DNA from: an uncultured delta proteobacterium
GTDB taxonomy: Bacteria > Desulfobacterota > Desulfovibrionia > Desulfovibrionales > Desulfovibrionaceae
DNA: 64,000 nt
Assembly (NCBI GenBank): GCA_900079685.1
Contig: LT599018.1
Span: 2,349,625-2,413,624 of the forward strand
Reading direction: 5' to 3'
Part shown: piece after piece, positions 1 to 64,000 of the stretch
Numbering within the stretch: the stretch's first letter is position 1
Layout: every line of letters starts with the position of its first letter
Notes under the pieces: generated by a model
What the model saw: only the letters and a program-made list of their open reading frames with translations
What the model was told of the DNA's origin: nothing
Databases searched by the model: none
Program-made: the position numbers and the translations under genes

Positions 1-110
1 AACCGGACAGCATTGATAATTACGGTTTTTCTGGCGAGCGCGGGGGTTTTGCCTCTCCTAAAAGCACAATGTGGCTGTACGTGTATTCACTCAGATTGAG
101 GGAGAAGACG

Positions 111-2522
111 ATGACGACAAAATTTAAAATCATCGCAGGGTTTGTGATCATGATCATCCTCATTACGGGGATGGCCGGTCTTGGCTACTACGACATCCAG
201 GTCGCGTCCGAAGGGTTCGTCGGCTACCAGCGGCAGGCCCGCGTCAACGTGGCCATCAGCGACATGGTGACAAATCTGTCGCAGTCGGTGGCTAAAACCT
301 ACGACTTCATCTCCACCCGCGACCCCAAAGCGATAGAGGGCGCGCACAAGGATGTCGACGAATTCATTGCTCTGGCGGACACCGCCTATAATGAAACGCA
401 CATCGACTACAGAAAGCAGATGTTTACCGACCTGAAAAAAGCGATAGAGCCGATGCGGGCGGCGGAAACGTCCATCCTCAACAACATCGCCGACATCAAC
501 AAGTTGTATAACGGCGTTGTCCGGCCGAGCTATGACAAAATGGCCTCGTTGCTGGTCAACCTTGACGACGCCGCCCACAATATCCGCAACAGCGACCTGC
601 AGCGGTCGCAAGCGGCCGTATGGGCCAAATACGCCGACTGCCTCACCGCGCTTACCCGGTTTGCCACCACGTTCTCGGAAGAGGAAGGCAAAAAAACCAT
701 GGAACGCCTGGAAGCGCTGCGCTCGCTCTTTGTCGCCCTGGAAGGGCAGCTCCAGACGGATGGCGGCCGGAAAATCCACGCCGACATCATGGCTTCCCAC
801 AACGCCCTTGTGGACGCCCTGAAAAAGATGTCCACGGAAGGCGCGGCCGTGCGCGCGAGCCTCAAAGAAATGCACGATATCGAAGCAAAGATTACCGACT
901 CCATCACGGACTTCAACCAGCGGGTCGACAAGGAAATGCGGGCTGAAGGCGCATCGCTTCTCGCCTCCAACCAGACCGGGCAGAACATCATGCTCGGCGT
1001 GGGCATCGCCGGCGTTGTCCTCGGCATTCTGCTGGCGCTCTTCATCATCATCGGCATCGTCCGGGTGCTCAACGCCCTGGCAGGCTTTGCCGGCGCGGTC
1101 GCCAAAGGCGATTTCGAGCATGAGATCAAGGTCCGCGAAAAGGGCGAAATCGGCGCCATGGTCGAATCCATGAAGGAAATTCCCCATGCCCTCAACACCG
1201 TGCTGGAGGAATACAAAGGGCTCGAGCACAGCATCGAGAACGGCGACCTCAGCGCCCAGGGCGATGCGGGCAAATTCCACGGCGGGTTCGCCACCCTCAT
1301 CAGGGGCACCAACGGCATTCTTGGCCGCTTCCTCACCGTGATCGAAAACATTCCTTCCCCGGTCGTCATGCTGAACAAGGACCTCAAGGCCGCGTACATC
1401 AACACCGTGGCCCGCAGCCTTGCCGGCGAAAATTACAAGGGCAAGACCTGCTCCGAGCTGTTCGCCCGCGAGGACTTCGGCTCCAACAAGGACGCCCTTA
1501 AAAAGGCCGTTGAATCAAAAGCCCCGGCCAACGCGGAAACCCGCGCCCACCCGCAGGGCAGGAACATGGACATCAGCTACACCGCCATTCCCATGTTCAA
1601 CGCGCAGGGCCAGCTCAGCTCCGTGATGCAGCTCATCACCGACCTCACCGACCTGAAGGCGCAACAGAACACCATGTTGCAGGTAGCGGCCCAGGCGGCC
1701 GAAATATCCAACCGTGTGGCGGCCGCTTCCGAAGAACTCTCCGCCCAGGTGGAACAGATCTCCCGCGGGGCCGAAGTCCAGCGCGAACGCGTGGAAGGCA
1801 CGGCCAGCGCCATGACGGAAATGAACGCCACGGTTCTTGAAGTCGCCAAGAGCGCCGGGGAAGCTTCCGACCAGAGCGAAAGCACCCGCCAGAAAGCGGC
1901 CCAGGGCGCCGAGCTGGTCAACCGGGTCATGACCTCCATCAACGCGGTCAACAACGTGAGCCAGAACCTGCACAGCAACATGCAGGAACTGGGCAAGCAG
2001 GCCGAAAGCATCGGCAGCGTCATGAACGTTATTTCCGATATCGCGGACCAGACCAACCTGCTCGCCCTGAACGCGGCCATTGAAGCGGCGCGCGCGGGCG
2101 AAGCCGGGCGCGGGTTCGCGGTCGTCGCCGACGAAGTGCGCAAGCTCGCGGAAAAAACCATGGCCGCCACCCAGGAAGTGGGCACCTCCATCAACGCGGT
2201 GCAGCAGTCCGCCCGGACGAACATCGACGAAGTGGGCAAGGCCGTTTCCAGCGTTTCCGAAGCCACGGAACTGGCCAACTCCTCGGGCGTGGCCCTTTCC
2301 GAAATCGTGAGCCTGGCCTCCGCCAACTCCGCGGTCGTGGCCTCCATCGCGACGGCGGCCGAGGAACAAAGCGCCACATCCGAGGAAATCAGCCGCGCCA
2401 TCGACGAGATCAACCAGGTCGTGGGCGAAACCACCGAAGGCATGATCCAGTCCTCCGCCGCTGTGCAGGATCTCTCCCGCATGGCCCAGGAACTGCGCGA
2501 AGTAATGGAGCGGCTCAAGTAG
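111..2522 (+). CDS. Methyl-accepting chemotaxis protein with PAS domain
   Basis: An inner-membrane chemoreceptor of 803 aa that would feed a CheA/CheW signalling array. A first membrane segment spans about residues 7-27. A periplasmic helical sensor region of about 265 residues follows, then a second membrane segment near 292-318, a HAMP-like region, a PAS domain near 407-515, and a long cytoplasmic signalling domain. The conserved hairpin tip ([14 protein letters not shown]) lies near residue 650. There is no C-terminal CheR/CheB pentapeptide. I chose the ATG at 111 because GGGAG sits just upstream and TM1 starts directly after it; an in-frame ATG at 69 would add 14 residues without a clear ribosome site. 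The gene stands alone and ends at a terminator. The ligand cannot be read from the sequence. Confidence 0.95.
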
Positions 2523-2542
2523 GCCGGTCCGGAACACACCAG

Positions 2543-2574
2543 TAAAAAAACCGCTCTCCGGAGCGGTTTTTTTT
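2543..2574 (+). terminator. Rho-independent terminator of the chemoreceptor gene
   Basis: The stem CCGCTC/GAGCGG with a TCCG loop is followed by eight T residues, 20 bases after the chemoreceptor stop codon. An A-run precedes the stem, so it may work in both directions. Confidence 0.9.
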
Positions 2575-2593
2575 ATATCCTGGCAATCCAAAC

Positions 2594-2629
2594 GCGAGCG
2601 CCCCGCATCGTCCAATGCGGGGCGCTCGC
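2594..2629 (-). terminator. Perfect 15-bp inverted repeat, probable terminator
   Basis: Arms GCGAGCGCCCCGCAT and its complement enclose a 6-base loop just downstream of the minus-strand spermidine-synthase-like gene. No good T tract follows on the minus strand, so termination is inferred from the stem and its position. Confidence 0.55.
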
Positions 2630-2658
2630 CGTTACAGCGCTCATAGTGTGAACAGGCC

Positions 2659-4170
2659 CTAGTTCCGGGCCTCGAGCATGGGCATGGCGTAGCGCTCGAC
2701 CGGCGCGTAATCGTCCGTCAGGGCCACCACGTCCTTTTCCAGGGGCAGTTTGTACTCCTTGGCGAGCATGGCCTGCATATCCGCGTCCCAGGCCAGGGGG
2801 ATGGTTTTTTCCGTCTTCAGGGCCACCAGCATGACGTTTTGCGCCACGTCCGGCCTGCCGGGCATGGAAACCGGGAAAACGTGCGTCTGGGGGAAGACTT
2901 CCGCGAACGCGGCCCGGATCGAGCGCAATATCTTGCCCTGCTCGCCGCTGACCGCCGAAATGATGTTGCACACGAACACCCCGTCGTCGCGGAGCAGGGC
3001 CTTGATCCGCCCGGCGCATTCCACGGTCCCCAAGTGGAAGGGAATGTTGTAGCTGGAGGTGAAGGTGTCGCCCATAATCACGTCGTACGGGGCGACGGTA
3101 TCCCCTTCCGTCACAAGGCCGGCCCTGCGGTTGAGGAAAACCCGCGCGTCCTCGTGGAAGATGCGCATCCGGTCGTTGTCTTGCAGCGCGAAAAACTCCC
3201 TGGCCGTCGCCGTGATGCCGGGGTCGATCTCCACCACGTCGATGGTGGCGTCCTTTTTCGCGTTCAAAAGATACTTGGGTACGGAATAACCGCCCCCGCC
3301 GAGCATCAGGAATTTTTTCGCGTCCGGTTTGATGTGCCAGCCGATGGCGTAATGTCTGGTGTAGTCGAACAGCAAACGGTTCGGGTCGTCCAGCCGCATG
3401 CCGGATTGGGCGGAGCCGGGGTCCGTAATCATGAAAACCGCGCGGTGGCCGTCCTGGACGCCTTCCGCCACCCGGATATGGTTGTAGCGCGTGTCGCGGT
3501 CAATGCCCGTGACCAGGTTTTCCTGCACGCTCAGGGCGGCGTACCCGCCAAGCCCCATGCACGCGCCCAGCACCAGCGCCGCCGGCATCTTGCGGCCCCG
3601 AGGCATCACGATAAGGGCCGCCGCCGCCAGAACCCCGGCCACCCCGTACAGGATGGACCGCGTCCCGAGCCAGGAAATGAGCCAATACCCGCCCAGAAAG
3701 GTGCCCGCGATGGACCCGATGGTGGACAGCGCGTAAAACCGGCCGATGACCGTGCTCGAACGGCTCTTGTCCTTGTAGTCCAGCAGCCGGACCTGGATGA
3801 TGTACGGAGAAACCATGCCCAGAAACACGCAGGGCGCCGCGAAGAGCAGCACCGCCGCCGCCACCGCGCTGACCTGCAAGGACCACTGCGCGCTCGCCAC
3901 CGTCCGCAGGAACGGCTCCTGTCCCAAGGCCGCCAGCAGCACGAAGGCCGCCCCGCAAGCGATAATCAGGCCGAGTTTTCTGGCCGAGGGGTTCTTGTCC
4001 CCGGCCTTGCCGCCAAGCCAGTAGCCCACGGACAAACTCGCCAGCACAATGCCGATCATGGCCGTCCAGACCACGATGGAAGTGCCGAGATACGGAGCCA
4101 GCAGGCGCGCGCCCGCCATTTCAAGCACCATCACGCCCGCGCCGCAGATAAACGAGACTATCTCAAGCAT
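2659..4170 (-). CDS. Fused membrane protein/spermidine synthase-like protein
   Basis: A 503-aa two-part protein. The N-terminal half (about residues 1-200) has repeated hydrophobic helices resembling a half transporter. The C-terminal half has a spermidine-synthase-like Rossmann fold: a glycine-rich AdoMet-binding stretch (FLMLGGGGYSVPKYLL), an acidic strand end (DVVEIDPG) and a DVIMGDTFTS segment. Families with this layout are annotated as fused MFS/spermidine synthases, and for most the substrate is unproven. The gene starts 24 bp after topA on the same strand, so the two are probably co-transcribed. Polyamine synthesis is possible, but an uncharacterised aminopropyl- or methyltransferase-like activity is equally likely. 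Confidence 0.85.
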   Translation of the reverse strand: MLEIVSFICGAGVMVLEMAGARLLAPYLGTSIVVWTAMIGIVLASLSVGYWLGGKAGDKNPSARKLGLIIACGAAFVLLAALGQEPFLRTVASAQWSLQVSAVAAAVLLFAAPCVFLGMVSPYIIQVRLLDYKDKSRSSTVIGRFYALSTIGSIAGTFLGGYWLISWLGTRSILYGVAGVLAAAALIVMPRGRKMPAALVLGACMGLGGYAALSVQENLVTGIDRDTRYNHIRVAEGVQDGHRAVFMITDPGSAQSGMRLDDPNRLLFDYTRHYAIGWHIKPDAKKFLMLGGGGYSVPKYLLNAKKDATIDVVEIDPGITATAREFFALQDNDRMRIFHEDARVFLNRRAGLVTEGDTVAPYDVIMGDTFTSSYNIPFHLGTVECAGRIKALLRDDGVFVCNIISAVSGEQGKILRSIRAAFAEVFPQTHVFPVSMPGRPDVAQNVMLVALKTEKTIPLAWDADMQAMLAKEYKLPLEKDVVALTDDYAPVERYAMPMLEARN

Positions 4171-4194
4171 TGTGACTCCTTATCCCCCCGGCGC

Positions 4195-6441
4195 TCACTC
4201 GCCGTCTTCCTCTTTGCCGCCTTCGCGGTAGTTGCAGCCTTTCTGGGTGCAGCCGATGAAGGTGCGGCCCTTGAAGTTTTTCCGGCCCAGGAGGGGGAAC
4301 TTGCACTTGGGGCATTCGCCGGGGATGGGGTAATCCCAGATGGCGAAATCGCATTGCGGGTACTGGTCGCAAGCGTAAAACACCTTGCCGCGCTTGGAGC
4401 TTTTCTCGACCAGCATGCCTTTACCGCACTTGGGGCAGGGCACGCCGGTGGAAAAGGGCTCGGCGTGCTTGCAGTCCGGGTAGCCGGTGCAGGCGATGAA
4501 CCTGCTGCCGGTACGCGATTTTTTAACCACCAGATCCTTGCCGCATTCCGGGCAGGCGCCGACGGAGGGCAGCGTTTCTTTTTCCCGTTCCGCAAGCTGG
4601 ATTGCGCCTTTCTCGTCCCGGGTGAAATTGCTGGTAAAGGTGCAGTCCGGGTAGCCCGTGCAGGCGAGGAACGGCCCGGCCTTGCCGAACTTGACCACCG
4701 TGTCCTTGCCGCAGGTTGGGCAGGCAAGGCCCGTGGGAATGCCGCCCTTGACGTTGTTCATGGCGGCCGCGGCTTTTTCCAGGGTGGGGTTGAATTCACC
4801 GGTAAAGGAATCAAGCAGGGCGACCCAGTTTTCCCCGCCGTCCGCGACCTTGTCGAGGGAATCTTCCATCTGGGCGGTGAATCCCACGTCCATCAGGGTC
4901 TTGAAATGTTCCTTCAACAAATCGCTGACCACTTCGCCGAGATCCGTGGGCGCGAAGTGTTTTTCCTCCATGCTGACGTACTCGCGGTCCTGCAGCGTGG
5001 AGATGATGCTGGCGTAGGTCGAGGGGCGGCCGATGCCCTTCTCCTCCAATTCGCGGACGAGGGAGGCTTCCGTGTAGCGCGGGGCGGGCTGGGTGAACTT
5101 CTGCTCTTTCTCGAACTTGTCCAGCGTGAGGGTCTGCCCGGCCTTCATGGGCGGCAGGTCCACCACGTCGTCGCTCTTTTGCGGGGACAGGACCTGGAAA
5201 CCGGGGAACAGAAGCTGCTCGCCCTTGGCCCGCCAGGTGGTATCCGCGGCGGTCACGGTTGCGGTCGTGTCGAGCACCCTGGCCCCGGCCATCTGGGAGG
5301 CCACGAACCGCACCCAGATCAGGCGGTACAGGTTATACTGTTCCGGCGTGAGAAAGGGTTTGACGCTGTCCGGCGTCAGGGCGACGTCAACGGGCCGGAC
5401 GGCTTCGTGCGCGTCCTGCGCGCCGCCCTTGGACTTGAAATGCCGGGGCTTGGGCGGGTAATAGTCGGCGCCGTAGGTCGCGACGATGAACTCGCGGGCC
5501 GCGTCGCGCGCCTCGTCCGCGATGCGCACGGAGTCCGTGCGCATATACGTGATGAGCGCGGTGGTGCCGCGCTCGCCGAGGTCCAGGCCTTCATACAGAC
5601 GCTGGGCGATATTCATGGTGCGCTTGGCCGAATAGCCGAGGCGCTGGTTGGCGTTCTGCTGCAATGTGGAGGTGATGAACGGCGGCACCGGGGTTTTTTC
5701 GCGTTCCTTGGCTTCCACGGATTCCACGACGAACGGCGCCTTTTTGACCCGTTCCTCAATCTCGGTTGCGGTCTTGGCGTTGGTGACCTCGGCCTTTTTG
5801 CCGCCGATCTTGACGAGGTCCGTGCGGAAAACCGGCGGGGACCCGGCCGCGAGAAACGCGCGGAAGTTCCAGTATTCCTCGGGCACAAAGACGCGGCGTT
5901 CCTGCTCGCGTTCCACGATAAGGCGCAGCGCCACGGACTGCACCCGGCCGGCGGAAATGCCGCGTTTGACCTTTTTCCAGAGCAGCGGGGATATTTTATA
6001 CCCCACCAGACGGTCCAGCACGCGCCGGGCCTGCTGGGCGTCGAACAGGTCGCGGTTGAGCGGGCGGGGGTTGGCCAGGGCTTCCTTCACGGCCTTGGCC
6101 GTGATTTCGTTGAACTGGATGCGCTCGATATTGGCATTGGCGTCCTTGATAAGCTCGGCCACGTGCCAGGCAATGGCCTCCCCTTCGCGGTCCGGGTCGG
6201 GGGCGAGGAAGACGTGATCCGCTTTGGCCGCGGCGCTTTTAAGGTCCGCCACGACCTTTTCCTTGCCTTCGATAACCTTGTAGGCGGGTTCGTAGTTGTT
6301 GCCCTCGTCCACGCCGATGGTCTTGGTGGGCAGATCGCGCACATGCCCCACGCTGGCCTGCACCATGTATTTGTCGCCAAGGAATTTCTTGATTGTTTTC
6401 ACCTTGGCGGGCGATTCCACGATTATCAGGTCTTTGCCCAT
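4195..6441 (-). CDS. topA: DNA topoisomerase I
   Basis: Type IA topoisomerase that relaxes negative supercoils through a transient 5'-phosphotyrosine link. The Toprim domain is at the N terminus (LIIVESPAKVKTIKKFLG, then DPDREGEAIAWH). The active-site block ITYMRTDS carries the catalytic tyrosine. The C terminus holds four consecutive four-cysteine zinc fingers (CPxC...C, starting near residue 585). The length is 748 aa with the ATG at 6441, which is preceded by AAGGAAA; an upstream extension of 46 codons is open but has no family similarity. It is the first gene of a likely two-gene unit with the spermidine-synthase-like gene. Confidence 0.97.
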   Translation of the reverse strand: MGKDLIIVESPAKVKTIKKFLGDKYMVQASVGHVRDLPTKTIGVDEGNNYEPAYKVIEGKEKVVADLKSAAAKADHVFLAPDPDREGEAIAWHVAELIKDANANIERIQFNEITAKAVKEALANPRPLNRDLFDAQQARRVLDRLVGYKISPLLWKKVKRGISAGRVQSVALRLIVEREQERRVFVPEEYWNFRAFLAAGSPPVFRTDLVKIGGKKAEVTNAKTATEIEERVKKAPFVVESVEAKEREKTPVPPFITSTLQQNANQRLGYSAKRTMNIAQRLYEGLDLGERGTTALITYMRTDSVRIADEARDAAREFIVATYGADYYPPKPRHFKSKGGAQDAHEAVRPVDVALTPDSVKPFLTPEQYNLYRLIWVRFVASQMAGARVLDTTATVTAADTTWRAKGEQLLFPGFQVLSPQKSDDVVDLPPMKAGQTLTLDKFEKEQKFTQPAPRYTEASLVRELEEKGIGRPSTYASIISTLQDREYVSMEEKHFAPTDLGEVVSDLLKEHFKTLMDVGFTAQMEDSLDKVADGGENWVALLDSFTGEFNPTLEKAAAAMNNVKGGIPTGLACPTCGKDTVVKFGKAGPFLACTGYPDCTFTSNFTRDEKGAIQLAEREKETLPSVGACPECGKDLVVKKSRTGSRFIACTGYPDCKHAEPFSTGVPCPKCGKGMLVEKSSKRGKVFYACDQYPQCDFAIWDYPIPGECPKCKFPLLGRKNFKGRTFIGCTQKGCNYREGGKEEDGE

Positions 6442-6712
6442 TATTATGCATTTCCTTGTTCTGCAAGATGGCGGACCGTATAAAGGAAACACGGTCCGGC
6501 TGAAAGATACGTCATTACTTGTCAAGGTCAAGTTTTTGATTATTTTTGGCCACCAACACGGTAACCGTTTGCCGGGCAAGGTTTTTTATACCACGTGGTT
6601 GTACTGCCCCTTTCCCCGGCGCCCTAACATGGATGCGTTCCGGCACGGCATTTGGTATAGGAGATATAGTGACGCCGCGCCCGCGCGTGACGCCAAATTG
6701 AGAGGTGACCGC

Positions 6713-7537
6713 ATGACACTTTGCGCCAAACGCTCCCCCTTCCCCTTGTCCGCCGGGTTTTCCCGCTGCGCGCTCATTCTTGCCGCCCTTGCCTGCCTTG
6801 TTCTTTCCGGCTGCGCTTCGGTGCCGTACACGAACCGTTCCCAGCTTGTCTTCATGAGCGAATCGGAAGAACTGAGCCTGGGGGCGCAGGCTTCCCAGCA
6901 GGTGCTTGCCAAAGAGCCCGAGGAAAAAGGCACGGCCCGCGCCGCCAGGGTCGAACGGGTGGGCAAGCGCATTGCCGCCGTGGCGGAACGGCCCCAATTT
7001 CAATGGGAATTCCACACCATCCCCAGCGAGGAACTGAACGCCTTCTGCCTGCCCGGCGGCAAGGTGTTCGTGTACACGGCCCTCTTGAACCTGACGCAGG
7101 GGAACGACAACGAGCTCGCCGCCGTGATGGGGCACGAGATCGCCCATGCCGTGGCCCGGCACGGGGCGGAGCGGTCGAGCCAGAACCAGATCGCGGCCGT
7201 CGGGCAGATGGCCGCCCAGATCGGCGTGGCCGCCGCCACCGGCTCCGCCCAGGCGGGCGACAGCGTGGGCCAGGGCTACGGCCTTATCGCCCAGCTCGGG
7301 TTCCTCCTTCCCTATAGCCGCACGCACGAGACCGAGGCGGACACCATCGGGATCATCCTGGCGGCCAAGGCGGGGTACGATCCACGCGCGGCCCTGAGCT
7401 TCTGGAAAAAGATGGCAGCGAAAAACACGGGCAAGGAGCCGCCCGCCCTTCTTTCCACGCATCCCCTGAACGAACAGCGCATCGAGGATCTGGAAGCGGC
7501 AATGCCCAAGGCCATGGAATATTATACCAAAAAGTAA
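6713..7537 (+). CDS. M48-family metalloprotease, lipoprotein
   Basis: A secreted, lipid-anchored zinc protease of 274 aa. A basic and hydrophobic leader ends in the lipobox LSGC with the modified cysteine at residue 34. The zinc motif HEIAH is near residues 141-145, and a downstream HETEAD segment supplies the third ligand. The overall pattern matches periplasmic M48C proteases of the BepA/LoiP/YcaL type, which act in outer-membrane protein quality control. It lacks the C-terminal TPR region of BepA, so LoiP/YcaL-like is the closer comparison. The start at 6713 has GAGGTG upstream. It is monocistronic; a GC-rich hairpin lies about 30 bases downstream. Confidence 0.93.
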   Translation: MTLCAKRSPFPLSAGFSRCALILAALACLVLSGCASVPYTNRSQLVFMSESEELSLGAQASQQVLAKEPEEKGTARAARVERVGKRIAAVAERPQFQWEFHTIPSEELNAFCLPGGKVFVYTALLNLTQGNDNELAAVMGHEIAHAVARHGAERSSQNQIAAVGQMAAQIGVAAATGSAQAGDSVGQGYGLIAQLGFLLPYSRTHETEADTIGIILAAKAGYDPRAALSFWKKMAAKNTGKEPPALLSTHPLNEQRIEDLEAAMPKAMEYYTKK

Positions 7538-7569
7538 GGGTTTATCCGTAAATAAGCTCTAAGCAGCTT

Positions 7570-7600
7570 CCCGGCCGCCTGATTCTTGACGGCGGCCGGG
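7570..7600 (+). terminator. GC-rich hairpin after the M48 gene
   Basis: The 10-bp perfect arms CCCGGCCGCC/GGCGGCCGGG enclose an 11-base loop, 33 bases after the stop codon. No T tract is present, so this is a possible rather than a classical terminator. Confidence 0.4.
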
Positions 7601-7656
7601 CGGCCCGGACGGCTCTTTTCCCGTTTTCCTCTCTTATTCCAGCTCAATCTGAAAGA

Positions 7657-7672
7657 TGGCATACGTCTTGCT
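7657..7672 (+). promoter_or_regulatory. Sigma-54 (-24/-12) promoter
   Basis: TGGCATACGTCTTGCT matches the sigma-54 consensus TGGCAC-N5-TTGCW, with the GG and GC pairs exactly 12 bases apart. It lies 54 bases before the ATG of the lysozyme-like gene and predicts a start near 7684. In Desulfovibrio-type bacteria sigma-54 commonly drives flagellar and surface genes. Confidence 0.75.
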
Positions 7673-7725
7673 TTCTCTCCGGCAGCACCGGTGTCTGCCG
7701 CGCCGGATTTTGTAAGGAGAATGCC

Positions 7726-8913
7726 ATGTACAGCAAACCGTTGGCCGCCCGGATGGACGGGGTACGCGAGGCGCCCACCAGGGTGAAACGCGGCGCGTCC
7801 CTTAACGGGTCTACCAGTAACGGGGCCATCAACTTTTCTTCCTTTCTCCAGCAGGGGGGCGTTCAGGCTCCCGGTATGCCGGGCATGGGAGCGGGCAAGA
7901 ATACGGGCCAGGGGAGCACCCCCATGGAACAGGCCGCGACGCAGAACAACCTGGGCCTTAACCAGATGCGCGCCCTTGCCGCGCTGACCGCCGCCAAAAC
8001 AGACAGCTCCGGCGAGCAGAAAAAAGAAGCCGCCCAGGCGCAGAAACCGAATTTCGGCCTGCCCCTGAACCCGACCGATATTTTCAAACTCCTGACGCGC
8101 AAAGCGCCGAACCCCGAGGAAGCGGAAACCGCCATACGCGTCGCCTCCCACCGCAAGGAAACCACGCCCCAGGCCAGGGCCGAGGAAGTTATCGCCAAAA
8201 AGCTTTCCGGCACGCTGGAAGATTTGCGTCAAAATACCGGCGGCAATATGGACATGACCATCGGCAAGCTTGCCGCGCAGTTCGAGTCCGGCAGCAAGGG
8301 CATTGCCGCCATAGGGTATGACCGCCACGGCGGCACCTCCTATGGTAAATACCAGCTTTCGTCCCGCGCGGGCACCATGCGCTCGTTCATCGAATACTGC
8401 AAAACCGAAGCCCCGGATATCGCCGAACGGCTGGAAAAATCCGGCGGTTCCCAGAACACCGGCGGCAAGCGCGGCAAAATGCCGGATGCCTGGGAAAAGA
8501 TCGCCGAGGAACAGCCGGACCGGTTCGAAGCCCTGCAGGACAGGTTCATCCGCGCCAGCCATTTTGAACCGGCCATGCGGGCCATAGCGGAAAAATCCGG
8601 CATGGACCAGGGCGAAATGCCCTTCGCGCTCCAGGAGGTGGTGTTTTCCACCGCCGTACAGCACGGTCCTTCCGCCGCAACAAGAATCATCGCCCGAGCC
8701 ATGGACCAGGTGGGGCCGGACCGCCTCAGCGCGGAAGGGAACGAACCCGCAACCCTCGCCAAAGCCCATGAAAACCTGATCCGCCGGATTTACGACAGCC
8801 GGTCCGGGCAGTTCCGCTCTTCCACCCAGGAAGTGCAGGCCGCGGTCAAAAGCCGCCTGCGCCAGGAAATGTCCATGGCCATCACCATGCTCCGCGAAGG
8901 AAACGTCGCGTAA
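7726..8913 (+). CDS. Lysozyme-like domain protein, probable peptidoglycan-acting export or flagellar factor
   Basis: A 395-aa protein with no obvious Sec signal. The first 150 residues are polar and low-complexity. From about residue 185 there is a segment FESGSKGIAAIGYD then GGTSYGKYQLSS, which resembles the Glu-containing, SYGxYQ-type core of lysozyme-like domains in phage tail lysins and VgrG-related proteins. In that comparison the Glu of FESG would be the candidate catalytic residue. The ATG at 7726 follows GTAAGGAG. A sigma-54 promoter upstream hints at control with flagellar or surface genes, for example a FlgJ-like role in making a wall hole. The function is inferred from weak similarity; a prophage-derived lysin is the main alternative. 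Confidence 0.65.
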   Translation: MYSKPLAARMDGVREAPTRVKRGASLNGSTSNGAINFSSFLQQGGVQAPGMPGMGAGKNTGQGSTPMEQAATQNNLGLNQMRALAALTAAKTDSSGEQKKEAAQAQKPNFGLPLNPTDIFKLLTRKAPNPEEAETAIRVASHRKETTPQARAEEVIAKKLSGTLEDLRQNTGGNMDMTIGKLAAQFESGSKGIAAIGYDRHGGTSYGKYQLSSRAGTMRSFIEYCKTEAPDIAERLEKSGGSQNTGGKRGKMPDAWEKIAEEQPDRFEALQDRFIRASHFEPAMRAIAEKSGMDQGEMPFALQEVVFSTAVQHGPSAATRIIARAMDQVGPDRLSAEGNEPATLAKAHENLIRRIYDSRSGQFRSSTQEVQAAVKSRLRQEMSMAITMLREGNVA

Positions 8914-8919
8914 CCGCGC

Positions 8920-8976
8920 TCCGGGGGAAGGGGAACCAACAGGGCCTGAGGCCCTGATGGTTCCCCTTCCCCCGGA
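8920..8976. repeat. 19-bp perfect inverted repeat with an inner hairpin
   Basis: Arms at 8920-8938 and 8958-8976 are exact complements (TCCGGGGGAAGGGGAACCA). A second small hairpin AGGGCC/GGCCCT lies in the loop. The arms resemble those at 9972-10037. It sits 7 bases after the lysozyme-like gene and may stop transcription. Confidence 0.75.
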
Positions 8977-9092
8977 CCCCCTTCCCCCCCCCTCTGCCGC
9001 CACTTGCTTTCACGTATAAATCCGGTCATAGTTCCCGCATCCGGGAGCGCGGCGCTTCGCGTTCCGCAACTATCATTGCGAAGGGGTTACGC

Positions 9093-9854
9093 ATGGCAGC
9101 AGACAAAAAAATCGCCCTGGTCACCGGGGCAAGTTCCGGAATAGGCCGGGCTTCCGCCCTGGCGCTGGTCAAGAGCGGGTTCATGGTTGCCGTCACCGGC
9201 AGGCGGGAAGCCGAATTGAAGGAAACCGCAACCCTTGCCGGGAACCTTTCCGCCAACATTCTGCCTATTGTCGGGGACGTGAGCGATCCGGATTCCGTCA
9301 CCCGGCTGTTCGAGACGGTCATAAAGCAACACGGCCGTCTGGACGTGCTGTTCAATAACGCGGGCGTAGCCATCCACGGCACGGATACCATCGACCTGCC
9401 CCTGGACAAGTGGGAATACCTCATGCGCATCAACGTGACCGGGGCTTTCCTCTGTGCGCAACAAGCGTTGCGGATCATGAAAAACCAGGACCCCAAAGGC
9501 GGCCGCATCATCAACAACGGCTCGATCTCCGCCCATGTGCCGCGCGCCCGCGCCCTTGCCTACACCGTTTCCAAGCATGCCATCACGGGTATGACCAAGT
9601 CCATCGCCCTGGATTACCGCGACGACAACATCTGTTGCAGCCAGATCGACATCGGCAACGCGGCCGTCAAACGCACAGAAGAGGTTGCCAAGGGAGCCCG
9701 CATCCAGGCCGACGGCGTCAAACGGGCCGAACCGCAGATAGACGTCGCCATCGTGGCGAACACCGTGGCTTATATTGCCAACCTCCCCCTGGACGTCAAC
9801 GTGCCCTTCATGACCATCATGGCCAACGCCATGCCCCTCATGGGCCGGGGGTGA
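9093..9854 (+). CDS. Short-chain dehydrogenase/reductase
   Basis: A cytoplasmic NAD(P)-dependent oxidoreductase of the classical SDR family, 253 aa. The cofactor motif TGASSGIG is at residues 11-18, the structural NNAG motif follows, the catalytic serine lies in NNGSISA, and the catalytic YTVSK lies near residue 157. ADKKIALVTG at the N terminus is the usual first strand. The start at 9093 has GAAGGGG upstream. It is a single gene followed by a strong hairpin terminator. The substrate cannot be told from the sequence. Confidence 0.93.
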   Translation: MAADKKIALVTGASSGIGRASALALVKSGFMVAVTGRREAELKETATLAGNLSANILPIVGDVSDPDSVTRLFETVIKQHGRLDVLFNNAGVAIHGTDTIDLPLDKWEYLMRINVTGAFLCAQQALRIMKNQDPKGGRIINNGSISAHVPRARALAYTVSKHAITGMTKSIALDYRDDNICCSQIDIGNAAVKRTEEVAKGARIQADGVKRAEPQIDVAIVANTVAYIANLPLDVNVPFMTIMANAMPLMGRG

Positions 9855-9900
9855 TGCATCGGGGGGATGTTTTTAACCCGCCATCACGTAACGCCGTAAA

Positions 9901-9930
9901 AAAGGCGGGACCCATTACGGTCCCGCCTTT
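9901..9930. terminator. Bidirectional hairpin terminator
   Basis: The perfect 12-bp arms AAAGGCGGGACC/GGTCCCGCCTTT enclose a 6-base loop. An A-run on the left and T residues on the right suit termination of both the SDR gene and the converging rubrerythrin gene. Confidence 0.8.
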
Positions 9931-9971
9931 CTCATTCCAACCCGGTGAAGTTTTTGAGGGATGGAGGGGGT

Positions 9972-10037
9972 CCGGGGGAGGAAGGGAACTCGCAGGGGCC
10001 GCGCCCCTTTTTGCAAAAAGTTCCCTTCCTCCCCCGG
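9972..10037. repeat. 19-bp perfect inverted repeat beside rubrerythrin
   Basis: Arms at 9972-9990 and 10019-10037 are exact complements (CCGGGGGAGGAAGGGAACT). The spacer contains GGGGCCGCGCCCC and TTTTTGCAAAAA palindromes. It is close in sequence to the repeat at 8920-8976, so both probably belong to one intergenic repeat family. Confidence 0.75.
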
Positions 10038-10044
10038 TCTTCAT

Positions 10045-10620
10045 TTACCAATTCTGGCCGCGAAGCTCGAAGTGGGCCTGGGGATGGGCACAGGCCACGC
10101 AGGCGCCCGGAGCTTCGGCGCCGTGGTGGATGAAGCCGCAGTTCCGGCAGCGCCAGTACACAGGCTCCGAACGCTTGAACACGGCGCCGGCCTTGATGTT
10201 GGCGGCCAGGGCGCGGTAGCGCTTTTCGTGCCAGTCTTCGGCCACCGCAATGGCTTCCATGGTTTTGGCGATGTCCTCAAACCCTTCCTGGCGGGCGGTT
10301 TTCGCGAACTCCGGGTACATGTGGGTGGCTTCCTCGTGCTCGCCTTCGGCGGCGGCGATGAGGTTGTCGTAGGTGGCGCCGATCACGCCCGCCGGGAACG
10401 TGACCGTGGTTTCCACCATGCCGCCTTCAAGGAACTTGAAAAGGCGCTTGGCGTGTTCTTTTTCCTGGTCCGCGGTTTCCTCGAAAATATGCTGGATCTG
10501 GACGAATCCGTCCTTTTTGGCCTGGGCTGCCCAGTAGGTGTAACGGTTGCGGGCCTCGGACTCGCCCGCGAACGCGATCATGAGGTTCTTTTCGGTTTGC
10601 GTGCCTTTCACTGATTTCAT
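10045..10620 (-). CDS. rbr: Rubrerythrin
   Basis: A cytoplasmic peroxide reductase of anaerobes that reduces H2O2 to water with electrons from NADH via rubredoxin-type carriers. The 191 aa match the length of Desulfovibrio rubrerythrin. The N-terminal four-helix diiron domain carries the E-A-R-N (GESEARNRY) and ExxH (DQEKEHAKR) iron ligands. The C-terminal rubredoxin-like domain has two CxxC pairs (CRNC and CVAC). I chose the ATG at 10620 because AAGGAG lies 8 bases upstream; the open frame extends further upstream without family similarity. A 10-bp hairpin sits in the predicted leader. Peroxide-responsive (PerR) control is known for relatives, but I see no clear operator. Confidence 0.97.
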   Translation of the reverse strand: MKSVKGTQTEKNLMIAFAGESEARNRYTYWAAQAKKDGFVQIQHIFEETADQEKEHAKRLFKFLEGGMVETTVTFPAGVIGATYDNLIAAAEGEHEEATHMYPEFAKTARQEGFEDIAKTMEAIAVAEDWHEKRYRALAANIKAGAVFKRSEPVYWRCRNCGFIHHGAEAPGACVACAHPQAHFELRGQNW

Positions 10621-10642
10621 ACTGTTTCTCCTTTCAGCTAAA

Positions 10643-10668
10643 TCCGCCGGAAAGCAGCTTCCGGCGGA
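10643..10668 (-). promoter_or_regulatory. Hairpin in the rubrerythrin 5' leader
   Basis: The arms TCCGCCGGAA/TTCCGGCGGA are perfect over 10 bp with a 6-base loop and lie just upstream of the rbr ribosome site on the minus strand. It may stabilise or regulate the mRNA; no T tract follows. Confidence 0.45.
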
Positions 10669-10747
10669 GGGTGAACGTGTTTTCCGGTCCAAAATGCCAG
10701 TCTGCATGGTATCGCAGTGACGCTCTCCGTCAAGCATGAAAATGAAA

Positions 10748-10784
10748 AAAGCGCCCCGGTCCGTACTCACAGCCGGGGCGCTTT
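10748..10784 (-). terminator. Terminator of the FAD/Fe-S dehydrogenase gene
   Basis: On the minus strand the stem AAAGCGCCCCGGC/CCGGGGCGCTTT is followed by a run of six T residues, 25 bases after the stop codon of the dehydrogenase gene. Confidence 0.85.
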
Positions 10785-10808
10785 GGTCGGGGCATCCGAT
10801 GTTTTCTC

Positions 10809-13631
10809 TTAAGAGCTGGCCTCATCCACCAGGGCCAAAATCGGCATGTACGGGATACCCCCGTGCAGGGTCAGCCCGATCTGGCAGGTGCGGCTGGTGG
10901 AATAGCCCGCGTCGCACCCGCTGACCTGGAGGCGCAGATCGTGCAGCGCGGCCTCGTTGAGTTCCGGATGGGTGAAGCCCCTGTCCCCGGCCCAGCCGCA
11001 GCATTCCGTGTGTTCCGGCGCGACGACGGTCTCTGCGCAGAGGGAGGCCAGCTTCACAAGATCCTCCGTCAGCCCCATCTTGCGGGTGGAACAGGTGGCG
11101 TGGATCGCCACCTTTTTCGGCAGCTTGCGGAGCGGCAGCACGGGCGCCAGAAACTCCAGGGCAAAGGCGATGGGTTCATACAATTTCAGGCGCGGGTCCA
11201 GGGTTTCCCGCATGTGGGCGAGGCAAGGGCTGGTTTCCGACAGCACGGGATAGCGGCCGTTGTCCGTGGCCTTGAGCAGGGCTTCGCCGAGTTCCTTTTC
11301 CCTGGCCGCCGCCTGCTCCGTGAAGCCCTTGCTGGCAAAGGCCATGCCGCAGCAGAGGCTTTCCACCCCTTCGGGGAAGATGACGGTGTACCCCGCGCGG
11401 GAGAGAACATCCACCGCGATTTGCACCTCGCTCCGCCGGTCCGTGGAATCGAGCGCCGGTCCCATGTTCCGGCTGATGCAGCTGGGGAAATAGACCACGG
11501 TCTTTTCCGGATTGCCGGGCCGTTCCCGGTCGAGGGACGGCAGCGCGAACACGCCGGAAGGCATGGCCTTGTTCCAGGCCGGGCTGGTGCGGCAGGAGAC
11601 GACGCGCAACGCGTCCGACCCCTTTTGCATGAATTTCGCGCCAAGGAGCTTGTGGGCCGCGTTGGCGGCGGTGAGGAGCACGGACGCGCCGAGGCACACG
11701 CCCCGGAAATGGTTGCCGACAAGGGACGCCGTTTTGTTGGCGAGCGGGCCGTTCTGTTCGGAACGCAGATGCTTGATGAAGGCGCCGGTGTTGATCTGCG
11801 CGGGACAGCGCAGGGCGCAGAGGCCGTCGGCCGCGCAGGTGTCCCTGCCCTGGTAGGTGTAGCTCTTCTCCATGGCTTTGAGGAGCGCGTCTTTTCGCAT
11901 GGGGTCGGTCAGCCGGGTTATCTCGCGCCAGGAGGATATGCGCTGCCTCGGCGTCAGGGAAAGGCGGCGCGACGGGCAGGTGGCCTCGCAGAACCCGCAC
12001 TCCGTACAGGCGTCGACAAGCTCGTGGGCCGGGGTCAGGGGTTTTAAGTCCGTTATGTGTGAATGTGGGTTTTCGTTCAGGATGACGCCGGGGTTCAGGA
12101 GTTTTTCCGGGTCGAGCAGGGTTTTGATCTCACGCATGAGGCCGTAGGCGGCCTTGCCCCATTCCAACTCCACGAAGGGCGCCATGTTGCGGCCCGTGCC
12201 GTGCTCGGCCTTCAGGGACCCTTCATACTTGGTGGCGATACACTCGCAGATGTCGTCCATGAAGGCCGCGTACCGGGTCACTTCCTTTTCATCCTCGAAA
12301 TTCTGGTTGAAGCAGAAGTGCAGGTTGCCGTCGCGGGCGTGGCCGAAGATGACGCCCTCGGCATAGCCGTACTTTTCGAAGAGTTTCTGGATATCCAGGG
12401 CGGCGGCGGCCAGGCTGTCGATGGGCACGGCCACGTCCTCGATGATGCTGGTCTGCCCGGGCACGCGCACCGCGCCGACGGAGGGCAGAATGCCCTTGCG
12501 GATCTTCCAGAGCGCCGCGTATTCCTTTTCCACATCCGTGAAGGCCACGGGCTGGACCAGGTCAAGCCCGGCCACGGCTTTGGTGATGGCCGCGATCTGT
12601 TTGTCCAGATCCTCCCCGGTGGCGGCGCGGGTTTCCACCAGCAGGGAGCAGACCTCGCTCCCCAGGTTTGCGATGTGTTCCGGTATGCCGGGCTGGCCTT
12701 CCACGGAGCGGAGCGAGGCCCGGTCCATGAGTTCGGCCGAGGAAACCGGCGCGTTCTGCAGCGCAATGGCCCCCCGGCAGGCTTCCGGGATGGACGAAAA
12801 CAGCATGAGGGCCGAGGCCTTGAACGCGTGCTCGTGCACGGTTTTGTAGGTCACTTCCGCGATAAAGCCGAGCGTCCCTTCGGACCCGATCATCAGGTGC
12901 TGCAGCATCTCAAAGGGGTCGTCAAAGTCCACCAGGGCGTTGATGCTGTACCCGGTGGTATTTTTGATCTTGAACTTTCGGCGGATGCGTTCGGCCAGAT
13001 CCTTGTCCGCCAGGATTTTCTCCCGCAGACCGGCAAGCCCGTCCAGGATATGCCTGTGGCTCGCGGCAAAGGCCGTGCGGCTGGCAAGGTCCCCGGTATC
13101 CAGCAGCGTGCCGTCCGCCAGGATGAGGCGGGCGGAGACCAGGGTCTTGTAGGAGTTGTCCGCCACCCCGCAGCACATGCCGCTGGCGTTGTTGGCGGCA
13201 ATGCCGCCGATCATGCAGGAATCGATGGAGGCCGGGTCCGGCCCGATCTTGCGGCCGAGCGGCGCGAGGAGCTTGTTGGCGTCCGCCCCGACAATGCCCG
13301 GCTGCAGGCTGATCGACGCGCCGTCCTCGCTGATCCTGTGGCCCCGCCAGCCGTAGCCGAGGCGGACCAGGACGGAATCCGTCACGCCCTGGCCGGACAA
13401 GCTGGTGCCCGCCGCCCGGAACGTTACGGGCGTCTTGTGCCTGGCCGCGAGGCGCACGATCTTGATGACCTCGCCTTCTGTCAGGGCGTCCACCACGATT
13501 TTGGGCGTCAGGCGGTAGAAGCTGGCGTCCGTGCCGTAGGCCAGGGTCCGGAGCGGGTCGGTGTAGATTCTGCCTTCCGGAATGAAGGCGAGCAGATCGT
13601 CGTGTAACGCGGCATACGCGGCAGGCAGCAT
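10809..13631 (-). CDS. FAD-linked oxidase/iron-sulfur dehydrogenase (D-lactate/glycolate type)
   Basis: A 940-aa fusion of a GlcD-like flavoprotein and a GlcF-like iron-sulfur protein, expected to oxidise a 2-hydroxy acid such as D-lactate or glycolate and pass electrons to membrane carriers. The FAD-binding loop is near residues 68-85 (RAAGTSLSGQG). The flavin domain runs to about 470 and includes the HxHxxxGRN-like segment AEHGTGRNMAP. Two 4Fe-4S motifs follow near 540 (CTECGFC...CP) and 600 (CAADGLCALRCP). The C-terminal CCG domains (CCGMAF, CCGWAGDRG) are typical of GlcF/HdrD partners. AAGGAG precedes the start. Lactate use would fit a sulfate reducer; the substrate is inferred. Confidence 0.92.
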   Translation of the reverse strand: MLPAAYAALHDDLLAFIPEGRIYTDPLRTLAYGTDASFYRLTPKIVVDALTEGEVIKIVRLAARHKTPVTFRAAGTSLSGQGVTDSVLVRLGYGWRGHRISEDGASISLQPGIVGADANKLLAPLGRKIGPDPASIDSCMIGGIAANNASGMCCGVADNSYKTLVSARLILADGTLLDTGDLASRTAFAASHRHILDGLAGLREKILADKDLAERIRRKFKIKNTTGYSINALVDFDDPFEMLQHLMIGSEGTLGFIAEVTYKTVHEHAFKASALMLFSSIPEACRGAIALQNAPVSSAELMDRASLRSVEGQPGIPEHIANLGSEVCSLLVETRAATGEDLDKQIAAITKAVAGLDLVQPVAFTDVEKEYAALWKIRKGILPSVGAVRVPGQTSIIEDVAVPIDSLAAAALDIQKLFEKYGYAEGVIFGHARDGNLHFCFNQNFEDEKEVTRYAAFMDDICECIATKYEGSLKAEHGTGRNMAPFVELEWGKAAYGLMREIKTLLDPEKLLNPGVILNENPHSHITDLKPLTPAHELVDACTECGFCEATCPSRRLSLTPRQRISSWREITRLTDPMRKDALLKAMEKSYTYQGRDTCAADGLCALRCPAQINTGAFIKHLRSEQNGPLANKTASLVGNHFRGVCLGASVLLTAANAAHKLLGAKFMQKGSDALRVVSCRTSPAWNKAMPSGVFALPSLDRERPGNPEKTVVYFPSCISRNMGPALDSTDRRSEVQIAVDVLSRAGYTVIFPEGVESLCCGMAFASKGFTEQAAAREKELGEALLKATDNGRYPVLSETSPCLAHMRETLDPRLKLYEPIAFALEFLAPVLPLRKLPKKVAIHATCSTRKMGLTEDLVKLASLCAETVVAPEHTECCGWAGDRGFTHPELNEAALHDLRLQVSGCDAGYSTSRTCQIGLTLHGGIPYMPILALVDEASS

Positions 13632-13648
13632 GATGAAAACTCCTTTTT

Positions 13649-14003
13649 AATGCCTCCGGCGGGCGGGGCTCCGCCCCTGCACCCCGGCAGGGGGTGACCC
13701 CCTGCACCCCATCAAGGGGTGTAAAAGTGTGTTCGTCTCCCGTTCTGCTCGTCCTTGCCAAGGCTCGCGTACTGATGCTGCGGACACACTAAAACATATC
13801 TCTTTGATGCGCGCATGATATTTTAAATATGCCCTAACACCGCACCATCAAAGAGAGTTGTTCCGCGTTCCCGCGCCATCAGTACGCGAGCCCTGGCAAG
13901 GGCGAGCAGAACGAAAAAGGGCACACTTCATCCACCCCCGCGCGGGTCCAGGGCGGCAGCCCTGGCGGGGTGCAGGGGCGGCGCCCCGCCCGCCGGAGGC
14001 ATT
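13649..14003. repeat. 355-bp imperfect palindromic element
   Basis: The intergenic space between the dehydrogenase and helicase genes is almost wholly one long inverted repeat. It begins AATGCCTCCGGCGGGC and ends with the complement GCCCGCCGGAGGCATT. Matching inner blocks include GTTCTGCTCG (13742) with CGAGCAGAAC (13903), the CTCGCGTACTGATG region with its complement, and CTCTTTGATG with CATCAAAGAG near the centre. The ends lie within 20 bases of both flanking genes. It has the look of a non-coding MITE-like or cruciform-forming repeat; no transposase is encoded. Confidence 0.8.
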
Positions 14004-14023
14004 CTTCTTTCGTGACGTTTGGT

Positions 14024-17000
14024 TTACCACTTCACCGGGACGCGGACAATTTGTTTGGCTTTATTCGAGAATAACAGGTAGCCGTTCTCGCGGCCGAACA
14101 GGTAAATGTCGCGGGTGACGGCCACGTCCTGGCGGCAATATTCCTCGATTTTGTCCACGGCCCCCTCCTTCCACCAGGCAAGGGCCTGCAACCCGTCCGC
14201 GCTCTTACCCACGTTCAGCGTGGCCTGGGCGATGTTGTCCAGGGACAGACGGTAGGAAAGCCGCTCGTACACATGGGCCAGCATGTCCAGGGTGGGAAAT
14301 TTGCGCCAGTCCACGCCAGGCGCGTGCGGCCCGAGCACCGCGTAATCGAAGCGCAGAATGTTGAAGCCCACCACGAGGTCAAGCCCGGCGCAGCGGGCGG
14401 CAAGTTCCGGAACGGCATCCTGGGTGTAACTGGTGAACGCGGCCGTCCCGGAATCGTAGAGAACCGCAACGCTCACGCCCATCCGGTCCGCCCGGTTCCA
14501 GCCGCCGACATCCTGGGCGGAATAGCGCGTTTCCACGTCCAAAACGCCGAATCTGCACGGTTGCATGATTTTTCTCTCCTCTGTCGCCGTACCGCCCTCC
14601 ACGGAAACAGACCCGAAAGACGGGGAACCGCCGCCCTGCGCTTCCGCCACGGACGTTGCGGTATGGGGCGGGACGGGGAGCGTTTCCGTTTTCCGGGGCT
14701 GCTCCTCATGCGAAATGCGTGAACGGGGTGAAGCCGGCGGCGCGGCCAACTCGATATCCGGGTGCCCGGCGACGGTCATATCCGCCTGCATGGTTTGGAG
14801 CAGGAGGATCGCGCCGTCCTTGTCAATGGGCCGGTTGCCGGAGCCGCACTTGGGCGAATGCACGCAGGAGGGGCAGCCCGTCTCGCAGCCGCAGCCCGCG
14901 ATGACGTTCAGCGTGCGGGAAAGCAGGGTTTCCGCATCCCGGAAGGCCTGGGCGGAAAGGCCCGCGCCGCCGGGCAGCCCGTCGTAGATAAAGACCGCCG
15001 GGGTGCCAAGCCCCGCGTGCATGGGCGTGGAGATGCCCCCGAAGTCGTTGCGGTCCGCCATGACCAGCAGCGGCATGATGCCGATGGCCGCGTGCTCCAC
15101 GGCGTGAATGGCCCCCATGAAATGCAGGAGCGCGTTCTCCACCGTGTGCCGGGCGCCATCCGGAATGGTCAGCCACAGGCCTTCGGTTTCAAAGACCAGG
15201 GGGTCGAATTCCAGGGGAACCACGGAAAGGAGCCTGCCGTCCCGCGTGGCGCGTTTTTCGTATCCGGTAATCTCTTCCGTCACCCGGAGCCTTCCGAGGC
15301 CCAGGGAGGCCCCCCAGAGGCTTTTTTGCGCCCGCACGGAGAGGATCTCCGTGTTCTTGTTGCCCCGGGTGCGGGTGTAGTAGGCGGGTTTGCCCGGTTC
15401 CAGAACCGCGGTGCGCGCGGCGAGGTCCAGGGAGGTGACGATGTAGGTCCTGCCCCGGTGGATGTAGACCGCGCCGGGATGCGCCTCGCGCATGGCCCGC
15501 GCCCCGTCCAGGGAGCCGATGACCGCCCCGGTGTTGTCCTGCAGGGTTATGGACGCGCCCGCGCCGCGCAGGTCCACGTGGCGCTGGGGGCGTTTCCTGG
15601 CCGCGTGCAGGGTGGCGCCGTCGGCGCTGCGCAGGAGCAGGCCCTGGTTTTCCAAAGAGGCCAGGGCGTTCGCCGCGTTTTCCGAGCCGAGCCATTCCCC
15701 GTCCACGCCCTGGGGCTTCAGGGGGTGCTCGGCGGCCGCGCATTCCAGGTGGCGCTCAAGGATGACCTCGTTCTCCGGGTTGACCACCGCGCATTCCGGC
15801 GGGCGGGCGAAAAAGTCCTCGGGGTTGCGCACGATGTACTGGTCCAGCGCGTCTTCCTGCGCGATCAAAACCACGGCGGATTCCCGTCCGGAGCGCCCCA
15901 CGCGCCCGCCGCGCTGCAAAGTCGCCATCACGCTGCCGGGGTACCCCACCAGGATGCAGAGATCCAGCCCGCCGATATCGATGCCCAGTTCCAGCGCGCT
16001 GGTGCTGATGACCGCGAGCAGATCGCCGGAAGCCATGCGCGCCTCGATATCGCGCCGCTCCTCGGGCAGAAAGCCCGCGCGGTACGCGCTGATTTTGGAG
16101 GCGTACTTGCCGGACTGCTCCGCCGCCCACAGGCTGATGAGTTCGGTCATGCGGCGCGACTGGGCGTAGACGATGGTGCGCAGATTCCTGGCGAGCGCCG
16201 CGCGCAAGAGGTGGATGGCCGTGGTGGCCGGGCTGTCCTCGGGGTTGATGAAGATGAAATGCCGCTTCCCCTGGGGCGAACCGCCTTTTGTGACGGCTTC
16301 GGCCTCTTTCCCGGTCAGCGCCAGGGCCAGTTCCGCCGGGTTGCCGATGGTGGCGGAGCAGGAAACATAGGCCGGGCGCGCCCCGTACAGCCCCGCTATC
16401 CGGGCGAGCCGCCGCAGCACCTGGGCCATGTGCGCGCCAAAAACGCCGCGGTACGTGTGCATTTCGTCAATGACCACCAGGGAGAGGGAAGCCAGAAACG
16501 TGGTCCAGCGCTCGTGGAAGGGCAGAACCGCAAGATGCAGCATGTCCGGATTGGTGACGAGAATCTGGGGGGGATTTTCGCGAATTTTCCGCCGGAAATG
16601 GTCGGACGTGTCCCCATCGTACACCGAAATGCGCGGTCTGGCGTCCGTCGCCCAGTGGTCAGTGAGGGCGGAAAATGCGGCAATTTGGTCTTGCGCTAAC
16701 GCCTTGAGAGGAAAGAGAAAAATGGATGTCGCATCCGGATCGCGAAGGAACCGGTCGAGAACCGGTAAGTTATAGATAAGTGATTTGCCGCTTGCCGTTG
16801 GTGTGGCGACGACCACGTCGCGGCCCGCCCGGACGAGGTCCGTGGCCAAAGCCTGGTGTGAGTAAAGCCGGGAGATGCCCGCCCGCTCGAGCACAGCGCG
16901 CATTGCGGTGCCGAGGGGCTTTTTTGTCTCTGCGTATTCGCCCGCTGTCGGGTTCATGACGCGATGGTGGGTCACCTGCCTTCCGAATCGTTCTGAAGCA

Positions 17001-17140
17001 AGAAGCGCGCCCACAAAATCCGCCAACGCGCCGCCGTTTTCCTCCGGGGAAGAAAAAACGGGTTGCGGCGCAAGGGTTTCATCAGCGACGGCACCCTCAA
17101 AAGGGGGATTTTCCCGCAGCGGGGACAGAGAAGAATCCAT
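14024..17140 (-). CDS. DEAD/DEAH helicase fused to a DEDD exonuclease (MrfA-MrfB-like)
   Basis: A 1038-aa DNA repair-type helicase. Motif I ATPTASGKS is near residue 113, motif II DEMHTYRG near 223, then SATIGNP and the motif VI region QRGGRVGRSGRES. A DUF1998-type zinc site (CGCETGCPSC...C) lies near residue 752, as in MrfA/Hrq1-like helicases. After a proline/serine-rich linker, residues 859-1038 form an RNase H-like exonuclease with DVE, FNILRFDYAVL and YCRQDV motifs, like B. subtilis MrfB. In Bacillus MrfA and MrfB are separate partners in mitomycin C repair; here they are one polypeptide. I prefer the ATG at 17140 over 17200 because of an upstream AGGA and the family start. Confidence 0.88.
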   Translation of the reverse strand: MDSSLSPLRENPPFEGAVADETLAPQPVFSSPEENGGALADFVGALLASERFGRQVTHHRVMNPTAGEYAETKKPLGTAMRAVLERAGISRLYSHQALATDLVRAGRDVVVATPTASGKSLIYNLPVLDRFLRDPDATSIFLFPLKALAQDQIAAFSALTDHWATDARPRISVYDGDTSDHFRRKIRENPPQILVTNPDMLHLAVLPFHERWTTFLASLSLVVIDEMHTYRGVFGAHMAQVLRRLARIAGLYGARPAYVSCSATIGNPAELALALTGKEAEAVTKGGSPQGKRHFIFINPEDSPATTAIHLLRAALARNLRTIVYAQSRRMTELISLWAAEQSGKYASKISAYRAGFLPEERRDIEARMASGDLLAVISTSALELGIDIGGLDLCILVGYPGSVMATLQRGGRVGRSGRESAVVLIAQEDALDQYIVRNPEDFFARPPECAVVNPENEVILERHLECAAAEHPLKPQGVDGEWLGSENAANALASLENQGLLLRSADGATLHAARKRPQRHVDLRGAGASITLQDNTGAVIGSLDGARAMREAHPGAVYIHRGRTYIVTSLDLAARTAVLEPGKPAYYTRTRGNKNTEILSVRAQKSLWGASLGLGRLRVTEEITGYEKRATRDGRLLSVVPLEFDPLVFETEGLWLTIPDGARHTVENALLHFMGAIHAVEHAAIGIMPLLVMADRNDFGGISTPMHAGLGTPAVFIYDGLPGGAGLSAQAFRDAETLLSRTLNVIAGCGCETGCPSCVHSPKCGSGNRPIDKDGAILLLQTMQADMTVAGHPDIELAAPPASPRSRISHEEQPRKTETLPVPPHTATSVAEAQGGGSPSFGSVSVEGGTATEERKIMQPCRFGVLDVETRYSAQDVGGWNRADRMGVSVAVLYDSGTAAFTSYTQDAVPELAARCAGLDLVVGFNILRFDYAVLGPHAPGVDWRKFPTLDMLAHVYERLSYRLSLDNIAQATLNVGKSADGLQALAWWKEGAVDKIEEYCRQDVAVTRDIYLFGRENGYLLFSNKAKQIVRVPVKW
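14564..14580 (-). promoter_or_regulatory. Internal ribosome site and start inside the helicase-nuclease ORF
   Basis: On the minus strand AGGAGAG lies 7 bases before an in-frame ATG at 14566, exactly at the boundary between the linker and the exonuclease domain. Translation from here would give a free 180-aa nuclease (MQPCRFGVLDVE...). The spacing is ideal for initiation, but whether it is used is unknown. Confidence 0.5.
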
Positions 17141-17443
17141 GTGTTCCGGTGTATCCTGTCCCTCGAAAAAAAGGAATAAAGAAAACCAATTGAGCCGCAA
17201 CGATTTTGCAAAGTCTAGAGAAATGACGCGCTCATTTCGCGCCTGCGGGGCGTTTCAGAAAAAAACGGGTCTGTCATGCGCCGGGGAAAAATCGCGGCTC
17301 ATTCCCGGCGGGCAAAACCATGGCGGTGCAGATCCGGGCCTTGGTATTCCAGCCGCAAATATCCAAAAGCCGCATGCCGCCAAGCAACGGCTCGCCGCCG
17401 CGCGGCGGTGGAGCCCCTCCCGCGCCGGGGATCTTTCTCGTTA

Positions 17444-17473
17444 TAAAAAAAGCCCGCCGTTTCCAGCGGGCTT
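17444..17473 (-). terminator. Terminator of the lytic transglycosylase gene
   Basis: On the minus strand AAGCCCGC/GCGGGCTT forms a stem followed by seven T residues, 15 bases after the stop codon. Confidence 0.9.
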
Positions 17474-17487
17474 TGGTGCAGCAACAC

Positions 17488-19425
17488 TCAGGGGAGCTGT
17501 ATAACCTGCCCCAATTTAAGCTTGGCGCTCGGGTCGATGCCGTTCCTCTTGGCAATGGCCGCGACGCTCGTCCCGTGCGCGCGCGCCAGGGAGTACAGGG
17601 TATCCCCGGATTGAACGACCGCCACTTTCGCGGCCCCGGCCGCACTGGCGTGCGCCTGCACCTTGGGTTTGGCCTGGGCAGTCTGGACGGGCTTCGCCGT
17701 TTCCGCCGCGCTCTTCACAGACACGGCCTGCGTTCTGGCCGCGCCGGGCAGAATGTGCAACTCGCGGCCGACCGCAAGACTCGTCTTGGGCGTTATGCCG
17801 TTGGCGTTGCAAATATCCTCCACGCTCACGCCGTGCGCGCGCGCCAGGCTGGAGAGGGTGTCCCCTTTCTGGACCGCCACGTACGTCCCTTTGCCGCCGC
17901 GAACGGAAGAAGCGAGGGAAACCGCAGGCCGGGCCTCGGGGGTGCGTTCAACGGGCTTGGCGGCCAGGGCGCCGATGTTCTTGCCCGAGGGGATATACAG
18001 TTTCTGCCCCACACGCAGGCGGGCGGAAGGCTCGAGATCGTTCAGCAGGCAGATGTCGTCCACGGAGGAATCCCAGGCAAGGGCGAGGGCGTACAGCGTG
18101 TCGCCGGGTTCGATGGCGTGCGTGCCGGAATAGCCGCCGAGCGGTTTGCCGTCCTTGGCGCGCGCGATCGCGGGGGCGTCCTCAAGGTCGAGTATTTTCA
18201 TGGTGGAGCGGGCAGCCCTGGTGGAGCCGGGCACCAGAATATCTTCCCCGACGCGCAGGGAGTTGCTCGTTCTGCCGTTGGCCTGGCGCAGGAGCGCGGT
18301 GGAAGCGCCGGTCCGCTGGGCTATCTTGCCCATGGAGTCGCCGCGCTTCACCCGGTAATCGCGCCACCCGGCGTACACGGCGATATCCTTCTGGGCCAGC
18401 CATTCCGTGGCAACCATGACCCTGGCTTCCGGGATGCGGGCCTCGCTCTTGCTGCCGGGGGGGCTGATGGAGCGCAAATAGGCCGGGTTCAGGCCCTTGA
18501 ACTGTTCCCAGTCCAGCTTGATATCCCGCGCGAACCGGCGCAAATCCACCCCCGCCGGAATGGTGACAGTGGCGAGCTGCGGGGCTTTTTGCGGGTCTGG
18601 CCTTGTAAAGCCGAGGGTTTCCAGGTTGCGCAAAATTTTGGTGAAGGCCAGAAAACGCGGCAGGTACTGCTGCGTTTCCTCTTTCAGCTGGGCCTTGTTG
18701 TCGAGCATCTCGTTCTTGCGGCAAATTTCGAAAAAGGTTTTGGAGTCCGTCCCGGCAAGGGCCCGGCCGATCTTGCCTTCCCCGGCGTTGTAAGCCGCTA
18801 TGGCGAGGTGCCAGTCGTTGTCGAAATACTCGTAAAGCTTGGTCAGGTAATCGGCGGCCGCGTGGGTGGCTTTGTAGGGGTCGCGGCGCTCGTCCATCCA
18901 GCGGTCCTGGGAGAGGCCGTATTTTTTGCCCGTGAACGGCATGAACTGCCACATGCCGGTCGCGCCCGCGCGGGAAACCGCGTTGGGGTTGAAGCCGCTT
19001 TCCACGTAGGCAAGGCAGGAAAGCTCAACCGGAAGTTTGCGCTCGCGGAAAACCTGCTCCACGAACGGCATGTAGACCTCGCTCCGCTTCAAAAACCGCT
19101 CCACGGTGCCGCGGTAGTTGTGCACGTAGGATTTGAAGAACAATTCCACCAGCTGCTTTTCGTCCTGGGAAAGGTTTGTGTCCAGTTCCCCCGTGGAATT
19201 GAAGGCGGCAAGTTCGGCCTTGGTCAGGGGCATGCCGTCGTCGATGGGGACGTACGGCTCCACCATCACGTCGGGCGCGTCGATATCGACATAGACGTCC
19301 TGCCCCACCCGCTTCGGGCCGGTAACCTGCTGGGTGGCGCAGCCGGACAGGAACAGAAAAAACGAACACAGCAGAACAAGGACGACGGAAGGGGAAACAG
19401 CCAGGCGGTCTATGGTTCTCGTCAT
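17488..19425 (-). CDS. mltD: Membrane-bound lytic murein transglycosylase D-like, LysM repeats
   Basis: A lipid-anchored peptidoglycan-cleaving enzyme of 645 aa that makes 1,6-anhydromuropeptides. The leader ends in the lipobox LSGC (cysteine near residue 29). The transglycosylase domain (about 130-240) has the catalytic glutamate in YVESGFNP, then GATGMWQFM and AYNAGEGKIGRAL. Four LysM modules follow, each with a GDT/GDS core (VKRGDSMGKIA, EPGDTLYALA, QKGDTLSSLA, QSGDTLYSLA), which bind glycan. E. coli MltD has two LysM modules, so this version has a longer wall-binding tail. The ribosome site is weak. It is a single-gene unit with its own terminator. Confidence 0.93.
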   Translation of the reverse strand: MTRTIDRLAVSPSVVLVLLCSFFLFLSGCATQQVTGPKRVGQDVYVDIDAPDVMVEPYVPIDDGMPLTKAELAAFNSTGELDTNLSQDEKQLVELFFKSYVHNYRGTVERFLKRSEVYMPFVEQVFRERKLPVELSCLAYVESGFNPNAVSRAGATGMWQFMPFTGKKYGLSQDRWMDERRDPYKATHAAADYLTKLYEYFDNDWHLAIAAYNAGEGKIGRALAGTDSKTFFEICRKNEMLDNKAQLKEETQQYLPRFLAFTKILRNLETLGFTRPDPQKAPQLATVTIPAGVDLRRFARDIKLDWEQFKGLNPAYLRSISPPGSKSEARIPEARVMVATEWLAQKDIAVYAGWRDYRVKRGDSMGKIAQRTGASTALLRQANGRTSNSLRVGEDILVPGSTRAARSTMKILDLEDAPAIARAKDGKPLGGYSGTHAIEPGDTLYALALAWDSSVDDICLLNDLEPSARLRVGQKLYIPSGKNIGALAAKPVERTPEARPAVSLASSVRGGKGTYVAVQKGDTLSSLARAHGVSVEDICNANGITPKTSLAVGRELHILPGAARTQAVSVKSAAETAKPVQTAQAKPKVQAHASAAGAAKVAVVQSGDTLYSLARAHGTSVAAIAKRNGIDPSAKLKLGQVIQLP

Positions 19426-19728
19426 GAAAAATCCGTCCGGGGATCAATGCGGCAATAGGGTCTTCTAATGCTTGCATTGATCGGGTGTTGAGGATACCAG
19501 GAAAGCAGGAGATACTGTGCCGGATGGCACTCCGGAGGAAATTGCCGGTATCCGTATGGTATGCGAAAAAGGCCCGCTCCGGCGCCCAACGGCGTCATTG
19601 TTACGGTAATGTAACGACAGCCGGTGCACGGCACGGACACGCGAGCCCCGCGTGATACATCTAGAAAACTTCTAACATCTTGTTCAGCCATACACCATTG
19701 TGGCGAACGAGGCAAGCAAGAGACTGAT
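19426..19728. other. Intergenic region between mltD-like and methyltransferase genes
   Basis: About 300 bases separating divergent genes. It should hold both promoters, but I see no convincing -35/-10 pair. A small dyad GTTAC-N6-GTAAC lies near 19600. No ORF or RNA gene is recognisable. Confidence 0.5.
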
Positions 19729-20772
19729 ATGCCCTCGCATCGCTTTCCCGCGCCCGCGCCCCGGCGCGGCAAAGACGCGGAATCCGCCCGGGAAACCGCG
19801 CCGACCCACGGCCAGACAGAGAAAAAAAACCATGAAAAACAAGGGGAACCGCAGCGTTCCCCGTCTCCGAAACAGGGCCGCCGCGCCTTTGGCAAGGACG
19901 CGCCCCGCGACGGGGAATCCCGTGGCCGCCGCAAGGAAACGCCTCGGGAAGCCCCGTTCCCGGAAGAAAATACCGCCGCTCCGGAAACGCCGGATGCCCC
20001 GGCGGAAGGGTTTCTGCAGCCGGGCATCAAGCCCGTGACCGAGCTGTTGCAACAAAACCCGGAAAAGATCGACGCGGTGTTTCTCCGCAAGGGCAGAAAG
20101 GACAAGGATACGGACCGCATTCTGGACCTCTGCCGCAATGCGGGGGTGCGGTTTTCCCTGGTGGACGACACCTTCCTTGACCGCCTCTGGTCCGGCCGCC
20201 ACCAGGGCGTTATCGCCCGCCTGTTCGGGACCGGCTTCACGGACCTGGACGACCTTTTGGGCCGCGCCGTCGACGAACCGTTGCCGCTGATCGTGGCTCT
20301 GGACCAGGTGCAGGACCCCGGCAACGCGGGCGCGCTGGCAAGGACCCTTTACGCCCTCGGCGGGGCCGGTCTTATCGTGCCGCGCCATAACGGGGTGTAT
20401 CTCGGGGCCGCCGCGGCCAGGGTCGCTGCGGGCGCGCTGGACAAACTCGCCGTGGCAAAGGTGCCGAACCTGGCCCAGGCTTTGGATGCCGCCCTGGACG
20501 CCGGGTACGCGATCTACGGCGCGGACGCGGCTGCCGCCCTTGCCGCGTCGGACCCCGCCGCGACCCCGGAAAGCGTGTTCGCCTTTTCCCCGCGTCTCCC
20601 GGCCATTCTGGTGCTGGGGAGCGAGGACGGGGGCCTTCGGCCCGTCATCCGCAAGCGCTGTACCGCCTTTCTTTCCATCCCGTTCGCGCGGGAATTCGAC
20701 TCCCTGAACGTGGCCCAGGCCGGAGCCGTCATCATCAGCGCCTTTGCCGCCGCGCGGCAGGGCAAACGGTAA
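19729..20772 (+). CDS. TrmH/SpoU-family 2'-O-ribose RNA methyltransferase
   Basis: A 347-aa RNA methyltransferase that would put a 2'-O-methyl group on rRNA or tRNA guanosine using AdoMet. The C-terminal SPOUT domain shows the three family motifs: DQVQDPGNAGALART (motif 1), LVLGSEDGGLR (motif 2) and FDSLNVAQAGAVI (motif 3). A substrate-binding L30e-like region precedes it (residues about 105-180). The first 100 residues are a highly charged, Pro/Arg/Lys-rich, probably disordered extension not found in short RlmB proteins. The start at 19729 has only a weak AAGAG site. It is followed closely by rarD and mnmA, suggesting one transcription unit. Confidence 0.88.
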   Translation: MPSHRFPAPAPRRGKDAESARETAPTHGQTEKKNHEKQGEPQRSPSPKQGRRAFGKDAPRDGESRGRRKETPREAPFPEENTAAPETPDAPAEGFLQPGIKPVTELLQQNPEKIDAVFLRKGRKDKDTDRILDLCRNAGVRFSLVDDTFLDRLWSGRHQGVIARLFGTGFTDLDDLLGRAVDEPLPLIVALDQVQDPGNAGALARTLYALGGAGLIVPRHNGVYLGAAAARVAAGALDKLAVAKVPNLAQALDAALDAGYAIYGADAAAALAASDPAATPESVFAFSPRLPAILVLGSEDGGLRPVIRKRCTAFLSIPFAREFDSLNVAQAGAVIISAFAAARQGKR

Positions 20773-20783
20773 GGCGCAACGCC

Positions 20784-21797
20784 ATGAGCATACGCGAGCT
20801 CCTGCACCTCCCGGCCATAAAAGAGCACGCCGGACCGCCGGACTTTACCGGTGAAGGCGAACTGCGGCGCGGCATCACCGTTCTGCTCACCGTCAACATC
20901 ATCTGGGCGATGCTCCCGGCCTACTGGAAGCAGGTCGCCCACGTGCCCCCGACGGAAGTCGTCTGCCACCGGTCGTTCTGGGGGTTTTTCCTGGTCCTTT
21001 TCCTGCTCTGGCTCCGGGGGGGGCTGTCCGAGGTGCGGGACATCGTCCGCAACCGCCGGACCGTGCTGTTCCTTACCGGGTGCGCCTTTTCCCACATGTT
21101 CGGCTGGGCTTTTTTCATCTGGGCCGTGTCCTCGGGCCGCATTGTCGACGCGGCGCTGGGGCACTACATGCTGCCGGTGCTCAACGTGTTTTCCGGCTTC
21201 ATCCTGTTCGGGGAGCGCCCCCGCCGGTTGCAATGGGTTTCCATCGCGCTCGCGGCTTCCGGGGTCGGCGGCATGCTGCTCGTGTTCGGCCATCTGCCCT
21301 GGGTGGGCCTGGTCATTGCCTGCAACGGCGTGATCTTCGCGGCCCTGCGCAAAAACGCGCCGGTAAACGCCATGCCGGGCCTCGTGCTTGAGTTGCTCAT
21401 CTCCGCCCCCTTCCTCTGGGGCTATCTGGCGTACCTCTCCCTCTCCGGGCAGGCGGTGTACCTCACCCAGACCACCACCGAGAACCTCTGGCTCATCGGC
21501 GCGGGGATAGTGACCATCATCCCGCAGATGGGCTACGCCTTCGGGCTCTGCCGCGTGCCGCTGACGACCATCAGCCTGTTGCAGTATATCCCGCCGACGG
21601 GCAACTTCCTGCTCGGCGTGTTCATGTTCAACGAGGCCTTCACACCGGTCAAGGCTTTCGGCTTCATCTTCATCTGGGCCGGGCTTATCGTCTTCACCCT
21701 GGAAGGCATCCTGTTCCGGAAAACAGCCAGGCCCGTCCCCCACGTCACCCTCCCTCCCCACGCCGGAGGGATCGACGGGAAGAGCGGAAAAGAGTGA
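20784..21797 (+). CDS. rarD: RarD-like EamA-family transporter
   Basis: A 337-aa inner-membrane protein with about ten hydrophobic helices and the two EamA repeats of the RarD subfamily. Family signatures include the N-terminal NIIWAMLPAYWK, VVCHRSFWG, and the C-terminal LLQYIPPTGNFLLGVF. RarD proteins are permeases of uncertain substrate (chloramphenicol sensitivity is reported for relatives). It starts 11 bases after the methyltransferase gene and its TGA stop overlaps the mnmA ATG by one base, so the three genes are probably co-transcribed and translationally coupled. Confidence 0.93.
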   Translation: MSIRELLHLPAIKEHAGPPDFTGEGELRRGITVLLTVNIIWAMLPAYWKQVAHVPPTEVVCHRSFWGFFLVLFLLWLRGGLSEVRDIVRNRRTVLFLTGCAFSHMFGWAFFIWAVSSGRIVDAALGHYMLPVLNVFSGFILFGERPRRLQWVSIALAASGVGGMLLVFGHLPWVGLVIACNGVIFAALRKNAPVNAMPGLVLELLISAPFLWGYLAYLSLSGQAVYLTQTTTENLWLIGAGIVTIIPQMGYAFGLCRVPLTTISLLQYIPPTGNFLLGVFMFNEAFTPVKAFGFIFIWAGLIVFTLEGILFRKTARPVPHVTLPPHAGGIDGKSGKE

Positions 21798-22864
21798 TGC
21801 TGGGAAACGACGGCATAACAGCCGTTGCGGTAAGCGGCGGCGTGGACAGTTTGTACGCACTGGTCTCCCTGAAGGAGCGGGGCGAGGCCGTCCTTGCCCT
21901 GCACGGGCGCATGCTGCCGCCGGATCTTGCCCCGGCCGGGTACGAGGCCATGCTCGAACGGCTGGCAAAAACCTGCGCGGCCCTCGACGTGCCCCTTGCG
22001 GTCATCGACTGCGTGGACGCCTTTGCCGAGGCCGTCATCAACCCTTTTGTGCGGGCCTACGCGGCGGGCACCACCCCCAACCCCTGCGCCCACTGCAACG
22101 TGGGCATCAAGTTCGGCCTGCTCCTGGACACAGCGCGGGACCTCGGCGCAACGCGGCTTGCCACCGGCCATTACGTCCGGCTGGAGCAAAGCGGCAATAC
22201 CCCGGCCCTCTATGCGGGGCAGGACGCGTCCAAGGACCAGAGCTATTTTCTTTCCCTGGTGCCGCTGGAAAAATTGCGGTTCGCCGTCGCCCCCCTGGCG
22301 CGGAAAAGCAAGGACGAAATCCGCGCCGCCCTGGCCGCGAAAGGGATAACCCCGCCCGCGCCGGGCGAGAGCCAGGAAATATGCTTCGTGCCGAACGACG
22401 ATTACCGCGCCTTTCTCCTGGACCGCGCCGCGAAACTCGGCGTGGCGCTGCCCGGCCCCGGCCCGGTTACCCTGCCGGACGGGAAGCGGATCGGCACCCA
22501 TAACGGGCTGTGGCAGTATACCGAAGGCCAGCGCAAAGGGCTGGGCATCGCCTGGAGCGAGCCGCTGTATGTTCTTGCCAAGGATCTCGCGGCCAACGCC
22601 CTTGTGACGGGCGGCGGGGCCTGTCTGCATGGCGGAGAGATCCGCGCCGGGAACTGCAATTTTCTGGTTCCCATGGCCGAATGGCCGGAAACCCTGCTGC
22701 TCCGCACCCGGTTTCGCCAGACGCCCCGCCCGGCGCGCGCCCGGTTTGAGGACGGCGTCCTCATCCTGCGGGAAGAGACGCCCTCCGGCCCGTATGCGCG
22801 CGGGCAGATAGCCGCTGTGTACGGGCCGGACCTGCGCGTGCTGGCCGGCGGGGTTATTGAGTAA
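21797..22864 (+). CDS. mnmA: tRNA-specific 2-thiouridylase MnmA
   Basis: Adds sulfur to position 2 of the wobble uridine in tRNAs for Lys, Glu and Gln. The 355-aa protein has the ATP-pyrophosphatase P-loop SGGVDS at residues 14-19, the first catalytic cysteine in NPCAHCN, the ATGHYVR and KDQSYFLS motifs, and the second cysteine in SQEICFV. The C-terminal domain is complete. The ATG overlaps the rarD stop; a GTG one codon earlier is also possible. The first strand region is shorter than in E. coli MnmA, but all catalytic residues are present. Confidence 0.95.
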   Translation: MLGNDGITAVAVSGGVDSLYALVSLKERGEAVLALHGRMLPPDLAPAGYEAMLERLAKTCAALDVPLAVIDCVDAFAEAVINPFVRAYAAGTTPNPCAHCNVGIKFGLLLDTARDLGATRLATGHYVRLEQSGNTPALYAGQDASKDQSYFLSLVPLEKLRFAVAPLARKSKDEIRAALAAKGITPPAPGESQEICFVPNDDYRAFLLDRAAKLGVALPGPGPVTLPDGKRIGTHNGLWQYTEGQRKGLGIAWSEPLYVLAKDLAANALVTGGGACLHGGEIRAGNCNFLVPMAEWPETLLLRTRFRQTPRPARARFEDGVLILREETPSGPYARGQIAAVYGPDLRVLAGGVIE

Positions 22865-22946
22865 AGAAAGAGAAGAACCTACGCAAACAACCGGGAGCCT
22901 CTTCCCTCTCTTCCCTCTCTTTCTCTCTCTTTTTCTTCCTTCCGCA

Positions 22947-24212
22947 TCAACATGCGCTCCGCTCCAGCATAATAGCCGCCATATGATGATCGAGCTCTTT
23001 GAACACGCCCCGCGACAGGGATTCCAAAATCTTCCCGGTTTCCTTGATGGTCGGCGCGGCAAGCCCCTGCTCAAACTTCACACCCCCGTTGTGCAGGGCG
23101 AGGGTCGCGGCGCTCCAAGCTTCGGCGGCGGCGCTTCCCACTTTCAAACTGCACGTCTCCTTGGCGCCGTCGCACAGCATGCCGACGAGGCTCGCCACAA
23201 AGGTATTGACGGCCCGCTCCGCCATATCCGCCGTGCCGCCCTGCATCAGGACAAGCCCGGCGGCGGCCCCGGCCCCGGCGGCCACGGCGCAGCCACAGAT
23301 GGGCGTGAGCCTGCCCGTGTGGGCTTTCAAATACGCGCAGACAAGATGGCTGATGGCGAGCGCCCGGGCCAGTTTCGCGTCGCCGGTCCCCAGCTCCCTG
23401 GCCGCCACGACCAGCGGCACGATGGCCGTGATGCCGTGGTTGCCGGACCCGGCGCTGCTCATCACGGGGTAATCCCCGCCGCCCATGCGCACTTCCGAGG
23501 CGGCGGCCGCCGCCTGGCGCACGCGCGCGCCGAGCGTTTTTTCGGAATCCGGCCGGTCGAACCCGACGCCGATGCCCCAATCCCTGGCCATGCCCGCCTC
23601 CGCCACGCTCATGTTCATGCGTGCGCCCTCAAGCAGGGCGGCGCTGTCCGCCTCGTCGATATTCAGGGCGAGATTCCAGAGATCGGCCATCGCAAGCGTG
23701 CGGATTTCCTCGTATACCTTGTCGGGATTGCCCATGGAAACGGAAGGCGCGGCAAAGGTCACCGTTCCGTCCACAACGATTTTTTCCACCCGGTCGTGTT
23801 TGTGGGCCAGGGTGCATTGCGCGGAGTGCCCTTCGCCGAAAACCGTGACCTCCACCCACATGGAAGGAACGTCGTCCACGATGTCCTGCGTGACCTTGCC
23901 CCGGCTCACCAGATCCTCGGCCTTTTTAACGACGTCCGCGCTCACGCCCTGCAACACCATGAGCCCTTTGTCGGCATCCCCCCCGCAGGCGCCGATGGCG
24001 GCGGCCAGCACGTTGCCGCGCAGCCCGTCCAACCCCGGCAGCCCCACGGACCGGCCGTTTTTAAAAATATTCACCGACATGCGGATGGCGATCGCGTCAA
24101 TGGCGTACTTGTGCTCGCGGGCCGCGATGGCGGCGGCCAGAGCGACGGCTCCCGGCTCGGTGCAGCCGAAGGCCGGTTTGACTTCCTGCATGAGGAACGT
24201 TTTCATATCCAT
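22947..24212 (-). CDS. UPF0597 family protein, L-cysteine desulfidase/serine dehydratase-alpha-like
   Basis: A 421-aa cytoplasmic protein of the UPF0597 (YhaM/CyuA) family, related to the alpha part of iron-sulfur L-serine dehydratases. Relatives break L-cysteine into pyruvate, ammonia and sulfide with a 4Fe-4S cluster. Conserved features are GCTEPGAVALA at the N terminus (cysteine 17), SAGSGNHGITA, and ICGCAVAAGAGAAAG plus a downstream CDGAKETC stretch, giving three cysteine-containing sites for the cluster. It is convergent with mnmA and has its own AT-rich upstream region. Sulfide release from cysteine would suit this lineage, but the activity is inferred. Confidence 0.9.
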   Translation of the reverse strand: MDMKTFLMQEVKPAFGCTEPGAVALAAAIAAREHKYAIDAIAIRMSVNIFKNGRSVGLPGLDGLRGNVLAAAIGACGGDADKGLMVLQGVSADVVKKAEDLVSRGKVTQDIVDDVPSMWVEVTVFGEGHSAQCTLAHKHDRVEKIVVDGTVTFAAPSVSMGNPDKVYEEIRTLAMADLWNLALNIDEADSAALLEGARMNMSVAEAGMARDWGIGVGFDRPDSEKTLGARVRQAAAAASEVRMGGGDYPVMSSAGSGNHGITAIVPLVVAARELGTGDAKLARALAISHLVCAYLKAHTGRLTPICGCAVAAGAGAAAGLVLMQGGTADMAERAVNTFVASLVGMLCDGAKETCSLKVGSAAAEAWSAATLALHNGGVKFEQGLAAPTIKETGKILESLSRGVFKELDHHMAAIMLERSAC

Positions 24213-24469
24213 GGATTGTGTCCTCCTCTACGCCGGTGCGGCTGCCGCCTGCCCAGCGTGTTCGTCCCTGAATCTCAAAAACACATTGCATAGAGTATTC
24301 CAAAAAATATTCCCCATAATAGCTTTATATCATTTGTTTTATTTTTCAACGGTCAGTATTTTCGCACCCCGTTCGCGCGACAGCATGAGAATGTTCTCAC
24401 TGATGAGAAATTACGGGAGACGCGCGGGCGCGAGTTTCCTTTTTCGCCGTTCGGTGCTACACGCTTTGG

Positions 24470-25162
24470 ATGAGTTATGCACAGAGCCCTTTTCAGGGGT
24501 ACATCGAGCCCGTCCGCCTCTCGGACAGCGCCGCCAGGCGTTCCCTTTACCTGAAGAACCTGCCCGCGCTTCCCTTTCCGAGAAACCCGGACTGGGCCGT
24601 GCCCACCCGCGAGGAATGCCACGTCCTCTGGGATAAATACGCCATGCCGGACCATATCCGCGCGCATTCCGCCATGGTGGCGGCATTCGCCACCTGTCTC
24701 GCCCAAAGGTTGGCGGAACAGGGCGCGGCCATCCACGTGCCCTCGGTTCTGGCATCCGGGCTGCTGCACGATCTGGGCAAGTTCTACACCATCACGCACG
24801 GCGGCAGCCACGGCCAGCTGGGCGGCGCATGGGTCATGAACGAAACGCGCAACCCGCTTATCGCGCAGGGCGTGCTGCACCACGTGCGCTGGCCTTGGAC
24901 CGTTGACGAAACCGTGGACCCGTGGCTGTTGCCCTATTGCATCATCTACGCGGACAAGCGGGTCATGCATGACAGAGTGGTCCCCCCGGAAGAGCGGCAC
25001 CAGGATCTTCTCCTGCGCTACGGTATCACGGACGACGCCAAACGGCGCATCACCGCCTCGCACAACCAGGGGCTGGAAATAGAGGCGGCGCTTTCCCGCC
25101 GCCTAAAGGTACAGTTACATGAACATACTTTTGATTCTGGGCGGCTGGTCAAGCGAGCGTGA
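24470..25162 (+). CDS. HD-domain phosphohydrolase
   Basis: A 230-aa protein with an HD metal-dependent phosphohydrolase domain. The metal ligands appear as H in IRAHSAM, HD in LLHDLGKF, and later histidines in GSHGQLGG and VLHHVRW. The layout is like HD proteins related to tRNA nucleotidyltransferase or nucleotide hydrolases; the substrate is unknown. The start at 24470 lacks a strong ribosome site. Its last 44 bases overlap the start of ddl in another frame, an unusually long overlap that ties the two genes together in translation. Confidence 0.85.
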   Translation: MSYAQSPFQGYIEPVRLSDSAARRSLYLKNLPALPFPRNPDWAVPTREECHVLWDKYAMPDHIRAHSAMVAAFATCLAQRLAEQGAAIHVPSVLASGLLHDLGKFYTITHGGSHGQLGGAWVMNETRNPLIAQGVLHHVRWPWTVDETVDPWLLPYCIIYADKRVMHDRVVPPEERHQDLLLRYGITDDAKRRITASHNQGLEIEAALSRRLKVQLHEHTFDSGRLVKRA

Positions 25163-26072
25163 GGTTTCCCTCAATACCGGGAGCATGATCGAAAAAACCT
25201 TGCTGCGGCTCGGCCATACCGTTTCCCGGTTCGATCCGGAGTCCAGTCTGGACGGGCTTATCGCCGCCGCCAAAAAGGCGGATTTCGCATTTATCGCCCT
25301 GCACGGTTCCCCCGGCGAGGACGGCCTTATCCAGGCCATGCTGGAAACCGTGGGCTGCCCGTACCAAGGCTCCGGCCCGGCGGCCTCCTTCCTGGCCCTC
25401 AACAAGGCGGCTTCCAAGGAACTGTTCCGGCAGAACGGCCTCTTGACCCCGGACTGGGTGCTGCTGCCCGCGCGCCCCGGAAAAGACTGGCGGCCCCCGT
25501 TCAGTTACCCCCTGTTCATCAAACGCAATACCGGCGGCTCCAGCCTGGAAATGGAACGCGTGGCCGCGCCCGAGGATCTTGAGGCCGCGCTGGACCGCCT
25601 CTTCGCCCACGGCGGCGAGTATATCGTGGAACCCGAGGTGGTCGGCCTCGAAGTCACCTGCGGCGTTCTGGACGACCCGGACGGCAGACCCCGGGCCCTG
25701 CCGCCCATTCTGATAAAACCCAAGAGCGGTTCCGGCGGCGTGTTCGACTACGTGGCAAAGTACACGCCCGGCGCCGCCGACGAAATCTGCCCGGCGCCGC
25801 TGCCGGAAGACCTGCTGCGGCGGGTCCGGGAAACGGCCTTGGCGGCGCACTGCGTTCTCGGGCTTTCCGGGTACAGCCGCTCGGATTTTCTGGTCCGCGA
25901 GGACGGCGTTCCCGTGCTGCTGGAGGCCAACAACCTGCCGGGCATGACCGCCAACAGCCTGTTGCCCAAAGCGGCGGCCACCGAAGGCCTTTCCTTTGAG
26001 CAACTTATCGATCGCCTTATCACGCTGGGCCTGGCCGATGCGGCCAAAACCCGGAACAGACGCGCGGGCTGA
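25119..26072 (+). CDS. ddl: D-alanine--D-alanine ligase
   Basis: Joins two D-alanines with ATP for peptidoglycan precursor synthesis in the cytoplasm. The 317-aa protein has the N-terminal GGWSSEREVSLNTG motif, the substrate segment ALHGSPGEDG, an ATP-grasp fold with the glycine-rich KPKSGSGGV, and the C-terminal SGYSRSDF then EANNLPGMT magnesium and phosphate sites. Most Ddl enzymes have EVNTxPGMT; this one has Ala and Asn at the second and fourth positions, while the metal ligands Glu and Asn are kept. AAAGG precedes the ATG. It is followed by waaA 36 bases later. Confidence 0.93.
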   Translation: MNILLILGGWSSEREVSLNTGSMIEKTLLRLGHTVSRFDPESSLDGLIAAAKKADFAFIALHGSPGEDGLIQAMLETVGCPYQGSGPAASFLALNKAASKELFRQNGLLTPDWVLLPARPGKDWRPPFSYPLFIKRNTGGSSLEMERVAAPEDLEAALDRLFAHGGEYIVEPEVVGLEVTCGVLDDPDGRPRALPPILIKPKSGSGGVFDYVAKYTPGAADEICPAPLPEDLLRRVRETALAAHCVLGLSGYSRSDFLVREDGVPVLLEANNLPGMTANSLLPKAAATEGLSFEQLIDRLITLGLADAAKTRNRRAG

Positions 26073-26108
26073 TCCCCCGCGGGGCGCGGCGCCGGTTGTG
26101 GGTACCCC

Positions 26109-27473
26109 ATGAAGCAATCCTCCGGATTTTCCCCCGGTTTCTCACTGATGCTGGGCGAGTATGCGCTGCTGTGGCGTTTGGCCCGGCCCTTTATCGCACG
26201 CCACAAGCGGCTGCGGGACGATTTTCCCCTGCGCATGGTTCCGGAGGAATGGCAGCCGCCGTTCCCGCCTGAGAGCAGCCCCGGCACCCGCCCCGATATT
26301 CGCACGGACCTCTGGATCCAGGCCGCGTCCGGCGGGGAATCCTTTCTCACGCGCCAGCTTTTGCACGAGCTGAATACCCTCGCGGGCGATGCCCCGCGAC
26401 GGCGGCTGCGCATCCTGTGCACGAGCTGCACCAAACAGGGTCTGGACGTGCTGCGCGCCGCCGGGGAGCAGGCTCCGGCAGCCTGGCCCAACCTGGAAAT
26501 CGCGGTCCGCGTCTTCCCGCTCGACGAGCCGAAGATCATCCGCCGGGCGCGGGAGTACGCCTCCCCCAAAGCCGTGGTGCTGCTGGAAACGGAACTCTGG
26601 CCGGGCCTCATGGCCGCCTGTGCGGAAAACAACACCCCCCTGGTCACGGTCAACGGCAGGATGACGGAAAAAAGCTATTCCGGGTACCGCTGGTTCGCGC
26701 CGCTCTGGAAAAAGATAGCGCCGGCCCGGGTCCTGGCCATGGCCGAGGCTGACGCGGCCCGCTTTGCCGCCCTGTTCGGGAAGGACCGCGTTTCCGTTAT
26801 GCCCAACATGAAATTTGACGGCGTGCCGCTCGTCTCCCCACCCCCGGACCCGGCCTCCCCGGCCCTGAAGCTCCTGCCGCCGGGCTTGCCGGTGATCCTC
26901 CTGGCCTCGGTGCGGGAGGAGGAAGAGCCGCTTTTTCCCCCGGTTCTGGCCTATCTTCGCAAGCACGCGCCGGAGGCCGCCGTGGTGGTGGCGCCGCGCC
27001 ACATGGAGCGTGTGCCCGCCTGGCGGCAAATTCTCGATACCGCGTTCGGTTCGCATAACGCCATGACCGCTTCGGCCATGGAAGAAGCCGGAACCGTTGC
27101 CGCGCCCGGTAACGCGGCGCTCTGGGACCGTTTCGGGCAGTTGCAGGCCCTGTACGCCCGGGCGGACGCCGTGTTCGTGGGCGGGTCCCTCGCCAAACTC
27201 GGGGGGCAGAATTTTCTGGAAGCCGCGGGCCAGGGCCGAATTCCGGTCATCGGGCCGCACTGGAAGAATTTCGCCTGGGTCGGCGAGGAATTTTTCACCG
27301 CCGGGCTCGGCAGGCGCGTGGCGGATGCCGGAGAACTCGGCCCGGCGCTCGTGGCGATGCTGCGGGCCGCGCCGGACCCCGAAACCGTCCGGGTGAAAGT
27401 GGCCGCCTATCTCGCGCCGCGCCGGGGCGGGACCCGCATGGCCGCCGAGGCGGTCTGGGAGTTCATTACATGA
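26109..27473 (+). CDS. waaA: 3-deoxy-D-manno-octulosonic acid (Kdo) transferase
   Basis: A glycosyltransferase of family GT30 that moves Kdo from CMP-Kdo to lipid A precursors at the inner face of the inner membrane. The length is 454 aa. The catalytic glutamate lies in AASGGESF (GASVGE in most relatives). Other family segments are TSCTKQGLDV, VFPLDEPKII, LLETELWPGL and the C-terminal VFVGGSLAKLGGQNFLEAA. An N-terminal membrane-anchor helix as in E. coli WaaA is not obvious. It overlaps the L,D-transpeptidase gene by 4 bases (ATGA), so an envelope operon ddl-waaA-ldt is likely. Confidence 0.93.
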   Translation: MKQSSGFSPGFSLMLGEYALLWRLARPFIARHKRLRDDFPLRMVPEEWQPPFPPESSPGTRPDIRTDLWIQAASGGESFLTRQLLHELNTLAGDAPRRRLRILCTSCTKQGLDVLRAAGEQAPAAWPNLEIAVRVFPLDEPKIIRRAREYASPKAVVLLETELWPGLMAACAENNTPLVTVNGRMTEKSYSGYRWFAPLWKKIAPARVLAMAEADAARFAALFGKDRVSVMPNMKFDGVPLVSPPPDPASPALKLLPPGLPVILLASVREEEEPLFPPVLAYLRKHAPEAAVVVAPRHMERVPAWRQILDTAFGSHNAMTASAMEEAGTVAAPGNAALWDRFGQLQALYARADAVFVGGSLAKLGGQNFLEAAGQGRIPVIGPHWKNFAWVGEEFFTAGLGRRVADAGELGPALVAMLRAAPDPETVRVKVAAYLAPRRGGTRMAAEAVWEFIT

Positions 27474-27997
27474 GCGGCGCGCGCATTCTCGTCTTTTTTG
27501 GCGTCGTTTGGCTTTGCCTCTCCTGGTTTTTACCTTCAGAAGCCGTGGCGGCGGCTCCCCTGGCCCCGGACGTCCGGTTCGACAAGCTTGTGGTGGAAAA
27601 GAAGGCCCGGCGCATGACGGCCTGGTCCAAGGGCGAGAAACTGCGGGAATACCGTATCGCCCTCGGGCCGAACAGTGAGGGCCCCAAGCGGGTGCAGGGC
27701 GACAAGAAAACGCCCGAGGGCGTGTATGCCGTGGACGGCAAAAACCCCAACAGCCGGTTTTATAAAAACCTCGGGGTTTCCTACCCCAACGCGCAGGACC
27801 GGAAAAACGCGGCCGCCCTTGGTAAAAGCCCCGGCGGTGATATCAAGATCCACGGCCTGGGGCCGAAGTTCCGCCGCCTCGGCAAGCATCAGTGGCGGTA
27901 CGACTGGACACTCGGCTGCATCGCCGTAACGGACGAGGAGATAGACGAGTTGTACCGCCACACGGACGTCGGGGCGGTGATAGAAATTCTGCCGTGA
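27470..27997 (+). CDS. L,D-transpeptidase (YkuD domain)
   Basis: A secreted 175-aa enzyme that forms 3-3 peptidoglycan cross-links or attaches proteins to the wall. A Sec signal peptide covers about residues 1-28 (cleavage after AVAAA). The YkuD domain has the catalytic IHG histidine and, about 30 residues on, the cysteine in LGCIAVTDEEID, in place of the more usual SHGCIR form. Early domain motifs KKTPEGVY and YPNAQD are typical. The ATG overlaps the waaA stop, implying translational coupling. Confidence 0.9.
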   Translation: MSGARILVFFGVVWLCLSWFLPSEAVAAAPLAPDVRFDKLVVEKKARRMTAWSKGEKLREYRIALGPNSEGPKRVQGDKKTPEGVYAVDGKNPNSRFYKNLGVSYPNAQDRKNAAALGKSPGGDIKIHGLGPKFRRLGKHQWRYDWTLGCIAVTDEEIDELYRHTDVGAVIEILP

Positions 27998-28059
27998 AGC
28001 GGCGGAGAAGCAGCACCCCCTCCTCCATCAAAAAACTTGGACCGCAAAGCTTGTGCCGC

Positions 28060-28145
28060 CTGGATTCCCGCCTTCGCGGGAATGACGTTTGCCTGTACCG
28101 GGAGTTGCATTTTTTCACGTCATTCCCGCGAAGGCGGGAATCCAG
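28060..28145. repeat. 28-bp perfect inverted repeat of palindromic units
   Basis: Arms 28060-28087 and 28118-28145 are exact complements separated by 30 bases. Each arm is itself a small hairpin with the core CCCGCCTTCGCGGG. This ATTCCCGCGAAGGCGGGAAT motif is a common REP-like intergenic repeat in many bacterial genomes. Confidence 0.85.
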
Positions 28146-28285
28146 TGTTTTGCAATGCCTTACGGCGCAATAATTTTGAAATGCACTCGCCCCCCCCCTC
28201 CAACCGCATCCGCCATTTCCCTTTTCCGCCGCTTCCTGGTAGGTATGCCCTTTGCGCTCACCCTCGGACGATAAAGGAGTTCTCC

Positions 28286-28669
28286 ATGGATATCCGGACT
28301 CATAAAGGCATTGCGGCGGAACTGTGCGGCACCCCCACGGAACTTTCCCCCGGCGGGAGCGTGGTCGTCATGACCGCCACCCCGGCCATGGCTTCCGACG
28401 ACAAGGGCCTGGTCCACGGCGGGTTTGTGTTCGGCATGGCCGACTATGCCGCCATGCTCGCGGTGAACGATCCCCTCGTTGTGCTCGGCGCGAGCGAGAC
28501 GAAGTTCGTCAAACCCGTCGCGGTCGGCGATACCATAACCGCCGTTGCCGCCGTCAAAGAGGAAGCCGGGAAAAAACGCATCGTGGACGTGACCGTTTCC
28601 CGCGGCGACACCGTCGTCCTGACCGGCAGTTTTGTCTGCTTCGTGCTGGACAAACACGTTTTGAGCTGA
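28286..28669 (+). CDS. Hotdog-fold thioesterase-like protein
   Basis: A 127-aa single-domain protein of the PaaI/hotdog type. The helix region HGGFVFGMADYAAMLAVND corresponds to the HGG...aDxa signature where acyl-CoA thioesterases bind the substrate; the later strands (ETKFVKPVAVGDTI) also fit. It may hydrolyse an acyl-CoA or another small thioester; FlK-like or PaaI-like roles cannot be separated. The ATG at 28286 has AAAGGAG 6 bases upstream. It is a single gene. Confidence 0.82.
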   Translation: MDIRTHKGIAAELCGTPTELSPGGSVVVMTATPAMASDDKGLVHGGFVFGMADYAAMLAVNDPLVVLGASETKFVKPVAVGDTITAVAAVKEEAGKKRIVDVTVSRGDTVVLTGSFVCFVLDKHVLS

Positions 28670-28834
28670 ATTCCGGCGTACAGGCGGCAGCGCGCTCCGG
28701 CGCCGTCTTTTTCATGGCGGGCCAACGGTTCCGCCGCCCCGTGGCAACGATACGGGCGGGCGCGGCTTCCCGGCTTGCCCTCCGCCCGCACCTTGTCTAT
28801 AGTCAACGGGAAAATTCCCGATCCTGGAGATGCC

Positions 28835-29818
28835 ATGTTTTTTTCGCCGCAACGGTTGCCGGTTTCCTGGTCGAGCGTCTGCATTGCCCTTCTTGGCGCT
28901 GCATATTGCGCCATACAGGTAGCTCCGGTACCGGTTTCCGTTCCCTGCCCGGGGAGCGGCTGCCAGCTTTTCCAGGATTTCACCGTCCACGGCGTTTCCC
29001 TGTGGTGGGTAGGGGTCGCGTATTTCGCCTTCATGGTGCTCGTGTGCTTGCGCCGGGCGTACGGCGCGGCTCTGGCCTTCGCCACGGCGGCCCTGGTCGC
29101 CGACGCCGTGCTGCTGATCGTCATGCTGATGACCGCCGCGTGCATCGCCTGCCTCGGCGCGGGCGCCATCATCGCCTTTCTCTTTTTCATCATCCGGCGC
29201 CACGCGAACATCAAATGCGCGCAGGAACCCGGCCCCTCCTTCGTCCTGATCGCCTGGAGCGGTTTTTTCATCGCCGCCCTGGCCTTTGCCGCCACCGAGG
29301 ACATAGAGCCCTGGCGGATCGCCGGGCCGGACAACGCCGAGCGCCGGGTCTATTTCGCGCCCTCCTGCCCGGCCTGCCGTGACGCCATTACGGTTTTCTC
29401 GGGCAATGCGGCCTTCATCCCCGTGGCGGAAAAGGACAGCGACAACGCGGCCGTGTACGCCATGCACAAGGCCATCGCAAACGGCAGCACCGTCGTGGAA
29501 GCCCTGGACGCCGTGATGCAGGCCAAGATGAACGATACCCTGGCCGAACCGCCGTTCCCGGATTCCGTCATCATCCGGCTGAAGCTCATCAAGAACAAGG
29601 CCGAGGTTATGCGCCTCGGCTTCACCAAGCTGCCGCTGATTATGATAAACGGCATGCCCCGCGACATGCGCCCCGCCAACGGGACAGGCAACGGCAGGGG
29701 AGCCGCCGCCTCTTACGGCAACGGCGCGTCCCGCTCGTCCGCCCTGCCGCCGGAACTCGTCGCGCCGCTCGACTCCTGCGGCGACGCAAACCAGGAACCC
29801 TGCGACCCGCCCCGGTAA
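28835..29818 (+). CDS. VKOR-family membrane protein with thioredoxin-like domain
   Basis: A 327-aa inner-membrane protein for disulfide bond formation in the envelope. The first half has four or five membrane helices with the VKOR loop cysteines (CPGSGCQ) and the CIAC active-site pair near residue 105. The second half is a periplasmic thioredoxin-like domain with the CPAC pair in YFAPSCPACRDA. In such fusions VKOR passes electrons from the Trx-like partner to quinone, replacing DsbB-DsbA. The C-terminal 40 residues are low-complexity with two further cysteines. The ATG at 28835 follows TGGAGA. No dsbA-like gene is adjacent. Confidence 0.83.
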   Translation: MFFSPQRLPVSWSSVCIALLGAAYCAIQVAPVPVSVPCPGSGCQLFQDFTVHGVSLWWVGVAYFAFMVLVCLRRAYGAALAFATAALVADAVLLIVMLMTAACIACLGAGAIIAFLFFIIRRHANIKCAQEPGPSFVLIAWSGFFIAALAFAATEDIEPWRIAGPDNAERRVYFAPSCPACRDAITVFSGNAAFIPVAEKDSDNAAVYAMHKAIANGSTVVEALDAVMQAKMNDTLAEPPFPDSVIIRLKLIKNKAEVMRLGFTKLPLIMINGMPRDMRPANGTGNGRGAAASYGNGASRSSALPPELVAPLDSCGDANQEPCDPPR

Positions 29819-29844
29819 TCCGCCGGGCAGGCCCTTCTTTCGTC

Positions 29845-30564
29845 ATGGATACCCAGCCCACGGCCCCGGCCTGGCCCCCGGCCTTTTCCGTGCGCATCAG
29901 CCCGAGGGCGAAATACCCCAGGCTCCGCGTTCTGCCCGGCAAGGGCCTGGAAGTGGTGCTCCCCCGTACCATGCGCCCCGAGACCGCGCCCGCGATTGTG
30001 GAACGCCACAAGGAATGGGTGTGCAAAACCCTGGACAAGGTCTGCGGCGCCCCGCCGCCGGAGCCGGAAACGGCCGTCCCGTCCTTCGTCTTCCTGCGCG
30101 GCGGCGTGGAACAGCGCGCCGTGGTCTGCCATGGGGAAAACCCGCCTGACCCCGACCCTGGCGCGGACGCGATCCGGCTGCGCGCGCCGCGGTCGAACCC
30201 GGCCGCCGCGTTGCGGGAGCTTCAGGACTGGGTTCGCCGCCATGCCGCCGCCGTCCTGGGCGGCGAGGCCCAAGCTCTGGCCCTGCGCCACGCCCTGCCG
30301 TATGCCACGGTGCGGTTCCGCCGCCAGAGGAGCCGCTGGGGCAGCTGCACAACCAGGGGCGCGCTCAGCCTCAACACCTGCCTCATTTTTTTGCCCGCGG
30401 AACTTGCCCGGCACGTCATCCTGCACGAGCTGGTCCATACCCGCCACATGGACCACGGCCAGGGGTTCTGGAAAACCCTCTTTGCCATGGAGCCGAACGC
30501 CCTGAAACTGGACAAACGGTTACGGACCGCGTGGCGGTTCGTGCCGGCCTGGCTCTGGACGTGA
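29845..30564 (+). CDS. YgjP-like (DUF45) metallopeptidase
   Basis: A 239-aa protein of the M48-related YgjP family. The key region is RSRWGSCT, then the zinc motif HELVHTRHMDHGQGFW, where HExxH and the later histidine are the metal ligands. The N-terminal part is strand-rich and variable. The biological role of this family is poorly known. It begins 26 bases after the VKOR gene, so it may be co-transcribed. The C terminus (AWRFVPAWLWT) is complete. Confidence 0.85.
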   Translation: MDTQPTAPAWPPAFSVRISPRAKYPRLRVLPGKGLEVVLPRTMRPETAPAIVERHKEWVCKTLDKVCGAPPPEPETAVPSFVFLRGGVEQRAVVCHGENPPDPDPGADAIRLRAPRSNPAAALRELQDWVRRHAAAVLGGEAQALALRHALPYATVRFRRQRSRWGSCTTRGALSLNTCLIFLPAELARHVILHELVHTRHMDHGQGFWKTLFAMEPNALKLDKRLRTAWRFVPAWLWT

Positions 30565-30632
30565 CCGGGCGCGGCCTGCTTGACCTTGCCAAATCGGCAA
30601 AGTAAGCTTATAGCCCTTTTGCGAAAAAACAT

Positions 30633-30715
30633 GCGAGAGTGGCGGAATTGGTAGACGCACTAGATTTAGGATCTAGCGCTTAGGCGTGCGGGTTCAACTC
30701 CCGCCTCTCGCACCA
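30633..30715 (+). tRNA. tRNA-Leu (anticodon UAG)
   Basis: The acceptor stem GCGAGAG pairs with CTCTCGC and is followed by ACCA. The anticodon arm CTAGA-TTTAGGA-TCTAG presents TAG at positions 34-36. The long variable arm and the T loop GGTTCAACTCC fit a class II leucine tRNA. The CCA end is encoded. Confidence 0.95.
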
Positions 30716-30766
30716 GCAAGAAGCTCTAGGGGAAACCCACATGTAAGCCGCTCATTTTCGGGCGGC

Positions 30767-31030
30767 TTACTGCCGTTTCACGGCATTGGCGTAAACACCC
30801 TCGTCACGCCTGCCCACGGCGATCACCGAAATCGTAACAATGGCATCCTCCACCCGGTAGACCAGCCGGTACCCGGCATCACGCAGCTTGATCTTGTAGC
30901 AATCTTTCATACCGTGGAGCGCGGCGGAAGGCACACGGGGGTTTTCCAGGCATCTGCCTACCACTCTGGCTAACTGAACACGAATACCGGGGGCCAGCTT
31001 GTTCCATTCCTTCTGGGCACCTGAGTTCAT
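30767..31030 (-). CDS. RelE/ParE-family toxin
   Basis: An 87-aa RelE-like protein. The pattern EWNKLAPGIRVQLARVV, MKDCYKIKLRDAGYRLVYRV and VVAVGRRDEGVY-like ending is typical of RelE mRNA interferases that cut mRNA in the ribosome. It overlaps its antitoxin by 4 bases, in the usual order antitoxin then toxin. It lies just downstream of tRNA-Leu on the opposite strand, a common location for mobile stability modules. All parts of the fold seem present. Confidence 0.87.
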   Translation of the reverse strand: MNSGAQKEWNKLAPGIRVQLARVVGRCLENPRVPSAALHGMKDCYKIKLRDAGYRLVYRVEDAIVTISVIAVGRRDEGVYANAVKRQ

Positions 31031-31293
31031 ATGTCTTTGCCATTGAAAAAGTCTTCCATGTTCACCGGTACGCCTTCTTCACCCGCCCGCTGCCGCATAA
31101 TCTCCGCGTCCTCAAGATATTCCAGCAGGTCAAGAAGCTTTTCGTAACGGGCCGCCGAGAGGATGTACGCTTCCGGCTTGTTATGGTTCAACACCACAAC
31201 AGGCTCGTCGGTCAGCGCTTTGAGCACACTGGAGGTATTCCGCTTCAAATCCGTGATGCTCACGGCTTGCGATGCATATAAGGGGGTGAGCAT
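31027..31293 (-). CDS. RelB/Phd-family antitoxin
   Basis: An 88-aa DNA-binding antitoxin. The N-terminal domain (VSITDLKRNTSSVLKAL then VVVLNHNKPEAYILSAARYEKLLDLLE) is of the Phd/YefM type; the acidic C terminus would wrap the toxin. I chose the ATG at 31293 because AAGGAG lies upstream and the family begins there; the frame is open for another 64 codons but is not conserved. A good sigma-70 promoter lies directly upstream. Confidence 0.88.
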   Translation of the reverse strand: MLTPLYASQAVSITDLKRNTSSVLKALTDEPVVVLNHNKPEAYILSAARYEKLLDLLEYLEDAEIMRQRAGEEGVPVNMEDFFNGKDI

Positions 31294-31317
31294 AAATTGA
31301 CTCCTTTTTCTATGCCT

Positions 31318-31346
31318 TATATAGATCCTTTTTAGTCCCGAGTCAA
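31318..31346 (-). promoter_or_regulatory. Sigma-70 promoter of the RelBE-type operon
   Basis: On the minus strand TTGACT (31346-31341), a 17-base spacer and TATATA (31323-31318) lie 25 bases before the antitoxin ATG. Confidence 0.7.
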
Positions 31347-31499
31347 CGTCACTTCCTCTCCCGCCCTCGTCCACGGTCCCCGGCAGCGCACCGCCGCCGG
31401 CAATATTCCAGCTCTGCGTGATAATAGTAGGAACCTCGCCGGAAATGGGGTCTATGGGAGACAGCTTCTTCCCATACATTTTCACCGCAGAGGTACATT

Positions 31500-31817
31500 A
31501 TGAAAGCCATAATCGCTAAAACGCCGTGTTTCGCCCTGTGTTTCGCCCTGCTTTTGGGCGTGTCCGCGCCGACGGCCGCCCTTGCCCATGGCCTCGTCAA
31601 TCCCGCCACGGCTCCGAACGAGAATCTTCCGAAAGTGAAATTGGACACCACTCCGGAAGGCCCCATGGGCCAGGTCGGCCCCGGCGACATGTTGACCACC
31701 CCGAAATCGCGCGAGGAACTGCAGAAAGAGATGGTCGACCGCGAACGCGATCCCGCCGCCATGGACAAGCAGATGGACAAGACCGAAAGCGAACTGGGCC
31801 TGCGCGGCAAGCGCTGA
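31500..31817 (+). CDS. Small secreted protein of unknown function
   Basis: A 105-aa protein with a clear signal peptide (about residues 1-29, ending APTAALA-H). The mature part is polar and acidic, with PEGPMGQVGPGDMLTTPKS and then charged helices (REELQKEMVDRERD). I do not recognise a family. AGAGGT lies upstream of the ATG. It stands alone and is followed by a hairpin about 45 bases downstream. It is probably periplasmic. Confidence 0.65.
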   Translation: MKAIIAKTPCFALCFALLLGVSAPTAALAHGLVNPATAPNENLPKVKLDTTPEGPMGQVGPGDMLTTPKSREELQKEMVDRERDPAAMDKQMDKTESELGLRGKR

Positions 31818-31865
31818 GGCCCTCCGCGCGGCCGGGCCGCGCCCCGTGCCGCACGCTGCAAAAAA

Positions 31866-31891
31866 ACGGGCTGCCGTCACGGCAGCCCGTT
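31866..31891. terminator. Hairpin terminator between converging genes
   Basis: ACGGGCTGCCGT-CAC-GGCAGCCCGT forms a strong stem with an A-run on the left side. It suits termination of the minus-strand gene starting at 32347 and possibly of the plus-strand secreted protein gene. Confidence 0.75.
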
Positions 31892-31987
31892 TCATAGGCG
31901 GAACAATGGATCCGGCGGCCTCTCCTCGCGCCGGCGTGTTCCGCGCACAGTATGGTCGTCTTTCCGCCGCTCCCGGGCCGCGCGCGG

Positions 31988-32347
31988 TCACAGCCCGCCG
32001 TTGGCGTTCAGCCCCGGCAGAGGAATCATCTTTTCCGTTTCCAGCAGCTGCTGTCCGTACTCGTCCGGGTCGCCGAACCCTTCCAGCAGAAAGTCTATTT
32101 CATCCGGACTCAACAACCGCCCTTCCTCGGGGGTTTGCGCCGGTTCCTGCGCCGGGGGAACCGCGCGAACCACCGGACGGCACCCGTCTTCCAGACGTAT
32201 GGCGAGTTCACGCAGCCATTGCTCAAGCCGGGCAACCGGCACACCGAGCCGCTCCCCGGTCTCCGGCGAAACGCGGAGACTCAACAGCAGTTTTTTCACT
32301 ACGACAGGGTTGAACTCAGCATTGAGTTCGCAACGGTATGCCCTCAT
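31988..32347 (-). CDS. Small protein with FliM/FliN-like EID motif
   Basis: A 119-aa protein of unknown family. The C-terminal part contains LLSPDEIDFLLEGFGD, very like the LSQDEIDALLxG segment with which FliM binds phospho-CheY (also present at the start of some FliN proteins). The N-terminal 60 residues (VVVKKLLLSLRVSPETGERL) look like a compact helical domain. GGAGG precedes the ATG at 32347. It is divergent from flagellin. A role at the flagellar switch or in chemotaxis is an inference from the motif and the neighbour. Confidence 0.6.
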   Translation of the reverse strand: MRAYRCELNAEFNPVVVKKLLLSLRVSPETGERLGVPVARLEQWLRELAIRLEDGCRPVVRAVPPAQEPAQTPEEGRLLSPDEIDFLLEGFGDPDEYGQQLLETEKMIPLPGLNANGGL

Positions 32348-32897
32348 GGGATCCTCCCTTGCATATCCTTGTCTTTTCCCACTCCACACCGGAACTATAG
32401 CAACGGGAAGAGGGGATTACATGATAACACCGTATAATTGGCCCGGAACAGCGCGAAAGACGCGCGAAGATTCGGCGACGGGGAAAAATTATTTTTACAT
32501 TTCAGGTGGTAACGTTTTAAAAAAATATCGGTGGGTTATAATCCGTATAATGCGAGACTGTTTTACGCCGCGCGCGAAAACAATGCATACGCATCCACGC
32601 TGATATTATAAACGCCGGAATTCGCCTTGAGTGAAAACATATCATCTGAATATGAATTCGAAAAAACAATAAAACACTCCATGAATGACTGCATTTTTCT
32701 CTAAATATTTGTATGAAAAATGCCGATAATGCAGTTAGAAAGCAACAACACACGCTGCGTTATACGACAAAACAGTGTTACTGCTGCGTCGTATTTTCCG
32801 CAACGATATAGATTTACAACAAAAGTGGTCAAAAAGACTACGGCGGGACGGCGCTTTGCGAAGTAGCCGCCGGTTGCGGCGGGGAGTTGGTGAAGGC
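32348..32897. other. AT-rich intergenic and flagellin leader region
   Basis: About 550 bases of much lower GC than the flanking genes, between the divergent EID-motif gene and flagellin. It contains a sigma-28 promoter and a leader of roughly 160 bases. No other gene is recognisable. Confidence 0.6.
32702..32729 (+). promoter_or_regulatory. Sigma-28 (FliA) promoter of flagellin
   Basis: TAAA at 32702-32705 and a perfect GCCGATAA at 32722-32729, separated by 16 bases, match the flagellar sigma-28 consensus (TAAA-N15-GCCGATAA). Confidence 0.75.
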
Positions 32898-34421
32898 ATG
32901 GCTTTGGCGATAAACCACAACCTGGCGGCCATGAACGCGTCCCGCAACCTGGGCCGGTCTTACGACGCGCTGGCAACCTCGGTTCGCCGTCTTTCGTCCG
33001 GCCTGCGCGTGGGGCAGGCTTCGGACGACGCCGCCGGGCTTGCCATCCGCGAGCTGATGCGCGCGGATGTCGCTGCCCTGAACCAGGGCGTGCGCAACGC
33101 CAACGACGCCATATCCATGCTCCAGACGCACGACGGAGCCCTCCAGGTCATTGACGAAAAGCTCATCCGCCTCAAGGAGCTCGCGGAACAGGCCGCGTCC
33201 GGCACCTACAACTCGGACCAGCGCCTGATGATCGACAGCGAATTCCAGGCCATGAAGTCCGAGATCAGCCGGATAGCCACGGCCACGGACTTCAACGGCA
33301 TCAAACTGCTGTGCAACGACGTCGCGAACAAGTTCAAGATCACCACGGGAGAGGGTACGCCGGACATCCCCCCCACGCCCCCGGAAATTGTCGGGGCGAC
33401 AGGGACCATCCTCAACCCGGACGCCGTCACCACGGACGCGACCATTGCCTATACGGAGAACAACGAGTGGACAATTAACAGCCTGACCGGCGACGCGGCC
33501 TTCGCCAGGTGGACATACCCGACATTCGCCGCCGGCACCGGGGCTGAGGAGATATTTAAGGACGTAACTATGTCCTTCGGTTACAACAGGGCGACCAATA
33601 CATGGACCATGGACCAGTCCACGATAGACTCCCTCAGGGCCAGGGGAGTGACCTATTATTGGATGGATCCGAACAGAGGCCCCAGTGAAGCATACTTTGT
33701 CATACAGGCCATAGGCAAGGGACCAGGCGGCACATTAGTGACCGCCCCGCTCTTCTGGAGAGCCCCGACAGCCGCGGACGCACTTACTTCCAACATGCAT
33801 GTGTCCATGACCTTCACGGGCAGCGGTTCCTCCTCCATGACATTTACCAGCGGAACGGCCGAGTACCCGAATATCGCTTACCTGGGGAACGATTTGTGGG
33901 ACCTTGACGGCGACGGCAGCGCGGATGTCCGGACCCCGTACGTTGCCGGGGGCGGGAGCTTCTCCCTGCGCGCCGGCACGCAAGGCGGCTCCGGCGGAGC
34001 CGGAACCACGGAGTACGTCACGCGCATCCACTTCGGCACGGCCAACGACAGCGCGGAGGATTACTTCGATATCCAGGGCTGGGACTGCACGGCCGAGGGC
34101 CTCGGCATCGACGGCATCCGGGTACAGACCCAGGACAGCGCGCAACACGCCCTGGTGGAGCTGAACGGCGCCATCGTCAAAAAGGACGCGATACGCGGCT
34201 ATTTCGGGGCCATGCAGAACAGGCTGGAAAACACGGTCTCCAACCTGCAGATCCAGGCGGAGAACCTCCTGGCGGCGGAATCCCGCATCTCGGACGTTGA
34301 CGTGGCCTATGAAATGACGGCCTTCGTCCGGAACCAGATCCTGACGCAGAGCGCCGTTTCCATGCTCTCCCAGGCCAACAGCATGCCGCAGATGGCCTTG
34401 CGGCTCTTGCAGGGCGCGTAA
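32898..34421 (+). CDS. Flagellin
   Basis: The subunit of the flagellar filament, 507 aa. The conserved N-terminal coiled-coil (MALAINHNLAAMNASRNLG, then LSSGLRVGQASDDAAGLAI) and C-terminal coiled-coil (VAYEMTAFVRNQILTQSAVSMLSQANSMPQMALRLLQGA) form the D0/D1 core. The central residues from about 150 to 400 are a variable surface domain, rich in Thr, Gly and Asp, including a DLDGDGSADVRTP calcium-loop-like stretch. The ATG at 32898 has GAAGG just upstream; the upstream open frame is not flagellin. Expression from a sigma-28 promoter is predicted. Export would use the flagellar type III system. Confidence 0.95.
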   Translation: MALAINHNLAAMNASRNLGRSYDALATSVRRLSSGLRVGQASDDAAGLAIRELMRADVAALNQGVRNANDAISMLQTHDGALQVIDEKLIRLKELAEQAASGTYNSDQRLMIDSEFQAMKSEISRIATATDFNGIKLLCNDVANKFKITTGEGTPDIPPTPPEIVGATGTILNPDAVTTDATIAYTENNEWTINSLTGDAAFARWTYPTFAAGTGAEEIFKDVTMSFGYNRATNTWTMDQSTIDSLRARGVTYYWMDPNRGPSEAYFVIQAIGKGPGGTLVTAPLFWRAPTAADALTSNMHVSMTFTGSGSSSMTFTSGTAEYPNIAYLGNDLWDLDGDGSADVRTPYVAGGGSFSLRAGTQGGSGGAGTTEYVTRIHFGTANDSAEDYFDIQGWDCTAEGLGIDGIRVQTQDSAQHALVELNGAIVKKDAIRGYFGAMQNRLENTVSNLQIQAENLLAAESRISDVDVAYEMTAFVRNQILTQSAVSMLSQANSMPQMALRLLQGA

Positions 34422-34430
34422 CGCCCTTTT
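34412..34430 (+). terminator. Short terminator overlapping the flagellin stop
   Basis: GGGCG-CGTAA-CGCCC followed by TTTT spans the stop codon of flagellin. The stem is only 5 bp, so its efficiency is uncertain. Confidence 0.4.
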
Positions 34431-34439
34431 CGCGGGCGC

Positions 34440-34769
34440 TCAGTCCACGATGAAGAGCGTCGCGCCGGTCGGCGTGCTGGAGCGGTGCGGCTCGGCGTTG
34501 TCCGCCACCTGATAGCTGACGCCGGGGGTCAGCACGAAGCGGCGGCCGTCTTCCAGCTCGGTGTGCAGTTCCCCTTTGAGACACAGGAGAATATGGCCTT
34601 TGCTGCACCAGTGGTCGGCCAGGTAGCCGGGCGTGTATTCGACCATGCGGACGCGGATATCGCCGAACTGCCGGGTGCGCCACAGCGCCTTGCCTGTCTC
34701 GCCGGGATGCTCGGTTACCGCCACCTGCTCCCAGTCCGTCGTGCCAAAGGGGATGTCGCGCATGTCCAT
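34440..34769 (-). CDS. Cupin-fold protein of the DHCW-motif type
   Basis: A 109-aa single-domain cupin. The motif ADHWCSKGHILLCLKGEL corresponds to the metal-binding first cupin box, and TPGVSYQVADNAEPHRSS to the second. Proteins of this kind are annotated as DHCW-motif cupins without a known function. The ATG at 34769 has AAGGAG upstream. It converges on flagellin with only 18 bases between stops. Confidence 0.8.
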   Translation of the reverse strand: MDMRDIPFGTTDWEQVAVTEHPGETGKALWRTRQFGDIRVRMVEYTPGYLADHWCSKGHILLCLKGELHTELEDGRRFVLTPGVSYQVADNAEPHRSSTPTGATLFIVD

Positions 34770-35013
34770 GATCCGGCTCCTTGTTGTAGCGTTTCCAAAG
34801 GGTGGTTTGTCCTCTTTCTGTACCGTCTTTTCCTTTACGGAACAAGACGGAAGCCCCGGCGGAACAGGGCGAGCGCATCTTAATTCCGTTGTGCCGCAAT
34901 AATACAGCATTTTGCCATGCCTCGTTCAGCGAACTTTTTTGGCGACTGCCGCGGCAAAGCAGCGGTAGCAAAGGAAATTAAATGCGCTCGCCCTGGCGAA
35001 ACGAATACGGTTC

Positions 35014-35042
35014 TTGACATATCTTTTTTCTCAACTGATAAT
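35014..35042 (+). promoter_or_regulatory. Strong sigma-70 promoter
   Basis: A perfect TTGACA at 35014-35019, a 17-base spacer and GATAAT at 35037-35042. It lies 30 bases before the start of the following ORF. Confidence 0.75.
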
Positions 35043-35072
35043 ACTAATTAATAGCTCACTTTTGAGGCCCGT

Positions 35073-35531
35073 ATGTCCCAACGAAAGATCGTATATCTCT
35101 CGCGCCTGCGTACCTGCCTACGGTTGCTGACTCCGTTTTTGTATTCTTGTCTGATTCTTTCGTTGACTTGGTATGAATCCAGTCCCAATCTGTCCACGAG
35201 CATCACGGCCACTCCAACCGCTGTTGCTAAACATCTCGATGTTCATGCCGGGTTTGCGGTAAGCCAAGGGAAGACATCACGTCATCTGCCCTCTTTGCTG
35301 GCCCCGGTCACCAAGCTGCCGTCGAGCGCGAGACTGCGCCCCGAAAACCGGGACAACGGGAACGAGCCCCCGCTCTTCCAGCCCTACTGGGCCATTGCCA
35401 GTGATACTCCTTACCGTTCTTCTCGCCGCATTGATCCTATCGCTTGGGAGAGCAGAACACCCTCCTTCCTGTTGCCTTCCGCCTATGGACTTGTTCCCTT
35501 TGCCATCCCCCCTCCGGTCTGCCTTGTGTAA
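35073..35531 (+). CDS. Hypothetical protein with N-terminal hydrophobic segment
   Basis: A 152-aa ORF that I do not recognise. It is supported by a near-consensus promoter and a GAGG ribosome site rather than by similarity. Residues 12-32 (CLRLLTPFLYSCLILSLTW) could be a signal or membrane anchor; the rest is Ser/Pro-rich and ends in AIPPPVCLV. The GC content is lower than in the backbone genes. Its 3' end overlaps a weaker ORF on the minus strand. Confidence 0.5.
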   Translation: MSQRKIVYLSRLRTCLRLLTPFLYSCLILSLTWYESSPNLSTSITATPTAVAKHLDVHAGFAVSQGKTSRHLPSLLAPVTKLPSSARLRPENRDNGNEPPLFQPYWAIASDTPYRSSRRIDPIAWESRTPSFLLPSAYGLVPFAIPPPVCLV

Positions 35532-35722
35532 GGCAGATTAGCCGCTGAACAAGCGGTGTCTGCTATCTTGGCGGCATCTTCTTCCGCCTGCCAAGATTTC
35601 GCCACAGAAGAATTACTGTACACGAGTTCGTGAATGCTTTCGCGCATTTGCGGTCTTGATACATATATTCCTCTGCCTACTGCATTGCTTGCGATAAAAA
35701 TCCGTTCACACTTTTTATACAT
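35483..35722 (-). CDS. Doubtful small ORF
   Basis: A 79-aa frame (starts MYKKCERIF, ends MAKGTSP) antisense to the end of the preceding ORF over 49 bases. The composition is protein-like and an AAAGG lies 4 bases before the ATG, closer than ideal. No family is recognised. It could be real or chance. Confidence 0.25.
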   Translation of the reverse strand: MYKKCERIFIASNAVGRGIYVSRPQMRESIHELVYSNSSVAKSWQAEEDAAKIADTACSAANLPYTRQTGGGMAKGTSP

Positions 35723-35832
35723 ATACCTTTAAAGAAAGGATAAAAATTCCATGAGCGATAAAACAAAGTTGAATAGTCCTTGAACAGGGAGAATCCATAC
35801 TATGGAGCGGAGTCCCGCAATCGTATAGCCTT

Positions 35833-36336
35833 TTGGGTGAAAGTCACAAAAAATCGACCATCACGTCTCTATGCTGGGCTTTGGCGTGGGGAATTATTTT
35901 AGTGGGAGGATACTATGCGTTAACGGTCTCACAAGGCACTGAAATACAAAAAGGAGTTATGGTTTTTTGTGTAGCTGTTCCTCTGTTCGTTCTCTGGATG
36001 CCCGTGTCTGACAAAAATAAAGTAAAAAAGCTTTCGTACGCCGTGACGGACAAAAGAGCTATTGTCCTTTCCGACAAGCCCATATCCGTGCGTATTGCCG
36101 ACATTGATGCTATACGCACCGATAATGCCGACGACGGCAATTGCCACATCAGGGTGGGCTCCCCCGCTTTTAAGGCACCTTCAAAAAAGCTGCCTGTTTT
36201 GGCTTGGCGTGGTGAATCCTGCGACCAAGGCGACGATAAAAAGTACACGGGGTTAGCCTTTTTTAACGTGAACGCCGAGGATGAGAAAATCATACGCAAT
36301 CTGCTGACTCCAGTGTCTCCACTCGCAAAAGCATAA
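35833..36336 (+). CDS. PH-like membrane protein, N terminus uncertain
   Basis: A 167-aa frame with a hydrophobic hairpin (two segments, about residues 10-27 and 40-58) followed by a soluble domain KKLSYAVTDKRAIVLSDKPISVRIADIDAI, which resembles the bacterial PH-like domain (YdbS type). No ATG is available at the N terminus: the frame opens at a TTG (35833) with no good ribosome site. Just upstream are two aborted starts with good ribosome sites (ATG 35751, ending after 10 codons, and ATG 35802, ending after 8). The gene may therefore have lost its 5' end through frameshifts. Confidence 0.5.
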   Translation: MGESHKKSTITSLCWALAWGIILVGGYYALTVSQGTEIQKGVMVFCVAVPLFVLWMPVSDKNKVKKLSYAVTDKRAIVLSDKPISVRIADIDAIRTDNADDGNCHIRVGSPAFKAPSKKLPVLAWRGESCDQGDDKKYTGLAFFNVNAEDEKIIRNLLTPVSPLAKA

Positions 36337-36476
36337 GTATTCCGTAGTCCGTTCAGGGCGCAGGAAGCGAAAGCCGCTACGTGCGCCCTGGCGGATACTC
36401 TTTTTCGATAGGGGATTGCATGGACCTTGGGAGAAGGCGCCGGATTGGTTAAAGGAAGACCCCGGAGGCCGATCAC

Positions 36477-36514
36477 AAAAAAAACGAACTGCCGCAATGG
36501 CAATTCGTTTTTTT
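36477..36514. terminator. Bidirectional hairpin terminator before the attachment site
   Basis: An A8 run, a stem built on ACGAA...TGCC/GGCA...TTCGT and a T7 run form a classical two-way terminator immediately outside the left att copy. Confidence 0.75.
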
Positions 36515-36516
36515 AA

Positions 36517-36530
36517 TGGCGGAGCGGAAG
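36517..36530. repeat. Attachment site copy (attR-like) of the tRNA-Asp element
   Basis: TGGCGGAGCGGAAG is identical to the last 14 bases of the tRNA-Asp gene at 44150-44163 (same orientation). It marks the far boundary of the integrated element. Confidence 0.75.
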
Positions 36531-36592
36531 TACGCAAAATTGAGCCTGAACTATGCGTAATCAAATAGTATTTTCAATTACGAAAACCATTA

Positions 36593-36613
36593 TACCCTGA
36601 ATTTTACCCGATT
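36593..36613. repeat. Subterminal 21-bp direct repeat (left)
   Basis: TACCCTGAATTTTACCCGATT matches 44017-44037 at 20 of 21 positions, in the same orientation. It is a candidate integrase arm-type binding site. Confidence 0.6.
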
Positions 36614-36616
36614 GAA

Positions 36617-36790
36617 TCAACCCGTGGAGCGGTTTTGGCCTTCGCGGGATTCTTCTCCGGCTCCCGTTTCGGACGCCGGTTCGATCCCCTGCACATCACG
36701 CACGACCAGAGGGGTGCCTGTGCGCTCGGCAAGTTCACGAGCATCCTTTTGTCCAATGGGGGATTTTAACTGTTCCCTTGCTGTGCGGGT
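36617..36790 (-). pseudogene. C-terminal remnant of an unidentified protein
   Basis: A 57-codon frame with no start codon, ending at TGA 36619-36617. It reads as natural protein (QLKSPIGQKDARELAERTGTP then LVVRDVQGIEPASETG), unlike chance sequence. A stop codon lies just upstream at 36793-36791, and it overlaps the end of the lipoprotein gene. I take it to be the tail of a gene lost at the element boundary. Confidence 0.4.
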
Positions 36791-37224
36791 TTACTTTTTT
36801 TCAGCAATTCTTCAGCGTCCTGCGGTGATATCTCAACAAGACGTATCCAAGCTACTCTTGGAAAATCGGAATTGAACGTTAAATATAGGTAACGCTTATC
36901 TCCTGGCTGCAAGGTCAGTTGCACAAAGCTATCTTTACGCTGCCCAAAAGCGCCCCCGGTCTCAAAAGCGCCACTGACAAGACAGTCGCCTGCTTTTACT
37001 CGAAATGATACATATGCACCATTTTCCAAAGCAAAAACTTCTTGTCTGTTAATGCTGACAACTGACGCCCCACCGCTGCCATAAAATGAATTTTCTCGAA
37101 TGACAACAATTTCTGCGGCTTCGAAGTCATTGACGGGCGGCAGGGACATTAGCGGTCCGTGGTAACCGCACCCCGTCAATCCCAAACAGGCCATCGTCGC
37201 CAGCACCAGTAAAGCTCTTCTCAT
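36766..37224 (-). CDS. Small lipoprotein (DUF2846-like)
   Basis: A 152-aa lipoprotein: the leader MRRALLVLATMACLGLTGC ends in the lipobox LTGC with the cysteine at residue 19. The mature part is a beta-rich domain (IVVIRENSFYGSGGASVVSINRQ, then LQPGDKRYLYLTF) like the small DUF2846-type lipoproteins often carried by plasmids and phages. It ends in a charged tail. AGAGG lies before the ATG. The role is unknown. Confidence 0.75.
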   Translation of the reverse strand: MRRALLVLATMACLGLTGCGYHGPLMSLPPVNDFEAAEIVVIRENSFYGSGGASVVSINRQEVFALENGAYVSFRVKAGDCLVSGAFETGGAFGQRKDSFVQLTLQPGDKRYLYLTFNSDFPRVAWIRLVEISPQDAEELLKKSKPAQQGNS

Positions 37225-37272
37225 AATCGACCTCTACGTGTTCAATTTGGGTAAATGGAAGTAAAGACGCAT

Positions 37273-37608
37273 TCACCTGCGGTAAGGTTCAAATGGTTTG
37301 TCTTCGCACCCGTAGACATAGTCCTTTTTATTATAGCGGCCACTGTCACACCTAATAGATTTGTATCCGCCGGTTTCTGGGTCCAACCACCTTGCATAAA
37401 CATAATCCCTGTGTTTTAGCTGCCCACCGTCTATCCAGGGAACACTCCCCATGTCCCCAAGCTCAGTTTTTGTTCCAGCCGGGAGGTTGTATTTCTCAAC
37501 AATAGATGATCGGAGATTGCTTTGCTTGTTCCCTTCCGAATTATTGCATTTACTGAGAAGTCCGCCAAGAATCACTATGGAAAATATTATAGTTAGTATT
37601 CTCCCCAT
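37273..37608 (-). CDS. Hypothetical membrane-anchored or secreted small protein
   Basis: A 111-aa protein with one N-terminal hydrophobic segment (ILTIIFSIVILGGLLSKC); the cysteine at residue 21 follows LLSK, not a standard lipobox. The rest is polar with four tyrosine-rich strands and two more cysteines (IRCDSGRY, YGCEDKP). GGGAGC precedes the ATG. It is 48 bases upstream of the lipoprotein gene on the same strand, so the two are likely co-transcribed. No family is recognised. Confidence 0.6.
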   Translation of the reverse strand: MGRILTIIFSIVILGGLLSKCNNSEGNKQSNLRSSIVEKYNLPAGTKTELGDMGSVPWIDGGQLKHRDYVYARWLDPETGGYKSIRCDSGRYNKKDYVYGCEDKPFEPYRR

Positions 37609-37790
37609 TTTTCAGCTCCCGTAGTGGTTTGCCCAACGGTGTTTATGGGTAACGCCTTGGGTGTCCTATTTTTACCCGCTCATCAGGCAAAATCAACCCA
37701 TATAGTACGTACTTTTAATAAATATTGACTCATATGGTTTTATATCATGTTCTTGAGGATTCGATATGTTAGTCAATGGAGGCATGCTCT

Positions 37791-38117
37791 ATGGCTAACG
37801 AAATCAAAGACTTTTTGGGGAAACAGGTAATTGCGCGGCGCACGAAGGCAAAGCTATCTCAAGCGGCGCTGTCCAAGCGAACGGGCCTTTCCATTGCCCG
37901 CATCAGCGAAATCGAGCGTGCGGTTGCCAACCCCACTCTGGAAACTTTGATGGTTCTGGCCGATGCGCTTAACGTGTCCCTTGTTGACCTGCTTGATTAC
38001 GAGGGTTCCTTGACCAGTGCAGCCAAGGTAAAGGAAAAAATCACTGATGGCCTGGAAAGGTTTGATGAAAAGCAGTTGCAGACAGTTCTGGCGCTAGTGC
38101 GGGCCATGCGTAAGTAG
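37791..38117 (+). CDS. XRE-family transcriptional regulator
   Basis: A 108-aa DNA-binding protein. The helix-turn-helix covers about residues 13-66 (RTKAKLSQAALSKRTGLS, then ISEIERAVANPTLETLMVLADAL). The C-terminal 40 residues (VKEKITDGLERFDEKQLQTVLALVRAM) likely dimerise. I chose the ATG at 37791 (GGAGG 9 bases upstream). A palindrome AGTACGTACT at 37704-37713 in the upstream region is a possible operator. It probably controls the element's genes. Confidence 0.85.
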   Translation: MANEIKDFLGKQVIARRTKAKLSQAALSKRTGLSIARISEIERAVANPTLETLMVLADALNVSLVDLLDYEGSLTSAAKVKEKITDGLERFDEKQLQTVLALVRAMRK

Positions 38118-38177
38118 TTTAAAGTCTGATCGTGTTCTTTCTGAAAGTCGGTATGCTCCGAAAAAGGAGCTTTTTTT

Positions 38178-38354
38178 ATGCCTGATGACAAGCAAGACAA
38201 CGGGATGCCCTCGGACAAGGACCCACAGGAAACAAAGAGGCGCATGGAAAAATTGGCACGGGCTATCCGCGACGAGATGGGGTCAATGACCCAGGAGGAA
38301 CTTGAACGGCTCTACGCGGCGGTTGTGCTTATGGAAATAGAAAAAGACGAGTAA
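38178..38354 (+). CDS. Small acidic hypothetical protein
   Basis: A 58-aa charged protein (starts MPDDKQDNGMPSD, ends VVLMEIEKDE) directly downstream of the XRE gene. AAGGAG precedes the ATG with good spacing. Most of it is a predicted helix (RRMEKLARAIRDEM). No family is recognised; co-expression with the regulator is likely. Confidence 0.6.
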   Translation: MPDDKQDNGMPSDKDPQETKRRMEKLARAIRDEMGSMTQEELERLYAAVVLMEIEKDE

Positions 38355-38526
38355 ATACCACCACCACAGCGCCGCTGCGGCCTTGTTCATGGGCCGTAAA
38401 CGTGGCTCTGTCGGCGGTGAAGTAAAAACATGGCCTTGCCGGTAGCGCGGGAGGAGTTTTGCAAGAGAAGGGCTTTCTGTGCCCTTTTTTGCTTTTCGGG
38501 GAACAAGGCATTGACTCAATGGCCAA

Positions 38527-38553
38527 TTACCAATAAATATTATTTATTGGTAA
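38527..38553. promoter_or_regulatory. 27-bp perfect palindrome, likely ParD operator
   Basis: TTACCAATAAATA-T-TATTTATTGGTAA is a perfect dyad ending 19 bases before the parD ATG. Ribbon-helix-helix antitoxins bind such operators to autoregulate. Confidence 0.7.
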
Positions 38554-38572
38554 ATTTGATGGGAGGCTCCCT

Positions 38573-38815
38573 ATGAAAAATACATCTGTCTCACTCGGTG
38601 AGTATTTCACTGATTTTATTGACGCACAGGTGAAGGCTGGCCGGTATGGGTCCGCGAGTGACGTTGTCCGGGCAGGTCTGCGGCTGCTGGAAGAACATGA
38701 TGCCAAGTTGAAAGCTCTGCAAAGCGCGTTGGTTGCCGGTGAGGAATCGGGGGAGCCAGCCCCGTTTGACAGCAAGGCATTTTTGACGCGTATGCGGGCT
38801 AAACATGGGCAATAA
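38573..38815 (+). CDS. parD: ParD/CopG-family antitoxin
   Basis: An 80-aa ribbon-helix-helix antitoxin. The N-terminal strand and helices ([20 protein letters not shown], then [15 protein letters not shown]) bind DNA; the C-terminal tail would block ParE. GGGAGG precedes the ATG and a perfect palindrome lies upstream. Its normal partner follows with an 11-base overlap but is truncated, so this is effectively an orphan antitoxin. Confidence 0.88.
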
Positions 38816-38954
38816 AACACATGGCTACAGGCTCTCGCCATTGGCCGAGGCCGATCTGGAAGAAATCTGGCTGTATACCTTTCGGCAATGGTCGTTGGAA
38901 CAGGCCGACGATTATTCCGGAAACATCATCACGGCCATTCCTGTGACCTCCTAG
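38805..38954 (+). pseudogene. parE: Truncated ParE toxin
   Basis: The first 45 residues (YRLSPLAEADLEEIWLYTF, then QWSLEQADDYSGNIITAI) are a clear ParE N terminus, but the frame ends after 49 aa in PVTS-stop, whereas ParE is normally about 95-100 aa. The conserved C-terminal strands with the active-site region are missing and not found downstream. A deletion or insertion after ITAI probably removed the second half. Confidence 0.8.
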
Positions 38955-39129
38955 GTAACGACATAAGTAACCATCCAAGTAGATGGGCGCTGCCCGTTAC
39001 ATCACATCTTTGCTCTTGGGCCGTGAAGCATGCTCTGTTGGTGCGAAAATAAAAAATACGACATTGCTGTGGTGCAGGGCCATTTTTTGTGAGAGAGGAA
39101 TTCTATATTTTTAGAGGTTAATCAATATA

Positions 39130-39786
39130 TTAGTCAATAAAAAGTTCACAAATCTTTCTTTCTCCTGTTGGGAGAGATGTGATAAAAAAATATGAAACAG
39201 TTTTATCTATACCGTTATGGAGTTTTATTTTTTTACATTTAATTTTGTGTTGATTTACTATTATATTTTTTTCTTCTGTCATTGGAACATATTGGTAAAA
39301 ATAAACATATGAAATTCCATTTTGCATGCGAAAATCTTTTAAAAGATTGCATTTATGTGGAATATTAAATTGCATATTGGTCACATATGACAAGTTAAGT
39401 ATATAAACAGACACTTCTAGATATTCATCGTTGGAGGGTGCGTCCATCCAGGTTATGGAAAGATCGTCTGGATTTTTGTTAAAGTTGATTAGCTCAGTTG
39501 CAGGAAAAATAATGCTAAAGATATGTATAGGATTAAAAATTTGATCTATTTCTAAGCGCCACCTGTCCATATGCCTATGCCTATTGGCTATATTTTCTCT
39601 TTTGACAACGGCGTCTGTCATTGAAAGTTGACATTGTCCAGACTCATGAAATGAAATTTTGAAATCTGACCCAAAGCCTTTAGAGAACAAATACATGTCA
39701 TTTTTATTCAGGATGACAGACCAAATATTTGATCTTTTTCCCTGGCAGTCCCCAACACCAAATTGAAATCTATCTTTCTTACTCAC
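39130..39786 (-). CDS. AT-rich cargo gene, unknown function
   Basis: A 218-aa protein encoded by strikingly AT-rich DNA compared with both the backbone and the rest of the element, so it was probably acquired separately. It begins with GTG at 39786, with AAAGG about 8 bases upstream. There is no signal or membrane segment. It is rich in Ile, Asn, Lys and aromatic residues and looks like a mixed beta-rich globular protein (SVILNKNDMYLFSKGFGSD; SVYILNLSYVTNMQF). I do not recognise a family. As the only sizeable non-housekeeping gene in the island, it could be a defence or other accessory function. Confidence 0.65.
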   Translation of the reverse strand: MSKKDRFQFGVGDCQGKRSNIWSVILNKNDMYLFSKGFGSDFKISFHESGQCQLSMTDAVVKRENIANRHRHMDRWRLEIDQIFNPIHIFSIIFPATELINFNKNPDDLSITWMDAPSNDEYLEVSVYILNLSYVTNMQFNIPHKCNLLKDFRMQNGISYVYFYQYVPMTEEKNIIVNQHKIKCKKIKLHNGIDKTVSYFFITSLPTGERKICELFID

Positions 39787-40024
39787 ATCTGCACCTTTCT
39801 GTGTATGCCTTATTCATGGAGGATAAATAAATCTAGATGTGCGTTAGTTAAGCATTGGACAGTTGACGCAATAGCATCCATATTTCCTGCTTGACGTTAC
39901 TGTCTCTCGCCTTGGAAGTCAAAAAACGCCTGGTTATGGCCGAAATTTAGAAATTGCCCGAGGCAGTCGCTGTCGGCCTTCTCGGGGGTACCCCCTTGAG
40001 TAAAAACAACCCTACCCGCCACCG

Positions 40025-40228
40025 CTATGTATCGGGCATGGAGCAGTCCACAGCAGGTCTTGAACAAAACTCTTGTCTAGACGCTCTATTCGCCATGTGC
40101 GCGAGCCTTTGCCTGTCTCCCGGTTGCGCCAGCACTGGAACCACCACCGCGTTGATCGTGCCAACCATTGAAAAAGTTATCTTGGCGGGTATCGGTACAC
40201 ATGAGCGAACGTTTGGGATTCTGCTCAT
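40025..40228 (-). CDS. Possible small membrane protein coupled to the Rep-like gene
   Basis: A 67-aa frame whose ATG directly follows the TGA of the Rep-like gene. It holds one hydrophobic stretch (ITFSMVGTINAVVVPVLA) and a basic tail. Its first residues (MSRIPN) resemble those of the Rep-like protein (MSRTPN), so part of the start region may be duplicated. No ribosome site of its own is clear. Low confidence. Confidence 0.3.
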   Translation of the reverse strand: MSRIPNVRSCVPIPAKITFSMVGTINAVVVPVLAQPGDRQRLAHMANRASRQEFCSRPAVDCSMPDT

Positions 40229-41272
40229 TCATTGAACGGGTCCGTAGGGGCAGTCGAACTCGCCGTCCCTGATGCGTTTTTTTAATCTCGCATCTTTGAA
40301 GATATCGGCAACCTTACAAGCGTCGCGCTTTTGCTCACACGCCGGATAGTCCATTGCGGCGGAAAGTTTCCGCAGCCCCATCGTCATTTTATGGAGTTCC
40401 CGCGAGGTATATTTTTTCTTGCGCTTATGGAACCGTCTTGCACTCAGCAGCCCACGAAGCTCATCAATGACAGCGGGCATGTCGAACGAGGCAAACTTCA
40501 AGAAGCGTTCAAGGGGTAGCCCTTTCAACCAGTCCGGCGATACGGAGGTGGGAATGCCCATCGGTATGCCGTTGTCCTTCAAAAATGGCTTCTCAAGCGT
40601 AACCTCAATGTGGAGGTGCCAAATTCCGTTGATCTCTTTGAGGTACATCTTGGCGTCCCAATCAGGGCGCTTGACCAAAACGTATTCGCCTTTTTTGGGC
40701 CGGAGTTGATGGAAGTATGCCGTAACCTCGCCGTTTTTGGTGCCGTCTTTGTTCTCCTGTATTTTTCCCCCTTCGGGCGGCTCAGGCCACAGCCGCGCAT
40801 AAACGCCTTGGAGAAGGGTATTGTCGGCCAAATTCAGCATAAGGGTTTTAGCTGCCCGGTACGAAGTGCAGGGAAGGTTCCAGGCGACCTCGACTTGCTT
40901 TAACTGGACATCGCTTTCAAACCAGGGCGAAATCTTATCCCGCAGCGCTGAAAGGCCAGCAAGAATTTTGTCGTCCGCATTGAAGAAAATTGACCACCAC
41001 GGCTTGTCCTCGACTTTTTTCAGGAACAGCCCGTTCAAAAATGAGTTTCCTCTGCGAGGCCCAAAGAGCTTGACGATTTCAGCATGGAGGTTTTTTCCTG
41101 TCCGCCATGAAAGCGTAATTTTATGCAGAACAGGTTCCGGCAGCAGGGGGTAAAATGGGGTGTTGGTGGGTATGGTTTGAGAACCCGTATATGCACAAGC
41201 TGGTGTATGTAGTTGTTTAGGGTATAGTACCTTATTAGCCGCTGCCCTAACTTTGTTCGGGGTTCTACTCAT
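40229..41272 (-). CDS. Replication-initiator-like protein
   Basis: A 347-aa soluble protein without a firmly recognised family. The pattern around residues 125-235 (VEVAWNLPC; VLVKRPDWDAKMYLKEING then WHLHIEVTLEKPFL) resembles the core of plasmid and filamentous-phage rolling-circle initiators, where similar strands carry ExE-type and RxExxL-like motifs. The C terminus is basic (RRFHKRKKKYTSRELHK), suiting DNA binding. GGGAGA precedes the ATG. A role in replication of the excised element is an inference; a catalytic tyrosine cannot be assigned with certainty. Confidence 0.55.
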   Translation of the reverse strand: MSRTPNKVRAAANKVLYPKQLHTPACAYTGSQTIPTNTPFYPLLPEPVLHKITLSWRTGKNLHAEIVKLFGPRRGNSFLNGLFLKKVEDKPWWSIFFNADDKILAGLSALRDKISPWFESDVQLKQVEVAWNLPCTSYRAAKTLMLNLADNTLLQGVYARLWPEPPEGGKIQENKDGTKNGEVTAYFHQLRPKKGEYVLVKRPDWDAKMYLKEINGIWHLHIEVTLEKPFLKDNGIPMGIPTSVSPDWLKGLPLERFLKFASFDMPAVIDELRGLLSARRFHKRKKKYTSRELHKMTMGLRKLSAAMDYPACEQKRDACKVADIFKDARLKKRIRDGEFDCPYGPVQ

Positions 41273-41414
41273 TCACGATCTCCCTCTGGAGAAATCATGC
41301 TGTCACCTGTGTGCAGGGGGTGGGCTTTCCCCAACCCCTACACACATGCACACAGCAATCTTTGCATTTTCTTGTTGGGACTATTTATTGGTGCTTTCTT
41401 GCCTGCGAAAAAAC

Positions 41415-41603
41415 TTAATCCCAAAATATAGCATTCCCGGATATGTAAAACCCGTCACTGATAAGTCTTTTTGCTATATCATATGTTAATGTATAGTCAG
41501 TATCATCAAGTGTGACGTACATGCATCCATCTGCTGCCATACATTCAATAAGGCTCATAATATTTTTACCCATCTCGTCTTCTTCTATCTTTTTTTCTGC
41601 CAC
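41415..41603 (-). CDS. Small acidic hypothetical protein
   Basis: A 62-aa frame. I prefer a GTG start at 41603, with GAGAGG upstream, over the TTG three codons earlier. It is acidic, with a two-cysteine stretch (ECMAADGCMYVTLDDTDYTL). No family is recognised. It lies between the Rep-like gene and the AlpA cluster. Confidence 0.45.
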   Translation of the reverse strand: MAEKKIEEDEMGKNIMSLIECMAADGCMYVTLDDTDYTLTYDIAKRLISDGFYISGNAIFWD

Positions 41604-41670
41604 TAGTCGCAACCTCTCAGCAGAGTTCCTATAATTACTCTTGAGGCTGCTAACTGTTGAAGAAAGAGAC

Positions 41671-41847
41671 CTAATTCCAGTTTTTTTGATATCGCCTATA
41701 TTTATTATTCTTTTTCATTATTTTTCCCTTTTTCGGTTGCGGTATAAAATGTACCCCGGTGTAGGGGGGTATTGAAAACGGCCTCTGACCTGCGCTGTTG
41801 CCTTCACGAGCACCAATGGGAGGAGGGCGCGGCCTCTGCTCGCTCAT
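41671..41847 (-). CDS. Small basic protein downstream of AlpA-like regulator
   Basis: A 58-aa basic protein (starts MSEQRPRPPPIG, ends KKNNKYRRYQKNWN). GAGGAGGTG gives a very strong ribosome site, and the ATG overlaps the AlpA stop by 4 bases, so translation is coupled. The composition suggests nucleic-acid binding; function unknown. Confidence 0.55.
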   Translation of the reverse strand: MSEQRPRPPPIGAREGNSAGQRPFSIPPYTGVHFIPQPKKGKIMKKNNKYRRYQKNWN

Positions 41848-42104
41848 GGCGCACCTCCTCTTCCGGTCACATGGCAAGCGTAGGCGTCCTCAACGCGCGG
41901 CATGTTGCTGATGCACCCCGCTATCTCGGCAGCGTCCCACCTCACGGCGCGCTTGCCGACCTGTATGGGCAGGGGAAGCATCCCGATGGCGGTCATGCGC
42001 TCCACGGTGGCCCGACTTAGGCCGAGCATGAGGCATACCTCTTTCTTGGTAAGGAATCGGGCGGGGAGAGATGGGGAAGGGGAACGTGTCAATTGCGTAG
42101 CCAT
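41844..42104 (-). CDS. AlpA-like excisionase/regulator
   Basis: An 86-aa MerR-type helix-turn-helix protein of the AlpA family. The core FLTKKEVCLMLGLSRATVER followed by LPLPIQVGKRAVRWDAAEI is diagnostic. AlpA proteins in P4-like islands activate the integrase or assist excision. AGGAGG precedes the ATG. It lies on the same strand as, and downstream of, the integrase. Confidence 0.88.
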   Translation of the reverse strand: MATQLTRSPSPSLPARFLTKKEVCLMLGLSRATVERMTAIGMLPLPIQVGKRAVRWDAAEIAGCISNMPRVEDAYACHVTGRGGAP

Positions 42105-42196
42105 AAAAAACCTCCTGTAATGGTTGACTACAAGAGGCTTAATATATTGCTTTTTTCAATGAGTCCGTGACGATGATCTGGCAAAAAATGTCACAA

Positions 42197-42751
42197 CTAT
42201 TTATCTTGGGGTTTGGTACACTCCCTCTTTTTTAACTGTGCTTTCATGAGCATCCTGACAGTATGCTTTAATTTCTCTTCGCGGAATTTATCAAGGGGCG
42301 TTCCGCTATCAAAAACATCATCGAACAATATTCTTTCCAGCGACAAAACATTATCATCAACACTCTTTCTTGAAATACCTATTGAATCTAGGACACGGTA
42401 AAATTTCCTCAATCCGCCTGACTGTGAAGCATACCCGTCAACAAGATAAACTTTCTCTTTCTGAAACAGCATGCTCAATGAACCGTTATATTTCTCTTTT
42501 GCAATCTGAATGCAGTTGTTAATAGATTCAATTTTTCTCTGTAATTTCGATTCCTCTTTCAATTCATGCCACCCATCATAACCAAGTGCCTTGATGAGTT
42601 TTTCGCCTTGTTCTTTTGCATTTCCAGAACTAAAGTCTTCTTTTGTCATGCGTTCTGCGATTGCGCGTAATGCTTTCCATGCGCCACTCGACAACAGGCC
42701 TCTATCGTTACATTCCAGAATCGAGCGCCACAGTTCATGGGTTGCCATCAT
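42197..42751 (-). CDS. Hypothetical protein beside the integrase
   Basis: A 184-aa mostly helical, charged cytoplasmic protein (ELKEESKLQRKIESINNCIQ; LDKFREEKLKHTVRMLMKAQ). No family is recognised. AGGAGG lies 8 bases before the ATG at 42751. It starts 19 bases after the integrase stop, so it is probably in the same transcript. Composition is moderately AT-rich compared with the backbone. Confidence 0.65.
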   Translation of the reverse strand: MMATHELWRSILECNDRGLLSSGAWKALRAIAERMTKEDFSSGNAKEQGEKLIKALGYDGWHELKEESKLQRKIESINNCIQIAKEKYNGSLSMLFQKEKVYLVDGYASQSGGLRKFYRVLDSIGISRKSVDDNVLSLERILFDDVFDSGTPLDKFREEKLKHTVRMLMKAQLKKRECTKPQDK

Positions 42752-42770
42752 TATTGAACCCTCCTGTAAG

Positions 42771-43964
42771 TTACAATAAAAAATCCGCCCAATTCTGCAT
42801 CATACCGCGCCGACCATCCAAGAATTCCGTGTGCAAATAAGCGGCTCTCACCTTGTCGAGCGGCGTGTGGGCAAGCTGACGCTCTATCCAGTCCCGGTTA
42901 AAGCCCTTCTCATTCAATATAGATGAGGCCATGCCGCGAAAGCCGTGAGCGCACATCTGGTCCGTGGTGTACCCGAGACGGCGCAGAGCGCCGGTGATGG
43001 TGGCCTCGGACATGCAACGCTCGGTCGTGCGGACTGAGGGGAAGAGGTATCGCGTATGCCCGGACAACGGCTTGAGTTGTTCCAGAACTTCCACGGTCTG
43101 CCGCGCCAGAGGGACGAGGTGCGGTTGCTTCATCTTCATTTTATCCGCCGGGATGCGCCACAGCTTGTTATCGAAATCAAATTCATTCCACTCGGCATGG
43201 CGGACTTCGCCCGGACGGCAGAACGTCAAAGCCGAGAACTTCAAGGCAAGGCATGTGAGCATACTTATTTCCGCGTAGCCTTCGATTGCCAGCATCAGCC
43301 CTTGCACCTGTCTTGGATCGGTAATTGCGGCCCGATGCTTTTGCAGGGATACCGGATTGGGGTATTGCCCTTGGAGTTGCGCGGCCCAATCCACGACACC
43401 AGCGTGTTCCCTGTCTATCGCGTACCGCAAAATCTGGGATACGATAGTCCGAATCTTTTTGAGAGTGGCGAACTTCCTTTGCGCTTGCAAGGTGTCCAAG
43501 GCCGTTTTTATGTCAGCCTTGCCTACTTCCGCAATGGCCTTGTCGCCGAACCGGGGGTAGACATGCAGTTCCAGCTTTTCTTTCGTATCGTCCCAATGGG
43601 TCTGGGACAACTCCGGTTGCCTGAAAGCCAGCCATTCCCTTGCCACGGAGCGGAAGGTAACTGATGCGGCCCGGACTTTTGTTTTCTCGGCCTTTTTGGT
43701 TGTGGTGGGATTTACACCTTGGGCAAGCTCTTTCTTAGCAGCTTGGGCCGATTCTCGCGCTTCCGCAAGGGTCATTGTGGGGTATGTGCCAAGGGTCAGC
43801 AATTGATGCTTTTCCTCAAACTTATAGGCAAGTCGAAACGCTTTCCCGCCGACCTTGGATACGGCGACATGCAACCCGCCAATGGTGCCGTCAGGGACTT
43901 TGTAGGGCTTGTCTTTGGCTTTGAGCGTTCTGAGCCTTGTGTCTGTTAGGATTTGCGTGGGCAT
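42771..43964 (-). CDS. Tyrosine integrase, P4/DUF4102 type
   Basis: A 397-aa site-specific recombinase that inserts the element at tRNA genes. The N-terminal DUF4102 arm-binding domain is present (LKAKDKPYKVPDGTIGGLHVAVS). The catalytic set is Arg in FCRPGEVRHAEW, His-x-x-Arg in CAHGFRGMASS, His in QLAHTP and the nucleophile Tyr in VRAAYLHTEF. All catalytic residues are present, so it is probably active. It is transcribed away from the tRNA-Asp gene 186 bases distant, which it uses as its attachment site. Confidence 0.96.
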   Translation of the reverse strand: MPTQILTDTRLRTLKAKDKPYKVPDGTIGGLHVAVSKVGGKAFRLAYKFEEKHQLLTLGTYPTMTLAEARESAQAAKKELAQGVNPTTTKKAEKTKVRAASVTFRSVAREWLAFRQPELSQTHWDDTKEKLELHVYPRFGDKAIAEVGKADIKTALDTLQAQRKFATLKKIRTIVSQILRYAIDREHAGVVDWAAQLQGQYPNPVSLQKHRAAITDPRQVQGLMLAIEGYAEISMLTCLALKFSALTFCRPGEVRHAEWNEFDFDNKLWRIPADKMKMKQPHLVPLARQTVEVLEQLKPLSGHTRYLFPSVRTTERCMSEATITGALRRLGYTTDQMCAHGFRGMASSILNEKGFNRDWIERQLAHTPLDKVRAAYLHTEFLDGRRGMMQNWADFLL

Positions 43965-44016
43965 CGGGTATTTTCCTCCGCAGGGTATCGGGTAAAATCG
44001 AAGTGGGGAAACGCCG

Positions 44017-44037
44017 TACCCTGATTTTTACCCGATT
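44017..44037. repeat. Subterminal 21-bp direct repeat (right)
   Basis: TACCCTGATTTTTACCCGATT, the partner of 36593-36613. A related inverted motif ATCGGGTAAAAT lies at 43987-43998, between here and the integrase start, giving a cluster of candidate arm sites. Confidence 0.6.
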
Positions 44038-44149
44038 TTAAACCTGCTTCCGAGAGGATTTCTGATCTTTTGTGACGCAAACGAAAAGGCTGAAAACCTT
44101 TGTTTCCAAGAGGTTTTCAGCCTTTAAGCTGCCTTGCGAGGCAATAAAC

Positions 44150-44226
<77 letters not shown>

Positions 44227-44303
44227 GTAACTTGGCCTTGCGGCCTGTTTGCTCCGGCGTTACGGGGCCGGAAATATGGTGTCGGGCGATGCCCGGAACA
44301 TTC

Positions 44304-44380
<77 letters not shown>

Positions 44381-44498
44381 AAAAAGCAGCCGCAGCCCCT
44401 TTATGGGAAGAAGCCACAACCACGAGGGGCATTTCTATGGTAAAACGTGGAAAATTGCAAGAGGGAAAACGGAGATATTTGCGCCGCCCGCGCTTTTT

Positions 44499-44643
44499 GG
44501 GAAGCGCTGATTAATGAGGATTTTTGTCCTTTGCCAAGGAAGGCGAGTTCCGGGCGGAGCGAAGTGTATAAAGACATACATGAGCTTCGCACGGGACGAG
44601 CCTGACGCGGGCAAAGGGCAAAAAGACCATTAATCAGCGCTTC
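44499..44643. repeat. 145-bp imperfect palindromic element
   Basis: The ends GGAAGCGCTGATTAATG and CATTAATCAGCGCTTCC are perfect complements; inner blocks (CCTTTGCC/GGCAAAGG, GAGCGAAG/CTTCGC, TGTAT/ATACA) continue the symmetry to a centre near 44571. No ORF. It looks like a small MITE or structured repeat. Confidence 0.8.
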
Positions 44644-44715
44644 CTTTATACCATGATAATCCTCCTCTCCCCCTGCCGGTTGCCGTATTATCGGCAAAAA
44701 TACAGGAGGATACCC

Positions 44716-44919
44716 ATGGGCCAGATAATGCCGAAAAAATATTGCATATCCGGGCAACCCCCCGGGGAATCACCCGATCCGTGCACGCCCGCCGGGGTGA
44801 CTACCGACCTTAAAGCCTCTCCCGTCTTCATCGTTTCCCTGAACGGGGATACCTGGCTGGAAGACGATTCCCCGGACGACGCGGCCGATCCGCTGGGAAC
44901 GTCCCCTAACCCGGCCTGA
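44716..44919 (+). CDS. Small hypothetical protein
   Basis: A 67-aa acidic protein with two cysteines near the start (YCISGQPPGESPDPCTP) and a hydrophobic core strand (ASPVFIVSLNGDTWLEDD). AGGAGGA lies 5 bases before the ATG, a strong site. No signal or family is recognised. Confidence 0.6.
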   Translation: MGQIMPKKYCISGQPPGESPDPCTPAGVTTDLKASPVFIVSLNGDTWLEDDSPDDAADPLGTSPNPA

Positions 44920-45061
44920 GCGCCAGCCGCGCTCCCCGAAAACGGCGCGCTCGCCCGCGCTTGCCGGAGATGACGCGGCGCGGGCCTTATACCCCTGATT
45001 ATAGTTTCCCGTTGCGCGATGCCGTGTGATGGAGGGCATATCCATCAAAAGGAGGTGTCAT

Positions 45062-45223
45062 ATGCTGTCATGGGGAATTTGGGCACTGGTCATCGCCGTC
45101 GTTGCCGGACTTCTCGGCTTTACCGGGATAGCCGGGGCGGCGAGCTTTGTCGCCAAGGCCATCTTCGGCTTGTGTCTGTTTGTTTTCGTCATATCGATCC
45201 TTATCGCCAAAAGCATCCTATGA
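45062..45223 (+). CDS. DUF1328/UPF0391 small membrane protein
   Basis: A 53-aa protein that is almost entirely two membrane helices (WALVIAVVAGLLGFTGIAG; FVAKAIFGLCLFVFVISILI), the exact pattern of the UPF0391/DUF1328 family. AAGGAGGTG precedes the ATG. Its function is unknown; E. coli YtjA-type relatives are stress-linked. It is followed by a strong terminator. Confidence 0.9.
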   Translation: MLSWGIWALVIAVVAGLLGFTGIAGAASFVAKAIFGLCLFVFVISILIAKSIL

Positions 45224-45233
45224 TGCCCACCAA

Positions 45234-45280
45234 ACGGGATGGGCCGGACAACGCGGTCCGGCCCATCCCGTCCCGTTTTT
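45234..45280 (+). terminator. Strong terminator
   Basis: The perfect 16-bp arms ACGGGATGGGCCGGAC/GTCCGGCCCATCCCGT are followed by CCCGTTTTT. It ends the DUF1328 gene. Confidence 0.88.
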
Positions 45281-45558
45281 CAGCTAAACCGCAACGAGCG
45301 TTGCGGAGCACGGCGGCGCGCCCATGCGGCCGCTCAAACCCCTTCCCTCTTTTGCCGCGCGCATCACTTTTTCCCTCCGGGCCAAGAAAAAAAGCGAGGG
45401 TAGCGCCATCCGGAACTGGACGAAGCGGAAGAACCAGGGCACACTGAATCCCGGAAAAGAGGAACGGGGCAGCCCGATCAGCGTACCGCCGCCGCCCACG
45501 CAACGCGCGGGACCGGAAAACCCGGTCCGGCCTTTATACCGAAGCGCCGAGGAGTTGT

Positions 45559-45924
45559 ATGCACACGCAAGAAATGCTGGAAAGCATCCTGAACAGTTTT
45601 GCCTATCCCATCGTTTTCGTGGACAAGGACTATATCATCCGGTTCATGAACCGGTACGCGAAGTACCATTACCACCAGGAGCGGGGCTACGGCGAACTGC
45701 TCGGCAAGAGCGTCTTCGACTGCCACGATTACCCCGCCTCCAACGAGATGATAAAAAAGGCTTTCGAAAAGATGCAAAAGGACGGCAAGGATTATTTCGT
45801 CGGGGTCAACGTCAGGAACCAGCGCGTCTACATGCAGGGCGTCAGGGACGCCAAGGGCGAATTGACCGGGTTCATCGAGCGGTTCGAGATCAACGTGCAG
45901 TCGCCTTACGAAAAAAAGCGCTGA
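45559..45924 (+). CDS. Single-domain PAS protein
   Basis: A 121-aa protein made of one PAS domain: SFAYPIVFVDKDYIIRFMNRYAK is the PAS core start, then YGELLGKSVFDCHD and the late strands VYMQGVRDAKGELTGFIERFE. With no effector domain it may sense redox or a small ligand and act by protein contact. GAGGAG precedes the ATG. The segment 45281-45558 before it shows no gene I can support. Confidence 0.82.
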   Translation: MHTQEMLESILNSFAYPIVFVDKDYIIRFMNRYAKYHYHQERGYGELLGKSVFDCHDYPASNEMIKKAFEKMQKDGKDYFVGVNVRNQRVYMQGVRDAKGELTGFIERFEINVQSPYEKKR

Positions 45925-45990
45925 ACCCGCCGGGCCGCGCGCCGCGGCAGACCGCACCCCCCGCCGGTATTCGCCGGTACGCCTGAAAAA

Positions 45991-46022
45991 ACCGGGGCGG
46001 CATTCGCCTATGCCGCCCCGGT
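45991..46022. terminator. Bidirectional terminator
   Basis: The perfect 13-bp arms ACCGGGGCGGCAT/ATGCCGCCCCGGT are preceded by an A-run and followed by GTCGTCTTTT, between the converging PAS and azlD genes. Confidence 0.85.
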
Positions 46023-46048
46023 CGTCTTTTCCCTACGCGGGAAACGCT

Positions 46049-46351
46049 CTACAGCACGCGCTCAACCAGGAAGACCGCCGCGCAGGCCAGCAGGGAAACC
46101 TGGATCAGGCTGCCCTTGTGCAGCGCGAGGATAACCGCCGCCACCGCGCCGACGGCGGCGGATTCCACCCTGGCCGTGGAATTGAGAATGGCCGGGAAAA
46201 TCATCACCGACAGGGTGACGAAGGGCACGTAGTACAGAAACGAGCGGATGAACGGGTTCGTTATCTCCCCCCGGATCAGCACGAGCGGCAGCGCCCGGAT
46301 GCAGTAGGTAACGCCGGCCATGACCAGGATATAGATGATGATGTCGTTCAC
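46049..46351 (-). CDS. azlD: AzlD-like branched-chain amino acid exporter subunit
   Basis: A 100-aa membrane protein with three to four helices. The segment VTYCIRALPLVLIRGEITNPFI is the family hallmark. AzlD is the small partner of AzlC in exporters of leucine, isoleucine, valine and analogues. It starts 8 bases after azlC, so the two form an operon. Confidence 0.92.
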   Translation of the reverse strand: MNDIIIYILVMAGVTYCIRALPLVLIRGEITNPFIRSFLYYVPFVTLSVMIFPAILNSTARVESAAVGAVAAVILALHKGSLIQVSLLACAAVFLVERVL

Positions 46352-46359
46352 GGCAGACC

Positions 46360-47112
46360 TCAGTTGACGGCGTAGCGCCGTCCGGCGGGGGCGCGGTCCT
46401 TGCCGTCTCTTCCGTCCTTCCCGTGCAGCGGGAACAGGATGGCCGCGCCGCTCGCGATGACGACGGTGAGCAGGATGATCTTGAAGCCCGGCGTTATGTG
46501 CATGAGCGCCGGGATACAGTCAAAAAGGAAACTGCCGGCCATGGACGCCGCAACCACAAGAGCCAGGGTGCGGTTTTCCCTGACCGGCGGAAACACGATG
46601 GCGATGAACATCCCGTAAATGGCTATGCCGAGCGCGCTCATGGCCGAGGGTGGCATGAGTTCGTGCGAGAGCATGCCCAGAAAGGTGCCCAGCACCCAGC
46701 CGGGCAGCGCGGCGCTCATCACGCCGTAGGCAAAGGCGGGCCGCAGCGCGCCCGGCCTTGCGGAACACAGGCCGAAGACTTCGTCCGTCAGCCCGGCGGC
46801 GATGCAGTAGCGGTGGAATCCCGGGGCGCTCCCGTCCAGCTTTTGCGAGATGACGCAGGCCATCAGGCTGTAGCGCAGGTTCACGACGCACTGCGTGGCC
46901 GCCATCTCCCAAAACGTCGACGACGCGGCGATCAGGCCGAGGGCCGCAAACTGCCCGGCGGAGGTGTAGTTGGTGGCCGACATGAGAACAGCCTGGAGCG
47001 GCTGTAAAATGTTCTGGGCCGCGATCCCAAAAGTGAACGACACCGCAAGATAGCCGAAAAAGACGGGAAGCCCGTCCCTGAAGCCTTGTTTCCAAACAGC
47101 AAACGTATGCAT
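46360..47112 (-). CDS. azlC: AzlC-like branched-chain amino acid exporter subunit
   Basis: A 250-aa inner-membrane protein with about seven helices. Family motifs are GLPVFFGYLAVSFTFGIAA, SATNYTSAGQFAALGLI and NLRYSLMA; GLTDEVF follows. It forms the large subunit of the AzlCD exporter. AAGGGGAGAG precedes the ATG. It is divergent from a LysR gene across 100 bases, which suggests control by that regulator. The C terminus has a basic tail (HGKDGRDGKDRAPAGRR). Confidence 0.93.
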   Translation of the reverse strand: MHTFAVWKQGFRDGLPVFFGYLAVSFTFGIAAQNILQPLQAVLMSATNYTSAGQFAALGLIAASSTFWEMAATQCVVNLRYSLMACVISQKLDGSAPGFHRYCIAAGLTDEVFGLCSARPGALRPAFAYGVMSAALPGWVLGTFLGMLSHELMPPSAMSALGIAIYGMFIAIVFPPVRENRTLALVVAASMAGSFLFDCIPALMHITPGFKIILLTVVIASGAAILFPLHGKDGRDGKDRAPAGRRYAVN

Positions 47113-47154
47113 TTCTCTCCCCTTGTCCGATGGGGAGCATTCCTAGCATGGCGC

Positions 47155-47183
47155 TTGAAATAAGGACAATTAATTTGTATAAT
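47155..47183 (+). promoter_or_regulatory. Sigma-70 promoter of the LysR gene
   Basis: TTGAAA at 47155-47160, a 17-base spacer and a perfect TATAAT at 47178-47183; the predicted start is about 23 bases before the ATG. Confidence 0.75.
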
Positions 47184-47212
47184 AGTTACAGTAAAAAAAC
47201 TTATGGAATAGT

Positions 47213-48097
47213 ATGAACCGCTACATCGCTCTGATTAAAACCGTTGACGCGGGAAGCTTCTCCAAGGCCGCCGACGAGTTGGGCTATACCCAGTCCGCCG
47301 TGAGCCAAATGATAAAATCGCTGGAGGAGGATCTGCGCACAACGCTGCTCATCCGTTCCCGCCACGGGTTGGCCCTGACAGCCAACGGCGAGGAGCTGGT
47401 TCCCTATATCCGCGAAATGTATAACGCCCACAGGCGGTTGTGGGAAAAACAGAAGGAAATGCTCGGGCTGCAAGGGGGCGTTGTCCGGATAGGCTCCATT
47501 GCGAGCGTGTCGTGCAGCTGGCTGCCGGAGCTGATGCACGGCTTCAAGCAGCTGTACCCTGCCGTGCAGTTTTACTTGCAGCAGCAGGCGACGTATACGG
47601 GCATCGCCCAACTCGTCCGGGAAGGCAGCGTTGATTTCGGCCTGATTAATACCGATTTCGCGCACGGGCTGCAAAGCACCCCCCTGGCCAAAGACGAGAT
47701 GCTGGCCGTGCTGCCGAGAGAGCACCCCCTGGCACGGCAGAGGAGCCTCTCGCTGGACCAACTCCTCGGGGAACCGTTCATCCTGCTTGAAGAGGGCGAA
47801 TACAACGAGCTCCTCGCGTTTTTCGCCTCCCACGAGCAAAACCCCAATATCCAGTACCGGGTCCACGACGACTACACCATCATGGCCATGATCGAGAAAA
47901 ACCTGGGCGTGGGCATCCTGCCCGCGATCATTTTGCGGAAAAGCGGGTACGACGTGGCCACCAGGCCGCTCCGGCCCGCCTTGCAGCGCAATATCGGCGC
48001 GGTGTACAAAGACAGGAATTTCCTGCCCCTCGCCTCCAGGTTTTTTCTGGATCATCTCGTGCGGCAGTTCGACGAAGGGCTGTTCGCGCCCAAGTAA
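47213..48097 (+). CDS. LysR-family transcriptional regulator
   Basis: A 294-aa regulator. The N-terminal winged helix (FSKAADELGYTQSAVSQMIKSLEEDL) binds DNA; the C-terminal two-lobed domain senses a co-inducer (IGSIASVSCSWLPELMHGF; GIGILPAIIL-like VGILPAIILRKSG). It is divergently transcribed from azlCD, so it probably controls exporter expression in response to an amino acid. The ribosome site is weak (GGAA). Length is typical of the family. Confidence 0.93.
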   Translation: MNRYIALIKTVDAGSFSKAADELGYTQSAVSQMIKSLEEDLRTTLLIRSRHGLALTANGEELVPYIREMYNAHRRLWEKQKEMLGLQGGVVRIGSIASVSCSWLPELMHGFKQLYPAVQFYLQQQATYTGIAQLVREGSVDFGLINTDFAHGLQSTPLAKDEMLAVLPREHPLARQRSLSLDQLLGEPFILLEEGEYNELLAFFASHEQNPNIQYRVHDDYTIMAMIEKNLGVGILPAIILRKSGYDVATRPLRPALQRNIGAVYKDRNFLPLASRFFLDHLVRQFDEGLFAPK

Positions 48098-48141
48098 TGG
48101 CCGCGGGAACCTTGCCAACGGCGGCATCCTGAAAACCGAAA

Positions 48142-48167
48142 CGGGGATGGAGCGCGCTCCATCCCCG
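48142..48167. terminator. Perfect palindromic terminator shared with the second adhesin
   Basis: A 26-bp perfect palindrome built on GGGGATGGAGC/GCTCCATCCCC, between the converging LysR and 870-aa adhesin genes. The same stem sequence occurs at 59607-59634 after the 1591-aa adhesin. Confidence 0.8.
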
Positions 48168-48195
48168 TCCTGTTTCGCGCCGTTCGTCCGGTGCG

Positions 48196-50808
48196 TTATG
48201 GTATTAGTAGGTTGTTCTGGATGATGAAGGTAATATCCGCGTTGGTGTCGCTGGTGTTGTTGGTCCAGACGCTCGCGGCATCGCCCTGGGAGGTGCACAC
48301 CCAACCGCCCTCTATCAGGCTCTGGGTGTTCACCTCGTCGTTCTCGCCGCCCATGATGTGCACGACAAGCGGCTCGCCGTCCCTGAGACCCTCAAGGCCG
48401 CTCAGCAACGTGTCCAGGTCCAGAACGTCTTTGGTATCGCCGCTCATATCAAGAAGAATTTCCTCAAAGTTTTTCACCGCGCCCTCCTTGAACAGCCCGC
48501 TGAACGCGCCGCCCGCTTCAAAGGCCTTTGCGCCGCCCAGGCCGTCCAGGCTCAGGACCAGGGTATCGTGACCCCCGCCGCCGTCCAGCAAGCCGCCGGT
48601 GAACCCGGCCAGGCGCAGCATGTCGTTGTCGTCACCCATAAAAATGGTGCTGTTTGTGACCACGCCGTTAATGGTCAGCGTGTCGTTGCCGTCGCCCACG
48701 GTAATGGCGCTGTTTGCAACCGCGCCGTTAATGGTCACCGTATCGTTGCCCGAGCCCGCGTCAATGGTGGCGCCTTTCACGTAGCCGTTGACGGTCAACT
48801 TGTCCGCGCCATCGCCCAAGTTGATGGTTGAGCCGGTCACGAAACTGCTGATCGTCACCGTGTCGGCGTCCGCGCCCGCGTCAATGGTGACGCCGTTCAC
48901 GTAGCCGTTGACGGTCAACTTGTCCGCGCCATCGCCCAAGTTGATGGTTGAGTCGGTCACGAAACTGTTGATCGTCACCGTATCGTTGCCCGCGCCCGTA
49001 TCAATGGTGTTGCCGGAGTGTACGCTGCCGCGGATCGTCACCGTGTCGTCGCCCGCGCCCGTGTCAATTTTGACGTCGCCGTACAGGTGACCGCCGATCG
49101 TCAGAATATCGTTGCCCGCGCCCGTGTTGATGGAGGAACCGGCGTGGATGTGGCCGCTGATCGTGACCGTGTCGTTGCCCGAGCCCGTATCGATAACGGC
49201 ACCGGAGTACAGGTGGCCTCTGATGGTCAGGATATCGTTGCCCGCGCCCATATTGATAAAGGAGTCGGTCACGTGGCCGTCAATGGTCACCGAGTCGTTG
49301 CCCGCGCCGGTATCAATGCTGCTTTTGGTCACGTTGCCGCCGATGGTCACCTTGTCGTTGCCGCCGCCCGTATCAATGGAGGACTCGGAGACGCTCCCGG
49401 TAACGGTTATCGTGTCCCTGCCGTTGCCGAACGTGATATCGGAATCGGCGACGTTGCCCTGCACGGTGATGGTATCGTTGCCCCAGTTACGGTTTTCGGC
49501 ATAGCCGGTCTTAATGCTCGCGCCGGAAATGCCGCTGGAAAAGGTCATGGCATCAGCCAGGTTGCTGGATATGACGTCGTGCTCGCCGTCAAGGGGCGTC
49601 CCCTTGCCCGAGTGCCATTCCCCGTGGGGCACGATGCCGCTGGGGGAAGGCGTTGCCGCGTCCTGGGCCGCGGAGTCGAAGTCGCCTTTGGAATCCGCCA
49701 CGATCTGCATATAGTACTTGCCGCCGCCGCTGTTCTCGACCAGCACGTAGTACACGCCGTCAGGCGGGCACCCTTTGAAGGTTATCTTGCCGGTGGCCTG
49801 GTCGTAGCGCCATTGCAGCGGGGAGTCGACGGGCTTGCCGTCCGCGTCGAAAAACGAAAGGCTGACCGAAGCCGGAGCCTGGCGGGCCGGGTAGGTGCTC
49901 TTGCCGCCGTTGGCCAGCAGGTCCACCGTCAGTTCCACATCCTCCCGCTGCCCGTCCCGCGCCGTGGCCGGCTCTCCGGGATAGATGACGCCGCGCGCCA
50001 CATAATCAAACGGGGCCTTGGGGTCAACCGGGTCAACCGGGTCAACCGGATCAACCGGATCGACGGGATCAACCGGGTCAACCGGGTCAACCGGATCGAC
50101 GGGATCAACCGGGTCAACCGGGTCAACCGGATCAACCGGATCGACGGGATCGACGGGATCGACGGGATCAACCGGGTCGACCGGATCGACGGGATCAACC
50201 GGGTCAACCGGATCGACAGGATCAATGGGGTCGACCGGATCAACAGGATCAACGGGACCGTCCGGGCCAGGCGCATCGGGACCAGGCAGCGGGCCGGGGC
50301 CGGGCGTTACGGTTTCGGCCACAAGACCGGGCGCCGCGCCCGTGTAGATCTCCGGCGCTTCGGTGTCTCTATCCCATTGGGTGGTGCCGAGGCTGTCCAG
50401 TCCATCCATGCCGCCTATCAGGCTGCCCGCGTTGTCGGCGTATTCGCCGGAGCCGCTCGAACCGGAAGAACCGGCTGCCGGGCCGGCGGCGGTGGCAAGA
50501 TCAAAGCCGGAATCGGCAAAGGCGAGCGATGTCGGCACCTCCTCCCCCTGAGGAAGAATGAGCGTGGGCAGATCACCCCCGTTTTCCGTGACGAAAAAGC
50601 CGGCGATGGTAACCGTGCCGCCGTTTTCGAGTTTAAAGACAAGGTCGTTTCCCGACCGGGAAACAACGGCCTCACCAGGGTTGAACGGCAGTTGCACGCC
50701 GCCGCCCGGCTGCATGGCCACGGTCAGCGTTTCGCGCGCGGCCGGAGCCGGAACGTGAAGAACGGCGTCGCGTTGCGCGGCCGTTGTCGTAACAGAAGCC
50801 TGTGTCAT
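48196..50808 (-). CDS. LapA-like secreted adhesin with VDP repeats and RTX-like beta-roll
   Basis: An 870-aa acidic surface protein. Residues 1-105 are a retention-module-like domain; TAAG at 106-109 matches the LapG cleavage motif of LapA adhesins. A Gly/Ser linker leads to about 26 VDP repeats (186-262), then a beta-rich domain (to about 400) shared with the 1591-aa protein. Residues about 440-730 are roughly 20-residue repeats with GAGNDTVTI-type cores, like a calcium-binding beta-roll. The C-terminal 130 residues match the other adhesin and would be the type I secretion signal. There is no Sec leader. A LapD/LapG-controlled adhesin is inferred; none of those genes is in the window. Confidence 0.8.
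50021..50257 (-). repeat. 9-bp tandem repeat encoding (Val-Asp-Pro)n
   Basis: About 26 copies of a 9-base unit (GGGTCAACC and close variants on the plus strand), coding Val-Asp-Pro on the minus strand, with one Ile-Asp-Pro unit. Gain or loss of units would keep the frame and change stalk length. Confidence 0.92.
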
Positions 50809-51121
50809 GATGGTCCCCCTTGAAGACGGAATGTTGCTGATAATCCGCGCTGATTGCCCGCGCGGAACTCCCCCGCATACTGAATATGCCGAAGCAACGT
50901 TGTTTGCCGTGGCATAATAGGGAACTAAACATTTTTTTCAAGGAGTGAAAACACAATTAGATACAAAATAACAGATACTAACAGCGCATAAAACAATTGA
51001 TTGTATCAAAAAAACAACAGTAATGAAGTTACGATAGATAAGCCATCGCACCATATACATCTTTATATCCTGGGTGTTCGAAAAATTTGGTTATTTTATT
51101 TGCGAGAACGCGGAAGGAAGC
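50809..51121. other. AT-rich promoter region of the 870-aa adhesin
   Basis: About 310 bases between the adhesin start and the terminator of the sensor kinase gene. It is AT-rich and contains a small dyad TTGAT-TGT-ATCAA at 50997-51009. GGGG lies before the adhesin ATG. No gene is recognisable and I cannot fix a promoter. Confidence 0.5.
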
Positions 51122-51156
51122 AAAAAACCGGGCATACGCGTCACGCGTATGCCCGG
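51122..51156 (-). terminator. Terminator of the hybrid sensor kinase gene
   Basis: On the minus strand the perfect arms CCGGGCATACGCG/CGCGTATGCCCGG with a TGA loop are followed by six T residues, about 30 bases after the kinase stop. Confidence 0.88.
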
Positions 51157-51187
51157 CCGCTTGCGCCGGTCACCCTAAAAATCGCGC

Positions 51188-54136
51188 TCAGCCGCCCCCG
51201 CTTGCGGCCCCGTGCCCCGCGCCGCACCGGCCGAGCTGGGACGCGAGGGCCTTGAACAAGGAGGTGACGTTTATCGGTTTCGCCAAATGCCCGTTCATCC
51301 CCGCGGCCATGGCGCGTTCCACGTCTTCCCGGTAGGCGTTGGCGGTCATGGCGATGATGGGGGTTTCCCGCGCGTCGGCGCGGGGCATGGCCCGGATTTT
51401 TTCCGTGGCTTCGTACCCGTCCATTTCCGGCATCTGGATATCCATGAAAACAAGCTGGTAATACCCCTCCGGCGAGGCGGCGAACATGGCCGCCGCTTCC
51501 GCTCCGTTCACGGCGGCCTCCAGTTGGACGCCCGTCGCGGAAAGCAGCTCATCGAGGATCATCCGGTTCACCTCAATGTCTTCCGCGAGGAGTATCCGCA
51601 CGCCTTGCAGGTCAATGTTCTCGCCGGGATCCGATTCTTCCGCCGCGACGGTTCGCCCTTTGGGCAGCAGCAGCTCGAAGCGGAACGTCGCCCCCCTGCC
51701 GGGCGCGCTGGTGACGCAAATATCCCCGCCCATGGCGTTTATCAAATTCTTGCTGATGGAAAGCCCCAGCCCCGTGCCGCCGAACCGCGAAGCAATGCTG
51801 GTATCGGCCTGTTCAAAGGGCACGAACAGTTTGGCGATCTGTTCCTCCGTCATGCCGATGCCGTTGTCCTCTATGGCAAAGGCGAGCAGGAGCGCCGCAT
51901 CCGTTTCTTCAAGCAGGGTGACGCTCATGCCGATCCGGCCGCCCTGGCCCGTGAACTTCACGGCGTTCCCGAGCAGGTTGATGAGCACCTGGTTGAGCCG
52001 CAGCTTGTCGCCCAAGACCACGCACTCGGCAAGGCCTTCCATGGACACGGTGAAATCGATGTCCTTGTCGGCGCACCGGCTGAGGATGATGTCCGCGACC
52101 TCGGCGACGGCCTCGCCGAGGCGGAAGGATTCGCTCGCCAGTTCCATTTTGCCCGATTCTATCTTCGCCATGTCGAGGATGTCGTTCAAAATGCCCAGGA
52201 GATGGCGGGAGGAAGTGAGTATCCGGTTTATGGCGGCCAGGGCTTTTCCGTTCTCCGCCGAGGCTTTTTTGGCTATTTCGGACATGCCGATGACCGCGTT
52301 GAGGGGCGTGCGTATTTCGTGGCTCATCCGGGCCAGGAAGGAGCTTTTCGCGCTGGAGGCGACCCGGGCCTCCTGTTCCGCCGCCTCCCGCTCGAGCATC
52401 TGGCGCCGCAGTTCGCGGGTTCTCTCGCTGACGAGTTCCTCCAGTTTTTTCCGCATCATGCGGTTCCGGAGGGAAAGGAAGATGATAAAACCGAGAATGG
52501 CGAGCAACAGGGCGATGCAGATCAGCAGAAGATACACCCGTGTTTTGGAAAGCTCGGCGGAATAGTCGAACACCTTCCCGAACCAGCGCTTCGCGATCAT
52601 ATCCGTCTTGATGAAGCTCTGGGCCTTGCCGATGATCGAGCACAACTCCCGTTCATTGGGATTGAAGCCGAACTTGGCCTCGATGGGGTGGTTCAGGACG
52701 ATATTGACCTTGTAGCCCGGTTTTTCGCGGTAATTGGTCTGGCTGAGCAAGAGCGCCTCGGCGGCCAGGATAAGCGTTATTTCGTCCCGCTCCAGCGCTT
52801 CAAAAGCCAGGTCGCCGGTATCGTAGGGCACGGCCTTGCTGGTGGGAAACCACTTGTTGTACATTTCCTCATACGCGGTTCCCTTGATGACCCCCACCTT
52901 CTGGCTCATCACCTGGTATATCTCGAGATCCGGAAAAGACGCTTTTGATATGAAGGCGTAAGACGTTGTGCAAAAGGGCTGGTCCGTCCAGAGGAATTTG
53001 CCCTTGCGCCCCTCCGAATACATGAGTTCGGAGATAAGCGCGGCCTCGCCGGAAACGAGGCTGGCCAGGATATCCTCCCACTTCGCGCCGCCCTGGTTGA
53101 CCGTCTTGAACCGCAGGCCGGTGGCGGCGGAGACCGCCGCGAGAATATCAACGACAATGCCTTCGAACGCATTGGTCTTGTAGTTGAAAAAACTCACGGG
53201 ATAGTTGTCGCTCTCGAGAACGACGGGGATATGCCTGCCGGACGAGGCGGCGCGTTCGACGTAGGCCGCTTCCTCGGGGGTGAACGCTTTGAACAGGCCG
53301 TATTTTTTGTAGTCCGCTTCCCCGGCCGCATAGAGTTTCGTCAGCGTTTCCTGGCCCCCGGCCGCGAGGTATTTGTTCAACGCGCTTATAAGGGGCTTCA
53401 GCGCTTCTTTTTCCGTGGTCAGGGAAACCGGGATATACACGAGCGGGAAAAAGGGCCTGGCCTCCACAAACCCGTACTCGATGAAAAAACAATCGGAAAC
53501 GCTTTCGTTGATGAACGCGTCGATGGTCGCATACCGCAGCATTGACGCGGCGTTTTCAAAGTTGTCGACGTACACGAGCTCAAAGGGCTCCGGGTACACT
53601 TCCCGGAACGGGGCAAGGTGCACGGACCCCGTCAGGAAGGCGAGCTTCGGGGGGCGCTTTTTCGCGATATCGCCGATGCTTTCCGCGCCTTTCTTTTTGA
53701 AAATGCTGATGGAGCGCTCGGCGATGGCGTCGGACATGAAATATTTTTCACGCCGCGCCGGGGTCGGGATCAGGTCGCCGGAAAAATCAAGGGAGCCGTC
53801 CGCAAGCCCGGCGAGGATCGCGTCCCAGTCATAAATCGCCGGAGAAAAACGCATGCCGAACAGGGAGCTTAACAGATCGCAGAACCGCTGGGTGTACCCG
53901 GTAAAAACGCCGTTGGTGTCGATGGACGCTTCCGTGGAGAGCAGCGCGCCGTAGGTGAGGGTTCTGTTTTGCGCGGCCAGGGACCGTATCGCCGCGACTT
54001 CGGCCTCCGTTATGCCGGGGACCTCCGTATAATGCCGTATGTCCGTGCCGGTCTGTTTCGCATGGGATGCGGAGCAGCACAACAGGACGGCAAGGGCGGC
54101 GCAGAGCAAGACAACGTACAGGTTTCGCATGTGCAT
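51188..54136 (-). CDS. Hybrid sensor histidine kinase with two solute-binding domains
   Basis: A 982-aa membrane kinase. A signal peptide (about 1-26) precedes two periplasmic SBP_bac_3-type domains (about 55-270 and 300-520), as in BvgS/EvgS-like sensors. A membrane helix follows near 535-560. The HisKA box SHEIRTPLNAVIGMSE carries the phosphorylated histidine; the ATPase has NLLGNAVKF, DNGIGM and GGTGLGLSIS. A C-terminal receiver domain has LLAEDIEVN and the acceptor Asp in VFMDIQMPEMDG. No HPt domain or separate response regulator is adjacent. It lies between two paralogous adhesins, so control of their expression by an amino-acid-like or small solute signal is plausible. ATG 54130 is an alternative start. 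Confidence 0.92.
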   Translation of the reverse strand: MHMRNLYVVLLCAALAVLLCCSASHAKQTGTDIRHYTEVPGITEAEVAAIRSLAAQNRTLTYGALLSTEASIDTNGVFTGYTQRFCDLLSSLFGMRFSPAIYDWDAILAGLADGSLDFSGDLIPTPARREKYFMSDAIAERSISIFKKKGAESIGDIAKKRPPKLAFLTGSVHLAPFREVYPEPFELVYVDNFENAASMLRYATIDAFINESVSDCFFIEYGFVEARPFFPLVYIPVSLTTEKEALKPLISALNKYLAAGGQETLTKLYAAGEADYKKYGLFKAFTPEEAAYVERAASSGRHIPVVLESDNYPVSFFNYKTNAFEGIVVDILAAVSAATGLRFKTVNQGGAKWEDILASLVSGEAALISELMYSEGRKGKFLWTDQPFCTTSYAFISKASFPDLEIYQVMSQKVGVIKGTAYEEMYNKWFPTSKAVPYDTGDLAFEALERDEITLILAAEALLLSQTNYREKPGYKVNIVLNHPIEAKFGFNPNERELCSIIGKAQSFIKTDMIAKRWFGKVFDYSAELSKTRVYLLLICIALLLAILGFIIFLSLRNRMMRKKLEELVSERTRELRRQMLEREAAEQEARVASSAKSSFLARMSHEIRTPLNAVIGMSEIAKKASAENGKALAAINRILTSSRHLLGILNDILDMAKIESGKMELASESFRLGEAVAEVADIILSRCADKDIDFTVSMEGLAECVVLGDKLRLNQVLINLLGNAVKFTGQGGRIGMSVTLLEETDAALLLAFAIEDNGIGMTEEQIAKLFVPFEQADTSIASRFGGTGLGLSISKNLINAMGGDICVTSAPGRGATFRFELLLPKGRTVAAEESDPGENIDLQGVRILLAEDIEVNRMILDELLSATGVQLEAAVNGAEAAAMFAASPEGYYQLVFMDIQMPEMDGYEATEKIRAMPRADARETPIIAMTANAYREDVERAMAAGMNGHLAKPINVTSLFKALASQLGRCGAGHGAASGGG

Positions 54137-54802
54137 TGCATTCGTCTTTTATATCAATAAATTGATATACATGACCGCGCGATGCCGCGGCGCATGACAA
54201 ACGCTGTCCCCCTTTTCCACGCGCGTTGCAACCGGAAGATCGAAGCGAAAAAATCAATGAAAAAAGCCGATGGCGCGGAACCGTAGCGCAGGTATATCCC
54301 AGTAACGCGGATGGTATTGCATTGGCGCAACATCGCCGCGCGTGTTTCTCCATACACCCGAACCGTATTTTTTGCTAGAGCGTTGCATGGGCTTTTTTCC
54401 CCCGACCGCCGGTTGCCCGGAACCGGCGCATGGCGTCCATTTTTGCCGTGCTTTCCCCGTTCCGGTTTCCGCTAAAACAGCAATCGGTCCAATTGTTACA
54501 AAATGCTACCACATGTTGCTGAATGTTTCATGAAAAGATCCACGCAAAAAGCGATAACACATTGCTACAATTACTTTTTTATCACAACACTACGCATCGC
54601 TTCTGCAAAGGCGGACATACGCCGCCGATTGTTGCAAAATATTACTTTGCATAAATTAGTGTTTCTACCCCTTGAGGTGATTTTGTTTTCTCCTATGATG
54701 GCATCATCAATACGTCTCTTCCTTATATATAGGGGAGGAAGAGAGGTGGCGCCGATCGGCGGCGTTAAAAAACAGTAGCACTATTATCCAAGGGGGAAAA
54801 TC
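54137..54802. other. Intergenic control region between sensor kinase and 1591-aa adhesin
   Basis: About 665 bases between divergent genes; the right half is AT-rich with several GTTACAAAATGCTAC/TTGCAAAATATTAC-like stretches. A sigma-70 promoter lies at 54672-54699. No convincing ORF or RNA gene. Confidence 0.55.
54672..54699 (+). promoter_or_regulatory. Sigma-70 promoter of the 1591-aa adhesin
   Basis: TTGAGG at 54672-54677, a 16-base spacer and TATGAT at 54694-54699. It predicts a leader of about 97 bases. Confidence 0.55.
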
Positions 54803-57800
54803 ATGTCACAGGCAACCATTACCACAACCGGCGCGCAACACGGCGCCGTTCTGTCCGTTCCCGCGCCGGCGGCGCACGAAACGCTGAGCGTAACCATGGT
54901 TCCCGGCAACGGGGTGCGTCTGCCGTTCAATCCGGAAGACGCCACGGTTTCCCGGTCGGGAAACGATCTCGTCTTTGAGCTGGACAACGGCGGCACGGTC
55001 ACCATCACCAACTTTTTCGTCACGGAAAACGGAGGAACGCTGCCCACGCTTATCCTCCCCCAAGGGGAAGAGGTCACGGCGGCTCAGGCTTTTGCCGACA
55101 CCGACCTTGACCTCGCCACCGCGGCCGGGCCGGGCGCTGCCGCCGCTGGCTCCAGCGGTTCCGGCGAATACGCCGACGACGCGGGCAGTTTGATCGGCGG
55201 TGTCGACCGGTTGGGGAGCCTCGGCACCAGCCAGTGGGACAGAAGCACCGAAGCGCCGGAATATCAGGAAAGCGCGCTGCCCGCCGCCGGGGCCGCCGCC
55301 GGAACCGGCACGGACGGCGCCGGAACGCCGGATGCTCCGGTGGGGCCGAACGGGCCGCTGGACTACATCGCACGCGGCGTTATGTACACGCAGAATGAAA
55401 ACACCCTGCCGGAACTGAGCGTGGACCTGCTCTCCGTTGCCGGCGGCTCGGCCGCGAAATACGCGGCCGGCACCGCGCCCGATGACGCCAGCCTGGAATT
55501 TTTTGACGCAAACGGCGTTCCCATCATCCTCGCCCCCATGGAGTACAGCTACGCTGACGGCAAAATCATCTTTGACAACCCCCCGGCGGCAGGCGGCATC
55601 TTTTACGTCACGATCACGGACAGCAACGGCAACACCTACTCCATGCAGATCGTGGTCACGCCCGATGAATTCTTTGACTCCAAGCAGCAGGACCAGGACA
55701 CCCCGCCCTACAACGGCGAACTGGCCCACGGCGAATGGCATTCGGGCAAGGATACGAGCAATACCAGTGATTATGACACCACTTCCAGCAATTTGAACGA
55801 CGAGATGAACTTCGTAGGCGACATCACCGGCGGGAAGATCAACACCGGCTATAACGATCCGGACAAAGACAACGGCCGGGCCTGGGGTAACGACAGTGTG
55901 ACCGTGCACGGCAACGTGGACAAGACGGACATGAACTTCGGCTCCGGCACCGGCATGCTGGACATCAAGAATAGCCTCCGCGCTTCTGAAGGCAGTTCCA
56001 CCATCACCATGGACCACGGAACCATAGACATCAACGCCGACAAAGCCGGCGGCCAGTACGGCATCTACGCCGCCGGAGACGGCAAGGACGTGACCATTAA
56101 GGGCGGCGACACCACCGTGACGATCGGCGCGGGCACGGACAAGGCCGGCGGTCCTACCGCTTACGGCGTGTTCGCGGACAAGGGCGGCGACGTGTCCGTC
56201 GACGCGGGCAGCGTGACTATCGACGCCGAGGGCAGAGGCGCTCTCGGCATATACGCGGATGGGGGCTCAACAGTCGACGTTACCGCCGGCAACGTGACCA
56301 TCGACGCCAAGGGAGAAGCCAACAGCAGCTGGGCCAGGGGCATGCAGGCCAGCGGCCAGAACAGCGCCATCAATATCCACGCCACCGGCGAGGTCAGCGT
56401 CTCCGCTTACGGCAACCAGGGCTACGCCATGTCCGCCGAGGGCAAGGGCAACAAAACCCTTATTGACGGCGCCGAAAAGGTCACCCTGAAGGCCAGCCAT
56501 ACGGGCATGAACGCCTACCACGGCAACTCCGGCAACACCATTGACGGCGGCGAAGTACGCATCACTGTGGACGGGGCGACCCAGGACGCCTACCACAACG
56601 GCATGTATGCCAGCGAAGCGAAGAATACCATCCAGAACGCCTCGAGCGTGACCATAGAAGCCCTGAAGGGCGGTTCTGTAAGCGCCGGCGTGAACGCCGC
56701 CTACAAGGGTGAAAACATCATAACCAGCACCGGCGATGTGACCGTCACAGCCAAAGACGGCATCAAAGCGAACTACGGCCTTAGCGCCGCCGCCGGCTCC
56801 AACAGCATCACCTCCTCGGACGGCGATGTGAAGATCTCGGCCACGGGCGCCGGTGCCGAAAACCAGGCGATCCGCGCCTCCGATGGCGGCGCCACCAACG
56901 TGGACGCCGCCAACGGCACGGTAACCCTAACCGCCACCGGCGGCAACACCGGCCGGGGCATATACGCCACAGGCGGCTCCACGGTGGACGTCACGGCTGA
57001 AAACGTGACCATAACGACCGACGGCACCGCAAACGGCATAGGCATGCACGCTGCGGGCAACAGCACGATCAACGTCCATTCCAAGGGCGGCACGGTGGAT
57101 ATCACCGCCAGCGGCAGCGATGCTTACGGGATACTCGCCGAGGGTAAAGGCGCCAACCTTATTGACGGCGCGAAAACGGTCAATATCACGTCGAGCAATG
57201 ACGGCATGACCGCGCTCGGCGGCGGAACCAACACCATTGAGGGCAACGGCGCGACCGGCAGCGAGGCGAACATTTTCTCCAAAGGCGCCGGCATGTATGC
57301 GTACAGCGGAAAGGCCTCGAACACCATCACCGGCATGGAATCGGTCCATCTCGGCGACGCGGACCACAGGTCTGCCCAGGGCATGAGTGCCTACACCGGG
57401 ACAAACCTCATTGACGGCGCAAAAGAGGTGGACGTCTACGCCAAAGGCAACGCCATGACCGCCGGGGCTTACACCGGAACCAGCGCGAGCAACACCATCC
57501 AGGCCGACAAAGTGACCCTGGATGTGGTGAGCGCGGGCACAGGCCGCGGCATGCTCGCCACCGACAACACGGGGGTGTCCAACACCATCACCGCTCATGA
57601 CGTGACCATCAAGGTCTCCGGCTCCGTTGCGAGCCTCGGCATGGCCGCCGGCAACTCGGCCTCGAACACCATCGACTCCAGCGGCGGCACAGTCAGCATC
57701 ACCACCCGGGGCGGCGAAAGCTACGGCATGTATGTCGCCGATACGGACGAATCCCTCAACCTGATCAAAAACGCGTCCAAGGCCACAGTCACCGCCGACC

Positions 57801-59578
57801 TCGTGGGCATGTGGGCCAACCGGGGCCACAACACCATCAAAGATATCACCGCAACCGATCCGGGCGGAAACGCTGTGGAAATCACAGCCGACGGCGTAAC
57901 TGGCGGCTCTGGCAAATCCCGTACGGGCATGTACGCGGCCAACAACAGTGCAAGAAATGTCGACACCGTCAGCGAAAACCGTATTGAAAATATCAAGGGT
58001 GACGTGGCTGTCACGGCTTCGGGCAGCGGCGGCACCAACACCGCCATGTACGCGTATACCCTGTCGCAGACGGAAGACGTGGGCGAGGCGAGGAACATCA
58101 TCACCGGCGTGGACGGCGACGTGACCGTATCGGCCCAGAACGGCGACAAAAACTACGCCATGCGCGCCCTTGCGGACTCCGGCGCCAACCCCGCCGAGAA
58201 CATCATTGAGGATGTTTCCGGCACGGTGACCCTCAAGGCCACGGGCGGCACGGAGTCTTACGGCATGTCCGCCTCCGGTCAGGGCGCGAAGAACATCATC
58301 ACCGTGGGCGAAGGGCCTATCGCCGTGGTCATCACGGCCACGGGCGCGGCCAGTTCCTACGCCATGTTCGCTGAAAAGGGCGGCGTCAACGAGATCACCG
58401 GCAAGAGCGTTGCCGGCGGCCCGGGCGACCACATTGAAATCAACGGCAGGATCTACACTGATGGTGCGGCCGGCAGCCTGAACAGCATCAAGACAGGACA
58501 GGGAGACGACCGCATCGAGTTGAACGGCAAGATAGAGGGTAACTTCACCCTGGCGGCCGGCGACGCGAACGAGGCGGATTACGACATCCTGGTGCTGCGC
58601 GCGGCCACCTGGGACGAGTTCGCGGCCAACTACCAGGCTTGGCTGGGGCACGCGCTGGCGAACGGCGACAACATGCACATCGAGTCCATCCACTGGATCG
58701 TGGGTGACAACCTCGAAATGCCCGCAGGTTACTGGCTGGAAACCCTGATCAACGACTGGAACACCGCGCATCCCGACCAGACGATCAACTTCAGCCAGGA
58801 GCACGAATCCACGCTGGCGGACATTCTCCAGACGGACGAGAACGGCCACGCCGTGAGCAACCACGTCGACCACCAGGGCGACGCCACGCATGACGCCATT
58901 TTCGGCGGCGGCGACGACCAGGTGCAAATCCACGGGGACATCGCCGGAACGAGCCACGACACCGTGAACTTCGACCTCGGCAACGGCCACAACGCCTTGA
59001 CAGTGGACGGCAACGTGACCCACGCCACCATAACCGGCGGCAACGAAGGCAACGACATCAGCATCCACGGCGCCCTGGACGGCCATATCTCTCTCGGTGA
59101 CGGCTCGGACCGCGTGGACCTGGGCGTCATGCAGGGCGGCACGGTTGACCTCGGCGCGGGCGACGACATCCTGAGCCTGAACGGCTTCACCGGCGGCTTG
59201 CTGAACGGCGGCGAGGGCAACGACACCCTGATCCTGAACCTGGACGGCCTGGGCGGCGAAAACGCCTTCGGGGAAGGCGGCGCTTTCAGCGGGTTGTTTG
59301 AGGAAGGCGCGGTGAAGGGCTTTGAGAACATCCTCGTGGACATGACCGGCGGCAACGCGGACACCCTGCTCCTGAACGACCTGCTGGACGGCTTCAAGGG
59401 CATCAGCAACGGCGAGGCCCTTACCGTGCACATCACGGGCGACGCCACCGACCAGGTGCATACCCAGGACCTGCTGGACAACGGCTGGATCTACAACAAC
59501 AACGGAGACGGCACGGGCAGCTTGACCCACGAGAATGAGGATATTACTTTTATCCTCCAGAACAACATGATCGTGTAA
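54803..59578 (+). CDS. LapA-like secreted adhesin with long beta-helix repeat region
   Basis: A 1591-aa acidic surface protein, paralogous to the 870-aa adhesin. The first 110 residues are about 70% identical between the two, with TAAG at 106-109 in both. Residues about 180-310 repeat the shared second domain. From about 340 to 1230 there are many degenerate repeats (YGIYAAGDGKDVTI-like turns, strand TVDVTAGNVTI), consistent with a right-handed beta-helix. An insert with longer helices (about 1262-1355) interrupts before a short GDGSDRVDL/GAGDDILSL beta-roll. The C-terminal 120 residues match the paralogue and end in FILQNNMIV, a likely type I signal. AGGGGG precedes the ATG. Confidence 0.8.
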   Translation: MSQATITTTGAQHGAVLSVPAPAAHETLSVTMVPGNGVRLPFNPEDATVSRSGNDLVFELDNGGTVTITNFFVTENGGTLPTLILPQGEEVTAAQAFADTDLDLATAAGPGAAAAGSSGSGEYADDAGSLIGGVDRLGSLGTSQWDRSTEAPEYQESALPAAGAAAGTGTDGAGTPDAPVGPNGPLDYIARGVMYTQNENTLPELSVDLLSVAGGSAAKYAAGTAPDDASLEFFDANGVPIILAPMEYSYADGKIIFDNPPAAGGIFYVTITDSNGNTYSMQIVVTPDEFFDSKQQDQDTPPYNGELAHGEWHSGKDTSNTSDYDTTSSNLNDEMNFVGDITGGKINTGYNDPDKDNGRAWGNDSVTVHGNVDKTDMNFGSGTGMLDIKNSLRASEGSSTITMDHGTIDINADKAGGQYGIYAAGDGKDVTIKGGDTTVTIGAGTDKAGGPTAYGVFADKGGDVSVDAGSVTIDAEGRGALGIYADGGSTVDVTAGNVTIDAKGEANSSWARGMQASGQNSAINIHATGEVSVSAYGNQGYAMSAEGKGNKTLIDGAEKVTLKASHTGMNAYHGNSGNTIDGGEVRITVDGATQDAYHNGMYASEAKNTIQNASSVTIEALKGGSVSAGVNAAYKGENIITSTGDVTVTAKDGIKANYGLSAAAGSNSITSSDGDVKISATGAGAENQAIRASDGGATNVDAANGTVTLTATGGNTGRGIYATGGSTVDVTAENVTITTDGTANGIGMHAAGNSTINVHSKGGTVDITASGSDAYGILAEGKGANLIDGAKTVNITSSNDGMTALGGGTNTIEGNGATGSEANIFSKGAGMYAYSGKASNTITGMESVHLGDADHRSAQGMSAYTGTNLIDGAKEVDVYAKGNAMTAGAYTGTSASNTIQADKVTLDVVSAGTGRGMLATDNTGVSNTITAHDVTIKVSGSVASLGMAAGNSASNTIDSSGGTVSITTRGGESYGMYVADTDESLNLIKNASKATVTADLVGMWANRGHNTIKDITATDPGGNAVEITADGVTGGSGKSRTGMYAANNSARNVDTVSENRIENIKGDVAVTASGSGGTNTAMYAYTLSQTEDVGEARNIITGVDGDVTVSAQNGDKNYAMRALADSGANPAENIIEDVSGTVTLKATGGTESYGMSASGQGAKNIITVGEGPIAVVITATGAASSYAMFAEKGGVNEITGKSVAGGPGDHIEINGRIYTDGAAGSLNSIKTGQGDDRIELNGKIEGNFTLAAGDANEADYDILVLRAATWDEFAANYQAWLGHALANGDNMHIESIHWIVGDNLEMPAGYWLETLINDWNTAHPDQTINFSQEHESTLADILQTDENGHAVSNHVDHQGDATHDAIFGGGDDQVQIHGDIAGTSHDTVNFDLGNGHNALTVDGNVTHATITGGNEGNDISIHGALDGHISLGDGSDRVDLGVMQGGTVDLGAGDDILSLNGFTGGLLNGGEGNDTLILNLDGLGGENAFGEGGAFSGLFEEGAVKGFENILVDMTGGNADTLLLNDLLDGFKGISNGEALTVHITGDATDQVHTQDLLDNGWIYNNNGDGTGSLTHENEDITFILQNNMIV

Positions 59579-59606
59579 CCGCGCCGCGCGAACGGCGTCA
59601 CCAAAA

Positions 59607-59634
59607 GGGGGATGGAGCGCGCGCTCCATCCCCC
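59607..59634 (+). terminator. Perfect palindromic terminator of the 1591-aa adhesin
   Basis: GGGGATGGAGCGCGCGCTCCATCCCC-type palindrome, 28 bases after the stop codon and followed by CTGATTGTTT. Nearly the same hairpin ends the other adhesin gene at 48142-48167. Confidence 0.85.
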
Positions 59635-60148
59635 TGATTGTTTAACGAGAAGTCTTTCCCGGGACAGGCATTACTGACGTAAACGCGGCATCACGCACGA
59701 GGTAGGGCAATAAAAAAATACTCAAGAGTTATCCAAAAAAATTTGCGCTTGCACCATAACAGGGTCACTCCTCTTCTGGCTGTCCTTGAGCCAATTTTTT
59801 CTTTTCCTGCTCGCGCTCCAGCTGCTTTATGCTTTTCTCCGGGGTAGGCAAATTTTCAGGCATAGTGCCGCCAAGCTCCGCAATGGTCTGGCGGACCTTT
59901 GCACCCACTTCACGGTGAGTTCGGTTGGCGGCTTCTTTGCCGGTGACGTTTTCCCGTGTTAACTTTTCTTCCGTCTGTGTGGCTCGGAACAGGTTCGCCG
60001 CCAATTCCGTACTGCCCATGTGGTCAAGAATCTTTTGGCTCTTTTTGAGGCTCTTTCTGGCGTGAATGTCTTTGCGCCCATGCCTCCGTACAATCCCTTA
60101 TAGCCGTGATCCTGGAATTGAGGTAGGTCGTCAAATTCGAACGCCATG

Positions 60149-61030
60149 TTAAGCGGCAATCGGCAGCTTTGGTTTCATCATCCCGCTTCTGACAAACGCC
60201 GCCGGTGAGAGATAGCCAAGTGCTGCCTGGCGTCTTTGTCGATTATAAAAAACCTCAATATACTCTGTCACATCTGTAATTGCTTCTGCCTGTGATCTGT
60301 AGCTTTTGCGATGGACCAACTCATTCTTCAATAAGCCCCAGAAGCTCTCCATGGGGGCGTTGTCGTAACAATCCCCTTTTTTGCTCATGGAACAGATCAG
60401 ACCATATGCGTGGAGCTTTTTCTGATAAGCTGCGCTGCAATACTGGCTGCCGCGATCCGAATGCAGAATCAGTCCCACAGGTGGGCGGTGGAAACGCACC
60501 GCCTTCATCAATGCAGCCAAGACAAGCCCGGTATCCATACGCTCAGCCAGGCTGAAGCCGACAATTTCCCGGCTGTGTAAATCTTTGATTCCGGCAAGAT
60601 ATACCCAGCCCTGCCGTGTGGGGATATAGGTTATGTCACTCACCCACACGCGGTTGTGTTCGCCCGGCGTGAAGTCACGGTTCAGAAGATTGGAAGCGAC
60701 CGGCAACGCGTGATTTGACTCCGTGGTGCGGATAACCCGTCGTTTGCGCTTACAGACGAGGCCCAGTTCACGGCGGAGCTGCTTGACCTTCCAGAGGCTG
60801 ACGGCACAACCGCTTGCCACGAGTTCCCGGTGCAACCGCTCCGCGCCGTATGTGCCGCGTGTTCTCTGGTGGGCAGCCAGAACCTCGGCCTCCAGACGAG
60901 TTGTCTTGTTTGATGGGGCAGCGTCGCGTTTGAGCCAGGCGTAGTATCCACTGACAGATGCGTGCAAAACCAGGCAAATAAAACGGACAGGATATCGGTG
61001 TCGCAAAGCACTGACTGCGGCGTACCTCAC
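60149..61030 (-). CDS. IS3-family transposase OrfB
   Basis: A 293-aa DDE integrase-fold transposase. The catalytic residues appear in WVSDITYIP (first Asp), LHSDRGSQY (second Asp) and NAPMESFWGLLKNE (Glu). The N-terminal part has the usual HTH_21 region (RTRGTYGAERLHREL). It overlaps orfA by 4 bases in another frame and is normally made as an OrfAB fusion by -1 frameshifting; an A7 run (61060-61066) near the orfA end is the candidate slippery site. It appears full-length. Confidence 0.95.
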   Translation of the reverse strand: MRYAAVSALRHRYPVRFICLVLHASVSGYYAWLKRDAAPSNKTTRLEAEVLAAHQRTRGTYGAERLHRELVASGCAVSLWKVKQLRRELGLVCKRKRRVIRTTESNHALPVASNLLNRDFTPGEHNRVWVSDITYIPTRQGWVYLAGIKDLHSREIVGFSLAERMDTGLVLAALMKAVRFHRPPVGLILHSDRGSQYCSAAYQKKLHAYGLICSMSKKGDCYDNAPMESFWGLLKNELVHRKSYRSQAEAITDVTEYIEVFYNRQRRQAALGYLSPAAFVRSGMMKPKLPIAA

Positions 61031-61323
61031 AGCGACTCTTTGGCAAAGTACGCCGCCGCTTTTTTTAGAATGTCGCGCTCCATACGCAGCAGGGCGTTTT
61101 CTTTCTTCAACCGCGCCAACTCCGCATCCTGCTCACTCACGCCCGGCTTCAAGGCGAACTCGTGCTTGTCCAGTCGGTACTGCGTAACCCAATTCGCTAA
61201 AGTTTTCATAGGAACAGACAACCTTCGCGCTGTTTCCGTTACGCCGAAGCCATCCTCAACCGCCATGGTGACGGCTTGCTGCCTCAATTCCTGTGAATAA
61301 CGTCCTCGTGGTGTTTTCGTCAT
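61027..61323 (-). CDS. IS3-family transposase OrfA
   Basis: A 98-aa helix-turn-helix protein (YSQELRQQAVTMAVEDG; TETARRLSVPMKTLANWV) with a C-terminal leucine-zipper-like helix (ELARLKKENALLRMERDILKK). OrfA binds the IS ends and regulates transposition. The frame contains AAAAAAAG near its end, allowing a -1 shift into orfB. Confidence 0.93.
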   Translation of the reverse strand: MTKTPRGRYSQELRQQAVTMAVEDGFGVTETARRLSVPMKTLANWVTQYRLDKHEFALKPGVSEQDAELARLKKENALLRMERDILKKAAAYFAKESL

Positions 61324-62067
61324 AGAACCTCCTCATATGGATATGAACTATGGCGTCCGTTTTTTCCAGCCTACCTCAAATATCGCGTAATCCAGATTGG
61401 TTTCTACTCCCGCTTTCTGCGCGGCGGCGACGAGAGCTTTATTATGTTCTGTTACTTCCCGTCGGATGGCGAGGCGGCGCTCATCCTCCGAAAGCGCGGC
61501 AAAATCCGGCTGCTCCTGCAATTCCTGTTTTCTGGTTTGCATAGCGAAATAAGTCTGGCCGTTGGCGATGACCGGCTTTGAAGGGTCGCCATTTTGCACG
61601 ATCAAGTAACAGGCATAACGAGAAAGTATGTAGTCATCTACTTCCCGTTGGGCGCCTGAACCGATTTGAACCATATTGTTCATTAGGACAAAATGGTTTC
61701 CCGGTTGCTGCCCCGAATTTTTGCAGGCTTCAATCGCTTTTTCGATAACCCGTTCAAAGGCCCGCCATGATTGATACTCCAAAATCGACCCTAACTCACG
61801 GGCATACCAAAACTCGTTCCCATCTGCATCCTGATGGCGAATGCTTTTGAATGTCTGATGGTGGTGCTTTTCAATTTCGGTCATAGCTTTGCCCTTCCTC
61901 TTTGGTGCAATACCATCCGCTAAGGCACGGGGCAAGGCCCAATGCCTTTGTTGCTGACTTGCTGCAGGTGGACGTATTTCCAATCTCAGGATTGGAAATG
62001 AGGTTGGAAGTTTTGAGAGCGAAAGAAAAGGACTTGCGACAAAAAAAACGCAACCCCTTGATTTTTA

Positions 62068-62120
62068 TGGTGGGCGGTGAGGGGCTCGAACCTGTGACTC
62101 TCGGCTTACAAGGCAAGGGT
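62068..62120 (-). other. tRNA-like 3' fragment, possible old attachment scar
   Basis: On the minus strand the sequence runs from an anticodon-arm-like CTTGCCTTGTAAG through a T-loop-like GGTTCGAGCC to a CCGCCC-ACCA end. It resembles the 3' half of a tRNA-Thr(UGU) gene, but the T stem is mismatched and no 5' half is present. Probably a decayed or duplicated tRNA end left by an integrative element. Confidence 0.4.
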
Positions 62121-62187
62121 AGCACACCTGGCGGACAAAGCTTTACAGCGGCGGCGGCAGTGGTGGGCGACCTGTTCCAGGACGTAA

Positions 62188-62334
62188 GCGCGCGCCTTCT
62201 CCACCACTCCGGAACTGTGGCTGAACATGCAGCAGGGTTACGATCTGTGGGTTGCCGAGAATGAGCACACCGACTGGCAGAAGGTGGAACCGGTCTATGT
62301 ACCGGAATCCATGACGGAACAAGCGCAAGCGTAA
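62188..62334 (+). pseudogene. HigA-type antitoxin C-terminal remnant
   Basis: A 48-codon frame without a start. RAFSTTPELWLNMQQGYDLW is the diagnostic end of the HigA/VapI helix-turn-helix antitoxins, followed by VAENEHTDWQKVEPV and a short tail. The upstream helix-turn-helix and the HigB toxin are missing; a stop codon lies just before this segment. Confidence 0.65.
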
Positions 62335-62368
62335 ATTACGAATTTCCCGCCTCTAGCTGTGGTCCGCT

Positions 62369-64000
62369 CTACCACGGTATGGCATATGGTCCGTGTGCTT
62401 CTGCAACCGCTTTCGGACGACACCTGAAATGTTCGGCGTTAATCCGATACTTTTCCATTTTCCGGTACAAGGTCCGTAAACTGACGCCGATGCAGCGGGC
62501 TGTGGCCGTCATGTTGCCGTTGCATTTTTCCAGGCCTGCCAGGATGACCTGCTTTTCGCTGTCCTGGACCGTCAACTCCGGATCGGAAACGGCCTGCGGC
62601 GCTTCCTGCGGAGGAACGACAAATCCGCTGGCCGCAATGAAAGGCGGAAGATGCTCAGGTTCTATGACCAGGGAATCGGTTATATTGACCGCCCGTTCAA
62701 TAACGTTCTCAAGCTCGCGAATATTGCCCGGCCAGTGGTAAGCGAGAAGAAATTCCGCCGCCCGGGGGCTGATGCCGTATTCCCTGCCTTTGCGACCGTA
62801 TTTGCGGAGAAAAAAGCAGGCCAGCGCCAGTAAATCTTCCTTTCGTTCCCTGAGCGGCGGCAAAGATATGGTGAAGACGTTGAGACGGTAATATAAATCC
62901 TCACGGAACGTCTTGTCGCATATCGCATCCTGGAGTTTTTTGTTCGTGGCCGCGATGATCCGGACATTGACCGTTTTGGGAAATTTCGCCCCGATGCGAT
63001 GAACCTGCTTGGTTTCCAGCACGCGCAGCAGAGTAACCTGCACATCCAGCGGCATATCTCCGATTTCATCAAGAAAGATAGTCCCGCCGTCAGCCAGTTC
63101 AAACTTGCCGACCTGACCCTCCCGGCTGGCTCCGGTAAATGCCCCTTTCTCGTAGCCGAAAAGTTCGCTTTCAATGAGCCCTTTCGGCAGGGCGCCGCAG
63201 TTAATGGCCACAAAAGGGCCGGCGCTGTAGTCACTCGCCGCGTGGATGGATTGGGCGATCAATTCTTTCCCTGTTCCGCTCTCTCCGAGAATGAGCACGT
63301 TGCCCCCGCTCCGGGCGATGCGCCGCGCGTCTTTGACCATATCCCGGGTTTTGGCGCAGTCCCCCACAATGTCGTCAAAGGTAAACGTCGCCCGGTAACC
63401 GCTCATCTTGTTGGTCAGCCGCGTAACGGCCTGGGGTTCTTCCAGGTGGACCACGGTGGAGATATGCTTGCCCGCCCCGTCATTGATGAGGCTGGTGGAA
63501 AGCAGCAGCCGGACGGGTTCCGTGGAGTTTTTAAAAATGACGTTGACCGGAAAGTGTTCCAGCGGTTCATCCAAAATCTTTTTGGTGGCATGGCGCGGGT
63601 CATCCGGAAACAACATCAGCATGTACACGTTCTGCCCGAGGACTTCCTGCCCCGGCAGCCCCATCAGTCGCAGGGCCTTGGAGTTCACCTGGATGACGTT
63701 GTTGGAGTTGTCCAAAAGGAGGATGCTGGCGGACAGGGCTTCGATAATATGGTTGCGCTGCCTGCTGGTATGGGAAAGCTCCTGGAAGGTTTGGAGCCTT
63801 TTCAGCTCTTTTGATATCCCGTCGGCGGCGGCCATGACCATGCCCAGCGTCTGCCGGTTGAGGATGTCATACTCGTGGCCTGAAATATTCAGGCAGCCGA
63901 GAAACGTATTGTCATAATCGAAAACAGGGGCCGCGCAGCAGGAAAAATCCTTGTGCGGCAGAACGTAATGTTCCTGACCATACACAATGGCCGCCGTTTG
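62369..64000 (-). CDS. Sigma-54-dependent transcriptional activator (AcoR-like), 5' end outside the window
   Basis: A bacterial enhancer-binding protein, at least 543 aa; the frame is open to the window edge, so the N terminus is missing. The visible part begins with the end of a GAF domain ([23 protein letters not shown]), then a PAS domain ([22 protein letters not shown]). The AAA+ domain has Walker A GESGTGKE, the sigma-54-contacting GAFTGA loop, Walker [11 protein letters not shown] and the [15 protein letters not shown] sensor region. A Fis-type helix-turn-helix closes it ([24 protein letters not shown]). The layout is that of AcoR-like activators. The target is unknown. Confidence 0.93.

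What the first reader, a model, noticed from the sequence alone, without database searches (positions are those of the whole stretch)
36517..44163. Compact integrative element in tRNA-Asp carrying a Rep-like gene
Exact 14-bp direct repeats of the tRNA-Asp 3' end, a complete P4-type integrase, AlpA and a candidate replication initiator define a 7.6-kb element with no structural or conjugation genes. A replicating, non-conjugative island suggests a phage satellite or a mobilisable plasmid-like element.
Basis: partly seen in the sequence, partly recalled or inferred. Interest (0 to 1): 0.6.

Follow-up and report, generated by a model that had tools for sequence, protein, structure and literature searches.

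The report
Small satellite-like island with rolling-circle initiator
A 7.6-kb piece of mobile DNA sits in a bacterial aspartate-tRNA gene and carries its own integrase plus a divergent protein that looks like a rolling-circle replication starter; two relatives, one with virus-shell genes but no tail gene found, suggest a little-known group of elements that live off phages.

Summary
Exact 14-bp repeats of the tRNA-Asp 3' end (36517-36530, 44150-44163) bound a low-GC element (47.6% against 61.2%) with a P4-type integrase, AlpA and a 347-aa Rep-like protein; none of its 10 scanned ORFs matched a structural or conjugation family above cut-off. A draft congener has a tRNA-Asp at the syntenic position with no element.

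The Rep-like protein has no Pfam, PHROG or NCBIfam match. A rolling-circle initiator of the Rep_trans/Phage_CRI (gpII) kind is nevertheless likely: its active-site order (E..TxY..KxYxK..[RH]xE) recurs in two relatives; a weak two-sequence AlphaFold model finds an inovirus Rep as best viral match and RepDE among the top solved folds; comparison with gpII-type Reps beats 100 of 100 shuffles. Comparison with Rep_trans profiles fails, so the subfamily is open.

The relatives are tRNA-bounded elements with P4-type integrases: one in the same genome (tRNA-Arg, 5.9 kb), one in another genus (tRNA-Ser, 12.8 kb) with terminase, portal, capsid and Mu-F-like genes but no tail gene found. Best reading: a phage-satellite lineage that excises, replicates by rolling circle and is packaged by a helper. 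Replication, packaging and helper use are inferred, not shown.

The parts
36517..36530 (+). attL: distal 14-bp copy of the tRNA-Asp 3' end
44150..44163 (+). attR: same 14 bp as the 3' end of the intact tRNA-Asp
44150..44226 (-). tRNA-Asp (gtc), the integration target
36593..36613 (+). 21-nt repeat 63 nt inside attL; candidate integrase arm site
   Evidence: family D18, 95% identical to 44017-44037; role inferred
44017..44037 (+). partner 21-nt repeat inside attR; candidate arm site
   Evidence: role inferred
36478..36514 (.). terminator-like hairpin just outside attL
   Evidence: -17.2 and -23.0 kcal/mol on the two strands of a slightly longer stretch; that it is the displaced tRNA terminator is inference
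44086..44128 (.). hairpin just inside attR, between integrase and tRNA; likely a replacement terminator
   Evidence: -31.4 and -32.0 kcal/mol on the two strands of 44080-44152; role inferred
42771..43964 (-). P4-type tyrosine integrase, 397 aa
   Evidence: 63% identical to the E2 integrase, 49% to the E3 integrase
42197..42751 (-). 184-aa protein of unknown function directly after the integrase gene
   Evidence: no family over cut-off; no phage match
41844..42104 (-). AlpA-type regulator or excisionase, 86 aa
   Evidence: PF05930 36.1 bits (cut-off 21); phrog_66
41415..41612 (-). 65-aa ORF, doubtful gene
40229..41272 (-). Rep-like protein, 347 aa: T184, Y186; K208-x-Y210-x-K212; H221-x-E223; E128
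   Evidence: residue roles by comparison with PMC4797284 (passages)
39904..40213 (-). conserved non-coding stretch after rep; candidate replication origin
   Evidence: 67% identical to the same place in E2; in the own genome only at E1 and E2; no excess fold stability
39130..39786 (-). 218-aa low-GC cargo ORF of unknown function
   Evidence: no family over cut-off; one weak phage match, E 0.005 over 45%
38573..38815 (+). ParD antitoxin
38805..38954 (+). ParE remnant, 49 aa, matching only profile positions 1-36 of 89
37776..38117 (+). Xre/RstR-like repressor, 113 aa
   Evidence: HTH_3 over cut-off; phage_RstR 42.6 bits (cut-off 80, not reached)
37273..37608 (-). 111-aa ORF shared with E2 (89% identical)
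   Evidence: no family
36766..37224 (-). DUF2846-like lipoprotein shared with E2 (94% identical)
   Evidence: (23.2 bits, under the cut-off of 34.3), phrog_890

Best explanation
E1 (36517-44163) is an integrated, non-conjugative mobile element of a small, divergent phage-satellite lineage. The P4-type integrase recombines a 14-bp core at the tRNA-Asp 3' end and AlpA probably directs excision. The Rep-like protein is a rolling-circle initiator of the Rep_trans/Phage_CRI (gpII) superfamily; it probably nicks an origin in the conserved non-coding stretch after its own gene with Y210 as nucleophile. The multimers are then packaged by a helper phage. Shown by computation: element boundaries, an unoccupied tRNA-Asp in a congener, two sister elements with the same integrase-plus-Rep pair, Rep motif order and approximate fold, conserved non-coding stretch. 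Inferred: excision, nicking, origin, helper, packaging.
For: Exact att repeats and GC contrast. Unoccupied syntenic tRNA-Asp in congener G001: 227 bp against 12,333 bp between the same two landmarks. Second element E2 in the same genome at tRNA-Arg, 31-bp exact repeats, Rep 35% and integrase 63% identical. Third element E3 in another genus at tRNA-Ser, 14-bp repeats ending at the tRNA end, Rep beside a P4-type integrase, plus terminase, portal, major capsid and Mu-F-like genes; IMG/VR holds it as a virus record. Rep: active-site order in 3 of 3 and in none of the other ORFs among 407 of 150 aa or more; long motif in 0 of 20,000 shuffles of each Rep; hhalign against 49 gpII-type Reps scores 36.95 against at most 22.25 in 100 shuffles and 14.2 reversed; two-sequence AlphaFold model, best BFVD match an Inoviridae GST REP at E 1.2e-7; RepDE at Z 6.7 and 6.4 with 166 and 168 residues aligned, the longest alignments of the 50 rows.
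Against: No Pfam, PHROG, NCBIfam or PDB sequence match for Rep. Profile comparison with 6 Rep_trans proteins scores no better than shuffles, nor with catalytic segments only. The model is poor (mean pLDDT 47, pTM 0.49), TM-scores of the Rep matches are low, the first VIA row is an unrelated protein (DcrB, Z 6.9) tied with RepDE, and Z under 8 can mean a common arrangement. The motif patterns were written after seeing both groups. E1 has no packaging gene. AlpA was not found in E2 or E3. No helper was sought or found.
Confidence: 0.6

Rival explanations
1. Integrative mobilisable element: the Rep-like protein is a MobT-like relaxase that nicks an oriT, and the circle is moved by a co-resident conjugation system.
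For: Rep_trans proteins are relaxases in many streptococcal IMEs, some without a coupling-protein gene (PMC5357655, passages). E1 and E2 carry no phage structural gene.
Against: The typical MobT architecture has an N-terminal HTH domain (PMC6499999, passages); no HTH family was found in the three Reps. No coupling-protein or relaxase family over a cut-off in E1. The same Rep sits with capsid genes in E3.
Confidence: 0.17
2. Decaying integrated island: once mobile, now fixed, with cargo genes kept and Rep unused.
For: ParE is a remnant; a related gene in G398 (L016) is broken; E2's Xre reading frame has an in-frame stop (by eye).
Against: Integrase, AlpA and Rep of E1 are open over their full length and both att copies are exact. 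E1 and E2 share 90% identical cargo DNA while their integrases are 63% identical, which points to recent exchange.
Confidence: 0.18
3. The Rep-like protein is not an initiator but an unrelated DNA-binding or structural protein with a similar strand order.
For: No database family match; low-confidence model.
Against: Active-site order, fold hits and profile score agree, and three independent elements place it next to the integrase.
Confidence: 0.15

Closest known systems
[quoted passage not shown]
   Same: Very small, integrase, AlpA, one replication gene, no capsid-remodelling gene; an extra gene directly after int; plasmid-like rolling-circle multimers were proposed for PICMI.
   Different: PICMI uses a DUF3987/DUF5906 primase and the fis site; E1 has a Rep_trans/CRI-like initiator and uses tRNA-Asp.
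cf-PICI (capsid-forming PICI), named in PMC10803314 passages
   Same: Sister element E3 carries terminase, portal and capsid genes without a recognised tail gene; 12.8 kb against an average of 14 kb.
   Different: E1 and E2 lack the capsid module; the Rep family is not one that I know from cf-PICIs (recalled, not searched gene by gene).
Rep_trans initiators (pT181 RepD, RepDE; PF02486), PMC4797284 (passages)
   Same: Order of D/E, TxY, [RK]xYxK and E; fold match to 4cwe/4cwc.
   Different: R189 replaced by K208, G180 not kept, first metal ligand D replaced by H50 in E1 (by eye); no profile match.
Phage_CRI / gpII initiators of filamentous phages
   Same: Best profile-profile score, and an inovirus Rep is the best BFVD match.
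   Different: Spacing from YxK to RxE is about 13 residues instead of about 45; no Pfam match.
P4-like satellites
   Same: P4-type integrase, AlpA, tRNA target.
   Different: No primase-helicase or capsid-size gene found among the scanned ORFs.

Membership tests
tRNA-targeted integrative element | tyrosine integrase plus exact repeats of the tRNA end at both boundaries | tested here: met
tRNA-targeted integrative element | unoccupied site in a relative | tested here: met
   congener G001 has the syntenic tRNA-Asp without the element; but 4.7 kb left of attL is missing there too, so it is not a clean two-flank empty site, and only one draft congener is held
Rep_trans (PF02486) | profile match over the curated cut-off | tested here: not met
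   profile-profile no better than shuffles
Rep_trans (PF02486) | TxYxG, RxYxK, downstream E, upstream D metal ligands | tested here: inconclusive
   order kept; G not kept, R to K, D to E at 128, D to H at 50 in E1
Rep_trans (PF02486) | crescent-shaped fold | tested here: inconclusive
   4cwe Z 6.7, 4cwc Z 6.4, 4cij Z 5.1 on a low-confidence model
Phage_CRI / gpII Reps (PF05144) | profile match | tested here: not met
   profile-profile above 100 shuffles but 35% probability
PICMI | integrase and AlpA | tested here: met
PICMI | DUF3987/DUF5906 primase and insertion at fis | tested here: not met
cf-PICI | own terminase, portal and capsid genes without tail genes | tested here: not met
   E1: none. 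E3 does have head genes and no tail hit among 11 scanned ORFs
Integrative mobilisable element | recognised relaxase and, often, a coupling protein | tested here: not met
   none over cut-off in the ORFs scanned; a divergent MobT-like role of Rep is not excluded
Phage satellite (functional sense) | induction and packaging by a helper phage | not testable with these tools
   needs a culture experiment

The most novel reading that the evidence does not exclude
E1, E2 and E3 define an unrecognised satellite family built on one core, a P4-type integrase plus a third branch of non-HUH rolling-circle initiators that lies between Rep_trans and gpII, with a conserved origin beside rep. The family spans minimal islands that must borrow a whole virion and forms with their own capsid that borrow only tails, so gain or loss of a capsid module would convert one satellite strategy into the other.
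Probability: 0.3. Interest if true: 0.65.

Novelty: new variant of a known kind. Interest (0 to 1): 0.5.

Why it matters
If right, satellites replicate with a filamentous-phage or pT181-like nicking enzyme rather than only with primases, outside the hosts where satellites have mostly been described. One initiator family would link minimal and capsid-forming satellites, which makes it testable whether these strategies interconvert by module exchange. The protein family is also invisible to Pfam, PHROGs and NCBIfam, so such elements would be missed by profile-based satellite finders.

Tried and rejected
A conserved structured RNA after rep: not supported. Fold z-scores were 0.18, -0.24 and 1.06, Rfam gave only tRNAs and one sub-threshold patAB-leader match at 36473-36515. 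A two-sequence consensus fold had 12 of 74 pairs changed on both sides, without a control.

Borrowed packaging site: the non-coding stretch has no further copy in the own genome, so no in-genome helper shares it; two 20-25-nt matches in G109 and G009 (E 0.006, 0.007) look like chance.

More relatives of Rep: none in viral contigs (one search gave only the E3 record), genome contigs, plasmids or phages. 2 of 348 genomes of the class matched with a two-row profile. With the E3 Rep, 5 of 348 matched at E 0.01; three of these (G174, G216, G334; E 0.002-0.006) are weak and were not followed up. 2 of 395 matched in a phylum sample, of which G398 is a broken gene. 2 of 257 matched in the class of G398, of which G837 looks like chance by its ORF. 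None of 1,780 ORFs of 100 aa or more in 23 integrase-related loci and 6 other P4-type integrase loci of the own genome matched the Rep profile at E 1 or the core motif.

Single-sequence AlphaFold of Rep was useless (mean pLDDT 36.8). Single-sequence profile comparisons were weak, and E2 alone aligned to another region. Rep_trans against gpII-type Reps, as a yardstick between known families, itself scored only 26.5.
Full report
What is there. The window carries two identical tRNA-Asp genes in tandem on the minus strand. The 14 bases at their 3' end recur once more, exactly, at 36517-36530; about 0.0001 chance copies are expected per 10 kb of one strand. The stretch between 36517 and 44163 has 47.6% GC against 61.2% for the rest of the window. 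Its genes, read from the tRNA side, are a P4-type integrase, a 184-aa unknown, AlpA, a doubtful 65-aa ORF, the 347-aa Rep-like protein, a non-coding stretch, a 218-aa unknown, ParD with a ParE remnant, an Xre repressor and two small ORFs, one a DUF2846-like lipoprotein. A 21-nt repeat lies inside each end, as integrase arm sites would. Hairpins lie just outside attL and just inside attR; they are easily read as a displaced and a replacement tRNA terminator, which is inference.

Is the site empty elsewhere? The one congener held, G001 (74% complete, 460 contigs), has on one contig the order of window 30-31.8 kb (metallopeptidase-like ORF, tRNA-Leu, small ORF) followed after 227 bp by a tRNA-Asp with no element; in the window the same distance is 12,333 bp. 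The element accounts for 7.6 kb of this. The 4.7 kb between 31818 and 36516, with a flagellin-like gene, is also missing there, so this is an unoccupied tRNA, not a clean two-flank empty site.

Sister elements. The own genome holds a second Rep (35% identical) beside a 63% identical integrase. This element, E2, lies at tRNA-Arg with 31-bp exact repeats at L003 9696-9726 and 15634-15664. E1 and E2 share about 840 bp of 90% identical cargo DNA at the attL end. A third Rep, 468 aa, lies beside a P4-type integrase in G019, another genus of the same family. This element, E3, is bounded by 14-bp repeats of the tRNA-Ser end (7579-7592 and 20366-20379 in the numbering; 12.8 kb) and carries a terminase large subunit, an SPP1-type portal, a major capsid protein, a weak Mu-F match and a serine recombinase. 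No tail family was hit among the 11 ORFs scanned; small ORFs were not scanned. IMG/VR holds 12.46 kb of it as a virus record. AlpA of E1 had no match in E2 or E3. Six other P4-type integrase loci of the own genome, and 23 loci with related integrases from named genomes, carry no such Rep.

What is Rep? Family scans are blank. Reading PMC4797284 (passages), the Rep_trans active site is D46, D142, T176-x-Y178-x-G180, R189-x-Y191-x-K193 and E214. The three Reps show E128.., T184-x-Y186, K208-x-Y210-x-K212 and E223 (E1 numbers) in the same order. The core pattern occurs in 3 of 3 Reps, 5 of 6 Rep_trans proteins and 0 of 49 gpII-type Reps; in 1, 9 and 6 of 20,000 shuffles of E1, E2 and E3; and in no other of 407 ORFs of 150 aa or more. 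With the upstream acidic motif added it occurs in 3 of 3, 4 of 6 and 0 of 49, and in 0 of 20,000 shuffles of each Rep; a looser form occurs in 15 of 49 gpII-type Reps but also in 23, 110 and 11 of 20,000 shuffles. These patterns were written after seeing both groups, so the counts overstate their force.

Profile comparison of the three Reps with 49 gpII-type Reps gives score 36.95, P 0.0004, probability 35%; 100 column shuffles reach at most 22.25 and the reversed profile 14.2; with only 9 gpII-type Reps the score was 35.2 against at most 19.5 in 30 shuffles. Against six Rep_trans proteins the score is 15.3, below the best shuffles (23.9), and catalytic segments alone do no better.

Structure. 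With the E3 protein as the only other row, AlphaFold gives mean pLDDT 47.1 and pTM 0.49, with residues 45-230 mostly at 50-70. Foldseek against BFVD ranks an Inoviridae 'GST REP' first (E 1.2e-7, probability 1.00, but TM 0.26 and 0.22); two of the five further matches under 0.001 are an endornavirus polyprotein and an iridovirus protein, which are likely chance. Against PDB no match passes 0.001; the first is TATA-binding protein (E 0.005), which PMC4797284 names as the nearest fold to RepDE. In the VIA second look RepDE entries rank 2 and 3 (Z 6.7 and 6.4; 166 and 168 residues) and the Geobacillus Rep 24 (Z 5.1; 151 residues); these are the three longest alignments of the 50 rows, but rank 1 is an unrelated protein (DcrB, Z 6.9, 93 residues) and Z under 8 can be a common arrangement. 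Together I hold a Rep_trans/CRI-type initiator at about 80%, and its exact subfamily as open.

Origin. Between E1 and E2 the rep coding DNA gives no nucleotide match at E 0.001, while the 310 nt after it are 67% identical (E 2e-28) with frame-breaking gaps. In 99 genomes this stretch matches only at E1 and E2, apart from two short chance-like matches. An initiator with a conserved non-coding neighbour is what an origin would look like; it shows no excess RNA stability. A packaging or regulatory site is not excluded.

How it works. Integrase and AlpA would excise the circle; Rep would nick at the origin and drive rolling-circle synthesis; a helper phage would package the multimers. This is the PICMI cycle (PMC10803314, passages) with a different replication gene. 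The capsid genes of E3 support the phage side over conjugation. The MobT-like IME reading stays open because Rep_trans relaxases without a coupling protein exist (PMC5357655, passages); the HTH architecture typical of MobT proteins (PMC6499999, passages) was not seen in the three Reps.

Novelty. Three paper searches joined satellites with AlpA and PICI, with rolling-circle or Rep_trans terms, and cf-PICI with Desulfovibrio; their listings show no paper on such a Rep in satellites, but only listings, abstract starts and passages of four papers were seen. I rate it a new variant of a known kind. The host species is named by no call.

Noticed in passing
window 44494-44645: Dispersed repeat: this stretch matches many places in the own genome and the congener (part of 31 and 42 matches, lower bounds as only 40 candidates were scored; some of these are tRNA matches); it also matches its own reverse strand at 73%, though repeat finder listed no inverted pair.
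   Followed up: partly
window 31818-36516: A further 4.7 kb with patchy low GC, including a flagellin-like ORF (32775-34421), is absent at the syntenic place in the congener; possibly an older neighbouring insertion.
   Followed up: no
L003 9616-9726 and 15550-15664: The ends of E2 share an imperfect repeat of about 110 nt that includes a truncated tRNA-Arg 5' half and a hairpin beside the 31-bp exact repeat (by eye); attL looks like the right end of another, lost element.
   Followed up: partly
window 38383-38468, 39009-39096; L003 11617-11705: A repeat of about 90 nt occurs twice in E1 (66% identical) and once in E2 (76%); function unknown.
   Followed up: partly
window 38573-38954: Complete ParD antitoxin followed by a 49-aa ParE remnant.
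   Followed up: yes
own genome: Eight further P4-type integrase matches, one weak, lie in the own genome; five of the six fetched loci that are not E2 hold a tRNA gene within the fetched stretch.
   Followed up: partly
L003 8739-9113: Fic/Doc family gene just outside E2.
   Followed up: no
L016 (G398): A broken relative of Rep beside a transposase-like ORF in a distant family of the phylum.
   Followed up: partly
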